Of a DNA stretch of 64,000 nt, positions 1 to 64,000 are shown one piece after another. How positions within the stretch are numbered: the first letter of the stretch is position 1; every line of letters begins with the position of its first letter. A model generated the notes under the pieces. It did not search any database, had not been told where the DNA came from, and worked only from the letters and a program-made list of their open reading frames with translations. Source of the DNA: a virus; the IMG/VR virus record IMGVR_UViG_3300036791_001578, positions 1-64,000 of that record; one strand, written 5' to 3'. The position numbers were made by a program, and so were the translations under genes.

Positions 1-246
1 GGTCCATTGCCGGATTCGCACGGCATTTTCGCGGGCCAAGGTCTCAGTCACCTTGTCGATGAATACTTGATTGAACGCTTTGTGCTGTTCCTCGGTAGTT
101 CCTTGCTTAGTCGACTCGACATAGGCGTCAGTCAGCGTCTTATCGACTCTGCGCAGATTGTATTCGGTGATGGCTTCGGTGATTTGCTGGCTGATTTGCT
201 GGTAGCGCTTTTCACGGCGCAGGTGGCGCAGGATCTCGTAAATCAT
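1..246 (-). CDS. Unknown phage protein, cut by the left window edge
   Basis: An open frame of 82 codons runs leftward from an ATG at 246 to base 1 without a stop, so the C-terminus lies outside the window. The visible part begins MIYEILRHLRREKRYQQIS and is rich in charged and helix-forming residues, suggesting an alpha-helical protein. Its start lies just 21 bases below the stop of the preceding leftward gene (268-522), which fits an operon. The rightward ORF on the opposite strand here is its shadow. Function not recognised. Confidence 0.65.
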   Translation of the reverse strand, partial: MIYEILRHLRREKRYQQISQQITEAITEYNLRRVDKTLTDAYVESTKQGTTEEQHKAFNQVFIDKVTETLARENAVRIRQWT

Positions 247-267
247 GAACCACAAGAGCCACAAGAC

Positions 268-522
268 TCAGGCTTGTCGATCCGGCTTTTTGCCATAGAC
301 GCCCATTTTCCACACTCGCCAGCGTGGGACTCGGCTGTTGGCATCTTTCATGATGCGGATCTTAACGCCGATGTTTCGGGCGAGCTGATATAATGTGCCA
401 CGCCGCTTTGGCGAAGTGAAGGAATCGCCCACCTGCATTTTTAACAGCGCGATAACTTCGTCGCAGGGCGGACGTCCGCGGGTCTCGCTCGGGGCGATGT
501 CGTGTTGAATTGTAATTGGCAT
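268..522 (-). CDS. Small phage protein, possibly DNA-binding
   Basis: An 84-residue frame from ATG 522 (MPITIQHDIAPSETRGRPP). The middle and C-terminus contain a phage-like pattern, MQVGDSFTSPKRRGTLYQL followed by GVKIRIMKDANSR and RVWKMG. I associate this with small phage proteins of unknown function that carry an F-x-x-R ... G-x-K ... R-V-W-x motif. An upstream in-frame ATG at 573 would add residues that do not look natural. It sits just upstream of the edge-truncated gene. Function unknown. Confidence 0.55.
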   Translation of the reverse strand: MPITIQHDIAPSETRGRPPCDEVIALLKMQVGDSFTSPKRRGTLYQLARNIGVKIRIMKDANSRVPRWRVWKMGVYGKKPDRQA

Positions 523-643
523 AGATGTTTCGATAAAAGGTATCCAAAGCCCAAGGATCGATGATCCGACCACAGCGGCGACCGATTCGGAAATCGATGC
601 CGCTCTGGTAAATATTGCGCTCGGACGAGGTTAAAGTTTGCAT
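362..643 (-). CDS. Possible small protein overlapping the next gene
   Basis: A frame starting MQTLTSSERNIYQSGIDF has a plausible N-terminal 50 residues, but its last half overlaps the better-supported gene at 268-522 by about 160 bases and becomes arginine-rich there. There is no clear Shine-Dalgarno sequence. It may be a short gene, a gene broken by a frameshift near 520, or no gene. Confidence 0.3.
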   Translation of the reverse strand: MQTLTSSERNIYQSGIDFRIGRRCGRIIDPWALDTFYRNIYANYNSTRHRPERDPRTSALRRSYRAVKNAGGRFLHFAKAAWHIISARPKHRR

Positions 644-670
644 AGGTTGCTACTTTACGCAATTATAAGA

Positions 671-687
671 TACAACATTATGTTGTA
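671..687. promoter_or_regulatory. Operator-like palindrome in divergent intergenic region
   Basis: TACAACAT-T-ATGTTGTA is a perfect inverted repeat with 8-bp arms and a single central base. It ends five bases before the ATG at 693 and lies between leftward genes and the rightward operon starting there. The position suits a repressor or activator site controlling one or both directions. No known regulator is matched. Confidence 0.45.
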
Positions 688-692
688 AAACC

Positions 693-977
693 ATGATGAT
701 TTATGATCCGAACTCAGACCTAAAAGAGCTCAAGGTCTGGTATGCGATTGAAAATGGTCAGCTTTTTTTACCCGCTATTGTGATCGAACAGCAAGAAAAC
801 ATTATAACTTTGCTTTGCATCACTCGAAACTGGCTTCCGCGGCTTGACTTGACCCATCCTGACGATCAACAACGTCTCTATCTACGCTGGCAAACCTATC
901 CTGAAGACAAACGCTATGGACGACGAATTTCGCGAACTCACCCTCGAAGAAGCCAACAAAATAAGGGCTTCATTTGA
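693..977 (+). CDS. Unknown 94-residue phage protein
   Basis: First gene of a rightward operon. The product begins MMIYDPNSDLKELKVWYAI and alternates hydrophobic strands and charged turns; no domain was recognised. It overlaps the next gene by 62 bases, so its arginine-rich last 20 residues are read from the same DNA as the neighbour's N-terminus. An alternative is that the gene is real but ends in a poorly conserved tail. Confidence 0.5.
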   Translation: MMIYDPNSDLKELKVWYAIENGQLFLPAIVIEQQENIITLLCITRNWLPRLDLTHPDDQQRLYLRWQTYPEDKRYGRRISRTHPRRSQQNKGFI

Positions 978-1515
978 CGCTGGGACCGGTGAAAATATTG
1001 CACCGGTCGAACCGGTCGATCCCTTGAGACTCGGGCGCCGCATCTGGCAGCTGGCCTTGAGCGGCAATAACCGCGACCAGATTGCTGAGCGGACCAAGAT
1101 CAGTACCGAGCTCTTGGACGAAACCTTGAACGCTTACCGGCTCCGGCTTGGCCTTTCGGTCGACCATTACCGACAGCTGGACAACGAGAGGGTCGAAAAG
1201 CTAGTGACCTATTGGTTACCGGTGGCGACCGCCGGACCGATAAAAGTTCTGAAAGCCACCAAGGAGGGTGACCCGATCATTGAAGAAGATTTCGACCGGC
1301 CATTAAAAGCCTCCCAATTGGTCCTGGGCGCGATGGAGCGCCGGATTAAGATCTTGGCAGCGACCCATGAGCTGGGTGCCGGCTCCGGCTTCCCTGGAGG
1401 CCAGAACGAGGGCGCTAAGGCCTATACCGAGCGTAACATCGTAATCTGGCTGCGCGAGGTCATGCCCAGTATCGAGCGCATTACTCGAGAGCTAGAAGCC
1501 GAACCTCAACCTTAG
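916..1515 (+). CDS. Helical protein, possible small terminase or DNA-binding protein
   Basis: A 199-residue acidic/helical product. Residues about 40-85 (GRRIWQLALSGNNRDQIAER, then a T-K-I-S-T-E segment) read like a helix-turn-helix of the type that starts many small terminase subunits. The C-terminal half is long-helical and ends in a Q-P tail. Against a terminase role, the large subunit is on the other strand 22 kb away. The HTH-like segment is visible; the TerS idea is inference. Confidence 0.55.
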   Translation: MDDEFRELTLEEANKIRASFDAGTGENIAPVEPVDPLRLGRRIWQLALSGNNRDQIAERTKISTELLDETLNAYRLRLGLSVDHYRQLDNERVEKLVTYWLPVATAGPIKVLKATKEGDPIIEEDFDRPLKASQLVLGAMERRIKILAATHELGAGSGFPGGQNEGAKAYTERNIVIWLREVMPSIERITRELEAEPQP

Positions 1516-1518
1516 GCC

Positions 1519-1833
1519 ATGGCGCTGGTCACTCTGTGGATGCGGACGCGAGACGGCTGGATCTCCAAGTTGGTTGATCTAGCTAAGCACCCACCCTACG
1601 AACAAGAAATCGAGCAAGAAATCGAGCGAATCCGTCGGTGGAAAGAGTGGGAAACTCAAAACGCAAAACCAGCGGAGCTAGACATGGAGCTGCTAATGAT
1701 GCGGATAAAAGATCAGGAGGAAAAACGGACCGGTCTATGTCGCTTCGCTATTTACCTCCAGAATGACCACGACTACATCGAAGCCATGTTTGCACTTTAT
1801 CGCCGAGGTGGCTCCCGACAGCTAGAATTATGA
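1519..1833 (+). CDS. Unknown charged 104-residue protein
   Basis: Starts at ATG 1519, three bases after the previous stop, and its stop overlaps the next ATG. It contains an imperfect EIEQEIERI repeat around residues 28-38 and is predicted helical. No known domain seen. Its place in a tight operon of overlapping genes supports it being real. Confidence 0.6.
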   Translation: MALVTLWMRTRDGWISKLVDLAKHPPYEQEIEQEIERIRRWKEWETQNAKPAELDMELLMMRIKDQEEKRTGLCRFAIYLQNDHDYIEAMFALYRRGGSRQLEL

Positions 1834-2054
1834 ACGACCAACAAGCCCGAGATCTGCTAAGAAAAGAACTCTGCCGAGGCTGGGAATTGGAAACAGGTAG
1901 CCCTCCACAACAGCCGCCGCCCGACGAGGCGATTAATCAGGTATTGGCAACTTTTCGCGAGTGGAAAATTCCCGAAGAACTTTACGCTGAAACAGCACAC
2001 GAACTGGTTCATCATACGCGGATCCACGTCAGAGGAACAACAGGGCCCAATTAA
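1830..2054 (+). CDS. Unknown 74-residue protein
   Basis: Begins MNDQQARDLLRKELCRGWEL at an ATG overlapping the previous stop (ATGA); its TAA overlaps the next ATG (TAATG). Mostly helical and acidic. The four-base overlaps at both ends indicate translational coupling. Function unknown. Confidence 0.6.
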   Translation: MNDQQARDLLRKELCRGWELETGSPPQQPPPDEAINQVLATFREWKIPEELYAETAHELVHHTRIHVRGTTGPN

Positions 2055-2209
2055 TGAGCTCAAAGACGCCGACCCAAAAAAAGAAAATCAAGCCGAACAT
2101 GGGGCTGAGCCTGGCCGAAGAAAAGAAGAAGCTGAACGCAGCAATGGACCGGCTGGGCGTAAAGCGCGGGGGGCATCGCGGGATGCATCACGGACCACCG
2201 AAGAAATGA
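2054..2209 (+). CDS. Very basic 51-residue protein
   Basis: A short frame from ATG 2054 to TGA 2209 that fills the gap exactly between two coupled genes, sharing one base with the stop before it and four bases with the ATG after it. The product starts MSSKTPTQKKKIKPNMG and ends RGGHRGMHHGPPKK. It is lysine/arginine/histidine-rich, as expected for a nucleic-acid-binding or structural basic peptide. The coupling is the main support for the gene. Confidence 0.6.
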   Translation: MSSKTPTQKKKIKPNMGLSLAEEKKKLNAAMDRLGVKRGGHRGMHHGPPKK

Positions 2210-2439
2210 GCGAGCCGAAGTATTTAATTTGGTCGGAAGAGCATGGCGCGTGGTGGCGACCAGGGAGTGCCGGTTACACCCATTTCATGACTGAGGCAGG
2301 TCGCTACATCAAGGCCCATGCTGAGCTAATCGTAGCCGACGCGAACTATGTGATTCACCCTAGCAGCGGCTTTTTACCTGACCGCAAATTCAATGAAATT
2401 GCGATACCAGATCCGCTCTATAAAAAGAATAGTCCCTGA
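2206..2439 (+). CDS. Small protein of the LIWSEEH...GYT...IPDP family (copy 1)
   Basis: A 77-residue product coupled to the previous gene by ATGA. It contains LIWSEEHGAWWRPGSAGYT (residues 7-25), an AGRY motif, an A-N-Y segment and a closing IPDP. The same set of motifs occurs in the leftward gene at 36781-37137, so the two are paralogues within this genome. I know this signature from small phage proteins of unknown function. Confidence 0.7.
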   Translation: MSEPKYLIWSEEHGAWWRPGSAGYTHFMTEAGRYIKAHAELIVADANYVIHPSSGFLPDRKFNEIAIPDPLYKKNSP

Positions 2440-2701
2440 CGACCCAGAGCATCCTGAGCTTGGCTACCACGGTGAAGACGACCCGACGCACCTCGATGCC
2501 GAGATCACAAAGGATGATGCGCTCCAATACCTAGACCTGTGCAAGTTATCCTACGTAAAAGCAATCAACACGCTCTCCCCCATCACTCCAACTATTCGCG
2601 AGGAAATGCGCTTTTGGACAAAGTACCTCGCAAAGCACTGGCTCGAGCCAGAGGCCGAGAATCTATGCCAAAAACAGGACCAAGCCGGCACCCAAAAGTA
2701 G
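2393..2701 (+). CDS. Unknown 102-residue protein
   Basis: The frame begins inside the end of the previous gene (47-base overlap); a shorter non-ATG start near 2433 is possible. The body (DDPEHPELGYHGEDDPTHLD and following) is acidic, then amphipathic helices end in a QKQDQAGTQK tail. No domain recognised. It overlaps the KTSC gene downstream. Confidence 0.5.
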   Translation: MKLRYQIRSIKRIVPDDPEHPELGYHGEDDPTHLDAEITKDDALQYLDLCKLSYVKAINTLSPITPTIREEMRFWTKYLAKHWLEPEAENLCQKQDQAGTQK

Positions 2702-2910
2702 ACCTAATGCCGGTCAAATCATCGAACATCGAATCAATCGGTTATCATCACGAAACTTCCACGCTGCATGTGCATTTTAAAAACGGTGGCCACTTCCTTT
2801 ATCACAACGTAAGCCCAGCGGTTTACCAGGGACTGCTCAAATCAGACAGCAAGGGCAAATACCTGCACCAAAATATCAAGCGTAACTACCGTCACACCAA
2901 AGTTGATTAA
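2665..2910 (+). CDS. KTSC-domain protein
   Basis: Residues from MPVKSSNIESIGY onward match the KTSC family: a V-x-S-S-N-I start, a strand pair ending in F-K-N-G-G, Y-x-N-V, then a K-S-D-S-K-G-K-Y-L element close to the K-S-x-G-x-Y-F core. KTSC domains are common in phage and bacterial small proteins and are sometimes fused to lysyl-tRNA synthetases; their role is not established. The start is ATG 2665 (preceded by GAGG) or ATG 2707 at the domain edge. Confidence 0.8.
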   Translation: MPKTGPSRHPKVDLMPVKSSNIESIGYHHETSTLHVHFKNGGHFLYHNVSPAVYQGLLKSDSKGKYLHQNIKRNYRHTKVD

Positions 2911-3119
2911 TGCTTTCTGATGAAAAACTCGAAGCATTAGCGGAGCGATTGCGCGGCCTGCTTAATCTCGAATTACCCGGCGATGATTACGCATACGCTC
3001 TGATTTTCGTTGAGCGCGACCGCTTTCAAAAGCACAGCGAACTGACTCCAGTTATAGTTGGCAATTGCAATGAAAAAACCGTAGGCAACATCATTAAGCT
3101 GACCGCCAGGTCCCTATAA
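2910..3119 (+). CDS. Unknown 69-residue protein
   Basis: Starts at an ATG overlapping the KTSC stop (TAATG). Product MLSDEKLEALAERLRGLLN... is helical, followed by a short strand region with VIVGN. It is the last gene of the rightward operon and its end overlaps the convergent leftward gene by six bases. Confidence 0.6.
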   Translation: MLSDEKLEALAERLRGLLNLELPGDDYAYALIFVERDRFQKHSELTPVIVGNCNEKTVGNIIKLTARSL

Positions 3120-3428
3120 AGTAAAAGGTTGCTCCTGTGGCCCGACTGGCAGTACATGATAGTAACTGGCCCGTCGGTCAATAACCTCATAGTTGAGCAA
3201 GCCCCGCTGGCGCAAGTCCCTTAAAATCCGATCTGGGCTTGCTGGGGCAACCTTCAAGCGCTCGACCACAAAATCGCGCAGATCCTGGGCGTGAAAGTAT
3301 CTGCCTTCTTCGCAAAATTCTATTACGACCCAGCCGATCCTACTGCGCACTCGCTCCAAGTGCTCGCCCTGCGAATCGCCCCAAGCGAAAAGATCGAAGT
3401 CGCCGTCAGGACTTTTCCCTTTGCTCAT
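3114..3428 (-). CDS. Winged-helix-like small protein
   Basis: A 104-residue product. Residues about 45-95 (FHAQDLRDFVVERLKVAPAS, then PDRILRDLRQRGLLNYEVID) have the helix, helix, wing layout of winged HTH domains used to read an A-P-A-S-P-D-R-I-L-R-D-L recognition helix. I know similar domains in phage proteins near restriction or regulatory genes. The DNA-binding role is inferred. It overlaps its upstream neighbour by 23 bases. Confidence 0.65.
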   Translation of the reverse strand: MSKGKSPDGDFDLFAWGDSQGEHLERVRSRIGWVVIEFCEEGRYFHAQDLRDFVVERLKVAPASPDRILRDLRQRGLLNYEVIDRRASYYHVLPVGPQEQPFTL

Positions 3429-3717
3429 ACACGGGCTTCCACTTAGGCAGTAGTCCTTCTAGTTCATCTCGATCTTGGGGCCACAAATAAGCGACGACCC
3501 ACCACTCTTTGCCTTCCCGGTATTCGGCCATCAGAGTGATCATCCCGCCGGTTGGCGTTTCAACAGTACTGCCAACAGAAAAGCGGTGGAAGTTTGGAAG
3601 CGTGCCGAAGTTCTTGATGAAGTTGAGCTCCAAGAGCCGCTCGAGGTCGGGGATGTCGCCCTCTTCGTTTTCATAGCCCTCAAAAAACACTGGTCGGTGT
3701 TGGCGGTAGTGAATCAT
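3406..3717 (-). CDS. Unknown 103-residue beta-rich protein
   Basis: Starts MIHYRQHRPVFFEGYENEEG. It contains SVGSTVETPTGGMITLMAEY and a WWVVAYLWP strand, suggesting a small beta-barrel. A GAGGA ribosome site precedes it within the end of the coiled-coil gene upstream. Function unknown. Confidence 0.6.
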   Translation of the reverse strand: MIHYRQHRPVFFEGYENEEGDIPDLERLLELNFIKNFGTLPNFHRFSVGSTVETPTGGMITLMAEYREGKEWWVVAYLWPQDRDELEGLLPKWKPVYEQREKS

Positions 3718-3733
3718 CCGGCAGTTAGATCCT

Positions 3734-3898
3734 CTAAGATTTGTCCTCCAAAATTTGGATGCGCTCGGCTTGAACTTTGGAAATGTCCCGAAGCACAGAC
3801 AAGGCTTGGTCAGCTAGGGCTGCTTTCTTTTCGAGCTTTTCAACTCTCTCTAAGAGCAATGCTAGCTGTCGCTCTTTCTCGTAGGGTTGCGGCGGCAT
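3734..3898 (-). CDS. 54-residue coiled-coil protein
   Basis: ATG at 3898, TAG at 3734. The product MPPQPYEKERQLALLLERVE... continues as one heptad-patterned helix to ILEDKS. It lies 16 bases upstream of the next leftward gene and is the promoter-proximal gene of this short leftward set. A coiled-coil accessory or chaperone-like role is possible but not shown. Confidence 0.55.
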   Translation of the reverse strand: MPPQPYEKERQLALLLERVEKLEKKAALADQALSVLRDISKVQAERIQILEDKS

Positions 3899-4679
3899 AG
3901 GGTTTAGGCTTGCGGTTTATAGCCAGTAAAGGGGCCAATTTAATAAAATCTTTACAATTGTCTAGCAATGCAAGCTTGCAAGCAGCGTTACTGTGGAATA
4001 ACCTCGCGGCGGTGGAATAATTTCCTGTAGGGCGGACAGGAGGTGATTTATACGAGAAAGAATTGGCAGAAGCCTAAGCGAAGGAAAAGAGTCTGTGCGG
4101 AAGAAGCACCGGTTTTCCAAAAATTGCGGCGCAAATTCCGTCACGCCACTTTTCCTAAATTTGTCCAGATGGACCTTTTTGAAATTGTCGCTGCCGAGAG
4201 ACAGCGTTGAATGCGATGCCGCAATCTCAAGCTGCTGCGGCCCGCTGACCATAATATCTGTGACTCGCAATCCAGATCCAGGGTCGCAGCAGCTTCTCTC
4301 AAAAGACTGTTCTGACTGGCACCGTCTCTGAACTACCGCTTGCTCATAACCGGCGCACATACTGGGCAGGGGCGGTGCCACTTCGAGCAGTCTTTTAACA
4401 CGAATGGGGATAGCTGTCAGCTACATCGGTAGCCATACATTGAACTCCTAGAAGGATAGACAACGAAACGAACGAATCCGATGGCCGGTGGGATCCCGGC
4501 TCCCTGTTCACCTAAATATGGTGGAGGCGCTCCCAGGTTGCCGCTGGGGAAAACCCGCTCCTATAAAATGGACCGACGGACATTAGCCAAGGTCGCGAAT
4601 TAACGCCGGAGGTTGCGCTTAAGAACGGGGCGCTCGGTACACGCCCACTCCACCACCCTTTCGTCGTTCGGATTCGTCT
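3899..4679. other. Region without a convincing gene
   Basis: About 780 bases hold only low-quality frames on both strands (for example leftward 3962-4381 and rightward 4095-4331) with serine/cysteine/arginine-rich translations. It includes a 12-bp palindrome, TGCAAGCTTGCA, at 3969-3980 and a CCCAG / CTGGG hairpin near 4530-4552. It follows (leftward) the glycosyltransferase gene and precedes the 3898 start, so it may hold a terminator, a promoter or a structured RNA. No tRNA could be folded from it by eye. Confidence 0.45.
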
Positions 4680-5513
4680 TTAAGCCACCTCTTGAGCTCG
4701 GCGTCCTTGTAGTTTGATTGGCGGCTGTGAATCTTCCGGCATCCAGATGCCTTCGCCGATGTGGCCGGCGCGGATCTCGGTATCAAGCACCGGCTTGATT
4801 CCGGCAGCACGAGCGCGATCGCAAAAGACCACGTCCTCACCCTTGTTACCCTGTTGTTCGAAAAACGGATAAAAGGCGGTCGGGAACGGTGGCGTCCAGG
4901 GAAAGTGCTTCATAATGCTTTCGAAGACCGTCCGGTGGACCAACATCAATCCGGCGGCAACCCATTCGACTGGCTGCAAGCCTCCGGCGGCTTTGCCTTC
5001 CCGCAAGCTTTGGGCGATGCGGGTATCGTTAGGATTGCGCGGTGCTAGGTCGGGCTGGATCGTTAATGGAGTACCTTTGCAGCGGCCAGCATAACAGCCA
5101 CCAACCAGAGGATACTTGTGAGAAAGCAGCCGGGTAATTGTATTGTGCTGCGCAAAATTCTGGCCCTTGGTGGCGCGGGAATAGGTGAGGAAAGTTCCAG
5201 CATCGCCATATGGTATAAACACGTCGGAATCGAGCCACAAGCTCCATTCTGTCTTGCTGCGCAGGAAACGACTGGCGAGTTCGTTTCGAGCGTTTGAGAG
5301 CAACGTATTCCCAACCAGTTCAAACCCAACGTCGAGGTGCTTTGCATAGTAGAGCAAGCTAGCAACGACCGGGCCGCGAATTCCACCAAGGTATGGCATC
5401 AATATCGTCACAGGATATTGGGCCTTGCGGTAGGTCATGGAGAAAGTGGAACGCTCGAGATCGGTGAAACTCTCGGCGTCTGGCGTCAAGGGATGGGCGA
5501 TGGCAGTGCTCAT
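4680..5513 (-). CDS. Glycosyltransferase, GT-A fold (family 2-like)
   Basis: A 277-residue product with the GT-A layout: VTILMPYLGG near residue 35, the nucleotide-sugar region NARNELASRFL near residue 75, then WLDSDVF (about residues 92-98), which supplies the metal-binding D-x-D. The later VEWVAAGLMLVHRTVF and GEDVVFCDRARAAG segments match the acceptor side of phage family-2-like enzymes. Such phage enzymes glycosylate modified DNA bases, host lipopolysaccharide or virion proteins; which applies here is unknown. It overlaps the scaffold-like gene by four bases (ATGA), so it belongs to the portal operon. Confidence 0.75.
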   Translation of the reverse strand: MSTAIAHPLTPDAESFTDLERSTFSMTYRKAQYPVTILMPYLGGIRGPVVASLLYYAKHLDVGFELVGNTLLSNARNELASRFLRSKTEWSLWLDSDVFIPYGDAGTFLTYSRATKGQNFAQHNTITRLLSHKYPLVGGCYAGRCKGTPLTIQPDLAPRNPNDTRIAQSLREGKAAGGLQPVEWVAAGLMLVHRTVFESIMKHFPWTPPFPTAFYPFFEQQGNKGEDVVFCDRARAAGIKPVLDTEIRAGHIGEGIWMPEDSQPPIKLQGRRAQEVA

Positions 5514-6856
5514 GTTGTTCCGAAGTGCTCTCGCACGGCGTCCTCAGCACTCTGCCCTAGGCGCTTTCTTGGGGCCATGCCTGCGGCGATGGTCGAGGAG
5601 CCGGTGCTGTTGTTAACCCGGCTGCGGGCGGAGCTGATCTTGTTTAATTCGTCCTGGGCGGCTTTGAGTTCGGCCTGGAGTTTGGTCATTTTGGTGTTCG
5701 CGGCTTCTAAATCGCGTCGGTAGCGTTCTGCCATGACCGCCTGGACGGCAACTCGAGTCATCCCCCGCGGCCCTTGGGTCGCGGCGTCGGTAATCGCCCG
5801 CTGGAACACCGTCTCGTACTCTTTGTAGACGTTGTTATGGGCCTCAAAAGCTGCGCGTTCCTGCGCCGTCTTAGCCATGGCCAGATCTTTGGGCGCCGCC
5901 CAGTCCCCCATGGTCGGAATCAATTTCTTGGCTTCGTCTTCGGCTTCGACGCTGAAATTCTGCCAATAATCAGCGGCTTGCTGCTGGCGGAATTTATTAT
6001 AAGCGTTGGGTTCTGCCTCCATTTGGGAGCGGAACTCGTTGCGCTTCTCTTGCGCCTCGAGTAACGAGCCAATCTTACGAATCAACCGTTCCCGGTGCAG
6101 CGGATCCTGGCATTGGCTGATGACGCCCTCGTTCCAATAGGCTCGGTCCAACCGGTCTGGGCCGGCACCGCGAATCTCTTTTTCCCATTCTGCGGCAGCG
6201 GCTGGATCTCCCGCTAGCCCCTTGACGTCTTTGATGATGTCGTCAAAGAGGGTATGCACCGGCTGCTCGTATTGGACTTGGTAACCGCTGTCATCAAAAA
6301 CTTGGTGCTTGGAGTGGAAGGAACGCAGATCGTCCAGCTCTTTCTGCACCGTGGGATCGCTTACCGGGCGCACCGCGCCGCGATGAGTGAGTAGCTCTTT
6401 TTCCTGTGCTTCGACCCGTTCTCTCAGCTCTTTGGCGGCTTTCTTCTCAGTTTTGAGCATGCCTCGGACCCGGCGGAAAGCGGCCATAGTCTCGGGGCGC
6501 GAGTCCTGATGCAGCCTGATTTGATCAAGTTCGTCGTCCGACTCATCATCGGGATGTGTCGTCGGCTCAGCTGGTGGCGCTTTAGGTTCAGGTTTTAGCT
6601 CCGGTGAGGGCTCAGTTTCCTTAGCTGGTGGCGGTTCTTCCTTTGGGGGAGCCGCAGATTCCTTAGCTCCTGGCAGCTCGGGGGATTGAGGCTCTGGTTT
6701 CTTTTCGGGCTCCGGCGCTACTTCATGCAACGGCCCGAATTCCTTATCGAAGGCTCGCTCCAAATCCAGCGCTTGCTCCGCTGTGGTGATTGTCATTTTT
6801 GGATCGACGATTTTAGGGATCGATCCAACCTGGGCGGTAGAATTGTTAGCAGCCAT
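5510..6856 (-). CDS. Probable scaffolding protein
   Basis: A 448-residue highly charged product encoded just after the portal gene. The N-terminal 120 residues are rich in proline and glutamate (PEPEKKPEPQ, PPKEEPPPAKE), the middle is long alpha-helix with coiled-coil stretches (EKKAAKELRERVEAQEKELL), and the C-terminus has another coiled coil before a basic tail ending EHFGTT. An acidic, helical protein with a basic C-terminal tail beside the portal fits podovirus scaffolding proteins. No enzymatic motif seen. Confidence 0.6.
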   Translation of the reverse strand: MAANNSTAQVGSIPKIVDPKMTITTAEQALDLERAFDKEFGPLHEVAPEPEKKPEPQSPELPGAKESAAPPKEEPPPAKETEPSPELKPEPKAPPAEPTTHPDDESDDELDQIRLHQDSRPETMAAFRRVRGMLKTEKKAAKELRERVEAQEKELLTHRGAVRPVSDPTVQKELDDLRSFHSKHQVFDDSGYQVQYEQPVHTLFDDIIKDVKGLAGDPAAAAEWEKEIRGAGPDRLDRAYWNEGVISQCQDPLHRERLIRKIGSLLEAQEKRNEFRSQMEAEPNAYNKFRQQQAADYWQNFSVEAEDEAKKLIPTMGDWAAPKDLAMAKTAQERAAFEAHNNVYKEYETVFQRAITDAATQGPRGMTRVAVQAVMAERYRRDLEAANTKMTKLQAELKAAQDELNKISSARSRVNNSTGSSTIAAGMAPRKRLGQSAEDAVREHFGTT

Positions 6857-6861
6857 AACCT

Positions 6862-7119
6862 TTAGTCAGTTACTGTGTCGACGAACTCCCTGGTTGGAGC
6901 CGATTGGAGGTCGAGCTTGCGCATCCGGTCGATTTCGTTAATCGCAAGCTGAAAGCCCTTGGCTATGGCACCGGCCATCGCCATTTTGGTTAGATCATCA
7001 GCCTCTTCGGGAAAGTCCGGTCGTTGCTGCTCGAGATAATGCAGAAACTTTTGTCCGATACTCTTTACCAACCATTCGTTGAGTGCGACCCGATCATCGT
7101 TCGTCCAAACTATTTTCAT
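6862..7119 (-). CDS. Unknown 85-residue protein of the portal operon
   Basis: Starts MKIVWTNDDRVALNEWLVKS, overlaps the portal stop by four bases and lies five bases upstream of the scaffold-like gene. Helical and acidic. Small genes between portal and scaffold are common in podovirus-like phages; function unknown. Confidence 0.65.
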   Translation of the reverse strand: MKIVWTNDDRVALNEWLVKSIGQKFLHYLEQQRPDFPEEADDLTKMAMAGAIAKGFQLAINEIDRMRKLDLQSAPTREFVDTVTD

Positions 7120-9542
7120 GCAGGGATTCCGGTCATTGCCGCGGGATTAGCCGTCGGGGGCGGTGGGCCGCCGGGAATGCCACCAATGCCTCGGCTGGCG
7201 TGCGGCGGTACAGGAGGTTGAGCCGCGCTTGGGCCGGTGTAACCAGGCGGCATCGGACCGGTGCCTTGAGCGGCGGCAGCGGCTTGGGCTTTGGATCTAG
7301 CATCCAAAATTTGACTAAACACTTGATGGGCCTGGGTGAGTTGCTGTACGAGAGGCTGCAACTGTTTGGTCCTTTTCGTACGGGCGGCACCCGCCTTGGT
7401 CGATGAAGGCTTTTTGTCTTCGGCCTGCGCGTGCGCGTCCCCGTGCATCAACGCGAGATTCATCGTGTTCAATTCCTGCTCTGGGATTACTTCCGGCGGG
7501 ACTGAACGCATGGTGTTGAGCGAACCCTGCACCTTCTGGTTTAGCGCGGTCAGGTGCTGAATATGATCGTCGCGATCGCTGACCGGTATGGCTTGCCCCT
7601 GCGTCATATCAACCCATTCGCTGTATTGCTGACGCTGCTCTTCCAAGTTGGTCGACATCGCCGGATCGCCGGCAAATAAATATTTGGCTCTCCGGTGCCC
7701 GATCATGGCGGCACCACAATCGAAATTTAACTTTCCTTGGTCCCAGTACGGATTGCCTTGAGCGACTTGTCCGAATTGCAAAAGTTTCGCGTCTTCAACC
7801 GAGCCAACGTTCGTGTTGTACTCGGTCGCCGGCGTATGAGCCAAAAGTAAGATTTCCTCCGCGGCTAGGCCTCCATCGAGCAGTTCAACAACGGTCTGGA
7901 CCGCGTCTCCGTCCGCACGTCCCAGCTCCGGCGCAACCGAATAAGTCTCTTCCGCTGCCGGGTCGACTTTGCGGAGCAATTCCATCATGTCTTCGTCGAC
8001 CAGTTTGATTCCGCTAGCCGAGGCAATGTCTCGCGCTTCGGTGAAGGCAAGTGCCGCCTTGATATTCAAGGGCGAGAAGATCCGGCGCTGCATCTGGCTG
8101 ACCAAGTGCGTGAATTGGTTCCAGAATCGGTTCAATATTCCCTGCTTAATTTCCTCTTCTCTGGTCGCATCGATCGTGGCTTCGGTAGCTGTCGTCTGGC
8201 TTTGTCCGTTGTTCTGAATTTGTTCGGGCATGAAGGTGCCGGCGATGATTTCCGCGATCGCGGTTAACTTGGCATCGAGGCCCTGAATAGCTTCTGGATT
8301 AAATTGAAGCTGTTGCGCCATCAATTCGAATCCTTTGGGCAGAATCAAGAAAGGCGAGAGCACCTTGGGCTGCAAAAAAGGGATGTCTTTTTCTTCGGCA
8401 GTACCTATCAAAAGTCCAGCGATGTACTGCTGATCGAAGTACAAATTGCGCTCGCGCTCAATCGAGGTTGCAATGTTGACAAGTAATCTCCCTAATCCTT
8501 TGCTACCAAACAGCCGATCGTTGCCCGCCTGGAACGTAAACAACGTGATCAAATCCTCCATTCGCTCGGTGATATCGTCGCCGTAAAAGAGCTCGTCTCC
8601 GCCGCCGGTGTCGTCTTCGCTTTGCGGTGGCGTGTCCCGGCCACCCATAGTCGAGTTGTTGCGGTTGACCCACCAGTGATCGACTCCGCCATCGTAGGTC
8701 CTAACAAAAACGTGGACCGTTTGGACCATCTTCGAAGCCCTATGCCAGCTGAAGTAAAGACTCCCCTCTCGTGCCATGTCGGAGAGCTGACGCGGATCGC
8801 TCGGCAAGTCTTCTCGCGGCGGCATCGCGTGCTCGATGGCCTTTTTCAAGTTCTCGACGTTGAAGCCGGCCTTTTCGGTCGTCTCTTCCTCATCAAGTAA
8901 GCTCACCAGTTCATGGATGTAGAAATCCTGCTGGACGCAGAAACAGTCCAAGCGGTGAACGTCCTGCGAAGTCTGCTCGTCAAAATAAATATCTTCCTGC
9001 CGATAGGTCCGCGGGCGCCAGTTGTGTTCGTCGAGATTCAGCGCTGCCGTATAGCCTTGCAGCACATTTTCTGTGGCTACGCGCTGGACGAAGTCCGTCC
9101 ACCCAGGCCACCGGCGCAGGAGCTCGGTCGTCTTCTCTTGGAATAAATCCGTCTTGCCGGCGTAATCGTCGTAGCTGTCTGGCAGCTCGGCTGCGGTCAA
9201 GTATTTGATATCGTGGATCGCCTGACAAAACCGAGGTTGCACCCGGTCGACGATCGAAGAGAGAAATTGAGTTGAAGTATTGCTGCGCCAGCCCTGATTC
9301 TGATCGTCTAGTTCGCGCTGATCGTACGGTGGTTTTCCGTTATAGACATCTTGGATAATTTTGTTGCGAGTAGCTCTCGCTCGGTTCTGCTTCTTAAAGC
9401 GCAAAAACAAGGCGTAAGCCTGTTGGGCGCTATTGATCGGCTTATTCTGCGGCCTCCCCGTCTCGCTTAAATCGGGCGGGCTGAATTGCCCAATTCCAGC
9501 GTTCGAATCATAGGGGGGCGCACTTTTGGTCTTTGTGGCCAT
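7116..9542 (-). CDS. Portal protein (podovirus-like)
   Basis: An 808-residue product with the features of long portal proteins. An N-terminal helical region contains a Y-N-G-K-P-P-Y motif and W-R-S-N-T-S-T. It is followed by a wing region, a central LITLFTFQAGNDRLFGSKGL segment, the stem-like PEQIQNNGQSQTTATEATID and EEEIKQGILNRFWNQFTHLV helices, and a glutamine/alanine/proline-rich C-terminal barrel-like tail ending in TGIPA. The portal forms the dodecameric DNA-entry vertex that docks the terminase. It heads a four-gene leftward operon with overlapping stops and starts. The portal call is strong from organisation and sequence style; the exact family is not assigned. Confidence 0.78.
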   Translation of the reverse strand: MATKTKSAPPYDSNAGIGQFSPPDLSETGRPQNKPINSAQQAYALFLRFKKQNRARATRNKIIQDVYNGKPPYDQRELDDQNQGWRSNTSTQFLSSIVDRVQPRFCQAIHDIKYLTAAELPDSYDDYAGKTDLFQEKTTELLRRWPGWTDFVQRVATENVLQGYTAALNLDEHNWRPRTYRQEDIYFDEQTSQDVHRLDCFCVQQDFYIHELVSLLDEEETTEKAGFNVENLKKAIEHAMPPREDLPSDPRQLSDMAREGSLYFSWHRASKMVQTVHVFVRTYDGGVDHWWVNRNNSTMGGRDTPPQSEDDTGGGDELFYGDDITERMEDLITLFTFQAGNDRLFGSKGLGRLLVNIATSIERERNLYFDQQYIAGLLIGTAEEKDIPFLQPKVLSPFLILPKGFELMAQQLQFNPEAIQGLDAKLTAIAEIIAGTFMPEQIQNNGQSQTTATEATIDATREEEIKQGILNRFWNQFTHLVSQMQRRIFSPLNIKAALAFTEARDIASASGIKLVDEDMMELLRKVDPAAEETYSVAPELGRADGDAVQTVVELLDGGLAAEEILLLAHTPATEYNTNVGSVEDAKLLQFGQVAQGNPYWDQGKLNFDCGAAMIGHRRAKYLFAGDPAMSTNLEEQRQQYSEWVDMTQGQAIPVSDRDDHIQHLTALNQKVQGSLNTMRSVPPEVIPEQELNTMNLALMHGDAHAQAEDKKPSSTKAGAARTKRTKQLQPLVQQLTQAHQVFSQILDARSKAQAAAAAQGTGPMPPGYTGPSAAQPPVPPHASRGIGGIPGGPPPPTANPAAMTGIPA

Positions 9543-9595
9543 CGGACTCGCAATCCAATGGCGATTTTGCTCGCGCCTTTAACACAAAGCAAGGG

Positions 9596-10255
9596 CTAAG
9601 AACTAACCGCGGCTTCGGTTAGCTTCCAGCATTCGGGCGGAGGCGTGCCCCGCGGCTTGGAATAATCTTGTTCTAGCCACACACTCAACTCGAGTAACGT
9701 GCCGTAGCTGACGCAGTAACGGAGCTTTTTATCGAGCGCGGTCGAATGCGTTCCGCGGATTAAGGTCGCTCGCCGGATCGCGTTATCGTTGCAAGGTGCG
9801 CAGCCGGTGCGCCAGCTGCGATTCAAGGGACATTCCACGCAGATTCGAGCGCGTTCATGGGCGCGAGCTTGATCGATCCACCTTAATTCTTCTTGCTGTC
9901 CGAGGCCGGTGATCCAGTCTTCGATTCTGGTGAGGGGTCGCCGGTAATCGACTCGCTGGATTGGTCCTGGCCATTTGCCTTCGGCCATGAGCTGCAACTG
10001 TGCGCGAGAGCCGGTGCAAGAATGTGGCCACCGGCCACAAAGATAAAAAGTGATATCGTGCTCAACTTGTTCCTTAGTGGCGGTGCCGATCGCCACGATC
10101 TCTAAATTGTTTAGCCTGAAACGCAAAACGAAATCGAGCAGCTGAGTGTAAGTCGCTGCTTCGATTCGCTGATGCTTTGGGCGTTGCGGGCTGGATGTCA
10201 ACTTCTGCATGAAGTGCCATCCTCCCGGTGGCACAACGCCCTCCACCACCCTCAC
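9596..10255 (-). CDS. Cysteine-motif protein of unknown function
   Basis: Up to 219 residues from GTG 10255 (GTGA overlap with the upstream stop), or 204 from ATG 10210 (MQKLTSSPQRPKHQRIEAAT). Residues about 140-160 contain C-V-E-C-P-L-N-x-x-W-R-T-G-C-A-P-C, a likely zinc-binding knuckle. I know similar C-x-x-C-P ... G-C-x-x-C segments from phage proteins near portal genes. Function unknown. Confidence 0.6.
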   Translation of the reverse strand: MRVVEGVVPPGGWHFMQKLTSSPQRPKHQRIEAATYTQLLDFVLRFRLNNLEIVAIGTATKEQVEHDITFYLCGRWPHSCTGSRAQLQLMAEGKWPGPIQRVDYRRPLTRIEDWITGLGQQEELRWIDQARAHERARICVECPLNRSWRTGCAPCNDNAIRRATLIRGTHSTALDKKLRYCVSYGTLLELSVWLEQDYSKPRGTPPPECWKLTEAAVSS

Positions 10256-10842
10256 TGTTGAGCCTCCTCAATGGAATCAGATTCTTGTTTCTCCTCTTTC
10301 CAGAGTTTCTGAGCGGCAATGTCGTAGATTGTTCTACGACAGACTCCAAACATCTCTACAAGCTCTCCCCTGAATCCAACCAGCCAAAGTAATCGAATCC
10401 TGCGGGCCTTCTCCAATGTGATCTTGGTGCTTCGACGATTCCGCGATTGTTCGATAGGGGTTCCCCATTTGCAATTTTCTGGGGTATAACCTTTTGAGTT
10501 GTCTATGCGTTCGACCGAAATACGGGGTCCCTTCGGTTTTGGACCCATATCTTCAAAGAATGCTTCAAAATTAGACCAGCGCTCGCAAACCGTAATTCCA
10601 CGACCACCCCAATCTTTATAACCAGGGCAGGTAGGATCCGAGCATCGCCGTCTCAATGATCTCCAAGACTGATATTCCGGTGTCCTACTACGACTATGAG
10701 TTTTGACGGTGTCTCGTCCACAATCGAAGCAGCAAAATCTTCGCGACTGGAAATTGACTACCGATTCGCGCTGGCCTCGCACAAAAACATTCCCGCAGGC
10801 CTCGCATGATTTACTGAAAGTTTCGATCTTCCTCATCGCCAA
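10252..10842 (-). CDS. Homing-endonuclease-like protein with zinc knuckles and HTH
   Basis: A 196-residue product. Its N-terminus has C-E-A-C-G ... C-C-F-D-C zinc-ribbon pairs. The centre has YQSWRSLRRRCSDPTCPGY, DWGGRGITVCERW, ISVERIDNSKGYTPENCKW and EQSRNRRSTK, a set common in free-standing phage homing-endonuclease-like proteins. The last 60 residues form an HTH (ARRIRLLWLVGFRG then MFGVCRRTIYDIA). It probably recognises DNA and may move as a selfish gene; nuclease activity is inferred from family recall only. Confidence 0.65.
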   Translation of the reverse strand: MAMRKIETFSKSCEACGNVFVRGQRESVVNFQSRRFCCFDCGRDTVKTHSRSRTPEYQSWRSLRRRCSDPTCPGYKDWGGRGITVCERWSNFEAFFEDMGPKPKGPRISVERIDNSKGYTPENCKWGTPIEQSRNRRSTKITLEKARRIRLLWLVGFRGELVEMFGVCRRTIYDIAAQKLWKEEKQESDSIEEAQQ

Positions 10843-10864
10843 CGATGCAGTCCCTCAGTGACCC

Positions 10865-11095
10865 TCATCGATTGCCGTGGTAATCGTCAGTGCCTTTGGC
10901 GTCGAGATTTTTGAACTCAGGGTCAAAGGGAGCTCGGTCGTACCAGGGTTCGCTGTAGACTTTGAGCTTTGGCGCTGGACCTGGGACCGGCTTGGTATCG
11001 TCTCGAGTAATCGTCTCGTGTTTGGTAAACCCGGTGCGGGTAACGCTGTCTTTGAGAGCGGCTTTGTCGCCGCCCCAATCTCCACTTTTAGCCAT
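10865..11095 (-). CDS. Small hydrophilic protein
   Basis: A 76-residue product, MAKSGDWGGDKAALKDSVTR..., rich in glycine, proline and charge, with GFTKHETITRDDTK. It resembles its upstream neighbour in its MAK start and low-complexity style. It may be a minor virion or decoration protein. A competing 117-residue ORF in another frame (10855-11208) looks like a shadow. Confidence 0.55.
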   Translation of the reverse strand: MAKSGDWGGDKAALKDSVTRTGFTKHETITRDDTKPVPGPAPKLKVYSEPWYDRAPFDPEFKNLDAKGTDDYHGNR

Positions 11096-11110
11096 AAAAT
11101 ATTCCTTGGT

Positions 11111-11389
11111 TTATTCCTTGAAGGCTTTGTAGCCGTGCGGATTAGGCAGGCTACCTTCGCGCTCATGGAAGGCTGGATGATCCTCGTTGCGGTTGCCGCC
11201 AGGACCACTCGGGCCGGTCTTAAATGGGCTCAGTTCAGTCACGTTGCGGCTGGCCGTGTCGATATTGACGTTGGGCGTAAAGCCTTCGCGAACGTGCTCT
11301 TTACTCGTACTTCCACCGATGCTCGTCGAGCCAGTGTCGCCCTTCTTAAAGGGAGTTAATTCACCTGTTCCAACTTTCGCTTTTGCCAT
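11111..11389 (-). CDS. Small hydrophilic repeat-like protein
   Basis: A 92-residue product, MAKAKVGTGELTPFKKGDTG..., with two copies of an E-L-(T/S)-P-F-K-(K/T)-G motif (residues about 10-17 and 52-59). Glycine/serine/threonine-rich and probably disordered. It lies between two structural-type genes on the same strand. Function unknown. Confidence 0.6.
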   Translation of the reverse strand: MAKAKVGTGELTPFKKGDTGSTSIGGSTSKEHVREGFTPNVNIDTASRNVTELSPFKTGPSGPGGNRNEDHPAFHEREGSLPNPHGYKAFKE

Positions 11390-11404
11390 AGGACTTGGAA
11401 ATTT

Positions 11405-13438
11405 CTACATGATTTGAGGAAAGGCATTGCCGTAAGTGTTCGTCGCCCATTGCAGCTGAATGGTGCTGTGAGGATAACGCGAGCGCCATTCGTCGTCGAG
11501 CATATCGACAGCGAGATTGAGCTGATCCATCGCGATCTGCACGGGTGCCGTGGGCATAAAGGGCGAAGCGTTGGTGCCACCGCCGCCGGTCCGCATGGTC
11601 GCCACTGCGGTCATTGCCAGAATCACCGCTTCTCGCGAACGAACGTGAATCGGATCGGTAAGCTGCGAAATCTTGAGCCAGTTTTTCTTGTATCGCACCC
11701 GTACCCGTTTACACATGACGCCAATTCGGATCAGCCGGTACATGGGCTCAGTGTCCCAAGGCCAATACATCGAGATGAACTGGGTCTGCGGCGGTGCCCA
11801 GCCGTTGCTCGTGGGCGGTTCCATCGCGTTAGCCGCAAATAAATTGATGAATCCGTAGGTCGGATCTTTGCTGATCCGGTCGATCTGATCAAAAACGTAA
11901 GGGGCTGGTTTCCACCGGTTCAGATAACAACCGATGTCAACGCCCCAGTGGCCGCTAGAATCGCATACCGGGACGCCGGCGAGATAACCGTAGACGGTCA
12001 ACCGGGCTCCATTGTCCTGGCCTAACTCGGGCTGCGCAATCAACTTGGCCGGCCCTTTTAAACGGAAGGCCAAGGGCGTTGAGCTGACCTCCTCCCAACC
12101 TTTGGCTAAGCGGTTCGAACCGTTGATTGAGACCGGGCTGCAATTGCCGACTCCGTAGGTCGGGGCAGTGACGCCGCGATTCTGATTGGCCGCTAGTGCT
12201 GGCCAGGGTTGCCAGTTCTCAGGGTCCTGCTCGAGGTCGCCGAATTCGCCACTGCCGGCGTAACTGAATTCGAACCAGGGCGAATGATACGCTCCGATAG
12301 TCCGGTTAACGTTTAGCGCTAAAATCGTGTCAACGTAGCGAGGCAGCGCCACATAATAATCGTTGTCGGCCCGCATCGTGACGACGCCCACTAGTGAGTC
12401 CCAGTACTGACATTTGTTGTACAGAATTTCGAGCGTCGAAGTGATCCGATCAAAAACTCGCTGTCGTCCGATAAATCCAAAAATGCGACAGGCGTCATCG
12501 AAAACATCCGCCACAATAACCGTGTCGCGCTGGCCGATTGTCAGGTTGAGCGCGGTCGTAACTTCGCTAGCGCCGGCGGCTGCTGCGTACTGAGTGCGAG
12601 CGGCCTGCTCCTCATTGAGATAGGTGATTGCCTGCTGCTCAGCAGCTTGGCCGATATCAAAATGAACATCGTCGTAGTACTTAATCGCCTGACACTGCAT
12701 GATCACCGCTTGGGCACTATTGAGCGGGATGACATCAAGCAGGCTCGCAATTTTTATTGTCTTGCGGCGAGCGAGCATTCGCACCCAAACCGCTTTCTGC
12801 GAAAGCTTAATACAGCTGAACTCTGGAAAAGTGACGTTAGGATAGTAATGAGCTAGCGCGTAATTGCCCCCATACAATGTCACCGTGCCCACCGTAAGCG
12901 GTTTAACGACTTCGATGACTCCATACACCGTTTGAGCACTCGAGACGACCGTGGCGCCCGAGGGCGTGATTGGCAGGGTCGTTACGTAATCGCTCCGGCT
13001 GCGTCCCCGAACCTTGATCGAGAGAGTGAGATTTACGTCAGCTTCCGAATCGCTCGAGGCCGAGAGCGTTTGGCCCCCTCTGGGGAACCGCCTTTGGATG
13101 GGGCTGGTGAGCCGGTCCTGCCAGCTCCAGCCGGCTTCCAGATCAGAAGAGCCAGGACCATTTTGGGTGAACTCATAGAGCGGCGAATGGCTGAACGCAG
13201 GGTTGCCGTTGATGTTGATTTTAAGTGGCTTTTCAACTTGGTAAGGGAGAAAAATATAAAAGTCCTGTTGCACCGGCAGGTCCAAATAGATCTGCAAGGG
13301 ATCAAAGGTAAGGGAGCTTGAACAGGCCTTGCGAGCTAAAGTTTCGACCGCCCGCGTCAGTATGCTAAAAAGATAAGGCTGATCGCAACGCCCAACACAT
13401 TGCTGGACCTCCCCTATAATATCTTGCACCACAATCAT
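11405..13438 (-). CDS. Large structural protein with an internal duplication
   Basis: A 677-residue product. Residues 1-110 and about 310-425 are related. Both have a short N-terminal strand (VVQDI / VIVADV), a helix with T-x-x-(V/L)-E-x-L, a D-x-L strand, Y-x-x-LP-x-x-V, L-N-I-N or L-N-V-N, H-S-P-(L/W)-(Y/F)-E-F and then DLE before W-x-W-Q or W-Q-P-W. This points to a tandem domain duplication. There is no catalytic motif. Its place between capsid-side and portal-side genes suggests a head-tail connector, tail tube or other virion component. Confidence 0.65.
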   Translation of the reverse strand: MIVVQDIIGEVQQCVGRCDQPYLFSILTRAVETLARKACSSSLTFDPLQIYLDLPVQQDFYIFLPYQVEKPLKININGNPAFSHSPLYEFTQNGPGSSDLEAGWSWQDRLTSPIQRRFPRGGQTLSASSDSEADVNLTLSIKVRGRSRSDYVTTLPITPSGATVVSSAQTVYGVIEVVKPLTVGTVTLYGGNYALAHYYPNVTFPEFSCIKLSQKAVWVRMLARRKTIKIASLLDVIPLNSAQAVIMQCQAIKYYDDVHFDIGQAAEQQAITYLNEEQAARTQYAAAAGASEVTTALNLTIGQRDTVIVADVFDDACRIFGFIGRQRVFDRITSTLEILYNKCQYWDSLVGVVTMRADNDYYVALPRYVDTILALNVNRTIGAYHSPWFEFSYAGSGEFGDLEQDPENWQPWPALAANQNRGVTAPTYGVGNCSPVSINGSNRLAKGWEEVSSTPLAFRLKGPAKLIAQPELGQDNGARLTVYGYLAGVPVCDSSGHWGVDIGCYLNRWKPAPYVFDQIDRISKDPTYGFINLFAANAMEPPTSNGWAPPQTQFISMYWPWDTEPMYRLIRIGVMCKRVRVRYKKNWLKISQLTDPIHVRSREAVILAMTAVATMRTGGGGTNASPFMPTAPVQIAMDQLNLAVDMLDDEWRSRYPHSTIQLQWATNTYGNAFPQIM

Positions 13439-13615
13439 TCAGAGCTTCTTTAGCGTTTTTGCCAGTCTTGCGCGTTGTCCGATTTTGCCGCCCTTTTCAG
13501 CGGCTGCTGCAAGCTTCTTTGCCGGAATAGGTTTGCCCGGTTTCGCACCCAGATCTTTCCTTAACGCGCCAGGATGCTTTATCGCACCGGCAATCCATTT
13601 CTTTTTTTCCGCCAT
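13439..13615 (-). CDS. Small basic phage protein (KKWIAGAIKHPGALRK type)
   Basis: A 58-residue frame from ATG 13615 to TGA 13439. The product MAEKKKWIAGAIKHPGALRK... continues with LGAKPGKPIPAKKLAAAA and ends with RARLAKTLKKL. I recognise this as a common short phage protein with a conserved W-I-x-x-A-I-x-x-P-G-A-L core and a lysine-rich C-terminus; its role is not known. It ends one base before the next start. Confidence 0.75.
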   Translation of the reverse strand: MAEKKKWIAGAIKHPGALRKDLGAKPGKPIPAKKLAAAAEKGGKIGQRARLAKTLKKL

Positions 13616-13617
13616 TT

Positions 13618-13971
13618 TTAGTCTTTCTCCTTTTTCTCCTCTTTCTTAGAGGCAACCTCCTTATCGTGCTTATCCATCGCTTCGTCGATCTCGTCGCGAG
13701 CAGACTTCTTTTTGCCGTTTCCGCCTTTGCCGTTGTGATCGAAGTGATGGACGTCCAGATCGTAGGAATGTTCCTCTTTGCCGCCGCGATCGTCGACGGT
13801 GTGGCCGCGGCATTTGCCCTTGATACCGGCTTCGAAATCTTTGCCGCCTTCAAGGCCTTCAATCGGTTTACTCAAACCCCTGATCATGAGGCTGGGCGCA
13901 ATCTCACCATCGCCTTCGTCCGAAGCTTTGAGGATCTTATCAAGTGATTCTCTTTTGCGAGTTACTTTCAT
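13618..13971 (-). CDS. Charged protein, possibly a virion or DNA-associated protein
   Basis: A 117-residue product starting MKVTRKRESLDKILKASDEG. A middle section, FEAGIKGKCRGHTVDDR, precedes a very charged lysine/glutamate tail. It overlaps the upstream secreted-protein gene by four bases. No known domain. Confidence 0.6.
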   Translation of the reverse strand: MKVTRKRESLDKILKASDEGDGEIAPSLMIRGLSKPIEGLEGGKDFEAGIKGKCRGHTVDDRGGKEEHSYDLDVHHFDHNGKGGNGKKKSARDEIDEAMDKHDKEVASKKEEKKEKD

Positions 13972-14258
13972 TCAGCGTGAGCTTTTATCTTGTTCTTATA
14001 ACGTTCGAAAATGATTTCCCGCACTGCCTTGAAGTCAAAGTGCGGCCATTCCACGATTGCCCCACCCCTAAAGACTAGCTTCAGATCATGTTCGGTTGGC
14101 GTGACATTGATCAAAACTTCATTTTCCTCAGAATTCTTGGTCTCAAACTTCCGCGAATCGATCTCGATCCTGGCGATCGCCAACCCGGTACTATTAACAA
14201 AAAGTACATTGTTTTGGGCTAAACCGACGAAAGCGAATATCGCTAATAGCCATCGCAT
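13968..14258 (-). CDS. Small protein with an N-terminal signal or membrane anchor
   Basis: A 96-residue product whose first residues (MRWLLAIFAFVGLAQNN) form a hydrophobic export signal or membrane anchor. The rest alternates beta strands (VLFVNSTGLAIARIEI, LKLVFRGGAIVEW) and ends in a basic helix. Probably periplasmic or membrane-associated in the host during infection. Function unknown. Confidence 0.6.
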   Translation of the reverse strand: MRWLLAIFAFVGLAQNNVLFVNSTGLAIARIEIDSRKFETKNSEENEVLINVTPTEHDLKLVFRGGAIVEWPHFDFKAVREIIFERYKNKIKAHAE

Positions 14259-14267
14259 GGAAGGTGG

Positions 14268-14468
14268 TCATTTCTTCCTGCGGTAACCGCCCTTCGGCTT
14301 TTTCGCGATGTTGTGCAGGTCGCGGGGCGCGATGTCTCGGGCGATCTGACCGGCTGCGGTCTTGCTCGTCTTTCCGCTCTCCTGCATCCCTCGAGCAGTC
14401 CCGAATAAGCGCTGTTGCGCCGGCGTGATTTTGTGACCTTTGACGGTTCCTTTGGCTTTCCCAGGCAT
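14268..14468 (-). CDS. Small basic protein
   Basis: A 66-residue, strongly basic product, MPGKAKGTVKGHKITPAQQR..., with LFGTARGMQESGKTSK and a GGYRRKK tail. It resembles small phage proteins that share an I-T-x-A-Q-Q-R-L-F-G motif and are encoded near structural genes. A nucleic-acid or virion-binding role is possible. Confidence 0.65.
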   Translation of the reverse strand: MPGKAKGTVKGHKITPAQQRLFGTARGMQESGKTSKTAAGQIARDIAPRDLHNIAKKPKGGYRRKK

Positions 14469-14477
14469 TAGAGTTCC

Positions 14478-14825
14478 TTACTTGTCGAAGATGATTTGCA
14501 GTGCTGCCTTGAGCCTAGCTTCGACTTTGGTCAGCTCGTGGCTTCGCCCTCGATTAAACCCTAAAAGGTATACCTGCATCAAGGCGGTTAATCCTTTGAG
14601 GTCGAAAGATAAGAGGTTCGCATCAAAAGAAAATAATTCCTGCCCGGTGGACAGCCACAGGCGCACTAAGCCGTTTTCGCTGGTCGCGTAATTGCCGCTG
14701 TCTAAGTTCAGCCGCTGTTCGAAAGGCGGTGGCAGCGGCAATTGATCGGCCCTTGGTTTTTCTGGTTGCGCTCCGTTCTCTGCTAGCACTTCAACCAGCG
14801 GTCGGCCTTTGCGGTTATTTGTCAT
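14478..14825 (-). CDS. Unknown 115-residue protein
   Basis: ATG 14825 (MTNNRKGRPLVEVLAENGAQ) is preferred over 14846 because a GGAGGA ribosome site lies at the right distance upstream. The product has LPPPFEQRLNL and ANLLSFDLKGLTALMQVYL, suggesting helices. It overlaps the upstream gene's stop by eleven bases. Confidence 0.6.
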   Translation of the reverse strand: MTNNRKGRPLVEVLAENGAQPEKPRADQLPLPPPFEQRLNLDSGNYATSENGLVRLWLSTGQELFSFDANLLSFDLKGLTALMQVYLLGFNRGRSHELTKVEARLKAALQIIFDK

Positions 14826-15078
14826 AGACTGAAATTCCTCCATCATAAGCTTGAATTGCTTTACCCAATCTCATTGAAGCGTCTTCAATATGCCTGAAAC
14901 TCAGCAGGATGTTTGCCTTCATCTCGGCATCCTGACCTTCGAATTCCTCGGGTAGAAGGAACGATGCCGACTTGTGTAACTCTTTCACTTCGTTCCCCAC
15001 AAGTTTAAGCTTGCGACGCAAGACTTGGGCTTGTTCGTCAAAGGTAACAGGGGTGAGCTGTTCCTGAGTTGAGCTCAT
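14815..15078 (-). CDS. Unknown helical 87-residue protein
   Basis: Starts MSSTQEQLTPVTFDEQAQVL. It is largely helical, with an amphipathic region (LVGNEVKELHKSASFLL) and ends GGISVYDK. Its promoter region carries an inverted repeat at 15083-15100. Function unknown. Confidence 0.65.
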   Translation of the reverse strand: MSSTQEQLTPVTFDEQAQVLRRKLKLVGNEVKELHKSASFLLPEEFEGQDAEMKANILLSFRHIEDASMRLGKAIQAYDGGISVYDK

Positions 15079-15082
15079 AATA

Positions 15083-15100
15083 ATGCCATAATTTTGGCAT
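15083..15100. promoter_or_regulatory. Operator-like inverted repeat
   Basis: ATGCCA-N6-TGGCAT with an AT-rich spacer lies five bases upstream of the start at 15078. A TATAAAG sequence reading leftward lies just outside it, near 15110-15120. The arrangement suits a repressor site over a leftward promoter; the regulator is unknown. Confidence 0.4.
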
Positions 15101-15129
15101 AACTTTAGGTCTTTATAATGTAGGACTCT

Positions 15130-15324
15130 TCAATTTGGGGGATTCGTGGATTCATAGTGGGGTACTGTGTCATTTGCCCGGTGGAGCATGGCGCGAATAA
15201 GGTAATCCGAATAACGTCGACCGCCGCTTTTGAGAATGGCTTCTAAAATCTGTCGTTCAAATTTGCGTCGGACCCGCTCTGTTTGGGTTAAACAGATACC
15301 TGCTGTGGAGGGGCAGCATTTCAT
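15130..15324 (-). CDS. Small basic protein, possible DNA-binding
   Basis: A 64-residue product with a helix TERVRRKFERQILEAILKSG and a second helix YSDYLIRAMLHRAND. The start MKCCPSTAGIC is cysteine-rich and a later start is possible. It lies between a fibre gene and an operator-bearing promoter. Moderate support only. Confidence 0.45.
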   Translation of the reverse strand: MKCCPSTAGICLTQTERVRRKFERQILEAILKSGGRRYSDYLIRAMLHRANDTVPHYESTNPPN

Positions 15325-15333
15325 CTCATAATT

Positions 15334-16536
15334 TTACGGGTTGGTAAATTTGACCCAATCCATGGCAGCGGAAGCTGATCCGTCATAAGCAGCTCTGGCT
15401 CCAAGTCTAAAAACCGTCCCGGTTACGGGTGGACCCACAATACCAGCAGCAACAAGCCTGGTCGTTTGAAGCCAGTTTACACCATTCGCCGAAAACGAAA
15501 TGATGTAATTGGTGCCATCATAAACAATCCTGACATATTTAACCGGTGAACTGAGGGAGCTGACAACTAAACCTCTAGTAGTGCCCAAAGAAGCCCCATA
15601 GTAAAAGGTCAGCGAGTTAGTAGGATTTTCCCCATTCGTCTGGGTACATAGCCACCTTATCACCAGTCCGCTACCACTTGGATTAAGCAGGCTAACATCA
15701 GCGGCAGCTTCACCAAGATTACTATTGCCTGCCCCAATGTTATAAGGCATTAGCAGTGCTTCTACCTTGCAGGTGACAGTAAAAGGATTGGCATTAGGTA
15801 TTCGTTGCTGGATATTACTATTGATAACAGCCGTACTGTTACCTTGATTACCTGCTATATGAACCCGACTAGCGACAAGCTCCATTACAGGATTCAGCAA
15901 ACCGGCAGTATAGGTCCATTTCGGATCTAGGGTTGCCCCATCAAAGCCATCATCAAAACTAGTTTGCGGAGTCCAGATCGCATCAGGATGATTTTTGAAC
16001 TGCGGGATAAATATCCCGTTCGGCACCTGGGGATCACTGACACTATCGCCGATAACGAACCGATCCGTAGCAGTAGGGATGGGATGGCTAGCATTATCGC
16101 CGCCTACATAGTCACTAGACTTGCCGCTCAATTGGGCTAATAACCCAGCCGCGGTGGCGCTGGCTAGCCCAATAGGATCACTCCCGCCGACATGCTGTGG
16201 TGCGTGGGGCAGCGGGGGAAAGAGATTAGGTTTGTTGGTGATGACCGACCAATCACTAGGAAAGCTTGCCGGCGCTCCGGTAACCCCGTTCCAGGGCACC
16301 GCATCAGCTAGGGCACTATGATTGCACTTGGTGGCCGTATCCGCCAGGATCGCGTGATCGACCTCGCCACTGATCCCGCTCGGCGCATATTCGCTTTTGA
16401 GCATGTCGCCGGTTCCACCCGTGCCTGAACCGGTCACAGTGATGGTGATCGCGCTAGCAGTTTCCTGCAGGGTGATGCCACTGCCCTCAAGCAACGCTTT
16501 AAAGGGCCAATAAACTCCAGGCTGACCTATAGGCAT
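15334..16536 (-). CDS. Tail fibre / receptor-binding protein
   Basis: A 400-residue product. Residues about 40-85 carry DMLKSEYAPSGISGEVDHAI and then LADT, a head-like segment shared with the next gene upstream (16538-17293). Residues 105-150 have H-A-P-Q-H-V-G-G-S-D-P-I, a phage fibre motif. The C-terminal 200 residues (FDDGFDGATLDPKW ... YDGTNYIISFSANGVNW) form a lectin/concanavalin-like jelly-roll domain that probably binds sugars. It ends VKFTNP. A receptor-binding role is inferred from this domain order. Confidence 0.75.
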   Translation of the reverse strand: MPIGQPGVYWPFKALLEGSGITLQETASAITITVTGSGTGGTGDMLKSEYAPSGISGEVDHAILADTATKCNHSALADAVPWNGVTGAPASFPSDWSVITNKPNLFPPLPHAPQHVGGSDPIGLASATAAGLLAQLSGKSSDYVGGDNASHPIPTATDRFVIGDSVSDPQVPNGIFIPQFKNHPDAIWTPQTSFDDGFDGATLDPKWTYTAGLLNPVMELVASRVHIAGNQGNSTAVINSNIQQRIPNANPFTVTCKVEALLMPYNIGAGNSNLGEAAADVSLLNPSGSGLVIRWLCTQTNGENPTNSLTFYYGASLGTTRGLVVSSLSSPVKYVRIVYDGTNYIISFSANGVNWLQTTRLVAAGIVGPPVTGTVFRLGARAAYDGSASAAMDWVKFTNP

Positions 16537-16537
16537 A

Positions 16538-17293
16538 TTATGGAAGGGTCTGAAGACCCGAGAGGAAAAAATTTATACCAGCGGTAAAATAACAGGTTAC
16601 GCCTTGAGTCTGATCGAGCACCAGGCGCCAAGTTAGTTGATTAGGGCCAGCGGCAAAGCTTTGCAACATCGCGGCCGAAAGCAGTACTGGTCTTGCCACT
16701 ACCTTCGGTGCTGTTAAGACACTGATATCAGTGGCCTGGGTTACTTGCACCCAGCCAGGAATGCTCGTGTCGTAAACTTCGAAATGCACGAGCCCCGCAG
16801 GGGTAAAACCAGGGGATGGTGCATAGAGATAAGGCGCATCGACAACGTAAACGCCAGGAGAAGGATTGGCTAAAATCCCAGTGGCAATGACGGCACCGCT
16901 CGTGGTCCCAGCTTGCAAACTCACGGCAGTTTCCGCCCTTAAGAAAGTTCGCAATGGCAGCGAATGCAACTGGATATCGCCTCCTAGATAGGAGCTCGGA
17001 TCCCCATTGCCGGCAGGGCACAAGCCGTCAGAAAAAGTCGTGGCTACATTGATGGGGTCATTGCCAGTTTGCAGATGTTGCAGCGCGTGCTTGGGCAAAA
17101 TGGTAACCGTGTCAGCTAACAATGCATGATCCACTACGCCGGGTTGACCGTTAGTCGCGTAGTTGGATTTTAACATGTAGTTAGTTGCGTCCGCTGTCGG
17201 CTGCATAATTACCAAGGGTAAGCACTGCTGATCTTGGAAATCGCTGGGCAGCGGGACTTCGATTATGTCAGCGCGGGTAAGTCTGTTTGACAT
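16538..17293 (-). CDS. Tail fibre-like protein
   Basis: A 251-residue product sharing Y-M-L-K-S-N-Y-A-x-x-G-Q-P-G-V-V-D-H-A-L-L-A-D-T (about residues 39-62) and H-L-Q-T-G-N-D-P-I with the downstream fibre, so the two likely arose by duplication of the N-terminal module. The C-terminal half is beta-rich with an S-P-G-V-Y-V-V-D segment. It is separated from both neighbours by one or two bases. Confidence 0.7.
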   Translation of the reverse strand: MSNRLTRADIIEVPLPSDFQDQQCLPLVIMQPTADATNYMLKSNYATNGQPGVVDHALLADTVTILPKHALQHLQTGNDPINVATTFSDGLCPAGNGDPSSYLGGDIQLHSLPLRTFLRAETAVSLQAGTTSGAVIATGILANPSPGVYVVDAPYLYAPSPGFTPAGLVHFEVYDTSIPGWVQVTQATDISVLTAPKVVARPVLLSAAMLQSFAAGPNQLTWRLVLDQTQGVTCYFTAGINFFLSGLQTLP

Positions 17294-17295
17294 AG

Positions 17296-17796
17296 TTAAG
17301 AAGCCTGTCTAGCAAAAGCGTTTTGAACTAACACACTGATAGGCGGCCCCGCGATGGGCGGAGGGATCTCGCCTAGTGGCGACATGTCCGTGTTCGTGCT
17401 GGGCAGTACGTCTAGTTCGCCCCGGCGGATGGTTTGGACTAACGCCGTGCTGGGAGTTCGGTATTTGAGATCAAAGGCATAAGAACCGGGCGGCAGATTC
17501 ATGGTCTGACCGGGCAACACAATGAGTGCGGTATAGCCGCAAGCCCCATGCTGCTCGTTCCAGATCACTTGCAACAGATCGTTCGGATCCGAGACATCCA
17601 GGCTGGCTTTGACCGTGAATAGAAAGGTCCAATCGGTGATGTCCGGTATCATGGGACATCCACAAAAGAGCTCGATGAAATAAACTAGCGCATCGCCCTG
17701 GATCACATCCCAGCGCTCGTTATGCTCGAAGTCACCCATCCAGGCTGGCCGCAGCGGTTGCTGCGGTCGCATCATCGGATACAGACTAGGATCCAT
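17296..17796 (-). CDS. Baseplate/fibre N-terminal-like structural protein
   Basis: A 166-residue beta-rich product. The pattern DWTFLFTVKASLDVSD, then LIVLPGQTMNLPPGSYAFDL and RRGELDVLPSTNTD, resembles the N-terminal domain of phage baseplate upper proteins (BppU-like), which attach receptor-binding proteins. It precedes two fibre genes in the same operon, matching that role. The assignment is by pattern, not by search. Confidence 0.6.
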   Translation of the reverse strand: MDPSLYPMMRPQQPLRPAWMGDFEHNERWDVIQGDALVYFIELFCGCPMIPDITDWTFLFTVKASLDVSDPNDLLQVIWNEQHGACGYTALIVLPGQTMNLPPGSYAFDLKYRTPSTALVQTIRRGELDVLPSTNTDMSPLGEIPPPIAGPPISVLVQNAFARQAS

Positions 17797-17803
17797 AGAA
17801 GTT

Positions 17804-17900
17804 ACGCGAGCTTCTCTGGAGTAAACCTTGAAGAATTAACCGGTGGACGAGGCCTGCTAATTCTCCTGAGGAAAATGAAGAAGCTCTGAGAAGCTCGCGT
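17804..17900. repeat. Long inverted repeat downstream of the putative capsid gene
   Basis: Arms ACGCGAGCTTCTC (17804-17816) and GAGAAGCTCGCGT (17888-17900) are perfect 13-bp complements, separated by 71 bases. They fill the gap between the putative capsid gene's stop at 17927 and the next start at 17796. In RNA this would close a large stem-loop. No U-run follows, so a processing or translation-attenuating structure is as likely as a terminator. Confidence 0.55.
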
Positions 17901-17926
17901 TCTGTCGCTGGTTTGTCGGACACTCA

Positions 17927-19186
17927 CTAAATGGTAAGCGAACCAACCATCATTCCGGTTCCCGTTCCGCCAGGATAACCTGGGCAAGTCGCAAAACCGA
18001 AGTCTGGCTGACAACGCTTGAATGCAATCGGGATCACGGCGTGCGGGCGCTCGGGCCGATACGCTCTAGTTATTTGATAGATGTGAAACCCGAAATCGCC
18101 GAATAGATTACAGTCGTTATCTCTGATACAAGTGAATTCCAATTCTCCTTGAGAAAATTGCGGGGGGAAGCGCCACTCACCTGCACCCGTAAATTGTTCA
18201 GGAACTAACCGTCTGAAACTATTCGCGAAAACTAAGAAAGCAATTTCGTATTGGGCTTCTAAGTAAGCGGGGTTAGCTCGCGCACCTACCCCCTTACTAA
18301 CTTGCACGGCCACCTCTGGCTCAACGAAGTCAGGAATTAACTGACCATTAAGTTCTTGGAAACTATCAAACCGCAGGGGCTGCTGATCAATGCCTAGGGC
18401 AATCCCCTGGTATGGGCCAGCCCAGGTATAGCCTGTAATAGTTTCTTCACCTAACGGATAGCGACCGGTAGTAAGCGCTCGCATATCATAGCGCACATTT
18501 AACTCATCGCGCAGCACATCGATTATATCGGCACCACCAATAAATTTACAGATAGTACCGGCCTCACTTTCGAAAGGTTCTGCTAGTAAAGCTTCGTGCG
18601 CCCAGCTCTCGGTGTACTTGAGGAATTTCCACGTAATGGCCGTGTCAGGAACATTGTCATCGTTGAACGACGCGTCAATATCTTGCACGTCACCACTAAC
18701 CATCTGCGGGAAAGTGTAAGCGGTGTTGCACTTAATTTTGACACCGGAGCGCAGCAGGAGTTGGCTCCTGACGTCGATGTTCATGAAGTACAACAACTGC
18801 TTCTGAATCGCATCTTGGGTGGCAGAATATGAGGCCGCGAATGCGGATCTCATTTGTTTTATGCAAACCTTAGGTCCGCGGCCACGGATTGTGCCAAGTT
18901 TCGTGGTGTACTCGGTCGAACCGGTCTCAGTCACGTTGCCCAGATCCGCGCACGAATCGATATCGTTAAAGAATGTGGGTAATACTAACGAGTTGTTCAG
19001 AAGCGGTCGCTCCATTACGATGTTACGTTGTTCGTCGCTGATACCAGCTTCGAAGGTACCTCCATCGAGCACGTCTGAAAAAGGACTTCTCCTCATCAGT
19101 AGTAAAGTAATATTACCAACGAGACGCGAGACATCCCGGTTGGCAAAATCGATAGCCTGTTGGGGGCTAATTAGGCAGTCGCCCAT
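17927..19186 (-). CDS. Putative major capsid protein
   Basis: A 419-residue product without enzymatic motifs. It begins MGDCLISPQQAIDFANRDVS, contains NVTETGSTEYTTKLGTIRG, a long helix region near residues 120-150 (MRSAFAASYSATQDAIQKQL), and beta-rich segments to SLTI. The length fits HK97-fold capsid subunits. The next gene in the locus is the His-Pro-Ile repeat protein, a type I recall beside capsid genes in podovirus-like phages. It has a long 5' region and is followed by a large inverted repeat. The capsid call is inference; another abundant virion protein is possible. Confidence 0.55.
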   Translation of the reverse strand: MGDCLISPQQAIDFANRDVSRLVGNITLLLMRRSPFSDVLDGGTFEAGISDEQRNIVMERPLLNNSLVLPTFFNDIDSCADLGNVTETGSTEYTTKLGTIRGRGPKVCIKQMRSAFAASYSATQDAIQKQLLYFMNIDVRSQLLLRSGVKIKCNTAYTFPQMVSGDVQDIDASFNDDNVPDTAITWKFLKYTESWAHEALLAEPFESEAGTICKFIGGADIIDVLRDELNVRYDMRALTTGRYPLGEETITGYTWAGPYQGIALGIDQQPLRFDSFQELNGQLIPDFVEPEVAVQVSKGVGARANPAYLEAQYEIAFLVFANSFRRLVPEQFTGAGEWRFPPQFSQGELEFTCIRDNDCNLFGDFGFHIYQITRAYRPERPHAVIPIAFKRCQPDFGFATCPGYPGGTGTGMMVGSLTI

Positions 19187-19483
19187 AACATTTTAAAAAG
19201 GTGAATTAAGGGTTTCGGGTTTGAGAAGTGGACGGAGTTCACCCGCGGACGCGAGGTTTACTACGGCACCCGAATTGTTACGCCGCGGCGACCGGCGAGT
19301 TCCTCGATTTTGACTTTTCCCAGGCTCGAAGCGGAACCAAGAGCAAACTGTAACGAATCCTTTACATCGCTTGATTGCACTTGACAAGCCTAAAGCGTCC
19401 AGCGGAAGAACTTGACTAGCACTGAGACTCGATGATGCGGGCTCAGCGCCAACTCCAAACCCTATTAAGAAAAAGACTTCCCC

Positions 19484-20179
19484 ATGTATTTAAGCGTCAC
19501 TAAGTCGTTTCCCGTTCCGCCGATTCTGGTTCCGACGCCGCCGCCAGACGGGGCGCACCCAGAGCATCCAATCTACATTCCCATTTACCCTGCGCATCCG
19601 ATTGAGATAGTCCCGCCCACGCCAGAGCATCCGATCTATTTGCCACCACCATCCTGCGATTGTGGGCCAGAGCATCCTATTTACATCCCGATCCGGCCCG
19701 AGCACCCAATAGTGCTGCCACCGCCGGGAGAAACGCCGCCTTCAGGAACGCACCCAGAGCATCCGATTTACTATCCGATTGCGCCCAGTCATCCGATAGT
19801 GATTGTGCCGCCAACACCGGAGCACCCAATTTATCTACCGTTGCCTCCGTCTGACGCGCATCCTGAACATCCCATTTACTACCCGGTGGCACCCGAACAC
19901 CCGATTGTTTTGCCACCTGAACAGCCACCATCAAGTGGTGGAGTACCAACCCATCCAATCTATTATCCTGTGGCTCCGGCACATCCGATCTATTTGCCAC
20001 CGGAGGAGCCGCCGATTATTCCAGGTTTGTCACCCGAACATCCGATTTACCTGCCGCCTTCTCAACCACCACCGCAGAATTTTTATGTGATGGTTGCAGA
20101 TCCTTCGACGCATGAATATGTAGCGGTGTCGTTTGTTCCTGGGGGTAAGCCACCAACAAGTCCAGGGCCTAAGAGATAA
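19484..20179 (+). CDS. His-Pro-Ile repeat protein, probable virion-associated
   Basis: A 231-residue product made of 13 H-P-I units, mostly E-H-P-I-Y-(I/L/Y)-P, separated by proline-rich spacers. The C-terminus is a short strand region (NFYVMVADPSTHEYVAVSFV) and a basic PGPKR tail. Similar H-P-I-rich proteins with a small C-terminal strand domain occur near capsid genes of podovirus-like phages; they may be decoration or fibre-like proteins. Here it reads against all neighbours, with its own 280-base upstream region and its own terminator at 20330. The DNA repeats are coding, not a CRISPR array. Confidence 0.75.
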   Translation: MYLSVTKSFPVPPILVPTPPPDGAHPEHPIYIPIYPAHPIEIVPPTPEHPIYLPPPSCDCGPEHPIYIPIRPEHPIVLPPPGETPPSGTHPEHPIYYPIAPSHPIVIVPPTPEHPIYLPLPPSDAHPEHPIYYPVAPEHPIVLPPEQPPSSGGVPTHPIYYPVAPAHPIYLPPEEPPIIPGLSPEHPIYLPPSQPPPQNFYVMVADPSTHEYVAVSFVPGGKPPTSPGPKR

Positions 20180-20329
20180 ATCAACCGGTCCCTGGTTCTG
20201 GACCCAAACAGCCGGGAACCTAATTCTTGACAACTGAGGGCAACATTCGAAAGTTCACCGGAGCACAATCCTTGGCTAGGCATATCCGAGGATCCTGATC
20301 GTAACGGATCGAAATCTAGACATCATCTT

Positions 20330-20359
20330 TTGGGGCGAGTTCGTAAGGGCTCGCCCCAA
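20330..20359 (+). terminator. Rho-independent terminator, possibly bidirectional
   Basis: TTGGGGCGAG and CTCGCCCCAA form a perfect 10-bp stem with a 10-base loop, followed on the + strand by TCGTTTTC. It lies 150 bases after the H-P-I repeat gene and six bases before the end of a leftward gene, so it may stop transcription from both sides. Confidence 0.7.
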
Positions 20360-20365
20360 TCGTTT

Positions 20366-20521
20366 TCATTGCAGCCACCAAGCTACAAACCAATCGACAA
20401 TTTCGGGCTCGTCAGGATTCCAAGCGAATTCGTCGGTGAACATGATTTTATCATTTAGGCGCGCCCATCTGAAAGTCATCAGTCCGCCTGTTTGCCTCAA
20501 GGTTTTCTCAAATTCTTTCAT
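20366..20521 (-). CDS. 51-residue protein downstream of the endolysin
   Basis: ATG 20521 to TGA 20366. The product begins MKEFEKTLRQTGGLMTFRWA and ends with an aromatic stretch DWFVAWWLQ. It starts two bases after the endolysin stop and ends at the terminator, so it is the last gene of the lysis operon. The acidic, tryptophan-rich tail is unusual. Function unknown. Confidence 0.55.
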   Translation of the reverse strand: MKEFEKTLRQTGGLMTFRWARLNDKIMFTDEFAWNPDEPEIVDWFVAWWLQ

Positions 20522-20522
20522 G

Positions 20523-21206
20523 TCATGCTACTGCTAACGGTTTCAGGCCGTTCATCGCTACGGTGTGGTAGGTCCTTAGATCCCAGTCGTTACTGGCTAT
20601 CAGTTCCTTGTAGTACCTGGTCCGATACACCGTCGCATGCAGTATTTCCTTTGAGTGGGTCGCTAACCAATTGTGGCGAGCATGAGTGTATTGCTCAATC
20701 CACTCCTTTTCGTTGCCGCCCTGGGCCGGAGTCCGTTCGGCGAACTTAGATCGGATCGAGGACAAGATTGATCCGCTATGCAAGTAAGAATCGCAGATCA
20801 CTAGGAAAGAGAGCGGCAAAGTAAATCCCTCGGTTTCGCCCCATTTAACGCCGGGAGCCAAGTAGAATTTGTCGAACATCTCTTCCTGCACCTTCTGCAT
20901 CACGGGATCCTTGCCTGCCTCTTTTAACAAGTTGATGAACTCGTTACTATCGACGGTGCCCCGGTTCTGCATCTGCTTAGCCCAGGGTCCGAGCTGCTCG
21001 CTCAGTTTGCCTTGGGCTTTGCCATACACCTCGAGCACCGCTCCGAGATTGCCATACTGAGTAAAGCCGATCGAAAGGGTGATTTGTCTACAGTTGTTCG
21101 GCCCATCGTGATAACGGTAGACCTCAGAATAGTTCATTGTTTGCCGGCCTTGCTCGGCCACGATCAACACATTACGAATCTTTTCTAATTCACTTTGCGG
21201 TATCAT
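20523..21206 (-). CDS. Chitosanase-like (GH46-type) endolysin
   Basis: A 227-residue product. Residues 17-49 read AEQGRQTMNYSEVYRYHDG followed by a short spacer and RQITLSIGFTQYG. This matches GH46-like enzymes, in which an early Glu (E18 here) and an Asp about 16-18 residues later (D34) are catalytic and a conserved T-x-x-I-G-F-T segment follows. Related phage proteins are annotated as chitosanases or peptidoglycan hydrolases. Its start overlaps a holin-like gene, so lysis is the likely role. No signal peptide is visible, consistent with holin-dependent release. Confidence 0.75.
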   Translation of the reverse strand: MIPQSELEKIRNVLIVAEQGRQTMNYSEVYRYHDGPNNCRQITLSIGFTQYGNLGAVLEVYGKAQGKLSEQLGPWAKQMQNRGTVDSNEFINLLKEAGKDPVMQKVQEEMFDKFYLAPGVKWGETEGFTLPLSFLVICDSYLHSGSILSSIRSKFAERTPAQGGNEKEWIEQYTHARHNWLATHSKEILHATVYRTRYYKELIASNDWDLRTYHTVAMNGLKPLAVA

Positions 21207-21397
21207 CTAGTGAGTACTGGAGCGTGGACTCCCAAGAATCCCATTAGAAGATAGATCACGTAGATCACAAAAATGACCACGCAGATCACGCGGATGATGT
21301 GAGCGAACGGCTGAAGGAACGGAATCTGAGTCGTTACCCAATAGATCAGGCCCAGGACCAACGCCACAATTACCAGATAGAGAAGCGCAACGATCAC
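21203..21397 (-). CDS. Holin-like two-helix membrane protein
   Basis: A 64-residue product with two hydrophobic helices (MIVALLYLVIVALVLGLIYW and VICVVIFVIYVIYLLMGFLG) joined by a short turn with proline and histidine. It precedes and overlaps the endolysin gene by four bases (ATGA), the classic holin-endolysin order. It also resembles small two-helix membrane proteins of the Thivi_2564 type found near phage lysins. Holin activity is inferred from size, topology and context. Confidence 0.72.
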   Translation of the reverse strand: MIVALLYLVIVALVLGLIYWVTTQIPFLQPFAHIIRVICVVIFVIYVIYLLMGFLGVHAPVLTR

Positions 21398-21438
21398 GAC
21401 AGCTCGCCGTTATAAGAAAAATCCGGCCCCTATGCAAG

Positions 21439-21624
21439 TTATTGCGGACCGCGTGGGCGATCACAGAAAATGTAGGGATGTTCTCGGGGCCGGCCCGCGA
21501 TTCGCCGTAACATCCTCAAAGACTTACGCGCACATAACACCTTGGCGATTGCTTCCTCTTTTAAGCCGAACCACAAGCACAAGCTCTTCAGCTCCACTCG
21601 CTTGCCGTTCCACTCCACGCGCAC
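21439..21624 (-). CDS. Small basic protein, possible HTH
   Basis: A 61-residue product, MRVEWNGKRVELKSLCLWFG..., in which residues 10-45 (LKEEAIAKVLCARKSLRMLR) could form a helix-turn-helix. It lies between the holin and a zinc-ribbon gene on the same strand. Moderate support. Confidence 0.45.
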   Translation of the reverse strand: MRVEWNGKRVELKSLCLWFGLKEEAIAKVLCARKSLRMLRRIAGRPREHPYIFCDRPRGPQ

Positions 21625-21674
21625 ACTTTAGCATTCGCAGCTCAAGAATCATGCACGCTTGGTTAGGATCATAA

Positions 21675-22073
21675 TCAGTTTCGGGAATGCATTCCCGTTT
21701 CTCGAGTACGCTTCAGAATGCGCCAAACGGTCGTTCGTCCGCAACCCACCTCTGCAGCGATCCATTCCCGGCTCAGTCCCAGTTTGTGCAAATAGCGAAT
21801 CTCCTCGATCTGCTCTTTCCTCAGCTTGGTCTTAATCGCGATGGGTTCGAAGTTTGGCGCCGGCGCATTTTGGAGGTGCCATTTTTTATGGCAGCTCGGG
21901 CAAACCCACCGCACGACCAAAGGTTTGGAATAGTCATCGTGGTGCGCCCAGATTGTTCGTCTGCGCCGCAACGGATTCTCCCTTCGACCGCAGCCGCTGC
22001 AATTCGAGGGTACCAGGAGTTCTCCGCGGTTAATTGCTCGGAGCACCTGCGCGTTCGCTCGTTTGTCCTTCAT
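21675..22073 (-). CDS. Zinc-ribbon protein with C-terminal HTH
   Basis: A 132-residue product. C-S-G-C-G, then W-A-H-H-D-D-Y-S-K-P-L and V-C-P-S-C-H-K-K-W-H form a zinc site seen in many small phage proteins related to HNH-type zinc fingers. The C-terminal 45 residues (RKEQIEEIRYLHKLGLSREW followed by GCGRTTVWRILKR) make a resolvase-like HTH. It likely binds DNA, as a regulator or mobile-element-type protein. It overlaps the 460-residue gene upstream by 44 bases. Confidence 0.68.
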   Translation of the reverse strand: MKDKRANAQVLRAINRGELLVPSNCSGCGRRENPLRRRRTIWAHHDDYSKPLVVRWVCPSCHKKWHLQNAPAPNFEPIAIKTKLRKEQIEEIRYLHKLGLSREWIAAEVGCGRTTVWRILKRTRETGMHSRN

Positions 22074-23412
22074 TGGCTTGGATGTACTCGCACACTCTGT
22101 CGAGGCATAGCTTTAGCTTGTCCTTCATCCCTGGAAGCGTTTCGCGGATCTGCGGGTCATCGCCCAGCGCCTTTATGCCCTCTTGGTTGAGATACCAGAG
22201 CTCGTTGCCTAAAAAGTCGATCACGATTCGTCGCAGCGGTTCGACCTCCCATTCACGTTGCCGCTTCATATCTTCTTCGGTTGCGTCATTTGTGCCATTT
22301 GTTGATGACGTGCTTTCGGAGTTTTTACGTACGTCTTCAGGAAACCTCAATCGTGATTGGGGTTTATTTCCTTTGCTAGACTTGATCTTGAAAATTTCTA
22401 TCCCTAAAGCGCCCTCTTTTTCCGCTTTTTCGAGACGCTTATAAAACTGCTCTTCGGAAAGTGCAGAAAGCAGCGAAGCCAGCTTTATTTCGTACGCCGT
22501 CAGCGGTGGTTCACTTCTCTTGCCTCGCCCGCCAGGATTGGGTTCGCGCATTCTGCCGAGCCAATACAGACTTTCGTATTGAAGCATTCTCGCTTGCACT
22601 TTGCCTTCGCGCCCAAGTTTCAGGAACGAAATCAACTCCTCAAGAACGGTGGTGAATTGACTAATCTGATGAAGCTCAATGGGATTTTTCGTCGTCTGAC
22701 GGATTCGCTCTCTCGCCTGCTTGCACCATGCGAAAAGCTCCTCGCCGGTCTTGATAAAGGCTGGGCTGACTAATGCTTCGCTCTCGGTGTTGACCGGTTC
22801 AACCTCTTGACTAGGTTGCTCGACGTCTTCGAGCGTTTCACGAGGGGCCGTGGGGTTAACCTCCTCGCGGCCCTCTTCTTCGGTCGGCGGTCGGCCTCCC
22901 AACAGCTGTTCTTTCAGCCCCGTGAGTTCCTGTACTCCTGTCGGCGGCAGACTTGCTCCGCGTCCGGCTTCATCGTTTTCTCCGCTTGCCGGATCGCCTT
23001 CGAGCGGTGCTAGCGGAGGCTCTGGATGATCCGTGCGCCACTGCTCGTCGGTCTCGTCATCTTCGAGCCGCTGCAACATGCTCACCGCCCATTTCCGCGC
23101 CCAAAGATCTTTTCGCAGGTCAGTTTTTTGACTCTCGCTGTACTGATCGCTATCGAGGTAAGCATCCAGATTGATCTTCTCGAAGCATTGATCCCATTGC
23201 TTTACTTCCTCGCGAGATAACATACCGACTAGCCTCCCTCTAACTGTCGGCATTGCCTTCAGATTCACGGCTATTGTGTGGTCCATCCAGGCCGAATTCA
23301 TCTCTCCTTTGCTCCCTCCAGAACCATAAGTCACGGTCACTAGTAGCTTCTTCACCCAAGGGTGAAACTGATCGAAATTGCGGTACAGCTCGCGCACATC
23401 ATCTGAACTCAT
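22030..23412 (-). CDS. Unknown 460-residue protein next to the large terminase
   Basis: Begins MSSDDVRELYRNFDQFHPWV. Its N-terminal 130 residues look folded; residues about 140-215 are acidic and proline-rich linker; the C-terminal half is helical and charged (FAWCKQARERIRQTTKNPIE; then TAYEIKLASLLSALSEEQFY). It starts nine bases after the TerL stop. A packaging or DNA-binding partner role is possible from position, not shown by a motif. Confidence 0.55.
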   Translation of the reverse strand: MSSDDVRELYRNFDQFHPWVKKLLVTVTYGSGGSKGEMNSAWMDHTIAVNLKAMPTVRGRLVGMLSREEVKQWDQCFEKINLDAYLDSDQYSESQKTDLRKDLWARKWAVSMLQRLEDDETDEQWRTDHPEPPLAPLEGDPASGENDEAGRGASLPPTGVQELTGLKEQLLGGRPPTEEEGREEVNPTAPRETLEDVEQPSQEVEPVNTESEALVSPAFIKTGEELFAWCKQARERIRQTTKNPIELHQISQFTTVLEELISFLKLGREGKVQARMLQYESLYWLGRMREPNPGGRGKRSEPPLTAYEIKLASLLSALSEEQFYKRLEKAEKEGALGIEIFKIKSSKGNKPQSRLRFPEDVRKNSESTSSTNGTNDATEEDMKRQREWEVEPLRRIVIDFLGNELWYLNQEGIKALGDDPQIRETLPGMKDKLKLCLDRVCEYIQANEGQTSERAGAPSN

Positions 23413-23421
23413 ACTCTTTCA

Positions 23422-25287
23422 CTAACTGTCCAGATCTGGGTTCCAAGCAACCCCTGCTTTCGCTCCACGCTCAATTATTCCGATCACTCCACGACGCTTG
23501 CGAATGACACTGCGTCCCGTAGCTCGAGCTCGCTCCGGCCCCTGGATTCTCACTTGATGCAGCATCATGACCATGGCGTCGGCTCGGTCCGGCGACCAAC
23601 CGTAATGGGATTTGAATTCTTTCTTAGGCTGAATGCGAACGCGGGCCATCCCGGTCGGACCTTTAGTGGAGAGTCCGTATTTGCGCTGAGTGATCTCTTT
23701 GATCAGCTTGTCGTTGTCGAGCGTCGGAGAGAGCTTCAGGTAACCGAACTCGATCCAGCGTCTCAGCGCCATGTACATCTCGGTCGCGATCCCGTCGTTC
23801 TCTTCGATCGCTTTATGCGTGTCGTCTTCGAGGATCGGTTTATCGGTCGCGTCCTGGCCCCAGTTAATGCCGGCGACTTCGGGATCCCACAGGCTGATCA
23901 GCGCGTCATGCAAGCCCGTGCCGACGCCCGTCCGATCGCACAGAAACCACTCTGGGCTTACTGCCAGCTTGTCGCATAGCTCAATAACAGCTTCCGCCTG
24001 CTCAATTGTGCGGATCTTTGGTAATGGGAAAAACTGGTCGACCTGCAAAGCGAATCTTTGCTTGTCGAAATAGTAGACCTTGCCGGTGAGCGGATCTCGC
24101 CAGCCGCTAGCCAGCCCATAGCGCCCAGCACAAAATATGGCCTCGTCGTCACCTTCAAATGCGATGTCCAACGCACCAGTGGGCACTACCCGTCCGATAA
24201 AGAGTAGCGTAGCGGTGAGCTGATCCAAGTAGGAAAGTGGAATGACGGTGTTAGCGGCACCCTCTAGAGGGTACATACCTCGGGCCATCGTATAGTAGTC
24301 GGGGCTGTTGCCTCCGCCTTTTAGCCGCAAGTTTTCGAAGCCGGTCCACGTCATGAAGCCTGGGTAGACCACGGAATGTTGGACGACGTTCTCTAAATCG
24401 GCACCATCGATTCGCACGACCTTCCATCGCTCTCTTGATACCCATTCTTTGTCGCGATCCAGCTGCACTCGAGTCCAACCGATGGGCGGTTGCGCGTATG
24501 CAGCGAGCGGGGACAGAACATCGCTCGGATTGCACGCTGCCGTCACCTTAATCAGGTCCGAGCCGTGCATCGAAAGCAGCATGTTGCTAATTCCGCGCCA
24601 CAGGCCGATTGGCACTTCCTCGGCCTCATCCACAAAAGCGCGGACTCTTCCTACGTTGCCAAAAATTGAATCCGGCGCGGTCCGCGGCAATGGGTGAAAC
24701 CCTTGCAGCGCGGCGCGGCCTGTGGCACCCGGGGGAATCGAAACTCTGCTGATGCCGGCGTGCCGGTTCTTGGCGTCCAAACCGATAAAACCGTCCAAAC
24801 GAATCCCTGGCAGCTTTATTCGCGATTGCGAATGGAGCATGTGCAACGTCGAAAATACGTTTGATTTGGCGTGGCCAGCTGTGCTCGAAATTATTTTCGT
24901 GTTGGTGAACTGCGGATCACGCAGCCAGTCCAGCAGATACCAGGCGATCGACGAATAGCTCTTACCGCAGCTGCCGGCACCCATCAAAATGAGCATCGGC
25001 TCTTTGTAAATGTTGGACCAAATGCGCTGAACGCACTGCGGACGCGGATCGAAGAGCTCGTCGGTCCAGATGAGCTTAGCAACCTCGCTAAGCAGGTTAG
25101 CGCGAAGCAGGCGCCAGACCAACGCCCACAAATACGCATCGGCCTGGGCCACTAATTCACAGCTAGGCTCGAGTTGGCGAACCGCCTCGAGCCTTTCTTC
25201 GTCGGATCCGCCCCCGAGCGTTTCCCTTAACTCATCAATCAGTCTTTGTCCGGTAACTGGAGCGCTGAGCATTCTGGGTGCATCCAC
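23422..25287 (-). CDS. terL: Terminase large subunit
   Basis: A 621-residue DNA-packaging motor. The ATPase part has a Walker A-like G-A-G-S-C-G-K-S (residues 103-110), a Walker B with VRAFVDEAEE (D220-E221) and a coupling motif T-A-A-C-N-P (249-254). The nuclease part has an acidic ALDIAFEGDDE strand near residue 365, LCDRTGVGTGLHDAL near residue 445 and R-A-D-A-M near residue 585, fitting the RNase-H-like metal site. It docks on the portal to cut and pump DNA. It overlaps the WDGH gene by 49 bases. Confidence 0.9.
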   Translation of the reverse strand: MDAPRMLSAPVTGQRLIDELRETLGGGSDEERLEAVRQLEPSCELVAQADAYLWALVWRLLRANLLSEVAKLIWTDELFDPRPQCVQRIWSNIYKEPMLILMGAGSCGKSYSSIAWYLLDWLRDPQFTNTKIISSTAGHAKSNVFSTLHMLHSQSRIKLPGIRLDGFIGLDAKNRHAGISRVSIPPGATGRAALQGFHPLPRTAPDSIFGNVGRVRAFVDEAEEVPIGLWRGISNMLLSMHGSDLIKVTAACNPSDVLSPLAAYAQPPIGWTRVQLDRDKEWVSRERWKVVRIDGADLENVVQHSVVYPGFMTWTGFENLRLKGGGNSPDYYTMARGMYPLEGAANTVIPLSYLDQLTATLLFIGRVVPTGALDIAFEGDDEAIFCAGRYGLASGWRDPLTGKVYYFDKQRFALQVDQFFPLPKIRTIEQAEAVIELCDKLAVSPEWFLCDRTGVGTGLHDALISLWDPEVAGINWGQDATDKPILEDDTHKAIEENDGIATEMYMALRRWIEFGYLKLSPTLDNDKLIKEITQRKYGLSTKGPTGMARVRIQPKKEFKSHYGWSPDRADAMVMMLHQVRIQGPERARATGRSVIRKRRGVIGIIERGAKAGVAWNPDLDS

Positions 25288-25628
25288 GCTAGCAGCCGAT
25301 AGATCACATCGGAAGGACTATGTCCATCAAAGGGCGGCGCTTTACTCCGAGTCTCCACCTCGGTGCCATCGAAGAAGCTCCAGAACTTCATCTCGAGGTG
25401 ATAGGTGATCATGCCGCCAGGCAGTCCCATCCCGGCTACGAAAAAACCTCCGAACATCGAGCCGTCATCGTGGAGTTGGCTTCGCCACGATATCTTGGGA
25501 AAGGCCCGCATCAGAGAAATAAAGAGCACAGCGCGGTGGTCGTACAGCTCCGCAAACGTATGATAGCCGTCGCTCACCTCGCGCACATCACAAGGCAACT
25601 TCAGCGTCGTGTTCATCTCATTTGTCAT
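25239..25628 (-). CDS. WDGH-type phage protein
   Basis: A 129-residue product from ATG 25628 (MTNEMNTTLKLPCDVREVSD). It carries the known signature: SDGYHTFAELYDHR, LF-I-S-L, W-R-S-Q-L-H-D-D-G-S, ITYHLEMKFW and P-F-D-G-H-S-P-S-D-V, equivalent to the W-D-G-H-T motif that names the family. These proteins occur throughout phages and their role is unknown. It precedes TerL and overlaps the next upstream gene by eleven bases. Confidence 0.8.
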   Translation of the reverse strand: MTNEMNTTLKLPCDVREVSDGYHTFAELYDHRAVLFISLMRAFPKISWRSQLHDDGSMFGGFFVAGMGLPGGMITYHLEMKFWSFFDGTEVETRSKAPPFDGHSPSDVIYRLLAWMHPECSALQLPDKD

Positions 25629-25986
25629 GGTGGGGATCAAATTCTAAAATTTCGTCGAACTTGCCGCTCTGTTCCGCTCCCTTCAGAATGAAATCGGCGA
25701 TTTCGTTGCGCTTTTCTACCGCTTCCTTGAAGTGCTCTTTATTGTTGCAAAGCCAGACCATTCCCTCACCGTCCACCAGTCCGAGAACGTCAATGCGAAC
25801 TCCGAGCAAGAACGCGTAACGATAGTTGCCGGCGAAATGTTCCGCGATGATCGGACTGAAAGCGATTTTGCGCTCCGCCTTCTCAGTTAAGAGCGCAACG
25901 ACCTTCGCAATTTCGCTTTCCAGTTGAAACGCCCGAATCCAGAATTGCACCTCTGGCTTGGTCTTGACCGGGATAGCCACTAACAC
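25618..25986 (-). CDS. Unknown 122-residue protein
   Basis: Begins MLVAIPVKTKPEVQFWIRAF, with a mixed alpha/beta middle and an acidic C-terminus ending FDPHHDK. It is the first gene after the terminator at 26059, so it may head the WDGH-TerL operon. Function unknown. Confidence 0.6.
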   Translation of the reverse strand: MLVAIPVKTKPEVQFWIRAFQLESEIAKVVALLTEKAERKIAFSPIIAEHFAGNYRYAFLLGVRIDVLGLVDGEGMVWLCNNKEHFKEAVEKRNEIADFILKGAEQSGKFDEILEFDPHHDK

Positions 25987-26058
25987 GGCACCTGCTCCTT
26001 TTCGTGAGTCATCATGCCCTCTGTTGTCTCACAAGCAAGTAGCGCTAGCAAACGAGAA

Positions 26059-26100
26059 AAGCCGCGCAAGTTTCGGTGTCTTCTCCCGACGGCGCGGCTT
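26059..26100 (-). terminator. Rho-independent terminator after the secreted beta-helix gene
   Basis: AAGCCGCGC (26059-26067) pairs with GCGCGGCTT (26092-26100). Read leftward, the stem is followed by TTTTCTCGTTT. It lies between the stop of the secreted beta-helix gene (26176) and the next start (25986), so it separates the two transcription units. Confidence 0.7.
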
Positions 26101-26175
26101 CTCGGTTCTATGAAGTACCCAATGAATCGTTTTCTTTTTTTTGGCACCACCTCACTTTCTAATGCGGAATGAAAT

Positions 26176-28041
26176 TTAATAATTGCCTGATTTATAGCGG
26201 GTCTCCGCCGGATTCATACCGTTCATCGGATCTAGATCCGGCCCGATAATCGGCCACTTGATCCCAGTTGGCCACCAGCTAGGCTTAGCCGAGTACAGCA
26301 GACTCGCCGGTAGGCTCAAGCTCGCGGGATCTCCGACCGTAGCTTTACCGATCAAATCGTAGTTGCTCGCAATATAAGGGGTCGCGGTTAATCCATTTTT
26401 CGATACGACAGAGAGCGGGGCGTATGACGGGACATAGGTGAGTCCAGGCGCTCCCAGTACGCAACCGATCAAATTATCCTGATACGACATCTCCCAGAAA
26501 ATGACCGGGCGATTGTTACCACTCGGTGTCGGAGTACCGGACGAATAAGCGCGGTTCCATTCCCTAAAAAACGTGTTGAAGCAGTCCCCGCCATGCACGC
26601 TGTCACAGTTAAGCTGATTCACATTATTGCCCTCATGCAGGTTCATCCAGGTCTCGGCACCGTGCCCACTCTCGTCGGGAGCCATCCAGTTTGCGCCGGA
26701 ATCACTCTCCCAATTCGCTAGCGAGTAATTGTAGGAAAACACATTGCCGCTGTCGCCTCCGGCGTGAATCCAGGAGTGGCGTAAACGGTAGCCGATATTA
26801 TCCTCGGCTAAACACTCGCTGGTGTTATTCGTAAAATAGATCCCGTAGTTGCTGCCGCTCGGATTATTGCCGCTCCCTTCGACATAGCACTGCCGCCACT
26901 CACAAGCATAGCTGTCCCTGACCATATAATGAGCGTAACAGGAGGCGCTAGATGGAGAAGAAACGGTGCGAACGTTTTTAAACCACGCTTGATCGCACCC
27001 ATTCAGTTGAAAGAATGTGGAAGCACGGGGTGCCGTCCCATCGTTAGGTGCTTGGGCGGTGCCAATAACTTGCAGGTTCTCAACCCCCGACTGAAACGCG
27101 GGAGTCATCGTGTTGTACGCAGGCGAGTTGGAGTAGTTAATATAAAGCGGACGCTCCAAGGAGAGGGTATTACCGCTGATCGAGACTATCTTGTTAACCT
27201 GCGCCATTAGTCTGCCGGTGTCGTTACTACCCCCGCCACCGCTTCCGGGGGCTCCTCCCCAGCTCATATCACCACGTACAACATAGCTAGGATTGGTCTG
27301 GCTGATCACGATCAAGTCTCCAACCTTGATACCGGAAGCATCCCCGACCGTGATAGAAGTAGACCCTTGGGTTGCTCCTCCAGTTATGTTCCCCCGGCTT
27401 CTCCAGGCTGCACCCGCCCCAAGAGTGAAGAAAGTCGAGGGTTGCGTAAAGGTAATTGAGGTTTTGTCTGGAGTAGCGCCACCTCCCTTTAAGGTAACCC
27501 CAGCCGGTATATTAAATGAGCTGGTATTTGTCCAGGTGTAAGCGCCTGCCGCTAATACAACGATTGAGTTCTTAGGTGCGGCGTTGAGCGCGGACTGGAG
27601 CGAATTGAGATTGTTGACCGTTGCGGAAACGTTAGTGCGGCTAGGGAACCCGCTACGAAAACTCAAGCCCGGTGCCCACTGGTTAAGAGCATTATTAGGC
27701 AGGATCGGTTTTTGCGGCGGCGTTGGAGCCGGAGTAGGAGTCGGAGCAGGAGTGGGAGTGGGCGTAGGCATAGGAGTGGGTGTAGGTGTGGGTGCGGGCG
27801 TTGGCGTTGGTGTAGGGCCAGCGACAGAAAACCCAAACTGAAATTGCAAGAAATAACACCCAGGCGTCGTCACGTCGAACTGACTCAGATCGCCACTAAA
27901 CACTCCTGGTTGATCTGCGACCAGTTTCCCTGCCTGATCGTAGATTTTGATGTGGCCTTTGAAAGTCTGCTGCTGTGCGTACGCGGGCGTAGAGAGCAAC
28001 CAACCAAACAGCAGACCCAGTATCACTATGTGTTTGCTCAT
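26176..28041 (-). CDS. Secreted right-handed beta-helix protein, pectate-lyase-like
   Basis: A 621-residue product. Residues 1-22 form a Sec signal (MSKHIVILGLLFGWLLSTPA, then YA before QQQ). A short domain follows, then a threonine/proline linker (about residues 76-109, repeats of P-T and P-A-P-T). From about residue 125 there is a right-handed beta-helix protein: LNSLQSALNAAPKNSIVVLA, then GAYTWTNTSSFNIPAGVTLK and LKGGG, as in pectate-lyase-fold enzymes. Substrate and catalysis are not shown; it may cut or bind host polysaccharide. A signal peptide on a phage-encoded depolymerase is unusual, since virion depolymerases are not normally exported. Confidence 0.75.
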   Translation of the reverse strand: MSKHIVILGLLFGWLLSTPAYAQQQTFKGHIKIYDQAGKLVADQPGVFSGDLSQFDVTTPGCYFLQFQFGFSVAGPTPTPTPAPTPTPTPMPTPTPTPAPTPTPAPTPPQKPILPNNALNQWAPGLSFRSGFPSRTNVSATVNNLNSLQSALNAAPKNSIVVLAAGAYTWTNTSSFNIPAGVTLKGGGATPDKTSITFTQPSTFFTLGAGAAWRSRGNITGGATQGSTSITVGDASGIKVGDLIVISQTNPSYVVRGDMSWGGAPGSGGGGSNDTGRLMAQVNKIVSISGNTLSLERPLYINYSNSPAYNTMTPAFQSGVENLQVIGTAQAPNDGTAPRASTFFQLNGCDQAWFKNVRTVSSPSSASCYAHYMVRDSYACEWRQCYVEGSGNNPSGSNYGIYFTNNTSECLAEDNIGYRLRHSWIHAGGDSGNVFSYNYSLANWESDSGANWMAPDESGHGAETWMNLHEGNNVNQLNCDSVHGGDCFNTFFREWNRAYSSGTPTPSGNNRPVIFWEMSYQDNLIGCVLGAPGLTYVPSYAPLSVVSKNGLTATPYIASNYDLIGKATVGDPASLSLPASLLYSAKPSWWPTGIKWPIIGPDLDPMNGMNPAETRYKSGNY

Positions 28042-28115
28042 TTCGATTTACTCTTTCTAATGATGATTTTTACCAGCCGGTGTTTGGAATAGCTGCTGGC
28101 ATAGATTTTATCCGT

Positions 28116-30980
28116 TCAACCAAGAATGCCGCTCATCCAGCCAGTACCGCTAAACGTACCTGCTGACATGCTCGAATAGAGGGCAACAACGTGGTAGCCT
28201 TCACTCGGATTCCAGGCACCTTGAACAGCGGTAGGTTCGTATTTCGCGGTCGTGCCTGTCGTCGAGCAAGCGCTTCTCGAAATCGACACCCCGTCTAACT
28301 CCATAAACAGGGTATAATTCGCCACAACTGACCCAGTGCCGAAGGCGTTTCCTGACGCAAACAAGGCATCATCACCGAAACAAACAAGGCTCACGGTTAC
28401 TGCTGTTGCTGCTTCTCCTCCTGAGGACGCTGCGCTGCCTGATGCTGCAAATGGTAACCGCCCCCGGTTAAACCAGGATCGAGTAAAACGAACTGTAGGC
28501 GAATCGGTAAATCCTCCTGACGAGATAATGCGGATTAAGCCAATGAGAGTGCGAGTGTCATCACCGCTTTTAATTTCCGTACCGACATTGCCTGCTGTCG
28601 AACTCGTGGCATGCCCAGTTGTTGAAAAGTCGGCAGTTAGAACGCCAGCATTGTTGAAACAATAAACATAATAATTTGTGCTAACCGCGAAGTTTTGACC
28701 AGCAACGCCATCTATATAAATGCCAGTACTTGCTAAGCCAACCACGCCCGTGGGTGGAATATTGTAAACAACGCCGTTGATCTGGATACCCGAACCTTTG
28801 AATGGCAGGAAACTTAGTTGGGTAGTGCTGACATATTTCAGGATACCACCGATCTGAGCAACCTTTGGCGCGGGCACGAAAACTAGATGATCCGTTCCGA
28901 GGGATGCCGTATTACCGGCATCGGCACTAATCGCAGTGGGGCCGGGACCACCTTGAGCAGCTAATAAATTCCAATGAGTAGTATCAGTTGCCGGATCGCC
29001 GCCAGTATTAGCAACTACACAAATATAACTTTGATTCGTCCGACTAACGCCGTCATTAACTGCGTAAGTTGTGCTACTACTCCAAATGCCGCGCCAGACC
29101 ATCGGCACTCCCGGCACGCCTTGCGGCCCTTGACTTCCAGCGGGTCCGGTACTTCCAGCAGGCCCAGGTACAGTCGAAGCGGGACCAGTCGGACCTTGAG
29201 GACCCGGAGCACCAACCTGCGCGACTATTTGCCAGTAGGTTGCATTCGGCGGCGTGTTCCCAGTGTTAGCACTGATGCAGATGTAGCTTGAGCCGCCTTG
29301 GCTAACGACATCGTTAAGGGCATAAGCGGCGGCACCGGCCCAGGCTCCCCGCCAAGTCATGCCGACACCCGTAGGGCCAGCCGGCCCAACCGGGCCTTGG
29401 ATTCCGGTTGCCCCAGTTGCGCCAGCGGGACCTTGAACACCCGTAGCACCTATTTGAGCTACCAATTGCCAATAAGTCGCATTCGGCGGCTGATTATTGG
29501 TATTGCCTGAAATGCAGATATAGCTTGAGCCGCCGGAGCTAACGACATCATTAAGGACATAAGCCGTAGCGCCAGACCATGCCCCCCGCCAAACCATTCC
29601 AGGCACGCCGGGAGCTCCAGTTGGGCCAGCCGTTCCCGCCGGCCCCTGAATTCCGCTCGGTCCAGTTGCGCCCGTCGGTCCCGCACTTCCGGCGGGGCCG
29701 CTGGTCCCCTGAACGCCTTGAACGCCTTGAAGACCTTGGGGAATGGTAAAATTTAAAACTGCGGCGCTCGAACTTCCTGAATTACTAACGTTAGCTGGGG
29801 TGCCTGCCGCACCCGTCGTGGTGGTGCCCACTGCAACGCTAGCCGCAGCACCAGGAGCTCCATCTGTTCCATTGGCACCTGACGCTCCGGTAGGACCGAC
29901 TGGTCCTTGGATTGGACCGATGTCGATCCAGGCGGTGCCGTTCCATGTCCAGGCATGGCCGGTGTCCAGTGCCGTATAGGTGTCGTTTGTCTGTTGGCCA
30001 CTGGTCGGTAGATTGGCGCTCGTCGCTACCGTGCCCTTCATGTTGATCCCGATGCCAGGAGGCCCCTGCGGCCCACTAGTTCCTTGTGGACCTTTAGCGC
30101 CTACTTGCGCCATCAGGCCCCAATGGACGCCGGCGTCCGTCGCCGGATCGTTACCTACGCTTAAAGCGATACAGACGTAGCTCGAACCACTGCGGCTGAC
30201 ACTATCGTAGAGGGCATAATTGGTCGTATTAGACCAAACGCCTTTCCAATTAAAACCCTGGCCAACAGGTCCTTGGCTTCCTTGAGGGCCAGCAGGCCCT
30301 ACAATGCCTTGAGGCCCTTGGATGCCTTGACTGCCAGGAATTCCTTGAGGTCCAGTACCCCCCGTTGGCCCAGGAACGCCTTGATTACCTTGAATGCCCA
30401 CAGGACCGATAGGTCCCTGAACGCCTTGAGGCCCGGTAGACCCTGGAGGCCCTTCGATTGGACCGACATTATTCCACAGCGTTCCGTCCCACGCATAGCA
30501 ATCAAGAGTGTCCTCGGCGATATAGAGATCACCGGGATTGTTGCCGCTAGTCGGTAAATCAGCCGCTGTCGCAACGGTACCTTTCAGGACGAGCGGAGCA
30601 CCAATAGGCCCCTGCGGGCCGATTGGGCCTATTTTGCCGGTTGGCCCCGTATTACCGATTGGGCCTTGCGGACCTGGAGGACCTTGAACGCCCGGTCCGC
30701 CGCTGGGACCTTGCGGGCCTGGATTGCCCGTCGGACCGATTTGACCGTCTTGGCCTGCTGGGCCGCTCGGGCCGATCGGACCTGGATCACCTTGCGGACC
30801 TGGGATCTGCGGCGGGACACGTTGCCAGCCGGCGTTTTCGCGGCCATAGAGAAAATCATCTATCGGGGCCTCAGGAATGCCGCCCCCGTTGCCCTGTGGT
30901 GCCTGGATGTAGTAATACTCCGGCGAATAAGGAACAGGCACTACCTGAGGCCCAGTCTCCGTTTTGGGAGGACTGGACAT
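28116..30980 (-). CDS. Collagen-like fibre with repeated carbohydrate-binding-like modules
   Basis: A 954-residue product. Gly-X-Y runs near residues 60-135, 180-245, 290-310, 360-375 and several later stretches alternate with globular modules. Two modules share K-G-T-V-A-T-(A/S)-A-(D/N)-L-P-T-S-G and a W-x-G-T-x-W core. Four modules share a W-(K/R)-G-x-W ... Y-x-x-x-D-x-V-S ... S-Y-(I/V)-C-I ... W-x-L core like chitin-binding CBM5/12 domains. The last 250 residues form a separate beta-rich tip. Collagen-like triple helices are known in phage fibres; this is probably a trimeric side or tail fibre. It follows a 67-residue gene on the same strand. Confidence 0.82.
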
Positions 30981-31001
30981 AGACTAGCCCTCGCTAAAAT
31001 C

Positions 31002-31208
31002 TTAGTGTTGCCAACCTCCTGCAAAGACCAATGTGGGTAAGCCTGGAGCGCAGCCTGGAGGCACCGCGGTCGGGCCATCTTCCGGCGCCGGATAACCGCC
31101 CTGACCCAACGTTACGCTGGGCGGGTATTTAGGATTCCAAGGACACATGATGCCAGCAACCTCTGTTCCGGTTGTGGCCAAGGGTTGGGGAGATGTACCG
31201 CTGCTCAT
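31002..31208 (-). CDS. Small proline/glycine-rich protein
   Basis: A 68-residue product, MSSGTSPQPLATTGTEVAGI..., then M-C-P-W-N-P-K-Y-P-P and a closing L-V-F-A-G-G-W-Q-H. It lies between the HNH gene and the collagen-like fibre, with 21-base gaps. Probably a minor virion or fibre-associated protein. It shares a vague (I)-x-C-P-(W/L)-(N/D)-P core with the 43-residue product at 47185-47316. Confidence 0.5.
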   Translation of the reverse strand: MSSGTSPQPLATTGTEVAGIMCPWNPKYPPSVTLGQGGYPAPEDGPTAVPPGCAPGLPTLVFAGGWQH

Positions 31209-31227
31209 AATGCGCGAATCTTAAGCC

Positions 31228-31641
31228 TTAGTGCCGTCGACGTCGAGCCCAGTTCCGATGATGCATTCTTTGGCAGATATTACAGAAACGGTTACCGCTA
31301 GCACTATTTATCCCGATGTTTTCTGGAGTCCAAGGATGCACTCTTTTGCAATGATGAGTCTGGTGATATTTGTGCATGTGTTCCTTGAAAGTGGTCGGGA
31401 TCAAATGAGTCGGATTCGCGCAAGAATGCGTTTTGCACCAATGATGAAAACTTTGAGGAGGTGGCCCAATCAATAGTTCCCAAATTGCTCTATGCGCTTG
31501 GCGGCTCTTGCAATTATAATGACATTGTCCATATCCGTGACTCAGGCCTGCCATCCAGAGCCAACAGCCGGTATTTGGCTCGATAAAAATATTATCTCGA
31601 ATGCGCGTCGGCAACGCGCTAATGTCAGCGCGAAAATTCAT
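31228..31641 (-). CDS. HNH homing-endonuclease-like protein
   Basis: A 137-residue product. G-C-W-L-W-M-A-G-L-S-H-G-Y-G opens a fold typical of phage HNH proteins. HRAIWELLIGPPP is followed by F-H-H-W-C-K and C-A-N-P-T-H-L, giving the paired His and the closing N-P-x-H-L of HNH_3-like enzymes. A cysteine-rich basic tail (RFCNICQRMHHRNWARRRR) could bind DNA. It is free-standing, as homing endonucleases often are. Nuclease activity is inferred from these motifs. Confidence 0.78.
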   Translation of the reverse strand: MNFRADISALPTRIRDNIFIEPNTGCWLWMAGLSHGYGQCHYNCKSRQAHRAIWELLIGPPPQSFHHWCKTHSCANPTHLIPTTFKEHMHKYHQTHHCKRVHPWTPENIGINSASGNRFCNICQRMHHRNWARRRRH

Positions 31642-31645
31642 TGCA

Positions 31646-31677
31646 CCCCCACGGTAATCGGAAGATTGCTGTGGGGG
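31646..31677 (+). terminator. Terminator-like hairpin between divergent genes
   Basis: CCCCCAC (31646-31652) and GTGGGGG (31671-31677) are followed by AATTTTTTT on the + strand. No rightward gene lies immediately upstream, so it could block antisense transcription or be part of the 5' leader of the gene starting at 31701. Confidence 0.6.
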
Positions 31678-31700
31678 AATTTTTTTGTAAGCTCGAGCCC

Positions 31701-32504
31701 ATGGCGAACATATTAATGTGCCTCCAGCTCTCGCCCGTGGACGCGGACCAAGCGGTCGAATTGGTCAGGTTGATCGTAGCGCTGGATAAGCTCAAACCTG
31801 CCAACGCTCGGCCCGAATGGATGGTGTCTTATCGCAGAGACACGCCGCGGGGCCGCGTCACGACTATCTCTAACGAGCTCTGTGAGCGTTTCATGACCGT
31901 TTACACAACCGAAGCTAGCCACTATGCCAACGGCTGGCCGGCGGGTTCTAACGCCCTGTGGCGCTCAACCATGGAAGACGTGGCCAGCATCTATCAAGCC
32001 GACGAACTTGAGGCTAAAGGCGTGTTAACTTTTGAGCCCGATTGCTGCCCGCTATCGCTCGATTGGATTGACCGGCTAGCCGAGGCCTACGGGATGCGGT
32101 TACAGCCGATTCTTGGTAACCAGCATGGTGCCGGACTAGAAGCCACTCACATTAATGGAAACGCCATCTGGCCGGTGCAGTTAGCGATCGAATGGCCCCA
32201 GATGCTGAGCACTCCGCCCGAGACCGCCTGGGATTGGTATCATCGGGATTTTGTTTTGCAGCATGCCGAGGATACGCCGCTGATCACTCAGCTTTACCGG
32301 CGCAAAAACCTCTCGCCAACCGAATGGAAAAATATCGAGAAATCAGGGATCCGCCCGGTTCTGCTGCATGGCATTAAGGACTCCTCTGCTCGCGCCCACG
32401 CTAGGACTCATCTCTTGCAGGCTAGCCCCGCCACTCGCAGGGTGCCACAAACAGTCCCGAAGGCGGTGACTAAACGCAATTTGCAAACTCCGATGCAGCC
32501 CTAA
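31701..32504 (+). CDS. Glycosyltransferase-like protein
   Basis: ATG 31701 (MANILMCLQLSPVDADQAVE) is chosen over an upstream non-ATG start inside the hairpin region. The 267-residue product has RRDTPRGRVTTIS, WPAGSNALWRS, a conserved acidic LTFEPDCCPL and a late HGIKDSSA motif. I recall this set in phage glycosyltransferase-like proteins. Beyond about residue 240 the sequence becomes basic and low in hydrophobics, in the 162-base overlap with the convergent gene 32343-33221. Enzyme activity is not proven. Confidence 0.6.
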   Translation: MANILMCLQLSPVDADQAVELVRLIVALDKLKPANARPEWMVSYRRDTPRGRVTTISNELCERFMTVYTTEASHYANGWPAGSNALWRSTMEDVASIYQADELEAKGVLTFEPDCCPLSLDWIDRLAEAYGMRLQPILGNQHGAGLEATHINGNAIWPVQLAIEWPQMLSTPPETAWDWYHRDFVLQHAEDTPLITQLYRRKNLSPTEWKNIEKSGIRPVLLHGIKDSSARAHARTHLLQASPATRRVPQTVPKAVTKRNLQTPMQP

Positions 32505-33221
32505 ATCCGCTGGATTCTGGGTCCAGCTGTGATACTGATGCCAGCGGTTAGGCGGCATGGCGGACTCATGCATAAATGCGTACTCTTTGGCTTGGAAACG
32601 ATAGGCATAACTCCCGAGCAGATCGTAGTCCATTAGTGTGATCGGATGGCTCGAAAATTTTAGCGGATCAAACTCGTTATCCGAATAGACCAGCGCGTCA
32701 TAGTAGCGGCCATGCATCCGAGCTAACCAATCCCGCATACCTTCGAAAGTATCTCGATGGTAAAGGATCGGGTTGCGGGACATGAAATGAACCTCTGCCG
32801 GTTCTTGAGTGAGCCTTTCAGTAACCTTTTTCCAGGGGCTATGTGGAAAGAGCCCCATGTGTTCGTCGTAACGCACGTAGCCTAGTCGCGGGCGCTTCCC
32901 GTTGGCCAGATCGTTAAAGCGAACCGGCTCGAGCAGTATGCAATCCGAGTCCATAAGCAAGATGTAGTCGCCAGTGCAAAAATGGTCAGCCAGCGTTTTC
33001 ATCCACATGGCGTGACAGTATCCGTCCGGCCAGGGCACCCGATAATAGACGTTCAGATCTAAAGCAAAAGCGTCTGGGTCAAATTCGCCGCGGCAATCTT
33101 CATCGAGCACGATCACTACCTGCGGCTCCTCTTCCATCCAATTGCATTCAAGGAAACGCAGGGCATAGGCTAGCCATTCCAAGTCCTGCAACCAGCTTTT
33201 GATAAAGATTGATACTTGCAT
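32343..33221 (-). CDS. Glycosyltransferase-like protein (DUF6492 type)
   Basis: A 292-residue product beginning MQVSIFIKSWLQDLEWLAYA. YILLMDSDCILLEP (about residues 86-99) gives the D-S-D metal motif of GT-A enzymes; EVHFMSRNPILYHRDTFEGM and DYDLLGSYAYRFQ fit a nucleotide-sugar transferase of the DUF6492 kind. The C-terminal 54 codons overlap the convergent neighbour and look less conserved. Possible targets are modified DNA, host glycans or virion proteins. Confidence 0.68.
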   Translation of the reverse strand: MQVSIFIKSWLQDLEWLAYALRFLECNWMEEEPQVVIVLDEDCRGEFDPDAFALDLNVYYRVPWPDGYCHAMWMKTLADHFCTGDYILLMDSDCILLEPVRFNDLANGKRPRLGYVRYDEHMGLFPHSPWKKVTERLTQEPAEVHFMSRNPILYHRDTFEGMRDWLARMHGRYYDALVYSDNEFDPLKFSSHPITLMDYDLLGSYAYRFQAKEYAFMHESAMPPNRWHQYHSWTQNPADLGLHRSLQIAFSHRLRDCLWHPASGGASLQEMSPSVGASRGVLNAMQQNRADP

Positions 33222-33263
33222 ATTTTTGAAGAGGGCCGGTACGCCTGATCCCCTGGTAAAGTC

Positions 33264-33680
33264 CTAGGCTTCTATCCTCGGCTCGAGCCCTAGCGAGTCC
33301 CTGGTGAATTCGCGTGCCTCGATGAATGAGGTAGTGACCAAAATCGGCGTACCGCGCTCACATTGACGAGCGATAAAAGCTTCTTGCTCCGGCGTCAAGC
33401 GTCCATAAGCGCTTTTGAATTCAATGAAACAATGCCGTTTTCCTTTCCACACATGAAAGTCACTGATGCCAACTCCGATGGAGCTTTTCTTGTCCATGCG
33501 TGAGTGGCAAAAGTCAAGATCGTTCAGTGTGAGCCAAGACTGGTATTGTTTGTGCAACCCGCGTTCGTCTTTTATCACGAATCGCTCGATGGCTTGGTCC
33601 TTGGTGAGCTGGCCTCCAGCGTAGAGCTTGCGATCGGCTGCATTCATCCAGCGTAAGATGTTTTCAGGAATGAGGGCCAT
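33264..33680 (-). CDS. VRR-NUC nuclease
   Basis: A 138-residue product. G-I-S-D-F-H-V (D74), C-F-I-E-F-K (E87, K89) and L-T-P-E-Q-E-A-F-I form the PD-(D/E)XK arrangement of VRR-NUC domains, with the usual late Q. Phage VRR-NUC proteins cut branched DNA or act with recombination proteins. Here it lies near RecT, about 1 kb downstream on the same strand, which fits a recombination role. Confidence 0.75.
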   Translation of the reverse strand: MALIPENILRWMNAADRKLYAGGQLTKDQAIERFVIKDERGLHKQYQSWLTLNDLDFCHSRMDKKSSIGVGISDFHVWKGKRHCFIEFKSAYGRLTPEQEAFIARQCERGTPILVTTSFIEAREFTRDSLGLEPRIEA

Positions 33681-33697
33681 ATGCTAACTGCTAGGAT

Positions 33698-34078
33698 ATG
33701 AGCGTTACCAAAGAGCAATGTCGTCGAGTCGCACAGCTTATGTTCCCAGAACTCTGGGTAGCCAATCCAGTGGAAGCCGTCGCTAAAGCGGTCGAATTTC
33801 TCTACGAAGCCGCCGAAGCCACCAGCGACGAATTAAATTTTACTGAAACCCAAAATTCGCAGCACGCTCAGAGCGGTGTTGTTCGAACGCTAGCGGACCA
33901 CATCCGCCGGCACAAGCTCCACATCAATGTGGTCGCCAGGACTATAGGTGTCTCGCAGTATACGGTTAGAACTTGGTTAGAAGGAAAATATTCTCCCAAC
34001 GAGGTCAATAGCGCCAAGATTACGGACTTTATCGAAAACCTTCAGGCTACACCGGAGCTCTTGAAGCCCGAGGCCTGA
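33698..34078 (+). CDS. Small HTH regulator (copy A of a two-member family)
   Basis: A 126-residue product. The N-terminus (EQCRRVAQLMFPELWVANP) is related to that of the gene at 51614-51979; the C-terminus contains an HTH (HINVVARTIGVSQYTVRTWL then EGKYSPN). It reads against its neighbours, between VRR-NUC and the RecT operon, and ends inside the gene at 34047-34643. It may regulate these operons. Confidence 0.68.
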   Translation: MSVTKEQCRRVAQLMFPELWVANPVEAVAKAVEFLYEAAEATSDELNFTETQNSQHAQSGVVRTLADHIRRHKLHINVVARTIGVSQYTVRTWLEGKYSPNEVNSAKITDFIENLQATPELLKPEA

Positions 34079-34643
34079 CTTCGACCGCGATAACAAAAGT
34101 GCTGGACGCCGAAGGGATGTGCTCGTTGCTGAAAATATACGTCCCTCCATTTTTTATCGCCCTCTCTAGGAGTTGGGCCACCGTGGACTGATAGTTAAAG
34201 CCCGCACGGACCTGCGGCGGAACTGGCGGCGGTGCGACAGGAGCGCTCGGTGCCGGTTGTTCCACCGTCCCATTGCTAGGTTTCATGGCATCGACATCCA
34301 TTCCCGTCATGAGGCTAGGGAAAGCCAGCGCCGGGTTGCCAGCTCGCAGGTCTTCTTCCGGTGTCGGCGCCTTGACCGTTTTGGAAGGCGCCCGCGGATT
34401 CGTTATCGGATTACTGGCCTGGGTCCGGCGTTTGGTATTCGAATTACGAATGACTCCGCCTTTGGTGATGCCCATCGTGCTGAGACTCTTCGGGCCTTGC
34501 GGCCCCGCCGGCGCCGAGGGTGGCGGATAGATGGTTAGACTCAGATCCTCCGCGGGAGGCTCTGGCGCTCGCCTTAGCTCTGCTTCGGCCTTAGCTACCG
34601 ATTCGCTTAAACCCTCATTGAGCCATTTATCGAGGTCACTCAT
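34047..34643 (-). CDS. Unknown protein of the RecT operon
   Basis: A 198-residue product overlapping the recT stop by four bases. The N-terminus (MSDLDKWLNEGLSESVAKAE) is helical, the middle is a proline/basic linker, and the C-terminal 60 residues look folded (FNYQSTVAQLLERAIKNGGT). It may be an SSB-like or annealase-partner protein, but no motif shows this. Confidence 0.55.
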   Translation of the reverse strand: MSDLDKWLNEGLSESVAKAEAELRRAPEPPAEDLSLTIYPPPSAPAGPQGPKSLSTMGITKGGVIRNSNTKRRTQASNPITNPRAPSKTVKAPTPEEDLRAGNPALAFPSLMTGMDVDAMKPSNGTVEQPAPSAPVAPPPVPPQVRAGFNYQSTVAQLLERAIKNGGTYIFSNEHIPSASSTFVIAVEVRPRASRAPV

Positions 34644-35707
34644 GGTTGAGGTCCAAACTCGAGCCCATCCGCTACGCTCGCCAGCTCCGCTTGATAATCC
34701 GCGTCAGCTCGTGCCTTGATCGCTTTATAATGGCTTTTGAGGTTTTCGTCTACGTTTCCCCAGCCTTTAGCCACCTTCTCTAACCAAGGCTTGATCCCAA
34801 TAATTTCGCCTTTGGTCAGGCTTCCCACCGTGCGTCCGTCGAATACTTCGATGCGCGTGATCTGGAATTCGTGCCAGTCCTCCTCGATTACTGGAGCAGC
34901 GTGGATGGGTGCCGGCGGGCTCTGGATTCTAGGGGCCACCGGTAATGTCGGCTGTTGCGGCTGTTCTGAGCGTGGGAAGACGCCTTGAGCCCGTTGGGCG
35001 GCTCCAATATCGAGATTGCCTTTCTCGCGTTCGCCTTCCCAGTACTTTTTCTCTCTGCTGGCCCGCCGGATCATTTCGGCCTCAACTCCTTCCTCGCTGT
35101 TCGGATCCAGAATCGGGGCGAGCTCCTCGGGGATGTAGAGCCCACTGCATTGCTGGCTATAGGCACCGCGGTAGCAAGCCGCCAGCGTGCATTTACCCAG
35201 CATATGACTGGCCATGCGTTTCCAGAACGCGTTGGGCACTTCGTTGCCTTGCTTATCCCACTCGAGCTGTACGACGGCATCCCAGCGCACGACCGCATAT
35301 TGAGGCCGGCTTCGGTCGTTGCGATAAATGCAGGCCTTGGCGGCGAGTGGCGGATCCGGTAACAGCCAGACCTTGGTCCACACTCCATCAGCATCGCACC
35401 ACTCTATTTCGCTCTCCCCATCGTGCTTGCCGCTGCGCTCGGCTATATTGCGCAGGCCTTGCAAGGTCGTGATGATAAGAAGGCTCGGAACCTTGGTGCC
35501 GTCTGGCAGCGTTTGTTCGCGAATGAGGGGTTTAATCTGGGCGGTAAAAGGATCGAGGCACGTCCTCTCGCAAACCTCAAAAAAATATAAACAGTACTCT
35601 TCGTTCAGGGCGGCACAGACTGGTGAACCGCGTAAAATGTTTCTTTGCTCGTCACTGAGAAAGCCGCTTGAGCGCACTTCGCCATTGGCATTCGACATAG
35701 AAGCCAA
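34640..35707 (-). CDS. recT: RecT/Bet-type single-strand annealase
   Basis: A 355-residue product. C-L-D-P-F-T-A-Q-I-K-P, followed by L-I-I-T-T-L-Q-G-L-R-N-I-A-E-R-S-G, GVWTKVWLLPDPPLAAKACI and P-N-A-F-W-K-R-M-A-S-H-M-L-G-K-C-T-L-A match the Bet/RecT family, which anneals complementary single strands during phage recombination. The C-terminal 120 residues are a proline-rich linker plus a charged helical domain. No RecE- or lambda-Exo-type gene lies beside it; the nearby VRR-NUC gene could supply a nuclease. Confidence 0.82.
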   Translation of the reverse strand: MASMSNANGEVRSSGFLSDEQRNILRGSPVCAALNEEYCLYFFEVCERTCLDPFTAQIKPLIREQTLPDGTKVPSLLIITTLQGLRNIAERSGKHDGESEIEWCDADGVWTKVWLLPDPPLAAKACIYRNDRSRPQYAVVRWDAVVQLEWDKQGNEVPNAFWKRMASHMLGKCTLAACYRGAYSQQCSGLYIPEELAPILDPNSEEGVEAEMIRRASREKKYWEGEREKGNLDIGAAQRAQGVFPRSEQPQQPTLPVAPRIQSPPAPIHAAPVIEEDWHEFQITRIEVFDGRTVGSLTKGEIIGIKPWLEKVAKGWGNVDENLKSHYKAIKARADADYQAELASVADGLEFGPQP

Positions 35708-35738
35708 GATAAAGTTCGCTCAAGCCAGGGAGTCAAGC

Positions 35739-35978
35739 ATGGTTTTAGTCGACGTCTTATGGAGCTTTCCGGTGAACACTCTGATCGTAGAGTGTGCCTG
35801 CGAAAACGTCTTTTTCTGGCCTTCGAATTACTCGGTCGTGCGTTGCGGAAAATGCAACAAACAGATGCTGTGGCACAGCGTAGATCCAAAGCCAGCTACC
35901 GGCCCGTGGAGCTTGCCGGTGATGGAGCACCGACTCTGGGATCGACAGCCAATAATCCATCGGGGTCGAATTGAGTGA
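35739..35978 (+). CDS. Small zinc-ribbon protein
   Basis: ATG 35739, preceded by AGGGAG, gives a 79-residue product, MVLVDVLWSFPVNTLIVECA..., with E-C-A-C ... R-C-G-K-C, a likely zinc site. It diverges from recT, 31 bases away. A nucleic-acid-binding or regulatory role is inferred. Confidence 0.55.
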   Translation: MVLVDVLWSFPVNTLIVECACENVFFWPSNYSVVRCGKCNKQMLWHSVDPKPATGPWSLPVMEHRLWDRQPIIHRGRIE

Positions 35979-35984
35979 GCCCGT

Positions 35985-36062
35985 TCACCGAGACGTTGTG
36001 AGAAAGGGAACGTGTTTGGCGGGCTCATGCGCAGGCTCGCCATTCTGCTTTGCGGTAGCCAT
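35985..36062 (-). CDS. Possible 25-residue ORF after the ADP-ribosyltransferase gene
   Basis: MATAKQNGEPAHEPAKHVPF, then LTTSR, from ATG 36062. Its main interest is that the repeated 30-base element ahead of the upstream gene also lies ahead of this ORF. Too short to trust as a gene on its own. Confidence 0.25.
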   Translation of the reverse strand: MATAKQNGEPAHEPAKHVPFLTTSR

Positions 36063-36070
36063 GAGACTAG

Positions 36071-36100
36071 GGAAACGCACCTAGTCCTCCTCAGTCAAGA
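36071..36100 (-). repeat. Direct repeat, downstream copy
   Basis: Read leftward: TCTTGAC-N6-GGACTAGGTGCGTTTCC. The same element with the same spacing occurs at 36535-36564. Its start overlaps the last codons and stop of the ADP-ribosyltransferase-like gene, so this gene lies between the two copies. Confidence 0.75.
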
Positions 36101-36531
36101 ATCACTTTGGTTATCGTTGAAAGATCGAAAACGACCGTTTCGCCACGATGCCCAGTCCTGATGCCTGTATAGCCGTCGGCCAGAAAGTATTCGCGAACCA
36201 GTTTGGCAATGATGTCCCGATCGTTGTCACGTACTGTCAGCATTTCCTGATCGCGAAATGCTATGAAATGGAAAAACTGCTCCTCGTAGGTCGAGGGTTC
36301 CAGATTCACGCCATTATCCAGGAAGTAAGGATTCTCAATATAGGCAAAGCGACTGACGTCGACGTAGACCTTGAGGACTTTCCCATGGCACTTGGCAATC
36401 CGGTATTGAGGTGTCAGGTAAATGCCTAGACCAAAATCGCCAGCGTCCTTGCGTCGCGGTCCGTCGAGTCTAAAGCCTTCAGCAATGATCTTTTCAGCTG
36501 CGTCGGTTCCGTGGTAGTAACGCTGATTCAT
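36091..36531 (-). CDS. ADP-ribosyltransferase-like protein
   Basis: A 146-residue single-domain product. Y-Y-H-G-T (H7), D-F-G-L-G-I-Y-L-T (Y38) and G-E-T-V-V-F-D (E131) supply the H-Y-E triad and the strands of the diphtheria-toxin/PARP-like ADP-ribosyltransferase fold. Phages use such enzymes to modify host RNA polymerase, translation factors or defence proteins. The gene starts three bases after a conserved leader element and is bracketed by direct repeats, a sign of a cassette. The activity and target are inferred. Confidence 0.65.
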   Translation of the reverse strand: MNQRYYHGTDAAEKIIAEGFRLDGPRRKDAGDFGLGIYLTPQYRIAKCHGKVLKVYVDVSRFAYIENPYFLDNGVNLEPSTYEEQFFHFIAFRDQEMLTVRDNDRDIIAKLVREYFLADGYTGIRTGHRGETVVFDLSTITKVILD

Positions 36532-36534
36532 TGA

Positions 36535-36564
36535 GGAAACGCACCTAGTCCCGTCACGTCAAGA
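36535..36564 (-). repeat. Direct repeat, leader copy
   Basis: The same TCTTGAC-N6-GGACTAGGTGCGTTTCC element, ending three bases before the start codon at 36531. Its AGGTG can serve as a ribosome-binding sequence. Both copies therefore look like 5' leaders as well as repeat borders. Confidence 0.75.
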
Positions 36565-36577
36565 GGGGATTACTTTC

Positions 36578-36784
36578 TTAAGTTCCGTAGAACGGATCGT
36601 GCCAGCAACAACTGTCAGCGGGCCGTAGGACCCAAACGTTATCGATTTCGTAGAGCCCGAAAATATTCGCGGCCTTATTTAGCATCGGTTGAGTAGAGAT
36701 GACTGCCTCGCCGCTTTCGGATATCCAATTCAAAAGCTCGGCAACCATTTCGCGTTCCTCTTTGTGCATTTCTTCTGTAGTCAT
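36578..36784 (-). CDS. Unknown 68-residue protein
   Basis: Starts MTTEEMHKEEREMVAELLNW, an acidic helix, then VISTQPMLNKAANIFGLYEI and a W-V-L-R-P strand. The stop and start of neighbouring genes overlap, so it belongs to the small-gene operon. Function unknown. Confidence 0.6.
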   Translation of the reverse strand: MTTEEMHKEEREMVAELLNWISESGEAVISTQPMLNKAANIFGLYEIDNVWVLRPADSCCWHDPFYGT

Positions 36785-37137
36785 AAAGGGAACGGATCTG
36801 GAATGACCACCTCTTTGAACTCGCCCTTTTCGATATCCAATACCAGGTTGGCCTTAGCCTCGATGTCCATCGCCTGGACGAAAGAATATCTGCCGGCCTC
36901 TTTGATCGAACGAGTGTAGCCGCTTGAACCAGGTTTCCACCACCAGGCAAAGTGTTCCTCGCTCCAGATCAAATACGGACCCTTGGGGCTTTCCTCGATC
37001 ATAGACATTAGCAACTCGCGATAGCGTTGGATCCGATCCGGCCAAGTACCTTGGATTTTTTTGAGGTAGAGGTAGAGCGCGGCTAGCTCGCAGATGTATT
37101 CGAGGTCTTTAAGCTGGGTCGAATTAAATTGTTCCAC
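36781..37137 (-). CDS. LIWSEEH...GYT...IPDP family protein (copy 2)
   Basis: GTG 37137 (MEQFNSTQLKDLEYICELAA when read as Met) is chosen because GAGGACTT precedes it and the longer frame runs back into the upstream gene. Residues about 54-118 carry LIWSEEHFAWWWKPGSSGYT, E-A-G-R-Y and V-I-P-D-P, paralogous to the gene at 2206-2439. The extra N-terminal helix may be a fused module. Role unknown. Confidence 0.68.
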   Translation of the reverse strand: MEQFNSTQLKDLEYICELAALYLYLKKIQGTWPDRIQRYRELLMSMIEESPKGPYLIWSEEHFAWWWKPGSSGYTRSIKEAGRYSFVQAMDIEAKANLVLDIEKGEFKEVVIPDPFPL

Positions 37138-37139
37138 GG

Positions 37140-37517
37140 TTAGAAGTCCTCCCGATAACCAATCGTAATCACGGGCTCGGCGTCGTCGCCAGGACCGCAG
37201 TGGCAAACCAACGTCTTGGTTCTCGGCGCTCTGTCGGTCTGGAGACTCACCTTAAACTCAAACTCGCTTTGGGAGCGGTTCCTCCGAGCCTCGAAGGATG
37301 CCATCCATAGGACGTCCCAGAGTCGCCCTTCGACATCCTGGCAACTCATGATGGGAACCTCTTGAACGTCACTCCAAGCATGTTGGGTTAACGCTACCGG
37401 GATTTTAAATCCGGCCTCGCTCGCCAATTGCGTGCAATCAAATAACAGCCCATCCTCAATCGCTTGCTTGCGCGAGTAAGAATAAATCACTTCGCCAAAT
37501 ATCGATTCGTCGCTCAT
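37140..37517 (-). CDS. DUF6573 family protein
   Basis: ATG 37517 gives MSDESIFGEVIYSYSRKQAI. The pattern Y-S-R-x-Q-A-I-E-D-G-L-L-F-D, GFKIPVALTQHAW, G-R-L-W-D-V-L-W-M and G-P-G-D-D-A-E-P-V-I-T-I-G matches the DUF6573 family, widespread in phages and plasmids with unknown role. It ends two bases before the next start. Confidence 0.8.
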   Translation of the reverse strand: MSDESIFGEVIYSYSRKQAIEDGLLFDCTQLASEAGFKIPVALTQHAWSDVQEVPIMSCQDVEGRLWDVLWMASFEARRNRSQSEFEFKVSLQTDRAPRTKTLVCHCGPGDDAEPVITIGYREDF

Positions 37518-37525
37518 ATGGCTCT

Positions 37526-37747
37526 TTAATCGTAGATTTTGTAGACGGCAGCGTAGCGGCGTAGTTCGGCAAGTATCTGCTCGCCGATCGGCGTCCAAAT
37601 ATAATCTTCGCCCTCGAAGGTCTTAAGCTCTTCAATGGCCTTTTTATCCATCAAAGATATGTTCTGCTCAAAGTGTTGTGCTTCGTAACGATAAACCGCT
37701 CGAAGCTTGCAAAGCAGACTCTCAAAGTCTTTGCCGATGTTGCTCAT
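37526..37747 (-). CDS. Unknown 73-residue helical protein
   Basis: MSNIGKDFESLLCKLRAVYR starts a helical product with W-T-P-I-G-E-Q-I-L-A-E-L-R near the end. It overlaps the upstream stop by four bases. No domain recognised. Confidence 0.6.
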   Translation of the reverse strand: MSNIGKDFESLLCKLRAVYRYEAQHFEQNISLMDKKAIEELKTFEGEDYIWTPIGEQILAELRRYAAVYKIYD

Positions 37748-38025
37748 AGTGAGACGTAACCTCCTTCGGCTTTGCGGGCGGCTGCTACGATATCCGCGAA
37801 GCCTTCCCGGCCACTGAAGTAGCGCTGCCGTCCGTCAGGAAATTTCACGCACAGGCCTCCATTGTTGCTGCACCGGACGATCTCGGCAGGCAGCGGCTCC
37901 GAGAACGGTGGATCGTTTACCAGGACAAAATCACCGGGTTTGAGCTGTCGATGGAGTTGGTCAAACATTCTCATTAGACGTAGCGAGGCATTTTTTAAAG
38001 CGCTTGAGTCGCCGGAATAGTCCAT
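37744..38025 (-). CDS. Small beta-barrel-like protein
   Basis: A 93-residue product; residues 25-70 (LKPGDFVLVNDPPFSEPLPA then GGLCVKFPDGRQRYFSG) read like a small SH3-like barrel. The N-terminus is a charged helix. It overlaps the upstream zinc-ribbon stop by one base. Function unknown. Confidence 0.6.
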   Translation of the reverse strand: MDYSGDSSALKNASLRLMRMFDQLHRQLKPGDFVLVNDPPFSEPLPAEIVRCSNNGGLCVKFPDGRQRYFSGREGFADIVAAARKAEGGYVSL

Positions 38026-38234
38026 TAGCGCTCCTCTCGATAGTCGTTAACGGCATCTTCAATGTCGCGGTTCTCCGCGGCGCAGTGGCCGCAGAGCTCA
38101 TCGCCGCTTTGCACCAGGTTGCCGCATTGGACGCAGCGATCAGACTCCTCCTCCTCATCGTGGCGAAGGCCTTGAACGATGTCCCTGGAGGTGTTTTGGA
38201 TCGAAGTGTTGTTCATTGTGCAGGAATATGTCAT
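38025..38234 (-). CDS. Zinc-ribbon protein, first gene of the operon
   Basis: A 69-residue product with C-V-Q-C-G ... C-G-H-C (two C-x-x-C pairs). AAAGGGAG lies just upstream of ATG 38234. Its promoter side carries the 21-base motif also found ahead of the rightward operon at 40373. Confidence 0.65.
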   Translation of the reverse strand: MTYSCTMNNTSIQNTSRDIVQGLRHDEEEESDRCVQCGNLVQSGDELCGHCAAENRDIEDAVNDYREER

Positions 38235-38248
38235 GCTCCCTTTCGTAG

Positions 38249-38269
38249 TGCAAGAAAAAGTTTCAATAA
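38249..38269 (-). repeat. 21-base shared promoter-region motif, leftward copy
   Basis: Read leftward this is TTATTGAAAC followed by TTTTTCTTGCA, identical over 21 bases to the rightward copy at 40319-40339. Each copy lies just upstream of the first gene of an operon and points into it, with the ~2 kb segment between them flanked by inverted copies. Confidence 0.7.
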
Positions 38270-38278
38270 ATTATTCTA

Positions 38279-38569
38279 ATGCCTAGCCCCAACATCACTC
38301 CTGGGAGAAGTCTCCGTTGCTTTTGGGAAGTCACCGCCGGCGTTATCCCCGGCCAGCCTATGCCGGAGCTCGGCCAAAGCTGGACCATCACTGACGAATA
38401 CATCCAAACCCTCCAAGAGATGGGAGAGCTGACTCAAGAACAGTGGAAAGAGCACTTTCCCGACGGCTCCAAGTTTTATCAGTTCCAGCAAGAGGCCTTC
38501 GACTATGCCCGCTCCCTGAGTGATCCCTCTAAGGTCAACTGGGTCAAAGTAGTATGGATCTGGCTTTAG
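38279..38569 (+). CDS. Unknown 96-residue protein
   Basis: Diverges from the zinc-ribbon gene across a 44-base gap. The product MPSPNITPGRSLRCFWEVTA... has LGQSWTITDEYIQTLQEMGE and an acidic-aromatic C-terminus (VNWVKVVWIWL). No domain recognised. Confidence 0.55.
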   Translation: MPSPNITPGRSLRCFWEVTAGVIPGQPMPELGQSWTITDEYIQTLQEMGELTQEQWKEHFPDGSKFYQFQQEAFDYARSLSDPSKVNWVKVVWIWL

Positions 38570-38656
38570 GGCATTACGCCTCGGTAATTAAGCGCGGCAT
38601 CGAGCACCTTGATGATCCAGCTTGAATCTAATGTGTGCATCGGTCGTCGGAGGGAT

Positions 38657-38685
38657 GCCGCTCGAGCCACGTTAGCTCGAGCGGC
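38657..38685. terminator. Hairpin between convergent genes
   Basis: GCCGCTCGAGC (38657-38667) and GCTCGAGCGGC (38675-38685) are perfect 11-bp arms with a 7-base loop. It lies between the ends of a rightward and a leftward gene, where a bidirectional terminator is expected, though no long U-run follows on either side. Confidence 0.55.
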
Positions 38686-38718
38686 TTAAGCCCCAGTGAC
38701 AATGAGAATTGCCGTTCG

Positions 38719-38925
38719 TCAACGGCCACCGGAGCTCTGTGTGCGGTCCCCCACCGCGACATCTTTACTAAGTAATTTTTGCTCGCAATAAGTCCGCAGC
38801 GCGGATTTTAGGCGCTTATGCAAACGCTCAGTGGCCTCGTCGTACAGGTCAGGACGGTTCCTTTTAACGAGGGCTAGCTGAGTTATTATAAATTCAATTG
38901 CTTTAAAGATTAGGTCTTCAGCCAT
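38719..38925 (-). CDS. Unknown 68-residue helical protein
   Basis: ATG 38925 (MAEDLIFKAIEFIITQLALV) is preferred because AAAGGATC precedes it; a longer frame to 38979 runs into the upstream gene. One amphipathic helix bundle is expected, with LHKRLKSALRTYCEQKLL. Function unknown. Confidence 0.6.
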   Translation of the reverse strand: MAEDLIFKAIEFIITQLALVKRNRPDLYDEATERLHKRLKSALRTYCEQKLLSKDVAVGDRTQSSGGR

Positions 38926-38938
38926 TGGGATCCTTTGT

Positions 38939-39100
38939 CTAGCAGTAAATTTTAATGAAAGCTTTCGAGCGTAGTTCACCGGAGATTTCCATGTCGACTT
39001 CGAGAGTCGCCTCCTGGCCGTTGCCGCCGACTACGCGGAAGCTGTGGACCTTAACTACCACGGCGTAAATACTCGCGAGCACTTCAGTCAGGTTGATCAT
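38939..39100 (-). CDS. Unknown 53-residue beta-rich protein
   Basis: ATG 39100 to TAG 38939. The product MINLTEVLASIYAVVVKVHS... continues with alternating strands to KAFIKIYC. Its start overlaps the stop of the upstream gene by four bases, indicating coupling. Confidence 0.6.
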   Translation of the reverse strand: MINLTEVLASIYAVVVKVHSFRVVGGNGQEATLEVDMEISGELRSKAFIKIYC

Positions 39101-39579
39101 AAGAGATCGATGAGCCGGTCGAAGAAAGCGTCTTTTTCTGCCGGCCTTCGCTCCTCAGGGAGTAGATCGATGCAGCGTCCCTCTGCATCGCGAATGATGT
39201 CGAAGAATTGACGTAGCTTGGTGCGCCGATCGCTGGCAAAGCTCATCACGATCTCTTTGCGCTGGTCCGCCGGACGTTGGCTTGCCGGTGTCATATCCAG
39301 CGGATTATCCGGCGGATTGGTTGCCGTCCACGCCTCCCCCACAAAGGAAAAGGCGACGGCGTTGAGCCTGCGAAGATGCTCTTTGATCGCGATTAGGATA
39401 ATAAGTTTCTCTCGGGGACTCTTCCAGGGCGCCCCGATAACTTCCATGTTCCCATCCGGCTTGACGATGACAAAGACACCTAGCAGATCTTGATGCAGTC
39501 CGACCATCACGGTAGTGGCCTGCTGTTGGGCTAAATCCATCAGATGCCCAACTACGTCTCGCGATAAATCCAAGCTCAT
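39097..39579 (-). CDS. Unknown 160-residue protein
   Basis: Begins MSLDLSRDVVGHLMDLAQQQ. An alpha/beta N-terminal part has VMVGLHQDLLGVFVIVKPDG; the C-terminus is acidic-helical (EERRPAEKDAFFDRLIDLL). It couples by four bases to both neighbours. Function unknown. Confidence 0.6.
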   Translation of the reverse strand: MSLDLSRDVVGHLMDLAQQQATTVMVGLHQDLLGVFVIVKPDGNMEVIGAPWKSPREKLIILIAIKEHLRRLNAVAFSFVGEAWTATNPPDNPLDMTPASQRPADQRKEIVMSFASDRRTKLRQFFDIIRDAEGRCIDLLPEERRPAEKDAFFDRLIDLL

Positions 39580-40049
39580 AAAGCGGTCCCTTCTGCATAG
39601 TAAATTTCTCCGTCAGCTCCTTTGTGGCCGACTTTTTGCCAAGTGGCGTGACTCCAGCGTGGGTAGCCTTCGGGCACGCCAGTGCAAGCCAATTCGTGGA
39701 GAATTGAGGTTCGCGAGAGTGGACGCCTGCTATTAGCTTGTAGCCATTCCAACAAATCTTCGAGCCTTTCCTGACTGAGGTTTCGTGTGGCAAACCAGCA
39801 GGCTGCTCGGATCTGATCCCCGCTAAGGCCGTACTGACGCAATCGCGTGTAATCTGGGCACGGGTAAAGGAAGCTACCGCCGCCGTGGCGATAGTTTACA
39901 CGTCGAAATTGGACCAGTTCTTCGTGCTCGACCATCTGGCCGAGGCTATTCATGATTCCAGCCCACTTTTTTGTAGCCAAGAAATCGCGCTTGCGCGGGC
40001 TGGGAAGCATTTTGAGCGCTGCGCAGAGATGTTTTATTCCAGTATTCAT
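39576..40049 (-). CDS. Unknown 157-residue protein
   Basis: Begins MNTGIKHLCAALKMLPSPRK. Contains LRQYGLSGDQIRAACWFATR and a C-terminal tyrosine-rich strand region. The middle resembles a helical DNA- or RNA-binding fold but no defined motif is clear. Coupled to its neighbours by four-base overlaps. Confidence 0.6.
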   Translation of the reverse strand: MNTGIKHLCAALKMLPSPRKRDFLATKKWAGIMNSLGQMVEHEELVQFRRVNYRHGGGSFLYPCPDYTRLRQYGLSGDQIRAACWFATRNLSQERLEDLLEWLQANSRRPLSRTSILHELACTGVPEGYPRWSHATWQKVGHKGADGEIYYAEGTAL

Positions 40050-40276
40050 AACAACTGAAAACTGTATTCGTAGTCCATGTCGATCGCTTCGAGTAGCTCG
40101 TCGATAGCGGCCTGCGGCGTCGGCCCCCAGCCCTGGCGATCGCCCAAATCGTAGTCCGCGAATGTCGCTCGGTAATCCGAAGTTCGGGACGGAATAGGAG
40201 GATACACAAAATCAGTCACGACGGTACGGGTACGCCCATTGTAGGTGACCTCGCCTTGCAAAAGTTTATGTCTCAT
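40046..40276 (-). CDS. Unknown 76-residue protein
   Basis: ATG 40276 (MRHKLLQGEVTYNGRTRTVV) is preferred over a TTG at 40318. It contains W-G-P-T-P-Q-A-A-I-D-E-L-L-E-A-I-D, a pattern I know from small phage proteins of unknown function. First gene of the leftward set 40276 to 38719. Confidence 0.62.
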   Translation of the reverse strand: MRHKLLQGEVTYNGRTRTVVTDFVYPPIPSRTSDYRATFADYDLGDRQGWGPTPQAAIDELLEAIDMDYEYSFQLL

Positions 40277-40318
40277 TTGTCTCTGAGAGTACAGGCGTCT
40301 TTCGCGAAGCGCAAACAA

Positions 40319-40339
40319 TTATTGAAACTTTTTCTTGCA
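40319..40339 (+). repeat. 21-base shared promoter-region motif, rightward copy
   Basis: Identical to the leftward copy at 38249-38269 when read on the + strand. It lies about 33 bases upstream of ATG 40373 and overlaps the likely -35 element of that operon's promoter. Confidence 0.7.
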
Positions 40340-40363
40340 TACTAATGACCACCGTCTTATGAT
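40335..40363 (+). promoter_or_regulatory. Sigma70-like promoter for the rightward operon at 40373
   Basis: TTGCAT (40335-40340), a 17-base spacer and TATGAT (40358-40363). Transcription would begin about 40370, only a few bases before ATG 40373, so the first gene would have an almost leaderless mRNA or start at ATG 40382. Confidence 0.5.
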
Positions 40364-40372
40364 GCTCTCACA

Positions 40373-40729
40373 ATGAGCATCATGTACGGCAAAGAAAGAG
40401 TAGTGTTGCGGACAGGCGTACGTCAGCTGGCCGCAGTGTGCGGTTCCAATGGTGAATCCGCGAATTATCCCGGCACCGGAAAGCACTCCGGCAATTATTC
40501 GCCCCTGGGATACTGGTATCAGGAGGGCGACCTGTACTACGTCGACCTAGCAGCCCCCAGTCAGTTTTATTGTGGACTGCGTCCTGACACTGTCGCGTTC
40601 CGGCGACGCGGTGGCGTCTCCACTCGCAAAGCGTTGAGAGAATTCATCATGGGCTATTACAAAGCCACATGGCCCGCCAACACTACCGATGCTGAGGCCG
40701 ATAAGGCGGCAGGTAACGAGCATGTCTAA
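40373..40729 (+). CDS. Unknown 118-residue protein
   Basis: Begins MSIMYGKERVVLRTGVRQLA. A tyrosine/glycine-rich middle (SGNYSPLGYWYQEGDLYYVD) precedes a basic helix and an acidic tail. No Shine-Dalgarno is visible, in line with a near-leaderless start. First gene of a rightward operon of six coupled small genes. Confidence 0.6.
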   Translation: MSIMYGKERVVLRTGVRQLAAVCGSNGESANYPGTGKHSGNYSPLGYWYQEGDLYYVDLAAPSQFYCGLRPDTVAFRRRGGVSTRKALREFIMGYYKATWPANTTDAEADKAAGNEHV

Positions 40730-41174
40730 TCATCGATTCGCTGATCTGGAAACAGCGCGAGCCTATACCCTCGCCGGCAACGCTACGCTGACTCTAGAGA
40801 GCCTGAAAACCGGCACGCATTACACTTTTCGTGTTCGTCAGGCCACCGACAAGAAATCCGGCGACCCGGTTCCCGGCCTCTACTTTGTTAACCTCCTAAC
40901 CACAGGCAATGCGGACGAGGGTAATTTCGTTTACGTCGGCATCATCCGAGACGGCAAATTCACGCTGACCCAAAAAAGCGGCTTTGGCGTCGGCTCTGGG
41001 CCGGTCCACGCGTGGGCATTCTTCTGGGCCTGCACCAACGCGATCCCAGAGCAATTAGCTGTGTATCATCACGGGACCTGCGGGCGCTGCGGACGCACTC
41101 TGACGGTGCCCTCCTCGATCGACGCTGGCATTGGACCCGAATGCCTAACCAAAATGGAAGGAGCGCTGCTATGA
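40722..41174 (+). CDS. DUF6011-like protein with a C-terminal zinc ribbon
   Basis: ATG 40722 (MSNHRFADLETARAYTLAGN) overlaps the previous stop; GGCAGG lies upstream. The C-terminus carries H-H-G-T-C-G-R-C-G-R-T-L-T-V-P-S-S-I and G-I-G-P-E-C, the DUF6011 signature, usually found in phage and actinobacterial proteins. The N-terminal 90 residues are an alpha/beta domain with TGTHYTFRVRQATDKKSG. Exact role unknown; the zinc ribbon suggests nucleic-acid or protein contact. Confidence 0.75.
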   Translation: MSNHRFADLETARAYTLAGNATLTLESLKTGTHYTFRVRQATDKKSGDPVPGLYFVNLLTTGNADEGNFVYVGIIRDGKFTLTQKSGFGVGSGPVHAWAFFWACTNAIPEQLAVYHHGTCGRCGRTLTVPSSIDAGIGPECLTKMEGALL

Positions 41175-41383
41175 AGTTGAAAATAGAAAAGGGCGTCCCG
41201 GTCCCGGCCAAGCACGAAAGCTGGGCCAGCATCGTCGAACGAATGGAGATCGGCGATTCAGTTCTGGCACCTGATGCCGAGACTATCAAGTGCCTCAAGA
41301 GGGCTATCAACCGGGTTGGCTTTTCCAGCCAAACCCAGCGCGAAGACAAGGGCATCCGAATTTGGAAACTCAACTCGAAATGA
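41171..41383 (+). CDS. Small HTH-like phage protein
   Basis: ATG 41171 overlaps the previous stop by four bases. Product of 70 residues: MKLKIEKGVPVPAKHESWAS..., with a helix (IKCLKRAINRVGFSSQTQ) and a closing IRIWKLNSK strand. I know this layout from small phage proteins where a short strand-helix-strand unit resembles DUF7303-like folds. Function unknown. Confidence 0.6.
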   Translation: MKLKIEKGVPVPAKHESWASIVERMEIGDSVLAPDAETIKCLKRAINRVGFSSQTQREDKGIRIWKLNSK

Positions 41384-41622
41384 AACGTAAATCCCTTCTC
41401 AAGTTTGAAGCTTTTTCGGATAAGACCTTTGCCGCGAAAGTTCCGATGTTGGATTGGAACCGGCAGGAAATTGCCGAAGAGGCTATCCCCATCTTCGTGT
41501 TAGCGGCGCTGGACGCGTGGAGCGATATCCTGGCCGAGTACAATTGTGTCGATCAAAAGATTATGCGCCGGCGCCTACAGCTCAACTTGCGCAGAAGTCT
41601 CGAGAAAGAGATTTTGGCATGA
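41380..41622 (+). CDS. Unknown 80-residue protein
   Basis: ATG 41380 overlaps the previous TGA. The product MKRKSLLKFEAFSDKTFAAK... is alpha/beta with a basic C-terminal helix (MRRRLQLNLRRSLEKEIL). Coupled to both neighbours by four-base overlaps. Confidence 0.6.
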   Translation: MKRKSLLKFEAFSDKTFAAKVPMLDWNRQEIAEEAIPIFVLAALDAWSDILAEYNCVDQKIMRRRLQLNLRRSLEKEILA

Positions 41623-41708
41623 AGAGAAAAGCAGGACGGCCACGCGGTCATCGTACCCGCAAGGCCAAACCAAGCTGTGCCTGTTACCAACGATCCTTTG
41701 GCGGATGA
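41619..41708 (+). CDS. 29-residue basic peptide with AT-hook-like core
   Basis: ATG 41619 overlaps the previous stop by four bases; the product MKRKAGRPRGHRTRKAKPSC... ends ACYQRSFGG. A-G-R-P-R-G-H matches the G-R-P core of AT-hooks, which bind the minor groove of AT-rich DNA. Support rests on coupling and composition. Confidence 0.45.
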   Translation: MKRKAGRPRGHRTRKAKPSCACYQRSFGG

Positions 41709-41780
41709 TTTGCGCCAGCTTCTGCACTCTGGAATGCAGTTATATAGAAATCTCCGAAAGCTAATAAGCGAGGAAACTAA

Positions 41781-41960
41781 ATGAACCGAGCCCTAGTAAT
41801 CGTGGTAGGCGACCAGCTCTACGTTAGCCTCCGAGCCGCCCTCTATCTCGCCGAATCCAAATCGATAGATAACCAGTTGGAATTCAGTCAAGAAGTCACG
41901 TTGCCCCTCACCAACGCTTTAGAATATCTGCGCCAGATCACCCACATGGGGACCAACTAA
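41781..41960 (+). CDS. Unknown 59-residue protein
   Basis: ATG 41781 is preceded by GCGAGG. The product MNRALVIVVGDQLYVSLRAA... then has LPLTNALEYLRQITHMG. A strong palindrome starts two bases after the stop. Function unknown. Confidence 0.55.
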   Translation: MNRALVIVVGDQLYVSLRAALYLAESKSIDNQLEFSQEVTLPLTNALEYLRQITHMGTN

Positions 41961-41962
41961 TT

Positions 41963-41990
41963 ATTGGTATCACAAATTTGTGAGACCAAT
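41963..41990. promoter_or_regulatory. 28-bp palindrome after the rightward operon
   Basis: ATTGGTATCACAAA joined to TTTGTGAGACCAAT forms a palindrome with one mismatched pair. It lies between the stop at 41960 and the zinc-ribbon gene at 42128. It could be an operator for 42128 or an RNA stem; there is no U-run, so a terminator is less likely. Confidence 0.5.
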
Positions 41991-42127
41991 TCTCCATCGC
42001 CTAAGTTTTGCGTCTAGGTAAGCGTGGAGTGCTGACGTAAACCGAGGGTTCTTGTCTTAGTTTTCCTTCGGATAACCCACGCAGCGGGGCGACAGGTCCT
42101 TAACAGCCTGGGCGCTCCGCACTTTTT

Positions 42128-42361
42128 ATGAGCCGAGAACGCACCCGTTGCCCCCGCGGTCATTTATTGTCAGCGGCCAACCGAATTCCCAACGCTCAAG
42201 GCAAATACAGTTGGTGCCGGGAATGCCGACGGATGCATCAATGGCTCATCAAACGGGGGATGCGGATTTCCGATTACACGCCCAGAGAGCTCTTAGTGAT
42301 CGTGCCGCCCAGGCAGACCAAAGCTCACTCTAAAAGCCGCCCTCGGGCGCCTCGGGCTTGA
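42128..42361 (+). CDS. Small zinc-binding protein
   Basis: A 77-residue product with R-C-P-R-G-H-L near residue 7 and Y-S-W-C-R-E-C-R-R near residue 27, giving a Cys/His zinc site common in phage proteins. The C-terminus is basic and proline-rich. It converges on the leftward gene 42330-42680, overlapping by 32 bases. Confidence 0.6.
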   Translation: MSRERTRCPRGHLLSAANRIPNAQGKYSWCRECRRMHQWLIKRGMRISDYTPRELLVIVPPRQTKAHSKSRPRAPRA

Positions 42362-42680
42362 CTGCCGCGGCGCCGATCGCGGTCGGCGTCCCTTGCGTCG
42401 GAGGTTTCGTCCCTTGTTTCTTGCCGCCGCCTGGCATCGGTTGGGAGACCGCTTCTTGCGGTGGTAACGGACCTTGAGCAGGCGTCCCTTCGGGCGGTCC
42501 CGTCTCGCGCATATGTTCTGCGGCCAACTCGGTGGTCGTGTCCGGCACCTGTGGCCCTTCGTAGAGACCTGGGTGCGGACCGTGGCCAGTGTGATGCAAG
42601 AGCGCTTTCTCTAAGTGCTCGTGGAACTCGGGCGGCTGCTTGTCGAATTCGTCCTGATCGCTGTCGCTAGCTAATATCAT
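42330..42680 (-). CDS. Proline-rich protein downstream of the giant gene
   Basis: A 116-residue product starting MILASDSDQDEFDKQPPEFH. It is acidic, then proline/glycine-rich with little predicted structure. Its start overlaps the end of the 1368-residue gene by four bases, so the two form one unit. Confidence 0.55.
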   Translation of the reverse strand: MILASDSDQDEFDKQPPEFHEHLEKALLHHTGHGPHPGLYEGPQVPDTTTELAAEHMRETGPPEGTPAQGPLPPQEAVSQPMPGGGKKQGTKPPTQGTPTAIGAAAVKPEAPEGGF

Positions 42681-45600
42681 AGAGCTTCTTCTTTCACTTT
42701 GCGCACCAAGTCATGCGCGGCATCAAGATAGTCATGCGAAGTTTCCTTCGCTCCGGTCGCACCCTGAAACAGCCGTTGTTCTAAAAACCAAAGCAGGGCT
42801 TGGCGGTCGGCGTTGGTGATATTGATTCCGGCCTTCTGCATATTGCCACGCACCTCATCCATGACCTTAATCCAGTTGGCCCGTTCGGTGCCATTACGCG
42901 GATCGCCTTGCAGAGCCTTGAAGTTTTCGTCGATGTTTTTCGCATTGAGATTCTCGGCGGTCGCTCGGTCGGGATGATAACTGCGTTTGGTGCTGTCTGG
43001 ATTAACAATCGTCTCAGCGTAGAATTTGTGCTGCCGCTGCGCCCAGTCCCGAATGGTCGGCATCAACTGGTCAGCTTTCTCACGGGTCAGGTTTTTAACC
43101 GCCATCACCCGGTCGATTTCCTTAGTCATCTTGCCTTGAGTTTTCGCGTCGACGTTAGTGAGTTGTCCTGACTTTAAGAGCTCGCGCAAACTCTGGAGCT
43201 GCCCAGGATCCTTCTCACTTTGCCGCTGCATCGAGTCGGGCGAGAACCCGAACATGTTGCCGGCTAAGCGGTTCATCGTGCGGCTGAACCACAGATCCAT
43301 CGTGATCGGATCTTCATTGCCCGAAAGGTTCTGGTGAAAAATACCGATCTTGGGTCCGAACACCGCGCTCATCGGTAACTCGGCATCAGCTAAAGTGCTT
43401 CCAACCTTGATCCTGTAGTTCTTAGCAAGGTCGCCATGGCGGATGGTTTGACCCAGCCAATTGTCGAAATCTTCGGCACTGCCATGTTGGTTCCAGAGCC
43501 GATTGGCTTTCGCGAAATTAAAGAGCATCTGCGGTGCTTTGATGCCGCCGCCGAAAATCTCTTTTGCTTTATCGGTCGGAAAAGTGCCGTGCTCTTTCCA
43601 ATACTGATAAACTTTCCAGGCGCTGCCGGCATTAGCGAAAACGTCCTGGCCTTGGCTAGTAACTGCTAACGCTATGCGGAACGCTAGATTAGAGGCTTTA
43701 TCAGTTTTCAGTTCCGGCGCGATCTCACTGAATTTATCAAAGGCTTTGCGGACGGTCTCGCCGTACCAGCCAAGCGCACTGGAGTTATTCGAGAGCGCGT
43801 GCATGACGTCGTGAGTCAACGCCTTTGCTGCCTTGGAGCGATCTTCAGCTTTGTCGTAGTCGAGCTTCGGATTGCGAGCGTCAAAGAATTCGCCGACGTG
43901 CTCATTTTTTTCCACGCTCTCGGGCAGCGTTTCATGTTTATCCAGGAAATGATGAGCACTTAACTCTTCGGTCTCTGGATTGTTTTTGACCCAATCTTTC
44001 GCCTTCTGCCCCTCTCTTTGGAGCATGCGCTGGCGTTCAAGCGGTACGTCTTCTCGGTGCGCCTTAGCCGACTTAATCGCTAGGGCTCGCTGCTGATTCT
44101 TTAGCTCCTGAGTCTGAGCTAGCTTTTGGTAGTTTTCTTCGGCTTCGCGTGCGAAGGAGTCCCACCAAGGTGCTTGGTTGCCCCTAGCTCGGTCGTCTTC
44201 TCCTTCGGCCCCGCCGGGACGTGCTTGATCCCAGCGGCTTTTAGCCTCTCGTAAAATTCCGCGGTACGCTTGCGCCGCTGCGGCTCTGGATTCGCCATTT
44301 TGGTCTCCGATTAATTCTCCGGTGCCTTCATGGTGCCACGCTTCTTGGACGTGCCCTTTTTTGATGAGGCCCTCGATTACAGGTAATAGTTTACCATCCT
44401 CGCTCAAATCTGCAACATGTGCATGCACGGGCCTGCCTTTGCTAGCGGGATACAAGGTCCGTACTCCAATACCTGCCTTAGTTAATAGGTCTCGCGCCTC
44501 TTCTTCATTGTCTGTGTTGAGCGCTAGCCGGTACAGGCTGTGAGGCCCTTCGTCGTGATGCCGGAAAAGCAGGGCCTGTTTCTGAGCCGCATGATGTGCC
44601 TTTATCGCAGCGGCCACACGCCGGTCTTCGTAGTCGTGACCCTGGCTTTCGGTAGCCAACGTGTTCTCGGCGCCATCGTTCCAGTCGCCAATGGTATCTT
44701 CCTGCGAGGCTGGCTGAACTCCTTTGGCTTGAGCTAAACCGTTTTCTACTCTGGAACTAAAATCACGAAACTGAGAATGGGCTGGCCGATTCAGCGCTCG
44801 TTTTGCGCCGGCGTAAGTCTGCTCCTCTTTAACGCTGGGAGAGATTGCTTCAAAGGTTTGCTGCGGTGCCGGCGCGGCTCCCTCATCGGAAGCGGATTGC
44901 TCGAGTAGTCCTGGTCCTCCCGCCGGATTGACGTCGCCTGCCGGTCCGCCGACTTCTGGATTCTCACTGATCGGCGCCGGTCGGCCTGGTTCGTACATGG
45001 CTAGCGTCTGCCGGAAGTGCGGCACCGTGTGAATCAACTGAGACTGCACTGGGCCGCGCATTGACTCTGTTCCAATGTTCGGCATGCCGTGTCGGATCAG
45101 CTCGAGCCGGTAAGCACGCCAGGTTGGTTCGAGCGTGCCCGCACTCCAAGGAACGGTCCGCGTGATATTGCCTTTCTTGCCTCTGATTCCGACTTCAGGA
45201 AGTTTCTGGTCCAGCTGGTTTAAAAGCCCGTTGTAGCCTGCTGGCTGGCCCGTATAGCCTTCATTGATGCGTCTCTGCCAGGATGCACGCTCTCCAAATC
45301 CCGGTGGCTGCAAGGGGCCTTTAGGATTCTTTGGTGGCCTGATATTGAGCATCGCATGGAGGAATTCCGCTTGCGGTCTCTGCAAGAGATTTGGTATGTA
45401 GGGATTTTGGCTTTTTGCGTTAGCGACATGCAAGGGATGCGGATTGCCGTTTTCGTCCAACATTGGCGAACCGTCCCCTTTAAAACCATGAACTTGGTTT
45501 TCCAGAAAGCCCATCAGGTCGCGCTGGAAATTGAAATCCTTCGGATTGTTGTAGGGGACCGGAATCTTGGCTTGGCCTGCACCATTCATGAGATGCTGGG

Positions 45601-46783
45601 CGTTGTTCATCACCGCGTCACTGCCCAGGCCTTCGAGTAAAACATTGGAGGGCTTGTCCACCTTCGGCATGGTTGCCATCATCTGCATAGGCAACATCGT
45701 GACGCGCTGATCTTGGGTCTGGTGTTCGCCGGAGATGCGTTGCGCAGCAGGGGATTGACCGATCTCGTAAGCTCGGCTTTCGCCGGTCGGTCTCTCCCCT
45801 TCATTCTCCGCTGGCCCTCCTTCTTGCTGAGCGCTCCCGTACATGTACGAGAATGGTCCGCCGCGCAGAATCGCCTGTGATAGCCATGGCAGCTTCGCCC
45901 GCTCTGCCGGATCCAGATTTTGCAAGAGGTCCTCATGCAACGGATCTCCCGGCACGAAGTAAGAGCCTACGATTTTATTGGATCCGGTGTCTGGATTGAT
46001 CCGCCTTGTGACCCTCTGATCGGTCGGCACGAGGTTCGCGGAATGGTTATCGAGGTTCAGGCCAAGGGTTTTGTCGTAGATGGCCGCGGCGCGTTTATTC
46101 TCGTCATCAATGTTCTGAACATCAGGATCCTGCTGGGCCTGCGCCTGATTGGCATCCATCTGATCCTGAGTGATCGGATGCTCTGTGGCCTGCGCCGCTT
46201 GAGGTAATCCTTGAGGTCCTACTCCTTGAGGCCCTGCTTGCGGTGCTGCTTGGGGTTCCTCTGGCGCAGGCGCGACTTGAGCCGCGGCAGGTGTTTTTAA
46301 GGTCGACCCGGCAGGCGGTTCGGGAACAGCTGAGAGTTTCGAACCGGCGGGAGGTTCCTGGTAAGAGCTGGCATGTTCGCCAGGTTGGTAGCCCTGGATG
46401 TGGGACTGGGTATAGGCGATATGCTGCTGGATCGTGTCCTGGCTGACTCCTTTATCTGCCGGATGATCGGGATCATAGACATCGATTGTCTCGCTTGTCG
46501 CGCTCTCCGGCCTGTCGTCGTAGCGATAGGTATGCCCGTTAAAGAGATCCTCGTCCGGTTTGTCCGGCCCCTTGTACGTAAATTCCTCACCGGGACTCAC
46601 TCCTATCTCTCCGGCTTTCTTGGGACTCAAGGCTACCGAATAGTGCTTAACTAAACTGCCGGGTTGTTCGACGTGTTTAAACGCGCCGACTCCACGTCCA
46701 CTGGCACTGTCCCAGCTTGAATCTCCTGGGTAGCCATAGACCGATGGGCATAAAATGGCCTTGAGTATTCGCAACCAGTCCAC
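42677..46783 (-). CDS. Giant 1368-residue phage protein, virion or injected protein
   Basis: GTG 46783 opens a 1368-residue product. The first 200 residues are disordered with two P-P-A-G-S-(K/T)-L repeats; residues about 200-700 are long helical and proline-rich; residues about 960-1190 look like a compact helical domain (AKALTHDVMHALSNNSSALG, AFRIALAVTSQGQDVFANAG, LWFSRTMNRLAGNMFGF). I recall the latter in large phage internal or multi-domain proteins, but its role is not established. It has a long leader with its own promoter at 47076-47104. An internal virion protein or injected effector is the leading idea. Confidence 0.6.
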   Translation of the reverse strand: MDWLRILKAILCPSVYGYPGDSSWDSASGRGVGAFKHVEQPGSLVKHYSVALSPKKAGEIGVSPGEEFTYKGPDKPDEDLFNGHTYRYDDRPESATSETIDVYDPDHPADKGVSQDTIQQHIAYTQSHIQGYQPGEHASSYQEPPAGSKLSAVPEPPAGSTLKTPAAAQVAPAPEEPQAAPQAGPQGVGPQGLPQAAQATEHPITQDQMDANQAQAQQDPDVQNIDDENKRAAAIYDKTLGLNLDNHSANLVPTDQRVTRRINPDTGSNKIVGSYFVPGDPLHEDLLQNLDPAERAKLPWLSQAILRGGPFSYMYGSAQQEGGPAENEGERPTGESRAYEIGQSPAAQRISGEHQTQDQRVTMLPMQMMATMPKVDKPSNVLLEGLGSDAVMNNAQHLMNGAGQAKIPVPYNNPKDFNFQRDLMGFLENQVHGFKGDGSPMLDENGNPHPLHVANAKSQNPYIPNLLQRPQAEFLHAMLNIRPPKNPKGPLQPPGFGERASWQRRINEGYTGQPAGYNGLLNQLDQKLPEVGIRGKKGNITRTVPWSAGTLEPTWRAYRLELIRHGMPNIGTESMRGPVQSQLIHTVPHFRQTLAMYEPGRPAPISENPEVGGPAGDVNPAGGPGLLEQSASDEGAAPAPQQTFEAISPSVKEEQTYAGAKRALNRPAHSQFRDFSSRVENGLAQAKGVQPASQEDTIGDWNDGAENTLATESQGHDYEDRRVAAAIKAHHAAQKQALLFRHHDEGPHSLYRLALNTDNEEEARDLLTKAGIGVRTLYPASKGRPVHAHVADLSEDGKLLPVIEGLIKKGHVQEAWHHEGTGELIGDQNGESRAAAAQAYRGILREAKSRWDQARPGGAEGEDDRARGNQAPWWDSFAREAEENYQKLAQTQELKNQQRALAIKSAKAHREDVPLERQRMLQREGQKAKDWVKNNPETEELSAHHFLDKHETLPESVEKNEHVGEFFDARNPKLDYDKAEDRSKAAKALTHDVMHALSNNSSALGWYGETVRKAFDKFSEIAPELKTDKASNLAFRIALAVTSQGQDVFANAGSAWKVYQYWKEHGTFPTDKAKEIFGGGIKAPQMLFNFAKANRLWNQHGSAEDFDNWLGQTIRHGDLAKNYRIKVGSTLADAELPMSAVFGPKIGIFHQNLSGNEDPITMDLWFSRTMNRLAGNMFGFSPDSMQRQSEKDPGQLQSLRELLKSGQLTNVDAKTQGKMTKEIDRVMAVKNLTREKADQLMPTIRDWAQRQHKFYAETIVNPDSTKRSYHPDRATAENLNAKNIDENFKALQGDPRNGTERANWIKVMDEVRGNMQKAGINITNADRQALLWFLEQRLFQGATGAKETSHDYLDAAHDLVRKVKEEAL

Positions 46784-46836
46784 GGCTCACGAGACTAACT
46801 TGACAGCCGCCCTCAAGAAAGAATAAATCTCGGGCG

Positions 46837-46907
46837 ATCCTCTGAGGGCTGGTCCGCGACAAAAACAAACTCGGAGTCAACACTTCCGGCGGCCAACCTC
46901 AGAGGAT
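46837..46907 (+). terminator. Terminator-like hairpin in the leader of the giant gene
   Basis: ATCCTCTGAGG (46837-46847) and CCTCAGAGGAT (46897-46907) are perfect 11-bp arms 49 bases apart, followed on the + strand by TGTTTTTTT. It reads toward + while the gene it precedes is leftward, so it may block antisense transcription or simply structure the leader RNA. Confidence 0.45.
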
Positions 46908-46932
46908 TGTTTTTTTGAAACCGAGCGGCATT

Positions 46933-46951
46933 TTTTCGGAAGCTCCGAAAA
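46933..46951. promoter_or_regulatory. Short hairpin in the same leader
   Basis: TTTTCGGA-AGC-TCCGAAAA forms an 8-bp stem with a 3-base loop. Together with the 46837-46907 stem it makes the leader of the giant gene structured. Confidence 0.4.
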
Positions 46952-47061
46952 CACATCACGCGAGCCCTGCACTTTGGGCTAAAGCCACTAGCTGTTGCTA
47001 AGGATGAAAGGCGAGCTCTTTAACTAACGTCTCACACGTATGTTTACACTCTCTTTTGATA

Positions 47062-47104
47062 ACGCCTTGTCAGGCGTAATATATGTCTGAATTTTTTGTG
47101 TCAA
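47062..47104 (-). promoter_or_regulatory. Sigma70-like promoter with an overlapping operator-like hairpin
   Basis: Read leftward: TTGACA (47104-47099), a 17-base spacer, then TATTAC (47081-47076), or TATATT with a 15-base spacer. The inverted repeat ACGCCT-N4-AGGCGT (47062-47077) overlaps the -10 and start site. Transcription would begin near 47069, about 285 bases ahead of the giant gene's GTG. The overlap suits a repressor site. Confidence 0.55.
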
Positions 47105-47184
47105 CTATTAAATTGTAACATTTTGAACACTGTTTTGTTGTTCACAAAAACGCGAAGTTACTCGCAGGTTATTCGCAAATCCCT

Positions 47185-47316
47185 TTAAGGCTGGCTCGGT
47201 CCGTAGATGTCGTGAGTTGCAGGATCTAGCGGACACACTATGTGCTTAAATCCGGCATTGACCGGCCAGGAGAGTTCAATCGGACAGGCTTGAAAATCGC
47301 CGTATAACCATTCCAT
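47185..47316 (-). CDS. Small 43-residue protein
   Basis: ATG 47316 to TAA 47185. The product MEWLYGDFQACPIELSWPVN... continues as A-G-F-K-H-I-V-C-P-L-D-P and ends in GPSQP. No clear ribosome site. It starts six bases after the end of the upstream gene, which supports it. Function unknown. Confidence 0.5.
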   Translation of the reverse strand: MEWLYGDFQACPIELSWPVNAGFKHIVCPLDPATHDIYGPSQP

Positions 47317-47322
47317 ATCGTT

Positions 47323-48090
47323 TTATTCTTTGGTGTACTGCTTGCCATTAGGCACCCAGATAAAATCGCTTCCGCTCGGAAGTCTTTGCCACTCTTCCTC
47401 GCTTCTGATTCTCGGCATGGGAGCGCTACTTGGAGCCTTTGGAGCGTTACTTGGAGTTTGAGCCCGTTCAGTTGGAGCCTCGGGCGCTTCAGCTGGAGAA
47501 CCTATCGGTGCAGCCGGGATTCTTCTGCCCGCAGCCCGCACGCGCACTCGTGGTTTTGCTAGCCCTGCATCGGAGGGCTTCCATCCCGGCGGCGCACCCA
47601 CAACCTGAGTGTAAGGAGTTGCCCCTCCTTCAATTGGCGCAGAAGGGCTCGATATCGGTGCCCTTGGTACAAACGAACGCAGATTGATATTCGGACGGGT
47701 TTGAGCAGCCGCGGCGCCGGAACCGGCTTGCTGTTGTGGGACAAAGGATCTAAGAAGCGAAGGACGCATCCCGGCACCACCTCCGATCGGAGTCGGCATC
47801 GGTGCTGTTGGCGTTGGGCCTGGACCCGGCCCTGGCACCGGCGTCGGCCCTCGCCGCACGATAGGACTGGCGTTTCTCGGACCGCCGGGAACAGCAACCG
47901 GCGCCATGTTCCTACTTTGGGCGTGACCTTGCAGCGCCAGGCGCATCATGTTGCCGACGTCGTCTTCCTTCATTCCAGAGAGAAGGTCGGTCGCGTACTT
48001 TTTGCCCAGACCCATTCCGACCAGTCCCGATAGGACCGCATCGTGGCTCTTACTCCACCCTTCAGGCAGCGTTGGCTTTTTCGTCGCCAT
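47323..48090 (-). CDS. Proline-rich protein with an N-terminal helical domain
   Basis: ATG 48090 (MATKKPTLPEGWSKSHDAVL) is likely, since the longer frame to 48138 lies inside the upstream gene. The N-terminal 60 residues (HDAVLSGLVGMGLGKKYATD and following) are helical; the rest is proline/alanine-rich with P-T-P-V-P-G-P-G repeats, then a short C-terminal part with WQRLPSGSDFIWVPNGKQY. Function unknown; a virion protein is possible. Confidence 0.55.
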   Translation of the reverse strand: MATKKPTLPEGWSKSHDAVLSGLVGMGLGKKYATDLLSGMKEDDVGNMMRLALQGHAQSRNMAPVAVPGGPRNASPIVRRGPTPVPGPGPGPTPTAPMPTPIGGGAGMRPSLLRSFVPQQQAGSGAAAAQTRPNINLRSFVPRAPISSPSAPIEGGATPYTQVVGAPPGWKPSDAGLAKPRVRVRAAGRRIPAAPIGSPAEAPEAPTERAQTPSNAPKAPSSAPMPRIRSEEEWQRLPSGSDFIWVPNGKQYTKE

Positions 48091-48733
48091 TGAACAGCAC
48101 TTGGTAGGCTTTTTTCTTGGCTGCGTCGAGGGCCTCAATCGCTTTGGGACCCTCCTTCACCGCCATATCGTATAAAAACGGTAACCCACTTTCAATCGAT
48201 TCCTCAATCTCGTGCCGCAGCGCCGGTCGGCCTTGCGCCCACATGGAGATCTCGAGCGGTTCGCCCATTCGGAAAATAGGTCCCGTCTGAGTCTGCCAGA
48301 TTTCGTACGATTCAGTTATCCAAATGATGGCGCAGCCTGGATTACGCCTGATCATTTCCCCACCTGGGGGCGTCGCGTCGTCGGTTCTGTAAGCTCTGGG
48401 GTTGCGCTTCTGGTTTGGGTTCACCAAAAAGGGACAAGCTTGCACCGCGAATTCCGCGCACTCTCTGTGTTCGGGCGGTTCACCGCTAGTCCGGTTAATC
48501 ACGCACATCGGTCCGACCGTGAAAGCCAGATACTTGCCGAACGGTTCTCCGCAAATGAAGCAGCGTCTCTCTTTAACGGCTGCGATCAGTTTCCGCGCAT
48601 CGGTCAGCCGGAAGTCCGGTTCACCGGTATCGTCATAGCCGACAAACCAGGGAATCACATAGCCGCGCTTGTCGAGCGGCAATTTTGCGATGCGTTTCGG
48701 AATCGGAACTTTAATCTGAGTTGCGATACTCAT
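48062..48733 (-). CDS. Phage zinc-binding protein (CFICGEPFG...ACPF type)
   Basis: ATG 48733 gives MSIATQIKVPIPKRIAKLPL. R-C-F-I-C-G-E-P-F-G, then FTVGPMCVINR, S-G-E-P-P-E-H-R-E-C-A-E-F and A-C-P-F-L make a zinc-binding pattern I know from many phages. The rest is alpha/beta with a helical acidic C-terminus. Precise role unknown. It overlaps the 35-residue gene upstream. Confidence 0.75.
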   Translation of the reverse strand: MSIATQIKVPIPKRIAKLPLDKRGYVIPWFVGYDDTGEPDFRLTDARKLIAAVKERRCFICGEPFGKYLAFTVGPMCVINRTSGEPPEHRECAEFAVQACPFLVNPNQKRNPRAYRTDDATPPGGEMIRRNPGCAIIWITESYEIWQTQTGPIFRMGEPLEISMWAQGRPALRHEIEESIESGLPFLYDMAVKEGPKAIEALDAAKKKAYQVLFNGDEKANAA

Positions 48734-48818
48734 AAAATTTGTCAATCTTTCGCGAGCCGGGCCGCACTTCAACCAATTTACCGGTGGCTTTATCGATCCG
48801 GTATTTTTTGCCTTTCAT
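48711..48818 (-). CDS. 35-residue basic peptide
   Basis: ATG 48818 to TAA 48711: MKGKKYRIDKATGKLVEVRP, then GSRKIDKFYEYRNSD. It overlaps the gene before it by 29 bases and the gene after it by 23. Position and phage-like composition support it. Confidence 0.45.
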   Translation of the reverse strand: MKGKKYRIDKATGKLVEVRPGSRKIDKFYEYRNSD

Positions 48819-49263
48819 TGAGATAGTCCTTCAGCCATTCGATTCCTTCTTGGTGCCTCTTGAGTGCCTCTTGAAGCGTGCAGTCCCGCTCCTGCCAAAG
48901 GCTGGGCCGCATCATCCTCGTCGTTCCGTCGAACCATTCGCTTTCCTCCGGTGGGCCGAAAACCATGGTTTTAAACACAATTGGTCTTGCGGGATCATGC
49001 AGGCCATAACAGATGTCTAGACCCTCAAAAATGGTGGATACCTTGTGATCCTCGAAATAATCCTGCTGGATCACGCGCTGTGGGTTTCGCTCGAACCAGA
49101 AAGTCCATTCTAACAGACTAGCGGGAATGACCTCGCCTGATTCGTTGAGAATCCAATGGTGCGCTCCGTACTTCTCCATTTGCTCATCGGAGAATCTTTT
49201 GAGCTCATCCAGAGCTTTGGTCTTGTCGTCCGGTTCTTCAGGGCGATTGATTCGGTCCTTCAT
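48790..49263 (-). CDS. Unknown 157-residue protein
   Basis: MKDRINRPEEPDDKTKALDE starts a mixed product with E-W-T-F-W-F-E-R-N-P-Q-R-V-I and FKTMVFGPPEESEWFDG. Segments of this kind occur in phage proteins of unknown function. It overlaps the prohead-protease-like gene by four bases. Confidence 0.6.
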   Translation of the reverse strand: MKDRINRPEEPDDKTKALDELKRFSDEQMEKYGAHHWILNESGEVIPASLLEWTFWFERNPQRVIQQDYFEDHKVSTIFEGLDICYGLHDPARPIVFKTMVFGPPEESEWFDGTTRMMRPSLWQERDCTLQEALKRHQEGIEWLKDYLNERQKIPDR

Positions 49264-49634
49264 AACACCATTCCAGCATACGGAATCGCAACCTCGTCGT
49301 CTGAATAACCACGGGACAATTTTTCGTTGTTAGGCTCAATGGATTCTCCTCGTTTTCGCAAACACCGGATTTTGCGCGGGATATAACCGACCGAGACCGC
49401 ACTCTGGATGCCCGCCTGCACGTCAGCCAGAGCGTCTTGCCCGTTCTGGTTCGGGCTGAACTCCGCGACCGCCATGCCCTTACCATCCTGAATATTCCAA
49501 GTCCTAATTATCCCGATCCGGTTATCCCAGTTATGGTTCCAAAGTAACGGCACAACCCCGCGCTCGAGCCGGTCAGTCATCATGGCGCCCGGATCATGCG
49601 ATAAGACCTCTTTAAATCCTTGGCGGCTAGCCAC
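49260..49634 (-). CDS. Prohead-protease-like protein, short
   Basis: GTG 49634 gives a 124-residue product. E-V-L-S-H-D-P-G, then VVPLLWNHN (H34), a G-K-G-M-A-V-A-E-F-S-P strand, and G-I-Q-S-A-V-S-V-G-Y (S81) match the core of S78/U35 capsid maturation proteases. Family members are usually longer, and the first 16 residues overlap another frame, so the start may be altered. If active it would trim the scaffold and capsid. It lies far from the putative capsid gene, which is unusual. Confidence 0.65.
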   Translation of the reverse strand: MASRQGFKEVLSHDPGAMMTDRLERGVVPLLWNHNWDNRIGIIRTWNIQDGKGMAVAEFSPNQNGQDALADVQAGIQSAVSVGYIPRKIRCLRKRGESIEPNNEKLSRGYSDDEVAIPYAGMVL

Positions 49635-49708
49635 GCGATCTGAGCTCGGCGCTTGTCAGTTGAGCTGCCAAACTTCCAGTGTTGGTTGTACCACTCTTCG
49701 AATGTCAT
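49580..49708 (-). CDS. 42-residue protein (MTFEEWY type)
   Basis: ATG 49708 to TGA 49580: MTFEEWYNQHWKFGSSTDKR, then RAQIAWLAAKDLKRSYRMIR and AP. The N-terminus is typical of short phage proteins with an M-T-F-E-E-W start. It overlaps the protease-like frame by 55 bases, in another frame, so one of the two may have shifted starts. Confidence 0.5.
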   Translation of the reverse strand: MTFEEWYNQHWKFGSSTDKRRAQIAWLAAKDLKRSYRMIRAP

Positions 49709-49713
49709 AGCAG

Positions 49714-49747
49714 AAAAGCCCGAGGGGGTTTCAGGCCTCGGGCTTTT
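49714..49747. terminator. Bidirectional Rho-independent terminator
   Basis: AAAAGCCCGAGG (49714-49725) and CCTCGGGCTTTT (49736-49747) form a perfect 12-bp stem with a 10-base loop, with T-rich flanks on both strands. It separates the leftward genes 50665-49776 from the 49708 gene. Confidence 0.8.
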
Positions 49748-49775
49748 TCACTTTCTCAAGAGTTTGAGTTTGATT

Positions 49776-50066
49776 TTAGGAGACTTCGAAGCGCATCGCT
49801 TCCTCAATGCGCTCTTGAGCTGCCTGATCGGCAGCTTTCTTTTCCACGAGCCCTGGCAGCATTATCACCTTCTTGTCGGAGCGCTTAGGACGTGCTGGCA
49901 CAGTTTCGGCCAACATCAATTCTTGCAGAGGCGGCGAGTATCTGGAAATAACTTCCGCACTCTCGATGCTGATCTGGCCCTCTTGAAGCGCCTGATCAAC
50001 TGCCGGAATCGCTTGGAGTAGTATACGCTTAAGCCGTGCCGCGGTTCTCTTTGAATTAGCTTTCAT
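49776..50066 (-). CDS. Unknown 96-residue helical protein
   Basis: MKANSKRTAARLKRILLQAI starts a helical product with ISIESAEVISRYSPPLQELM, an arrangement somewhat like ParB-type HTH helices, and a charged C-terminus. It overlaps the upstream stop by four bases. Function unknown. Confidence 0.55.
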   Translation of the reverse strand: MKANSKRTAARLKRILLQAIPAVDQALQEGQISIESAEVISRYSPPLQELMLAETVPARPKRSDKKVIMLPGLVEKKAADQAAQERIEEAMRFEVS

Positions 50067-50665
50067 TTACCGCCCTTGGCCTTCTTCTGGACCTCTGCAT
50101 CGACCCGTTTGTCTTCCTCAATGATGGGACCGAACGCAACCTGCCACTCTTCCACATACTTCTTCGCGAGTTCAAAAAAATCATCCCAAGTGATCACGTC
50201 GTAATTGTCCCGCATGATCTGGCCGATTGGCGTTAAATGGTGCTTTTTTATATCGTCGAGCAGTAATTTCTTAGCCGCCTGCTTGCGGTCTTTGTCGACC
50301 TCTTCCTGCACCTCATTGATTCGCTCCATGGCTTTTTTCCCATAGCCTTTGTATCCATTGATCAATTTGCGAACTGCCTTCTTGCGACCCTGAGTCGCTT
50401 TGCCATTCTGCATCGCCCCTGCTGAGCGAAAGGCGGTATGGATATCAGTGTAAACTCTCCGGCTCATCGCATAGCCCTCGGCTTTGTAAACGGACAAAAT
50501 CCGTTCCTGATCGCCGTCTACAGCTCCATATTCGACGAGATCACTTACTAGGTCTTTAAACTGTCTTCCTGCGTTTACCTGTCTTTCTGCGATGTCTGCA
50601 CAGTAATTTTGGTAATCGCCAAACTTTGGAACCCAATATCGGATTTGTTTATCGGTCATAGGCAT
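50063..50665 (-). CDS. Unknown helical protein, starts shortened
   Basis: The long frame to 51043 would cross the rightward RHH and secreted-protein genes, so ATG 50665 (MPMTDKQIRYWVPKFGDYQN) is chosen. The 200-residue product is helical and charged throughout, with LINGYKGYGKKAMERINEVQ and EEWQVAFGPIIEEDK. Function unknown. Confidence 0.55.
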   Translation of the reverse strand: MPMTDKQIRYWVPKFGDYQNYCADIAERQVNAGRQFKDLVSDLVEYGAVDGDQERILSVYKAEGYAMSRRVYTDIHTAFRSAGAMQNGKATQGRKKAVRKLINGYKGYGKKAMERINEVQEEVDKDRKQAAKKLLLDDIKKHHLTPIGQIMRDNYDVITWDDFFELAKKYVEEWQVAFGPIIEEDKRVDAEVQKKAKGGK

Positions 50666-50794
50666 AGGCTCGAAACCTACGATCGCTCCGCCGGCGCGTC
50701 TACAAGAAATCAGTGTGCGAATTAATTGCGTTAAGCTTGAGGCATTATTTGATTCACTGTTGACGAATTCAAAGATGGTGCGAATTTGCCAGCC

Positions 50795-50980
50795 ATGAGC
50801 CCAAGAGGAGGAGCGCGAGTTGGGGCCGGTAGAAAAAAAGGCACCACCAAGATCGCTAAACAGTATTACCTCGCCGTCGAGGTCGTTCGGGTTGTCGCCC
50901 GAATCGCCGAACGTGAGGGCATCAGTGAGAGCCAAGCTCTCACCAACGTCATCAAAGCACACAGAAAACACAATGTATAA
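50795..50980 (+). CDS. Ribbon-helix-helix-like small regulator
   Basis: ATG 50795 gives MSPRGGARVGAGRKKGTTKI. G-G-A-R-V-G-A-G-R-K-K-G is the basic N-terminal tag common in phage RHH proteins; YYLAVEVVRVVARIAEREGI then SESQALTNVIKAH make the strand and two helices of a CopG-like dimer. It probably represses or activates neighbouring promoters. Its TAA overlaps the next gene's start. Confidence 0.68.
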   Translation: MSPRGGARVGAGRKKGTTKIAKQYYLAVEVVRVVARIAEREGISESQALTNVIKAHRKHNV

Positions 50981-51548
50981 ATCGTTCGTTGCAATCGCTC
51001 TACTGGGCCTTGGCTTGAGTTCAGCTAAGGCAAATCTCGGCATGACCTATCAGGAAGCGTGCCGATTGTGGGGGGGGCCAGGGAAAGTTGACAGGGTGGC
51101 CAAAAGCATGATCTGGCAAAAAAAAGGCTATGAGATCTCTGAGATCTTCGTGAAGAACCATTCGGTGCTCATCAGGGCAATTCCCAGCGATGGACAGTGG
51201 TATCGGCCCGGTTGGGTCGAGGAAAAAATCCTGCCAGATAACAAAGGTGGTTATGACGGTGAGTGGCACCGTATGGAAAACGTTAACCCCGATAAATACG
51301 CAGCGTCGTGGTATCTGGATGGCGGCGAAGTGCTCGCTGCCATTTATCCGAATGGCGTCATGCAAATCACCTATCGCTGGTACATCAAAGCTAAGGGCTT
51401 ACTGGATAATCCAAATGACAGTTCGGGCTCATCAGGAAATGGATTGGACTCAGATAAAGCTCCCATGGAAGACAATGGAGTAGATGGAAGCGTTTCCGAT
51501 AATAAAGACCCTCTAGGAGTTAACAAGAAAGCGCTGGTCTCCAACTAA
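50973..51548 (+). CDS. Secreted protein of unknown function
   Basis: ATG 50973 overlaps the RHH stop. The first 20 residues (MYKSFVAIALLGLGLSSAKA) are a clear Sec signal with an A-K-A cleavage site. The mature part has repeated aromatic strand segments (GQWYRPGWVEEKILP; DKYAASWYLDGGEVLAAIYP; GVMQITYRWYIKA) and an acidic, low-complexity C-terminus. A phage-encoded exported protein could change the host surface or act in superinfection exclusion; this is inference. Confidence 0.65.
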   Translation: MYKSFVAIALLGLGLSSAKANLGMTYQEACRLWGGPGKVDRVAKSMIWQKKGYEISEIFVKNHSVLIRAIPSDGQWYRPGWVEEKILPDNKGGYDGEWHRMENVNPDKYAASWYLDGGEVLAAIYPNGVMQITYRWYIKAKGLLDNPNDSSGSSGNGLDSDKAPMEDNGVDGSVSDNKDPLGVNKKALVSN

Positions 51549-51555
51549 AAAAAGC

Positions 51556-51587
51556 GGGCGTCCTCGAGGACACACTCGAGGACGCCC
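51556..51587 (-). terminator. Rho-independent terminator, leftward
   Basis: GGGCGTCCTCGAG (51556-51568) and CTCGAGGACGCCC (51575-51587) make a perfect 13-bp stem with a 6-base loop. Leftward it is followed by GCTTTTTTT; rightward there is no U-run. It lies between the secreted-protein gene and the next HTH gene, so it would stop leftward read-through from the structural genes beyond 52652. Confidence 0.75.
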
Positions 51588-51613
51588 AAACACAGATCAC
51601 ACAAAGAACATTT

Positions 51614-51979
51614 ATGACTGCTGAAGAGCTAATCAAAATCGCCAAGCTAATCAATCCCGAATTGCTGGCCACTTACCCGCAGGCGGCTCTGGAAGACGCC
51701 TACGTCTTCTTACAAGCCCTCCGAAAGGCCGAGGCGGACCAACCGTCAGAACCAGAACTGAAGTCCAAAAAGGACGCAGAGCTCACCGCGGTGGGTCGAC
51801 TCGCGCTCTATCTGGAGAAGAACAAAGACCAAAGCGTTTACAAAATCGCTAAAAAACTGAAAATCACCAGCGGGGCCATTTATAAGTGGTTTGACGGCAC
51901 GACCGAGCCCAACTCTAAAAGTATTGCCAAAGTTGAGGCTTTCCTCCGCGACGCCGGCTACTACTCCTTTTATCGCTGA
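51614..51979 (+). CDS. Small HTH regulator (copy B)
   Basis: A 121-residue product with an N-terminus (AEELIKIAKLINPELLATYP) related to the gene at 33698-34078, and an HTH (YKIAKKLKITSGAIYKWFDG). A 40-bp palindrome follows its stop. It probably controls this rightward cluster or its own expression. Confidence 0.68.
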   Translation: MTAEELIKIAKLINPELLATYPQAALEDAYVFLQALRKAEADQPSEPELKSKKDAELTAVGRLALYLEKNKDQSVYKIAKKLKITSGAIYKWFDGTTEPNSKSIAKVEAFLRDAGYYSFYR

Positions 51980-51983
51980 GGTG

Positions 51984-52023
51984 CTATACAATAAATAATT
52001 CATTTGAATTATTTATTGTATAG
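51984..52023. promoter_or_regulatory. 40-bp near-perfect palindrome
   Basis: Arms CTATACAATAAATAATTCA and TGAATTATTTATTGTATAG are 19-bp perfect complements around a central TT. It lies between the HTH stop (51979) and the tiny membrane-protein gene (52039). It is AT-rich with no U-run, so an operator for the adjacent HTH or a stem in the transcript is more likely than a terminator. Confidence 0.65.
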
Positions 52024-52038
52024 CCGTATCGTTCAGCA

Positions 52039-52116
52039 ATGGAAAGGCTGGCTTTCTTCTTTTACCTGCTAGCGGCCCTCGTCTTTGCGGGGGCGCTGGC
52101 TTTAGAAATCTTATGA
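52039..52116 (+). CDS. 25-residue single-helix membrane peptide
   Basis: ATG 52039 to TGA 52116, overlapping the next ATG by four bases. The product MERLAFFFYLLAALVFAGAL, then ALEIL, is one hydrophobic helix. Its size and coupling to two further membrane proteins suggest a membrane-active trio, perhaps lysis-related or host-modifying. No SD is visible upstream. Confidence 0.55.
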   Translation: MERLAFFFYLLAALVFAGALALEIL

Positions 52117-52295
52117 GCACCGAAGCGGATAAACCGGCTACCAAACAGGATCTGGAAAAGGCAATCACGCGCCTGGAACGCTTCGTCTTGGAGCGGGAAA
52201 CCGCCATGGTGTGGAAAGTCCTTCTATTGTCCCTGACCCTCTTAGGAGCGCAATGGACGGCCATTTCTTGGATGATGGCCCATTGGAAGCCCTAA
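52113..52295 (+). CDS. 60-residue membrane protein
   Basis: MSTEADKPATKQDLEKAITR, then RLERFVLERETAMVWKVLLL, gives a cytoplasmic coiled-coil-like segment followed by one transmembrane helix (VWKVLLLSLTLLGAQW) and a short basic end. The layout resembles small phage membrane proteins, including some spanin or holin-like types, but no family is matched. Confidence 0.6.
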   Translation: MSTEADKPATKQDLEKAITRLERFVLERETAMVWKVLLLSLTLLGAQWTAISWMMAHWKP

Positions 52296-52313
52296 TGCCC
52301 CTTTAGAAATCTT

Positions 52314-52655
52314 ATGACAACTACACCTCGAATACTCCAGCTGCTGAAAGACCTCCAGACTAATCCTAGCAAGTTGAGCCAGGACGATATCAAGGAGCTG
52401 GTAAACTACTCCTGTCAGAACCTGATCTCTGGCGACAACGCTGGCCTCTTGGCCGACCCTGTTCTGCGCCAGCAAGTCAAGGATTATCTAGCGCTCCAGG
52501 GTGCCGGCACGTTTCAGGAGCAAGTTAAGGTTGGCACCCGAAATATGAGCGTTGCTCTAGTCGGATTGGTCGTCGGTGGCGTGCCGATTCTAATTGGCTT
52601 TGCCATCTTCTGCTGGCTGCTTTCCGGTGGTCTGTCCCGCATGCTCGGCCATTAG
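52314..52655 (+). CDS. 113-residue membrane protein
   Basis: The N-terminal 80 residues are helical and charged (LQLLKDLQTNPSKLSQDDIK); residues about 85-110 form a transmembrane helix (LVGLVVGGVPILIGFAIFCW). It ends four bases into the convergent structural gene. Together with the two preceding genes it makes a membrane-protein trio. Confidence 0.62.
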   Translation: MTTTPRILQLLKDLQTNPSKLSQDDIKELVNYSCQNLISGDNAGLLADPVLRQQVKDYLALQGAGTFQEQVKVGTRNMSVALVGLVVGGVPILIGFAIFCWLLSGGLSRMLGH

Positions 52656-55153
52656 GCTACTTTCATGTAGGGATCTGGGTGATCTTGCCAGTAGAACGGA
52701 TCGCCAACGTCTAAATTGTCGACGTCGTCCTGATTGTGTAAATGCGGGACGTCCATTCCTCCTACGCTGACTACGCCTTTAGGAGGCTCCTTCGCAGATA
52801 TTTTCTGAGATGGCTCTTTGCCGGTCGCGAATTCCTCTTCGCTCGCTGATGGGGCACCGGTTACTTGGCCGGCAGGCACGGCGGTTTTGGCCATTTCTTT
52901 AGCCGCTAATTCAGTGGCTAACTGTTCTGGACTAGTTCCCTGGCCAGCGGCTTTTTTCGGTGGCCCGATAGGACTAAGGAATTCCTTCTTTAGGTCAATC
53001 GGTGCATTCCAATCAACGATCTGTCTATGTTCAGGTTCCGGTTCGTACTGGCCGGTGCGGAATTGCCATTGGTCCGAGCTCGGAGCGCCGGTTGTTTGAC
53101 CGGTTGGCGATTCTGCCGGCGTTTGGATCGGAGCGCTCGGCAACGGTGAGGGTTTGGCCGCGGTGCTTGCCGCTGGGGAGGCTATTACGGGAGGACGCGG
53201 TTGGAGCGCCTCAACGTTTGGATAAGCTCCTGCGGCTGCGCCGGCCACCGGCATTGCTCGTCGCACGGTAGGCTGAAGCATTTGCGAAGTAGGATGATAC
53301 TGGCCAGTTGCGAATTGTTCTTCGCTTGAGGTCGGCAGACCGCTTGTCTGGCCAGGGCTCGCGACAGGAACACCCGCTTTGGCTAAAGCATTGGCCTTTT
53401 TAGCCATGTCCAGGGCAGTGTCAGGCTCGGCACCTTTGTCTCCTTGATTTGTCGGCGTTACCGCTGGCTTGGCCCCAGGCTTTTGCGCTACCTCGGGCTT
53501 AGCGGCTGGCTTCTCTCCCGGTATATCAGGCTCCCCCGCGCCGGCAACAGATTGCCAGATGCCCTTGACGGCATTCCAGAACATCCCAAAACCTTGCTGT
53601 TCGGGATCTTCCTCTTTTGTCGGTGTCGCTGACTTTTGTCCATCGGTCGCAGGCTTTTGTCCGTCAGTTCCTGTTTTGGTGCCATCCGTCCCACCCGTCC
53701 CACCGACCACGGGAGCGACTTTTACGGGAACTCCATCTCGGCCCGCCGCCTTTTGATCCGCGCCCTCTTCGCCAGGTTCGGGGATTGGGTTTGATTTTTC
53801 TCTTATGTCATCGTTAGGACCTACGCCATCATCGGCCAAGTCGTTGGTAGCAACCTTGTAATAGCGCCGGTAGCTGTCGTCCATGTTTGGCGCTCCCGAA
53901 GGCTTGGCCAAATCGATGACATTCATGCGCAGAGTATTATCGACCTGATGCTTTGCCAGCGTCGTCTGATACTTCAACGAGTCGGAATCGAAATCGCCTT
54001 TAACCATTTCTTTCGCAGAATCCAAGACGTTATTGACCAAAGGGCCTAATAGCGCACCATAGACGCCTCCTTTTAGATTTATAAGGCTACTCAGGATACC
54101 GTTAACATTTGTTGCAACTCCTCCGGCTTGGCCTGCTGGCGCTTGGTCAGAAAGACGCCCAATGTCCACATTAGCCTTCTTCAATTGCATCAAATCAGTT
54201 TGCAGGTTGAGGAAAGCCTTTCTGGCATCGCTATCTGGGCCAGACATGTTCGCCCAATGACTAAAGGCTGTCTCCGTATCCAGATTGTTAATAGCCTGCG
54301 AAAATTTATTAAGACCTCCCCTGCCTCCGGCTCGCACGTATTGCCTTTCAACGTCTCTGAGTAATTCTTGAACGTTCCCTGCACCGTTTATGCTCGCCTT
54401 TTGGTAGGTATCAAGATCTTTACCTCCAGCTCGCTTTGCGATTTTCAGCATCTGAGTTAATTGACCAGCATTTGCGGTCGAAACGTCGACCGGTTTGCCT
54501 CCAAGCGTCCAATCCTTCCCAGTTAGAGGATTTTCAGGATGGTTGTCTGCGAGCCATTTTCTTTTGTTAGTAATCGTATCTGCGTAATCATCACCACCAA
54601 GATTTACTGGTGCAGATTCTGTTCCATCAGGATTGCGAAAAATGAGTCTCGAATTCGGAGCACTCCTATCAATTCGCACGTATTGAGGCGTGCCTTGTAT
54701 GTTGCGTAGTTCCCACTTTTGCGGGACGCCGGAAGGATTGTTCAGATAGTCAACTCGAATGAGTTTGCCAGCCATATCGCTCATTCGCTGCTTATTTTGA
54801 CCATTAATAAAGTCGATGGATTTTTGATCATCCTCCGGCAGCATTTTGCCAATTGGCCGATACCCTTTTTTTTGGGCGTTGCCATTGAGGGTGAGATCAA
54901 CGTCGCTATCTGGGTTGTTGACCGAATTTGCATTGTTAACTGGAGCGTTTTGAACTGGCACACGGCCTCCCGCGTTAGCATTGTTAGATGGAGTAGGGTT
55001 CGGCGCAGGATTTCCAGAAACGCCGTTAGGGAATCGCTGCTTGAAAATTCGCGTAACCTGAGGGTCGTCCATGTAAATGCCTTTGGTCCCTTTTGCTTCG
55101 AGCTCATGGAGGATTTGCGCTCGTTGCTGGACCTCGGCATCGCTCATTGCCAT
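52652..55153 (-). CDS. Large structural protein, probable internal virion protein
   Basis: An 833-residue product. The N-terminal 100 residues are helical (MSDAEVQQRAQILHELEAKG) with an asparagine-rich stretch; residues 100-420 look folded (GKLIRVDYLNNPSGVPQKW and later LINLKGGVYGALLGPLVNNV); the C-terminal half is disordered proline/glycine linkers with repeated EEFATG / EEQFATGQ / DQWQFRTGQ motifs. The repeated E-(E/Q)-x-F-A-T-G motifs hint at binding sites. It is probably an internal or injected virion protein. Confidence 0.6.
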   Translation of the reverse strand: MAMSDAEVQQRAQILHELEAKGTKGIYMDDPQVTRIFKQRFPNGVSGNPAPNPTPSNNANAGGRVPVQNAPVNNANSVNNPDSDVDLTLNGNAQKKGYRPIGKMLPEDDQKSIDFINGQNKQRMSDMAGKLIRVDYLNNPSGVPQKWELRNIQGTPQYVRIDRSAPNSRLIFRNPDGTESAPVNLGGDDYADTITNKRKWLADNHPENPLTGKDWTLGGKPVDVSTANAGQLTQMLKIAKRAGGKDLDTYQKASINGAGNVQELLRDVERQYVRAGGRGGLNKFSQAINNLDTETAFSHWANMSGPDSDARKAFLNLQTDLMQLKKANVDIGRLSDQAPAGQAGGVATNVNGILSSLINLKGGVYGALLGPLVNNVLDSAKEMVKGDFDSDSLKYQTTLAKHQVDNTLRMNVIDLAKPSGAPNMDDSYRRYYKVATNDLADDGVGPNDDIREKSNPIPEPGEEGADQKAAGRDGVPVKVAPVVGGTGGTDGTKTGTDGQKPATDGQKSATPTKEEDPEQQGFGMFWNAVKGIWQSVAGAGEPDIPGEKPAAKPEVAQKPGAKPAVTPTNQGDKGAEPDTALDMAKKANALAKAGVPVASPGQTSGLPTSSEEQFATGQYHPTSQMLQPTVRRAMPVAGAAAGAYPNVEALQPRPPVIASPAASTAAKPSPLPSAPIQTPAESPTGQTTGAPSSDQWQFRTGQYEPEPEHRQIVDWNAPIDLKKEFLSPIGPPKKAAGQGTSPEQLATELAAKEMAKTAVPAGQVTGAPSASEEEFATGKEPSQKISAKEPPKGVVSVGGMDVPHLHNQDDVDNLDVGDPFYWQDHPDPYMKVA

Positions 55154-55157
55154 AACG

Positions 55158-55946
55158 TTAACCTAACGCAGTGTCGTTGATCGGAGCTGGCGGATACTGG
55201 GCGTAGTTCTGTCCTGACACATCGCTGTTATATGTAGGATTTGCGAATACCGCTGGGCGCACATCGACCACATTCTGATCATTCGCTCCACCAGTGTAAG
55301 ATGTCTCTTTTTGAATGGCTTTGTCGATGTCGCTGTCATTATCGCCGCCATCGCCTCCCTTGTTTTGTCCCCCATCCTTACCTCCGCTGGTTTTAGCCGG
55401 AGCAGGAGCCGGTGCCGCTTGCTTTGCCTTAAGGTTCGCCTCGTACTCCTCCCTGGTCATGTAGGTATTACTGGCCCCTGGGACATTGAAGGATTTCGCA
55501 CCGTACATATTTACGGGGACCGAAGGATTATAATAGCCGCCAGTGCCCTGGCCTCCGTACTGCATCCCACTTGGGACGGTTAGGTTTCGCAGTAATTGGT
55601 TCTGATAGGCCGTGTTTTCTGCTGGACTCAAAGGAACCCATTGGCCATTAACCTCTTTGCCGTACTGCGTAGACATGATCTGCTTCTGCTGATTCAGCAT
55701 TCCCTTTGCTTGGCCCTTGAAATACTCTGCGTAGGTTTTTTGCAGGGCATTTTCAGCTCCTTCGCGTGGCATCTTTGCCAGCAATTCGCCGACCTCGGCA
55801 CCTTTTTTGAATCGCTCGGTCATGTCGACGAGCTGTTGATTGGCAACGTAATCGCCCGGTGTTGGGGTTCCCGCGACGATTCCTGGCTGGAACAGGCTCG
55901 GGACTGCAAATCTAGCGGGGGGCGCTGGAAGTGGGGCTTGTGGCAA
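55158..55946 (-). CDS. Structural-operon protein, 262 residues
   Basis: Begins MPQAPLPAPPARFAVPSLFQ. The middle is glutamine/asparagine/glycine-rich with helices (AEVGELLAKMPREGAENALQ); the C-terminus is acidic and disordered. Lying between two virion-type genes, it is likely a minor virion or internal protein. No known domain. Confidence 0.58.
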   Translation of the reverse strand: MPQAPLPAPPARFAVPSLFQPGIVAGTPTPGDYVANQQLVDMTERFKKGAEVGELLAKMPREGAENALQKTYAEYFKGQAKGMLNQQKQIMSTQYGKEVNGQWVPLSPAENTAYQNQLLRNLTVPSGMQYGGQGTGGYYNPSVPVNMYGAKSFNVPGASNTYMTREEYEANLKAKQAAPAPAPAKTSGGKDGGQNKGGDGGDNDSDIDKAIQKETSYTGGANDQNVVDVRPAVFANPTYNSDVSGQNYAQYPPAPINDTALG

Positions 55947-55999
55947 AACGTTTTATCAGTCTGTTATTACGACTGACCCTCCGGTAAATGTGTCCATCG

Positions 56000-56797
56000 T
56001 TAGTAGCTCACTCTCGTGTTAGGGCTAAGATTTGGCGGCGTAAAAAACGCTGGTTTAGGTAGCGGCAGATTGGGTGCCGTGTAGCTAGCTTTCTCTGAGG
56101 AGATGTTCTTACCAATGTTCTGCAACCCAGAGCCGATCGCGCCAATAGCCGAGCTGCCCATCTCGCCACCACTCATACCTCCGCCTCCAAAAGAAGTGTT
56201 TGCAGCGTTGGAAGCGTCGATCCCCGAGGAGTCAGTTGCTACACCTCCGGTAGTCTGAGGCGCTTGCGGAGTAGCAGGAGTTGGAGGGCCAACTTGAGTA
56301 CTCTGGTCAAGGAGGGGAACGTTGAGGGGGGCTGTTGTTGGTTGTTGGGACTGGCCTGCACCGCCGCCAAAAAAGTTGCGTATCCAATCGAGGAAACCTC
56401 CGCTGCTCGAACCATCGGCGCTGTCATTATTGGCTGGCTGGCCGACCTCTGGATTCCGGTTCATCGGCGTAGGACTCTGCCGAACCGCCTCTCGTTCTAT
56501 GTGACCAGGGAAATGCCTGTTGAGATGACTCAAGTAGAGGCTGCGCAAAGCTTCGTTGTTTGGCTGCCCATCACTTGCCAGCGCCTGATGATAGAGCCGG
56601 TGGGCTTCATCATAAGGATCCAGGGCTTGCGCGGCGGGCGCAGCGGCGGGCGCAGCCGGTTGAGCGATAGGAGCAACGGGTTGTTGCAGTGCTGGTGGCA
56701 CCTGGGCTTGTGCTACGGGCGCAGCAACCGGGCGACCGTACATTTGCTGATAGCCACGGTTAAATTGATCAATCGAATTATTCAGGAAGTTTGGCAT
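56000..56797 (-). CDS. Structural-operon protein, 265 residues
   Basis: The N-terminal 20 residues (MPNFLNNSIDQFNRGYQQMY) are helical, then comes a long alanine/proline/glutamine linker, a short folded EAHRLYHQALASDGQPNNEA segment and a serine/glycine C-terminus ending S-P-N-T-R-V-S-Y. Its start lies inside the last codons of the TfuA gene (20-base overlap), so it is co-transcribed and coupled with it. It could be a minor virion protein, or a substrate for the modification pair. Confidence 0.58.
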   Translation of the reverse strand: MPNFLNNSIDQFNRGYQQMYGRPVAAPVAQAQVPPALQQPVAPIAQPAAPAAAPAAQALDPYDEAHRLYHQALASDGQPNNEALRSLYLSHLNRHFPGHIEREAVRQSPTPMNRNPEVGQPANNDSADGSSSGGFLDWIRNFFGGGAGQSQQPTTAPLNVPLLDQSTQVGPPTPATPQAPQTTGGVATDSSGIDASNAANTSFGGGGMSGGEMGSSAIGAIGSGLQNIGKNISSEKASYTAPNLPLPKPAFFTPPNLSPNTRVSY

Positions 56798-58109
56798 CGC
56801 CTAAACGGTCCCGTGCCAAGGCGACCATCAGCTCTCGGACGGTCCCAAATCCCATCTCGCGCACATAATCCTCTAAAGACAGGGAGATCGTCAAGCCTGC
56901 CCTCTGGGCGTGGCGGGCCAGGAGGTTAGCAATGTCGACTTGGCCACCAAAAGTTAGTGCCTCTTCTCCGCCTTTTTTAGCGACTTGGGCCTCGTGACGG
57001 CCTGCGGCATTAGTCCAGTAAACGTACTGGCCCGAGAGTTTGAGGTAATCGAGCAAGCGCTGCGTCCGGCGCCGCGGCCCGCTTCGGACCATCAGGGCTC
57101 GGCGCAGTTTTCGTAAACGCACCTCTTCGCTTAAGATCCGTACTAGCTCTTTCCCGTTGAGATGATGTTCGCGCATCCAACGGTCGTGCTCTTCGAGCGA
57201 GCGCAGATTGCGGCGGATGTTCGAGCGCTGCCATTCCTGATTGATTTCGTCATTGGTCACCGGGATCCGGTAGATATCGGCGAGCAAAAGCGCCAGGGTC
57301 CGGTTATCGGCGTCCTCGGTGTGCTGTTCGTACTCTTGGTCGTGCAAGGTAATGAACGCATCCAGATCTTGGAGCTTGATGTGTTGCTGGCCTACCCAGA
57401 TCGCTCGGTCGCGCTCAAACTGTGCGCTAAATAACCAAGAGAGCGCCTCCTCGGTCGGTTTAATCGCATTGTCGGCCTGCTTCAACTCGCGGAAGGTGCA
57501 GAGCAATTCCAGAGCATCGATTGCCTTCTGATTATGGCCTCTCAAGATCTCCAAAAGGATTGGGTACTCGGCGAGCATTCGCTCGGTCCGTTCAGTCCAA
57601 TGAATACTGCTGGCAAGGGCGAAGATTTCTTCAGCCTCTTCCTGCTCGAGTACTTCCGTCTCGAGGGCCTTCATGAGTGCTCCGCGCACGTTGACCAACG
57701 GGATCGTAGTAGCAACGAGTGACCCGTCTCGGGCGTGAGCGTAAGTTGAGGCGACTTCGCTCTCCTCAGTGATAACGCCTTCGTTATACCAATGGAAAAT
57801 TCGACCAGCTCCGATCATTCCAAAGGGCGACAAGTCCGCGGCTCTCAGAGCCCCCATCGAAGCGGCTCCGTAGATGCCTTTGACTCCCGGCACTTGCAAC
57901 GCCCACACGATTTCCTTGTGCCAGACCGAAAGGGCTTGATGAAAACAACCTGTTATGAGTAGAACGTGACTGGGCTCAAAATGCATCAGATCACTGATGA
58001 AATCGCCCTGGCTTACTGGGGGCTGGATGATAGCGGCAGGGATCCGTTCGCGAATACTGTCGTGATCTAATTCAGGCCCCGTATAGACCAGCACTCTCTC
58101 CTCATCCAT
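56778..58109 (-). CDS. tfuA-like: TfuA-like protein, partner of YcaO
   Basis: A 443-residue product. Residues 1-135 match the TfuA core: G-P-E-L-D near residue 11, VLLITGCFHQALSVWHKEIV (49-68), G-A-A-S-M-G-A-L-R-A-A-D-L (81-93), F-G-M-I-G-A-G-R-I-F (96-105), E-E-S-E-V-A (115-120) and a V-N-V-R motif (129-132). TfuA proteins pair with YcaO enzymes in thioamide formation, probably by delivering sulphur. Here a ~300-residue helical C-terminal extension follows, longer than in typical TfuA proteins. It lies downstream of YcaO with a 124-base gap holding a possible 23-codon ORF. Confidence 0.85.
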   Translation of the reverse strand: MDEERVLVYTGPELDHDSIRERIPAAIIQPPVSQGDFISDLMHFEPSHVLLITGCFHQALSVWHKEIVWALQVPGVKGIYGAASMGALRAADLSPFGMIGAGRIFHWYNEGVITEESEVASTYAHARDGSLVATTIPLVNVRGALMKALETEVLEQEEAEEIFALASSIHWTERTERMLAEYPILLEILRGHNQKAIDALELLCTFRELKQADNAIKPTEEALSWLFSAQFERDRAIWVGQQHIKLQDLDAFITLHDQEYEQHTEDADNRTLALLLADIYRIPVTNDEINQEWQRSNIRRNLRSLEEHDRWMREHHLNGKELVRILSEEVRLRKLRRALMVRSGPRRRTQRLLDYLKLSGQYVYWTNAAGRHEAQVAKKGGEEALTFGGQVDIANLLARHAQRAGLTISLSLEDYVREMGFGTVRELMVALARDRLGDAKLPE

Positions 58110-58343
58110 ATGAGATCAAAAATTATTGAAGCTTTGCCACCGTGGTTACGAGTGCTTTGGAAGGTTGAAGTAGATTTCGTAAATGGAAAGCGAATAATAG
58201 TGCAAAGAAAAGAGCATCACCGCCTGCCGGAAATTAGGATGGCTCGGTTTTTTGGATCTCTCGGGCTAGCGCCGCGGGCGCTCGGCCATTTGTCTTCCAT
58301 TGTTCGCACCACGCTCCTTCAAGCTGCGGAGCCACTGCTTTGA
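58110..58343 (+). CDS. Doubtful rightward ORF overlapping the YcaO end
   Basis: A 77-codon frame starting MRSKIIEALPPWLRVLWKVE begins one base beyond the TfuA start on the other strand and overlaps the last 110 bases of YcaO. Its first 45 residues look amphipathic and basic; the rest is the reverse reading of YcaO. No ribosome site. It is recorded because it lies beside the modification genes; a real gene is unlikely. Confidence 0.2.
   Translation: MRSKIIEALPPWLRVLWKVEVDFVNGKRIIVQRKEHHRLPEIRMARFFGSLGLAPRALGHLSSIVRTTLLQAAEPLL
58146..58217 (-). CDS. Candidate 23-residue precursor peptide between YcaO and TfuA
   Basis: ATG 58217 follows a GGCAGGCGG sequence and opens MLFSLHYYSLSIYEIYFNLP, then KHS, stopping at 58146. 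It is the only leftward ORF of this size in the 124-base gap. The peptide is rich in tyrosine, leucine and serine, has no cysteine and no leader/core division, so it could equally be an untranslated spacer. Confidence 0.3.
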   Translation of the reverse strand: MLFSLHYYSLSIYEIYFNLPKHS

Positions 58344-59499
58344 CGACGATCAACCTCTGATCTCCGAAATCTTCTCGCGCCAGCTGCGCGTAGTAAAGCC
58401 GGTCTATGCCCTCGGCGCTTAGCCGACCGAGAAGAAATGACAGCTCTTGTTTAATCGAATCAAATCTGAACTCTGGATACTGGGCCGCGAATTCATTCCA
58501 CGTTGGTTTAACCGCTGGCAGCATTTCTAGTTGCCCGATGAGCTGCTCGGAGCTGTGACGTTTCATCAAAATGAAATCACGCCGGTAGAGATCATCGCGA
58601 GCGCCGGAGATGTAACAGAGCCGACTCTGGATCGCCTCGAGTAAAGCCCGCTGAGCTGCAACCCTGAGACTTTGGCTGCAACCGTAGCCGCCGAAGAGTC
58701 CGACGCCGTCCCGGCCAAATAGGGCACAAGCCATTACCGGAATGCCAAGCTCTTGAGTGCAATCGTAAAGAAAGGGATAGAGTCCTGCTCTACGCATTAG
58801 GGCCACACTCCATTCCAGTTCCGCCGGCAGGCCAACTAGCGGAACCTTGATTGGCGGGATCCCGATCGATTCGCGAATGAACTGGTTGCAGGTCCACCCG
58901 TCGCGCTCGACCAACTCATAGAGCGCCTGCAAGACCGCGTCCTCTACATCGATCCCGCTCGCCAGGCCGTTGCTGGTTTGCTGAACGTCCAGAAACTGCT
59001 GCAACACCCGGTCTTTTAGCCAGACCATGTGCGAGGGCATCCAGACAAGCTTGCCGCTTCCTAAATGGTGGACGACTTCCCAGGCTACCGGCGTGTTTTC
59101 GTCCAGTATGTTGTCCCTGGCCAACGGATAGTCTTGCAGCGGCAGCACTTCCGCCGCTGTGTCCTTTTGTATATCGACATAACTGCAAAGCTTGTAGGCG
59201 CTGGTTGGATTCTCCGCAGCCCAGAATTCGATCGCTTCGACAATCGATCCCACGCAGCTCAAGACCGTGTCAGGATTCTTCCCGGCAGTGACCGATATGG
59301 TCGTAGCCAGTGGCCGGTAACAGACCCAGATCGGAACGCCGATGATGTCGAGCCCATCGATCTGGCGATAAGAACTGATCCCGTACCGGAGCAGACTCGA
59401 GTAGGGCAGGCGATAGACAGTCTGGGCTAGGTCGGCGCGGGCATTGGCCCTAGCGTCGTTACCGAGATAGGCTAGGCAAGGCTGCATAGGGCAAGCCAA
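58234..59499 (-). CDS. ycaO-like: YcaO-domain ATP-dependent peptide-backbone modifying enzyme
   Basis: A 421-residue product with all three YcaO ATP/Mg regions: SVTAGKNPDTVL, then S-I-V-E-A-I-E (69-91); T-S-N-G-L-A-S-G with E186, then E-L-V-E-R-D (175-200); and G-Y-G-C-S then RALLEAIQSRLCYISGARDD (271-303). The preceding Y-G-I-S-S-Y ... L-D-I-I-G-V-P-I-W-V-C-Y-R-P is typical of TfuA-associated YcaO proteins. YcaO enzymes activate an amide with ATP to make azolines, amidines or, with TfuA, thioamides. The C-terminus lacks a P-x-P-x-P motif, unlike azoline-forming members. It overlaps the structural gene upstream by 41 bases. Confidence 0.9.
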   Translation of the reverse strand: MACPMQPCLAYLGNDARANARADLAQTVYRLPYSSLLRYGISSYRQIDGLDIIGVPIWVCYRPLATTISVTAGKNPDTVLSCVGSIVEAIEFWAAENPTSAYKLCSYVDIQKDTAAEVLPLQDYPLARDNILDENTPVAWEVVHHLGSGKLVWMPSHMVWLKDRVLQQFLDVQQTSNGLASGIDVEDAVLQALYELVERDGWTCNQFIRESIGIPPIKVPLVGLPAELEWSVALMRRAGLYPFLYDCTQELGIPVMACALFGRDGVGLFGGYGCSQSLRVAAQRALLEAIQSRLCYISGARDDLYRRDFILMKRHSSEQLIGQLEMLPAVKPTWNEFAAQYPEFRFDSIKQELSFLLGRLSAEGIDRLYYAQLAREDFGDQRLIVVKAVAPQLEGAWCEQWKTNGRAPAALAREIQKTEPS

Positions 59500-60328
59500 A
59501 GGTCACAAATTCCATGGCTAGACGGACTGGCGCTTTCGCCCAAGAATGCCGCTCAAGCCATTCGGCCATCTTTGGCCCATGCTGCACGTACAATGACCGT
59601 AAAGGCTTCGGGGCACGGCTAAGCATAAAGTATCGGAAGCGCTTCCACCGTGGGTGGTAGCGCCCATAGGCGGCGCGGGCCAGCCAGCAGAACGCGACTA
59701 CGGCTAACGCACTGACTGCGGTGCCGGCTGCGCCGACTGCACTGCCCGTCGATGCGTTGGCGGCATTTGCGCTAGCCACTGACTGTTGAGCAGCCATGTT
59801 CGCGGCAAACTGACTTTCCTGAACTTTGTAGGCGTAGTCCGTTTGGTTCCAATTATTTTGGCCAGCGATGTTGCCAAGTGCGATTTGGGAAGCGTCGGCA
59901 CCGGAAAGTCCGAAGCTGCGCGGCTGGAAAGTCTGATTGGCGGTTTGGAACTGGTTCATCAGCTGTTGCTGATAGTTCATCTGGTTCACGCCCAAGTTTC
60001 TGGCGATGTTCGCTATCCCTGGCGTGCCAGTGCCCAAGCTCCAGCCGCCGGTCGCACCTAGCGCTCCGGTCAGTCCGCTGCGAGCCCACAGATTCTGGAA
60101 TTGCGGCGTGATGTTGCCGGTCTCCTGATTCTGAAGGTTGTTTAGAAACGTCTGCTGAGTATTCCAGAGCTGCGGATAACGCTGCCGAAAATCCGCGTCG
60201 GAGAGCCCATATGCCGTCTGATCCATTCCGACGGCTTGCTGTTCAATCGCGGTCGGATTGGCAGCGATAAAGGGCGGCATCGAGCCTGGCAGAGTCGGTT
60301 TTGGAAAACTGGGCGCGGTACTGGGCAT
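59459..60328 (-). CDS. Virion-type protein with a C-W-x-A-R membrane-anchor domain
   Basis: A 289-residue product. The first 180 residues are glutamine/asparagine-rich helices with WNTQQTFLNNLQNQETGNIT and GADASQIALGNIAGQNNWNQ. Residues about 195-289 hold a transmembrane-like helix (GAAGTAVSALAVVAFCWLAR) and W-K-R-F-R-Y-F-M-L-S-R-A-P, H-G-P-K-M-A-E-W-L and A-P-V-R-L-A-M. I recall this C-x-x-A-R-x-x-Y-G ... F-R-x-x-(M/L)-L domain at the C-terminus of phage structural and ejection proteins. Being immediately upstream of YcaO makes it a candidate substrate. Confidence 0.68.
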   Translation of the reverse strand: MPSTAPSFPKPTLPGSMPPFIAANPTAIEQQAVGMDQTAYGLSDADFRQRYPQLWNTQQTFLNNLQNQETGNITPQFQNLWARSGLTGALGATGGWSLGTGTPGIANIARNLGVNQMNYQQQLMNQFQTANQTFQPRSFGLSGADASQIALGNIAGQNNWNQTDYAYKVQESQFAANMAAQQSVASANAANASTGSAVGAAGTAVSALAVVAFCWLARAAYGRYHPRWKRFRYFMLSRAPKPLRSLYVQHGPKMAEWLERHSWAKAPVRLAMEFVTFGLPYAALPSLSR

Positions 60329-60714
60329 TAGTCTACCTCGAAGGGTTTAAGCGGTAGATCACTGAGGCCCAGCTTAGCGAGAAGCTCTGGGTTCGCCAAC
60401 ACACTTTTATCGTCGATTAGCCAGAGCGGATTTCCGAAAACACGTTTGCTTGTCGCGATCACAACCTTGGCCACTTCGTAAAATTCTCGTGGGCTCAGCG
60501 CATCTGGCGAAACCGTTGGCCGAATCACGACCTGGGGTTGTGCGTAATAGTAAGCAATAGGCCGCTCATCTACTAAAACGACAAAAATTGGAAAAACCGG
60601 CACCACCTCGACCTTCGATTCCTTGGCCAACTCATCGAGGCCCCACATGAAAATGCCCTCTTCATTGTCGATGCGGATCTGGGAGATCTTTTGGCGAGGA
60701 GTAAAGGTTCTCAC
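60328..60714 (-). CDS. Unknown 128-residue protein
   Basis: GTG 60714, overlapping the collar gene's stop, gives MRTFTPRQKISQIRIDNEEG read with Met. It has alternating strands (VEVVPVFPIFVVLVDERPIA; YYYAQPQVVIRPTV) and ends K-P-F-E-V-D. An upstream ATG at 60816 lies inside the collar gene. It is the spacer gene between the collar set and the structural gene before YcaO. Function unknown. Confidence 0.55.
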   Translation of the reverse strand: MRTFTPRQKISQIRIDNEEGIFMWGLDELAKESKVEVVPVFPIFVVLVDERPIAYYYAQPQVVIRPTVSPDALSPREFYEVAKVVIATSKRVFGNPLWLIDDKSVLANPELLAKLGLSDLPLKPFEVD

Positions 60715-61535
60715 TGATATTTGATCATATGGTTGATGCAGGCAAAGGGCGGCATGATTGGAAATTGCTGTTGGGCACTTCCCAGTGCCTTGCCGGTCAT
60801 ATCCGTAACCCCCCAAGAAAAGGTCGAGGTAAAGTTTGGCGTGCCGGGCGCTTGAAGGTTGGGAATCGGATTACCCGGCAGATTGGGCGGCAGTGCGTTA
60901 GCCACTTTAAATGGAGAGGTGCGTAGCGTTATTTTCATCCAGTCGAAGTGTGAACAGGTAACGTCAGTGGCAAGCAAGTCGCCCGACAATTGGCTGCCGC
61001 CTCTTGAGCCTACTCCGCTAGTGGGCGGAGTAATCGGGTTCCCGCTCTCGTCGGTAATATCCAAGGGCACTCTGCTTTGAGGAACCCAGCCAGCCGCGTT
61101 CATATAGATTTTCGCTCCCGGCGGCAAATTGAAGGTGCTGGCTCCGTCCCCAGCGCCCCAGGTTTCCCCGACCGCTTGGAACAGCCGGCGATAGGTCGAA
61201 CGCGAAATCTCAGAGCCATCACAGGTGATCCACCCTTGCGGCTGGTAACCCTGGCTACCGGCAATCATGGCAATGGTGCCAATCGGGCAACCTTGCTCTC
61301 CCGGCTGATACTGAGAACTGCCAGGATCAAAAAACCACCACTGGTTAGTGGCATAGTCGAACCAAGGCCCAATGTCATGCGTCGGCATCGCTCCCCCGCT
61401 TCGCCCAATGAGCACGCTCGGATCCAACTCGCCAGAGAGTGATTCTCCGAACAAATTGATAAAACCCGGCACCTTACCGTTCCAACCCAGCGGAGCTGCG
61501 GCCATCGTTAAGTTGATCAGGATGGGCACTGACAT
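60711..61535 (-). CDS. Tail-collar-domain protein, paralogue 3
   Basis: A 274-residue product. G-C-P-I-G-T-I-A-M-I near residue 82, GWITCDGSEISRSTYRRLFQ, AVGETWGAGDGASTFNLPPG and a final PPFACINHMIKYQ make the phage tail-collar domain. It is related to the next two genes upstream, in the same order of motifs. Such proteins are short fibres or collar/fibre tips. Confidence 0.8.
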   Translation of the reverse strand: MSVPILINLTMAAAPLGWNGKVPGFINLFGESLSGELDPSVLIGRSGGAMPTHDIGPWFDYATNQWWFFDPGSSQYQPGEQGCPIGTIAMIAGSQGYQPQGWITCDGSEISRSTYRRLFQAVGETWGAGDGASTFNLPPGAKIYMNAAGWVPQSRVPLDITDESGNPITPPTSGVGSRGGSQLSGDLLATDVTCSHFDWMKITLRTSPFKVANALPPNLPGNPIPNLQAPGTPNFTSTFSWGVTDMTGKALGSAQQQFPIMPPFACINHMIKYQ

Positions 61536-61541
61536 AGGTTC

Positions 61542-62288
61542 TTAGAGGTATTTGATGATAAAGTTACAGCCAACGTAGGGCGGCATCACCGAAACCGGTT
61601 GTTGGTTAGTTCCAACTAGCACTCCGTTGTTATCGATTACCGGGTAATCATAGGCCGCACCTAGAACACCAGAGAGCGTGTCCGGCACATTGGTGCCATC
61701 ATCGATAATTGCGGGATTCAAGAAAGGCACTTGAATGTTCAAGGGCGGCAGTGCGCTTGCCGGAATAACTACCTGTTGTGCCCCGCCGGTGCCTCCCGCC
61801 GGAACATCTGGGTTTCCATTAAATGAAACCCCAGGCTCAAGGAAGAAGCCCTGCGCGTTCATGAAGAAGACGCCACTGGGAGGTAGGCGGAAAGTGTTGT
61901 TTCCTCCGACTCCCCAAGTGGTGCCGATGGCGTTAAAAAGCCGAGGATAGGTGGCAATATTGAGTGGTCTGCCGTCACAAAGCAGCCAACGAGCTGGCAC
62001 CATATCGTTTCCGGCTTGTCCCCAGATGGCAACGGTGCCAATGGGGCAACCTCCTTCAGAAGGTTGGTAGCCATATCCCGGCACCCAGACCCACCATTCA
62101 TCCCCGTTTAACCAGGGGCCGACATTGGACGAGGGCGCAGGGCCTCCGACCTGACCGGTAATGAAACTGACATCGATTGAGCCGCTCAAGCATTCGCTTA
62201 CCAACGTGGCAATATCGAGAACTGATTCACCCTGCCAACCGATCGGCGGAGGAGAGGCCTCAATTAAAACTGGAACTGGAACAGCCAT
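61542..62288 (-). CDS. Tail-collar-domain protein, paralogue 2
   Basis: A 248-residue product. C-P-I-G-T-V-A-I-W-G-Q-A, RWLLCDGRPLNIATYPRLFN, AIGTTWGVGGNNTFRLPPSG and PPYVGCNFIIKYL define the tail-collar domain. The N-terminus (DVSFITGQVGGPAPSSNVGP) repeats in both neighbours. It lies 6 bases upstream of paralogue 3. Confidence 0.82.
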   Translation of the reverse strand: MAVPVPVLIEASPPPIGWQGESVLDIATLVSECLSGSIDVSFITGQVGGPAPSSNVGPWLNGDEWWVWVPGYGYQPSEGGCPIGTVAIWGQAGNDMVPARWLLCDGRPLNIATYPRLFNAIGTTWGVGGNNTFRLPPSGVFFMNAQGFFLEPGVSFNGNPDVPAGGTGGAQQVVIPASALPPLNIQVPFLNPAIIDDGTNVPDTLSGVLGAAYDYPVIDNNGVLVGTNQQPVSVMPPYVGCNFIIKYL

Positions 62289-63065
62289 CTAGCCTGCTTT
62301 AATGATGTAGTTGACCGCAACGAAGGGAGGAGTAATCGAGAATTGCGTCTGGGTTAAGGTATTAAGTTGGGTCCCTTGGGCATCGCATAAGATAAAGTCC
62401 CAACCCTCAACGTTTGGCTGATTAGCCGGGTATAAAAAAGCCAGCGTGTACACTCCTCCTTGGGTTTTTTTGGCGGCCATTACATAGGGCACCGGCACTT
62501 TCATCGGCGGCATGTTAGCCGCAACTAACAGCGCAGCTAATTGGTTACCGCCCTGGCCATTAACAAAGTAACCACGTCCATTGCCGCTGGCATCGATGGG
62601 GACGCTCGCTACAGGCCTAAAGCCCTTTTGGTTCAGATAAAACAGACCCCCAGGAGGAAGGTTAAAGGTCGTAACGCCGTCGCCCCCGCCCCAAGTGTCG
62701 CCAATCACCTGATGGAGCTGATTATACTGAGTACGTAAAACCTCGCTTCCGTCACACAACAGCCAATTGGGAGGAACACCAGGCGAGCCCCACATCATGA
62801 CCATGCCGATGGGCACCCCTTCTATGCCGCGTTGGTATTTGCCTAAACTCGGCTCCCAGAACCACCATTGGGCTCCATTAGCCCATGGCCCAATGTTTGT
62901 GGTCGGTGCCGAGCCTCCTAACTGGCCGAAAATAATATTCGGAGGATTGATGAAAGTCGTGCCCAGCGAATCGGCCACCCGGTTCATGAGTTCTTGCACG
63001 CTCTCCGGTATGTCCTCCATCGGCGGAGTCTTCACATAAAAATCGACTGGGAGGGGCGCAGACAT
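62289..63065 (-). CDS. Tail-collar-domain protein, paralogue 1
   Basis: A 258-residue product. V-P-I-G-M-V-M-M-W-G-S, NWLLCDGSEVLRTQYNQLHQ, VIGDTWGGGDGVTTFNLPPG and PPFVAVNYIIKAG mark the tail-collar domain. It is directly followed, without a spacer, by paralogue 2. Together the three make a tandem array, likely forming heteromeric or alternative receptor-binding tips. Confidence 0.82.
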   Translation of the reverse strand: MSAPLPVDFYVKTPPMEDIPESVQELMNRVADSLGTTFINPPNIIFGQLGGSAPTTNIGPWANGAQWWFWEPSLGKYQRGIEGVPIGMVMMWGSPGVPPNWLLCDGSEVLRTQYNQLHQVIGDTWGGGDGVTTFNLPPGGLFYLNQKGFRPVASVPIDASGNGRGYFVNGQGGNQLAALLVAANMPPMKVPVPYVMAAKKTQGGVYTLAFLYPANQPNVEGWDFILCDAQGTQLNTLTQTQFSITPPFVAVNYIIKAG

Positions 63066-63066
63066 G

Positions 63067-63996
63067 CTAGCTTCGATTCCAACTCATGCGGAAGGTCAGT
63101 TGCAGACTCGATCCAGCAAGGAGCGCATGCGGCTGGTCCCAGCAGTAAGTGATTATCTGGTTGGTTCTATCGGGATTGCCGTAGCCAAATGAATTGACGT
63201 TTTGCTGGCTATTGCCGATCACGATGTCGGCAGTCTGATCGAGGTAATAATCGCCAAGCTCATAGAGCGGGGCCGGTGCCACGACTGCGACATCCACTGT
63301 CGAGGGATCCAGCAAGGTTGGCGAACCGTTCGAACCCATAAGGGCGGGTCCAAGGCTGGAGCACCAAATTCGTCCAGCGATTGAAGGTTCGCCCAGGCCG
63401 AGGAAGGTATCATCGGTCGGCGTCGGCGCGGCGCTCTGACCGAATTGATTGACCAGATAGATCCCGAGGTTCCCGCGGAAGAATACTCCACTCAGCGGGA
63501 TAGTCACTGAACCGCCGGTCGGGCTGGCCGTGCTCGCCCAAGCCACTCCCAGACTCATAACCGTAGTGATACCGTGGGTCGGATCGGTTATCGTAACCGC
63601 GTCCAATATCTGCCAAGTGCCATTATAGGCGGCGTAGCTCGAACCGCTTAAGATCAAGTCTTCGCCGATAATTACCGGGACATTGCCGGTGACATTTACA
63701 GCCAAATGATTGGGCTGGGTAGCGCTCGCTGCGTATTGCCAAATCGAAAATACAATGGGGAGATTAGTGATGCCGATCGTCGCCGACGTGTTGCCGGGAA
63801 CGAAGATGCCGGGACCGGAGCCAAAGTCGAAATTAATGATCAGCTGATAGGTGACCTGCAAGGCTTGACCAGAAGGGATTTCGGACTCCGGGCCTAAGAG
63901 GCTAACCGGCTGAGCCAACAGAATCCGGCTGAACAAATTGGGGCCGGCGACGGTTTGGTCCGAGAGACCGATTTCGGTATACGTGATTGCGGCCAC
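63067..63996 (-). CDS. Beta-rich structural protein upstream of the collar genes
   Basis: At least 309 residues from GTG 63996 (MAAITYTEIGLSDQTVAGPN when read as Met); the true start may be outside the window, only four bases away. The product is beta-rich with YQLIINFDFGSGPGIFVPGN and DPTHGITTVMSLGVAW, and ends LQLTFRMSWNRS. It resembles the anchor proteins that precede phage collar/fibre genes. No enzyme motif seen. Confidence 0.6.
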   Translation of the reverse strand: MAAITYTEIGLSDQTVAGPNLFSRILLAQPVSLLGPESEIPSGQALQVTYQLIINFDFGSGPGIFVPGNTSATIGITNLPIVFSIWQYAASATQPNHLAVNVTGNVPVIIGEDLILSGSSYAAYNGTWQILDAVTITDPTHGITTVMSLGVAWASTASPTGGSVTIPLSGVFFRGNLGIYLVNQFGQSAAPTPTDDTFLGLGEPSIAGRIWCSSLGPALMGSNGSPTLLDPSTVDVAVVAPAPLYELGDYYLDQTADIVIGNSQQNVNSFGYGNPDRTNQIITYCWDQPHALLAGSSLQLTFRMSWNRS

Positions 63997-64000
63997 TTCC

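Follow-up and report, generated by a model that had tools for sequence, protein, structure and literature searches.

A phage-borne YcaO–TfuA pair among late virion genes, a candidate system for protein thioamidation

Introduction

TfuA takes its name from a trifolitoxin cluster. Just two kinds of protein, methyl-coenzyme M reductase and the ribosomal protein uL16, are proven to carry backbone thioamides (PMC13063428). In Methanosarcina both ycaO and tfuA are required for the thioglycine of McrA (PMC5589413), while YcaO of Escherichia coli thioamidates the folded protein uL16 (PMC13063428). Bacterial TfuA-YcaO pairs are usually interpreted as RiPP clusters, and the global survey of TfuA makes no mention of phages (PMC8120280).

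The phage pair described here resembles the McrA system of methanogens in the adjacent ycaO and tfuA genes, which stand in the same order, in the fold of TfuA (PDB code: 6xp8), in the conserved YcaO columns and, apparently, in having a protein and not a peptide as substrate; it differs in a YcaO that stays below the cut-offs of the McrA models and forms a separate clade, and in a TfuA with a long helical C-terminal extension. With the bacterial TfuA RiPP clusters (thioviridamide type and wider TfuA families) it shares the YcaO-TfuA pair itself and long TfuA variants, known there from Myxococcota and Actinomycetota, whereas the phage pair has no co-conserved precursor gene, lies among virion genes and branches apart. 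As in the E. coli uL16 system, a YcaO is proposed to act on a folded protein with a thioamide as product, although the E. coli enzyme works without a TfuA partner. HMO-2011-type phages have a late gene ending in the same domain as the gene upstream of the pair (39% identity over 64 aa), but neither YcaO nor TfuA in the genome. The initial annotation of this locus knew of no phage thioamidation system of such kind, and we likewise found no earlier report in the searchable literature, to which subscription papers and preprints mostly do not belong. What appears undescribed is the viral clade and its placement among virion genes; the chemistry and both protein families were known before.

Results

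The window analysed, 64,000 bases long, comprises bases 1-64000 of a 67,068-base (67 kb) IMG/VR virus record. The features relevant to the pair are the following.

17927..19186, minus strand: major-capsid-like protein (putative capsid), 419 aa, with the highest conservation of any gene in the phage group
23422..25287, minus strand: large subunit terminase (phrog_2, E 6.4e-14)
52652..55153, minus strand: long late gene, 833 aa, by its position a likely internal virion protein; L066 has a homologue in the equivalent position
55158..55946, minus strand: late gene, next downstream, 262 aa; homologues in L066 and L067
56000..56797, minus strand: late gene directly 3' of TfuA, 265 aa; L066 carries a homologue with 42% identity in the equivalent position
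56778..58109, minus strand: TfuA, 443 aa, N-terminal TfuA domain and helical C-terminal extension (about residues 226-443)
58234..59499, minus strand: YcaO, 421 aa, TfuA-associated type with the Q-x-R...GARDD motif
59459..60328, minus strand: upstream virion-type gene, 289 aa, with a Gly/Ala/Gln-rich core, a hydrophobic Ala/Gly segment and a C-terminal CFI-box-like domain
59501..59689, minus strand: CFI-box-like domain (CWLARAAYG..., residues 214-276 of the upstream gene product), from the alignment of 15 phage copies
60328..60816, minus strand: conserved late gene of unassigned function, 162 aa; most relatives have a homologue in this position
60711..61535, minus strand: tail collar protein 1 (PF07484, E 1.1e-15)
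61542..62288, minus strand: tail collar protein 2 (PHROG tail and collar families, best E 3.5e-7)
62289..63065, minus strand: tail collar protein 3 (PF07484, E 1.8e-17)

The ORFs of YcaO and TfuA are both open at these coordinates. YcaO starts with a TTG at 59499, with an alternative in-frame ATG at 59487; from the TTG it overlaps the upstream gene by 41 bases (29 bases from the ATG), and TfuA overlaps the downstream gene by 20 bases, which agrees with the overlaps of 41 and 20 bases reported at first. A gap of 124 bases separates YcaO from TfuA in the window, and in many relatives the two genes overlap. Naming the neighbour genes by PHROG, Pfam and PDB profiles was largely without result: the product of 56000..56797 matched no named family in Pfam and PHROG searches, and the capsid-like protein had no match in Pfam or PDB. 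The structural operon first proposed is supported by the three tail-collar genes upstream, the clearest virion markers near the pair (the terminase large subunit and tail fibres lie elsewhere in the genome), and the order of the immediate neighbours, which fall into no named family, is kept in related phages.

The match of YcaO to PF02624 is full-length (E 1.1e-47, 2-325/325), and its nearest solved relative is MJ1094 (PDB code: 6pe3; E 7.5e-17). The columns conserved in cellular TfuA-type enzymes are all kept in it on alignment (E88, E91, E96, N177, G178, E195, E198, R199, D200, E288, Q291, R293, R301, D303 and others), in agreement with the ATP/Mg regions recognised initially; the other phage YcaOs show few and mostly mild deviations at these columns, the shortened L087 being the main exception. 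By its full-length domain and conserved ATP/Mg residues, the protein is assigned to the YcaO superfamily. A Q-x-R...GARDD-type motif after the last ATP motif, an idea taken from PMC8120280 with the exact pattern defined in this analysis, is present in every phage YcaO (26/26) and in 104 of 111 TfuA-linked cellular ones, but both non-TfuA cyclodehydratases compared lack it. This motif and the adjacent tfuA identify the enzyme, at the level of sequence, as TfuA-associated. Curated models of narrower function all scored below their cut-offs: the McrA thioamidation models TIGR03266 (119.4 of 365 bits) and NF033432 (134.4 of 235.2 bits), the SagD-type azole cyclodehydratase model TIGR03604 (80 of 219.25 bits) and the E. 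coli-type uL16/S12 YcaO model NF040716 (36.5 of 700 bits).

TfuA matches PF07812 (E 3.5e-34, 2-119/119) at its residues 54-175, and a phmmer search links it to the solved TfuA of Methanosarcina acetivorans, 6xp8 (E 1.9e-23). The AF2 model has a mean pLDDT of 87.7, and Foldseek returned the same 6xp8 as top match (E 1.7e-12, TM(target) 0.77). By domain and predicted fold the protein thus belongs to the TfuA family, as the initial annotation held. The C-terminal extension beyond about residue 226 is helical in the model and common to closely related phage members; structural comparison with Foldseek gave no clear match for it.

Searching both proteins by tblastn against 50,697 deposited phage genomes gave no match, and among viral contigs neither YcaO or terminase as single queries nor an alignment of two TfuA sequences retrieved anything; broader alignments were required. 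Profile scans of IMG/VR gave 22 loci with TfuA and 12 with YcaO, and further loci came from a phage-only YcaO profile and from the capsid-like gene. Some loci are the same contig, and distinct YcaO-bearing contigs number about 25-30, with the pair present on about 25. TfuA is adjacent to YcaO wherever the contig is long enough (those of L092, L216 and L233 end before TfuA). Full-length TfuA identity within the close group is 34-66%; the distant members (L084, L085, L086, L087, L229 and L233) are only about 30% identical in YcaO.

In nearly all members YcaO and TfuA follow the upstream virion-type gene, which usually has a small conserved gene before it, with late genes on both sides of the whole set, and homologues of the upstream gene stand directly 5' of YcaO in about 20 phage contigs. 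The exception is L085, with the pair between a portal-like gene and a scaffold/capsid pair of SU10 type (PF17236, E 2.4e-41; PF23899 just above noise and below the cut-off). In every member examined the pair is located among late virion genes, not early genes. The capsid-like gene, about 65% identical across the phage group, is present in 23 records, 17 of which carry YcaO; the other six are four fragments of 4-11 kb together with G026 and G032, which end 3-4 kb past the capsid gene, short of the position of YcaO in relatives. As these records are fragments or end before the YcaO site, they are not counted as losses.

A careful maximum-likelihood tree of YcaO separated 26 phage rows from 69 cellular TfuA-linked rows with a branch support of 100/94, and the split was recovered in 100% of 200 bootstrap trees. 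The cellular rows, taken from the scan of one collection and from about 1,380 genomes of four phyla, are mainly Pseudomonadota, Actinomycetota, Planctomycetota, Myxococcota, Cyanobacteriota and methanogens; among the sampled phyla the phage YcaOs form one phage-specific clade, and other phyla could hold a closer cellular relative. Phage and cellular rows separate in a quick TfuA tree too (support 92). The highest local TfuA identity among cellular matches belongs to L043, a "Klebsiella pneumoniae" MAG, which was set aside; its neighbour genes resemble a bacterial RiPP cluster. Synteny in many contigs and the phage clade rule out bacterial contamination as the origin of the pair and mark the contig as phage, not a piece of a bacterial genome. 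Where the initial annotation had a single locus, the profile matches and the tree bring out a conserved phage gene set.

Pairwise dN/dS of the phage YcaOs was 0.02-0.17 overall, the lowest values resting on saturated dS, and 0.05-0.17 for pairs with usable dS; the ratios indicate strong purifying selection. The conserved residues, the motif and the low dN/dS together imply that both genes are kept for function.

Bacterial precedent would make a small thioamidated peptide, directed against competitors or rival phages, a possible product. Within 4 kb of the pair at 20 loci, however, no small ORF was co-conserved except frames overlapping larger genes, and the neighbour genes scanned included no RiPP companion family. 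Two possible precursors in the gap between the enzyme genes, a frame of 23 codons in the window and a small ORF in L068, were rejected, neither being conserved. Because the small ORFs near the pair are not co-conserved, a peptide antibiotic is very improbable, and of the three kinds of target first suggested (virion protein, host protein or small peptide) the last is disfavoured.

In the upstream gene product the CFI-box-like domain has invariant positions C1, A4, R5, G9, F18, R19, P27, Y34 and A42 among the 15 aligned phage copies. NF041770 (CFI-box-CTERM) scores 19.6 bits against this protein, below the NCBIfam cut-off of 40, while the similarity to phage relatives is clear. AF2 predicts a helical domain (pLDDT about 72-89) in a protein otherwise mostly of low confidence. 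The domain stands directly 5' of YcaO in most members, the distant L084, L086, L087 and L229 included, and in L084, L086 and L087 it is, with the Ala/Gly segment, all that the upstream genes have in common with those of other members. This constancy would suit a domain that is itself the substrate. Against this, the upstream products of L068, L080, L081 and L083 stop just before the CFI-box Cys, no other copy was found elsewhere in these records, and their YcaO-TfuA pairs are intact with the catalytic residues kept; the YcaO tree implies at least three losses (L068; L080/L083; L081). The domain is also very common in phages without YcaO (567 real relatives among the best 600 candidates, with no YcaO directly downstream in 79 of the 80 examined), HMO-2011 among them. 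Since three or more lineages lack it and yet keep intact enzymes, the CFI-box is not the sole or an obligatory target, and we regard it as a highly doubtful substrate altogether. The Ala/Gly-rich segment that precedes the point of the CFI-box occurs in all upstream genes of the group and in many YcaO-less phages, and is only a candidate substrate.

The invariant Cys, present next to YcaO in most members, could instead point to an azoline or another YcaO product, several of which are known in the superfamily (PMC13063428). The same box losses weigh against such chemistry on this Cys, as do the low dN/dS values of the YcaOs of L080 and L083 (0.155 and 0.172) despite its absence. Moreover, the thioamidation model TIGR03266 scores higher than the SagD model, both below cut-off, and the constant TfuA neighbour and the TfuA-linked motif also speak against a product other than a thioamide, which we consider quite improbable.

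Discussion

The genes are intact, phage-borne, adjacent and syntenic; their catalytic-region residues are kept, purifying selection acts on them and their YcaOs form a phage-specific clade. They very probably encode an active TfuA-type YcaO system. Homology to TfuA alone does not prove thioamide chemistry; by analogy with the characterised systems a thioamide is nevertheless the probable product, and, given a thioamide, the operon position makes a virion protein a fairly likely substrate.

We propose, with about even confidence, that the pair is a phage-borne, late-acting, TfuA-dependent YcaO system that introduces a backbone thioamide into a protein, most likely a virion protein of the same operon. 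The pair would be expressed late in infection from the virion-gene operon, YcaO would convert an amide C=O of the substrate backbone to C=S at the expense of ATP, and TfuA, to judge from known TfuA-linked YcaOs, would help to bind the substrate or deliver sulfur. The first candidates for the substrate would be the upstream neighbour product (its core or its Ala/Gly segment), the capsid protein and the portal protein.

Phage genes that act on host functions are frequent, and the late operon position may be compatible with a host substrate too. The pair might thioamidate a host protein, for instance a ribosomal one, and so retune the host late in infection; thioamidation of uL16 by a stand-alone YcaO is established (PMC13063428), and no single feature of a neighbouring virion protein is common to all members. 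The constant location among late rather than early genes and the very low score on the uL16/S12-type model argue against this, and we consider it unlikely.

The proposed modification of a virion protein would, in its fullest form, mean that phages thioamidate a protein of their own particle through a dedicated, phage-specific pair, presumably stabilising or shaping a component of the particle or of ejection. Such a protein would be the third thioamidated class after McrA and uL16 and the first in a virus, a reading that we hold at slightly less than even confidence.

The YcaO-TfuA pair, so far familiar chiefly from methanogens and natural products, is also a gene set of uncultivated phages, where it has been stable over a period sufficient for divergence to about 30% identity. 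Protein thioamides would gain a third setting, that of viral particle genes, and the pair would offer new substrates to seek by mass spectrometry and a compact system in which to study TfuA.

Genomic contexts of YcaO-TfuA and of neighbouring genes

The YcaO-TfuA pair has a second genomic location in L085, a distant SU10-type phage fragment (whole contig 12 kb), where it is flanked by the portal gene on one side and scaffold/capsid genes on the other. The CFI-box-like C-terminal domain, encoded in the window directly upstream of YcaO, is very common in phages; in the compared loci L099-L178 and in HMO-2011 (L003, 6001-6192), where it has the form CWVAREVYG..., it typically closes a late gene, with more late genes following directly. 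The window also carries three tail-collar proteins in tandem (60711-63065, minus strand), the copy number of which differs between relatives.

In cellular genomes, at least one TfuA was detected in 109 of the 195 Myxococcota genomes searched, and up to five in some. The cellular contig L043, filed as a Klebsiella pneumoniae MAG and probably mis-binned as such, encodes TfuA together with FAD-dependent oxidoreductase-like genes and an NHLP-type small protein.

Other putative enzyme genes

Further enzyme-like products are encoded in the window:

4680-5513, minus strand, glycosyltransferase-like protein (weak PHROG match)
20523-21206, minus strand, chitosanase-type member of glycosyl hydrolase family 46 (match to PF01374 at E 2.6e-15)
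32343-33221, minus strand, glycosyltransferase-like protein (weak PHROG match)
36091-36531, minus strand, possible ADP-ribosyltransferase domain of polyvalent proteins (ART-PolyVal; weak match, E 2.6e-4, below the cut-off)

The glycosyl hydrolase gene is located near the terminase, and its product is a candidate lysis enzyme or, alternatively, a candidate auxiliary gene product. In L081, a phage contig that also has the YcaO-TfuA pair, a putative PAPS-reductase-like protein (16448-17371, minus strand) was recognised by eye, which might have a bearing on sulfur supply.
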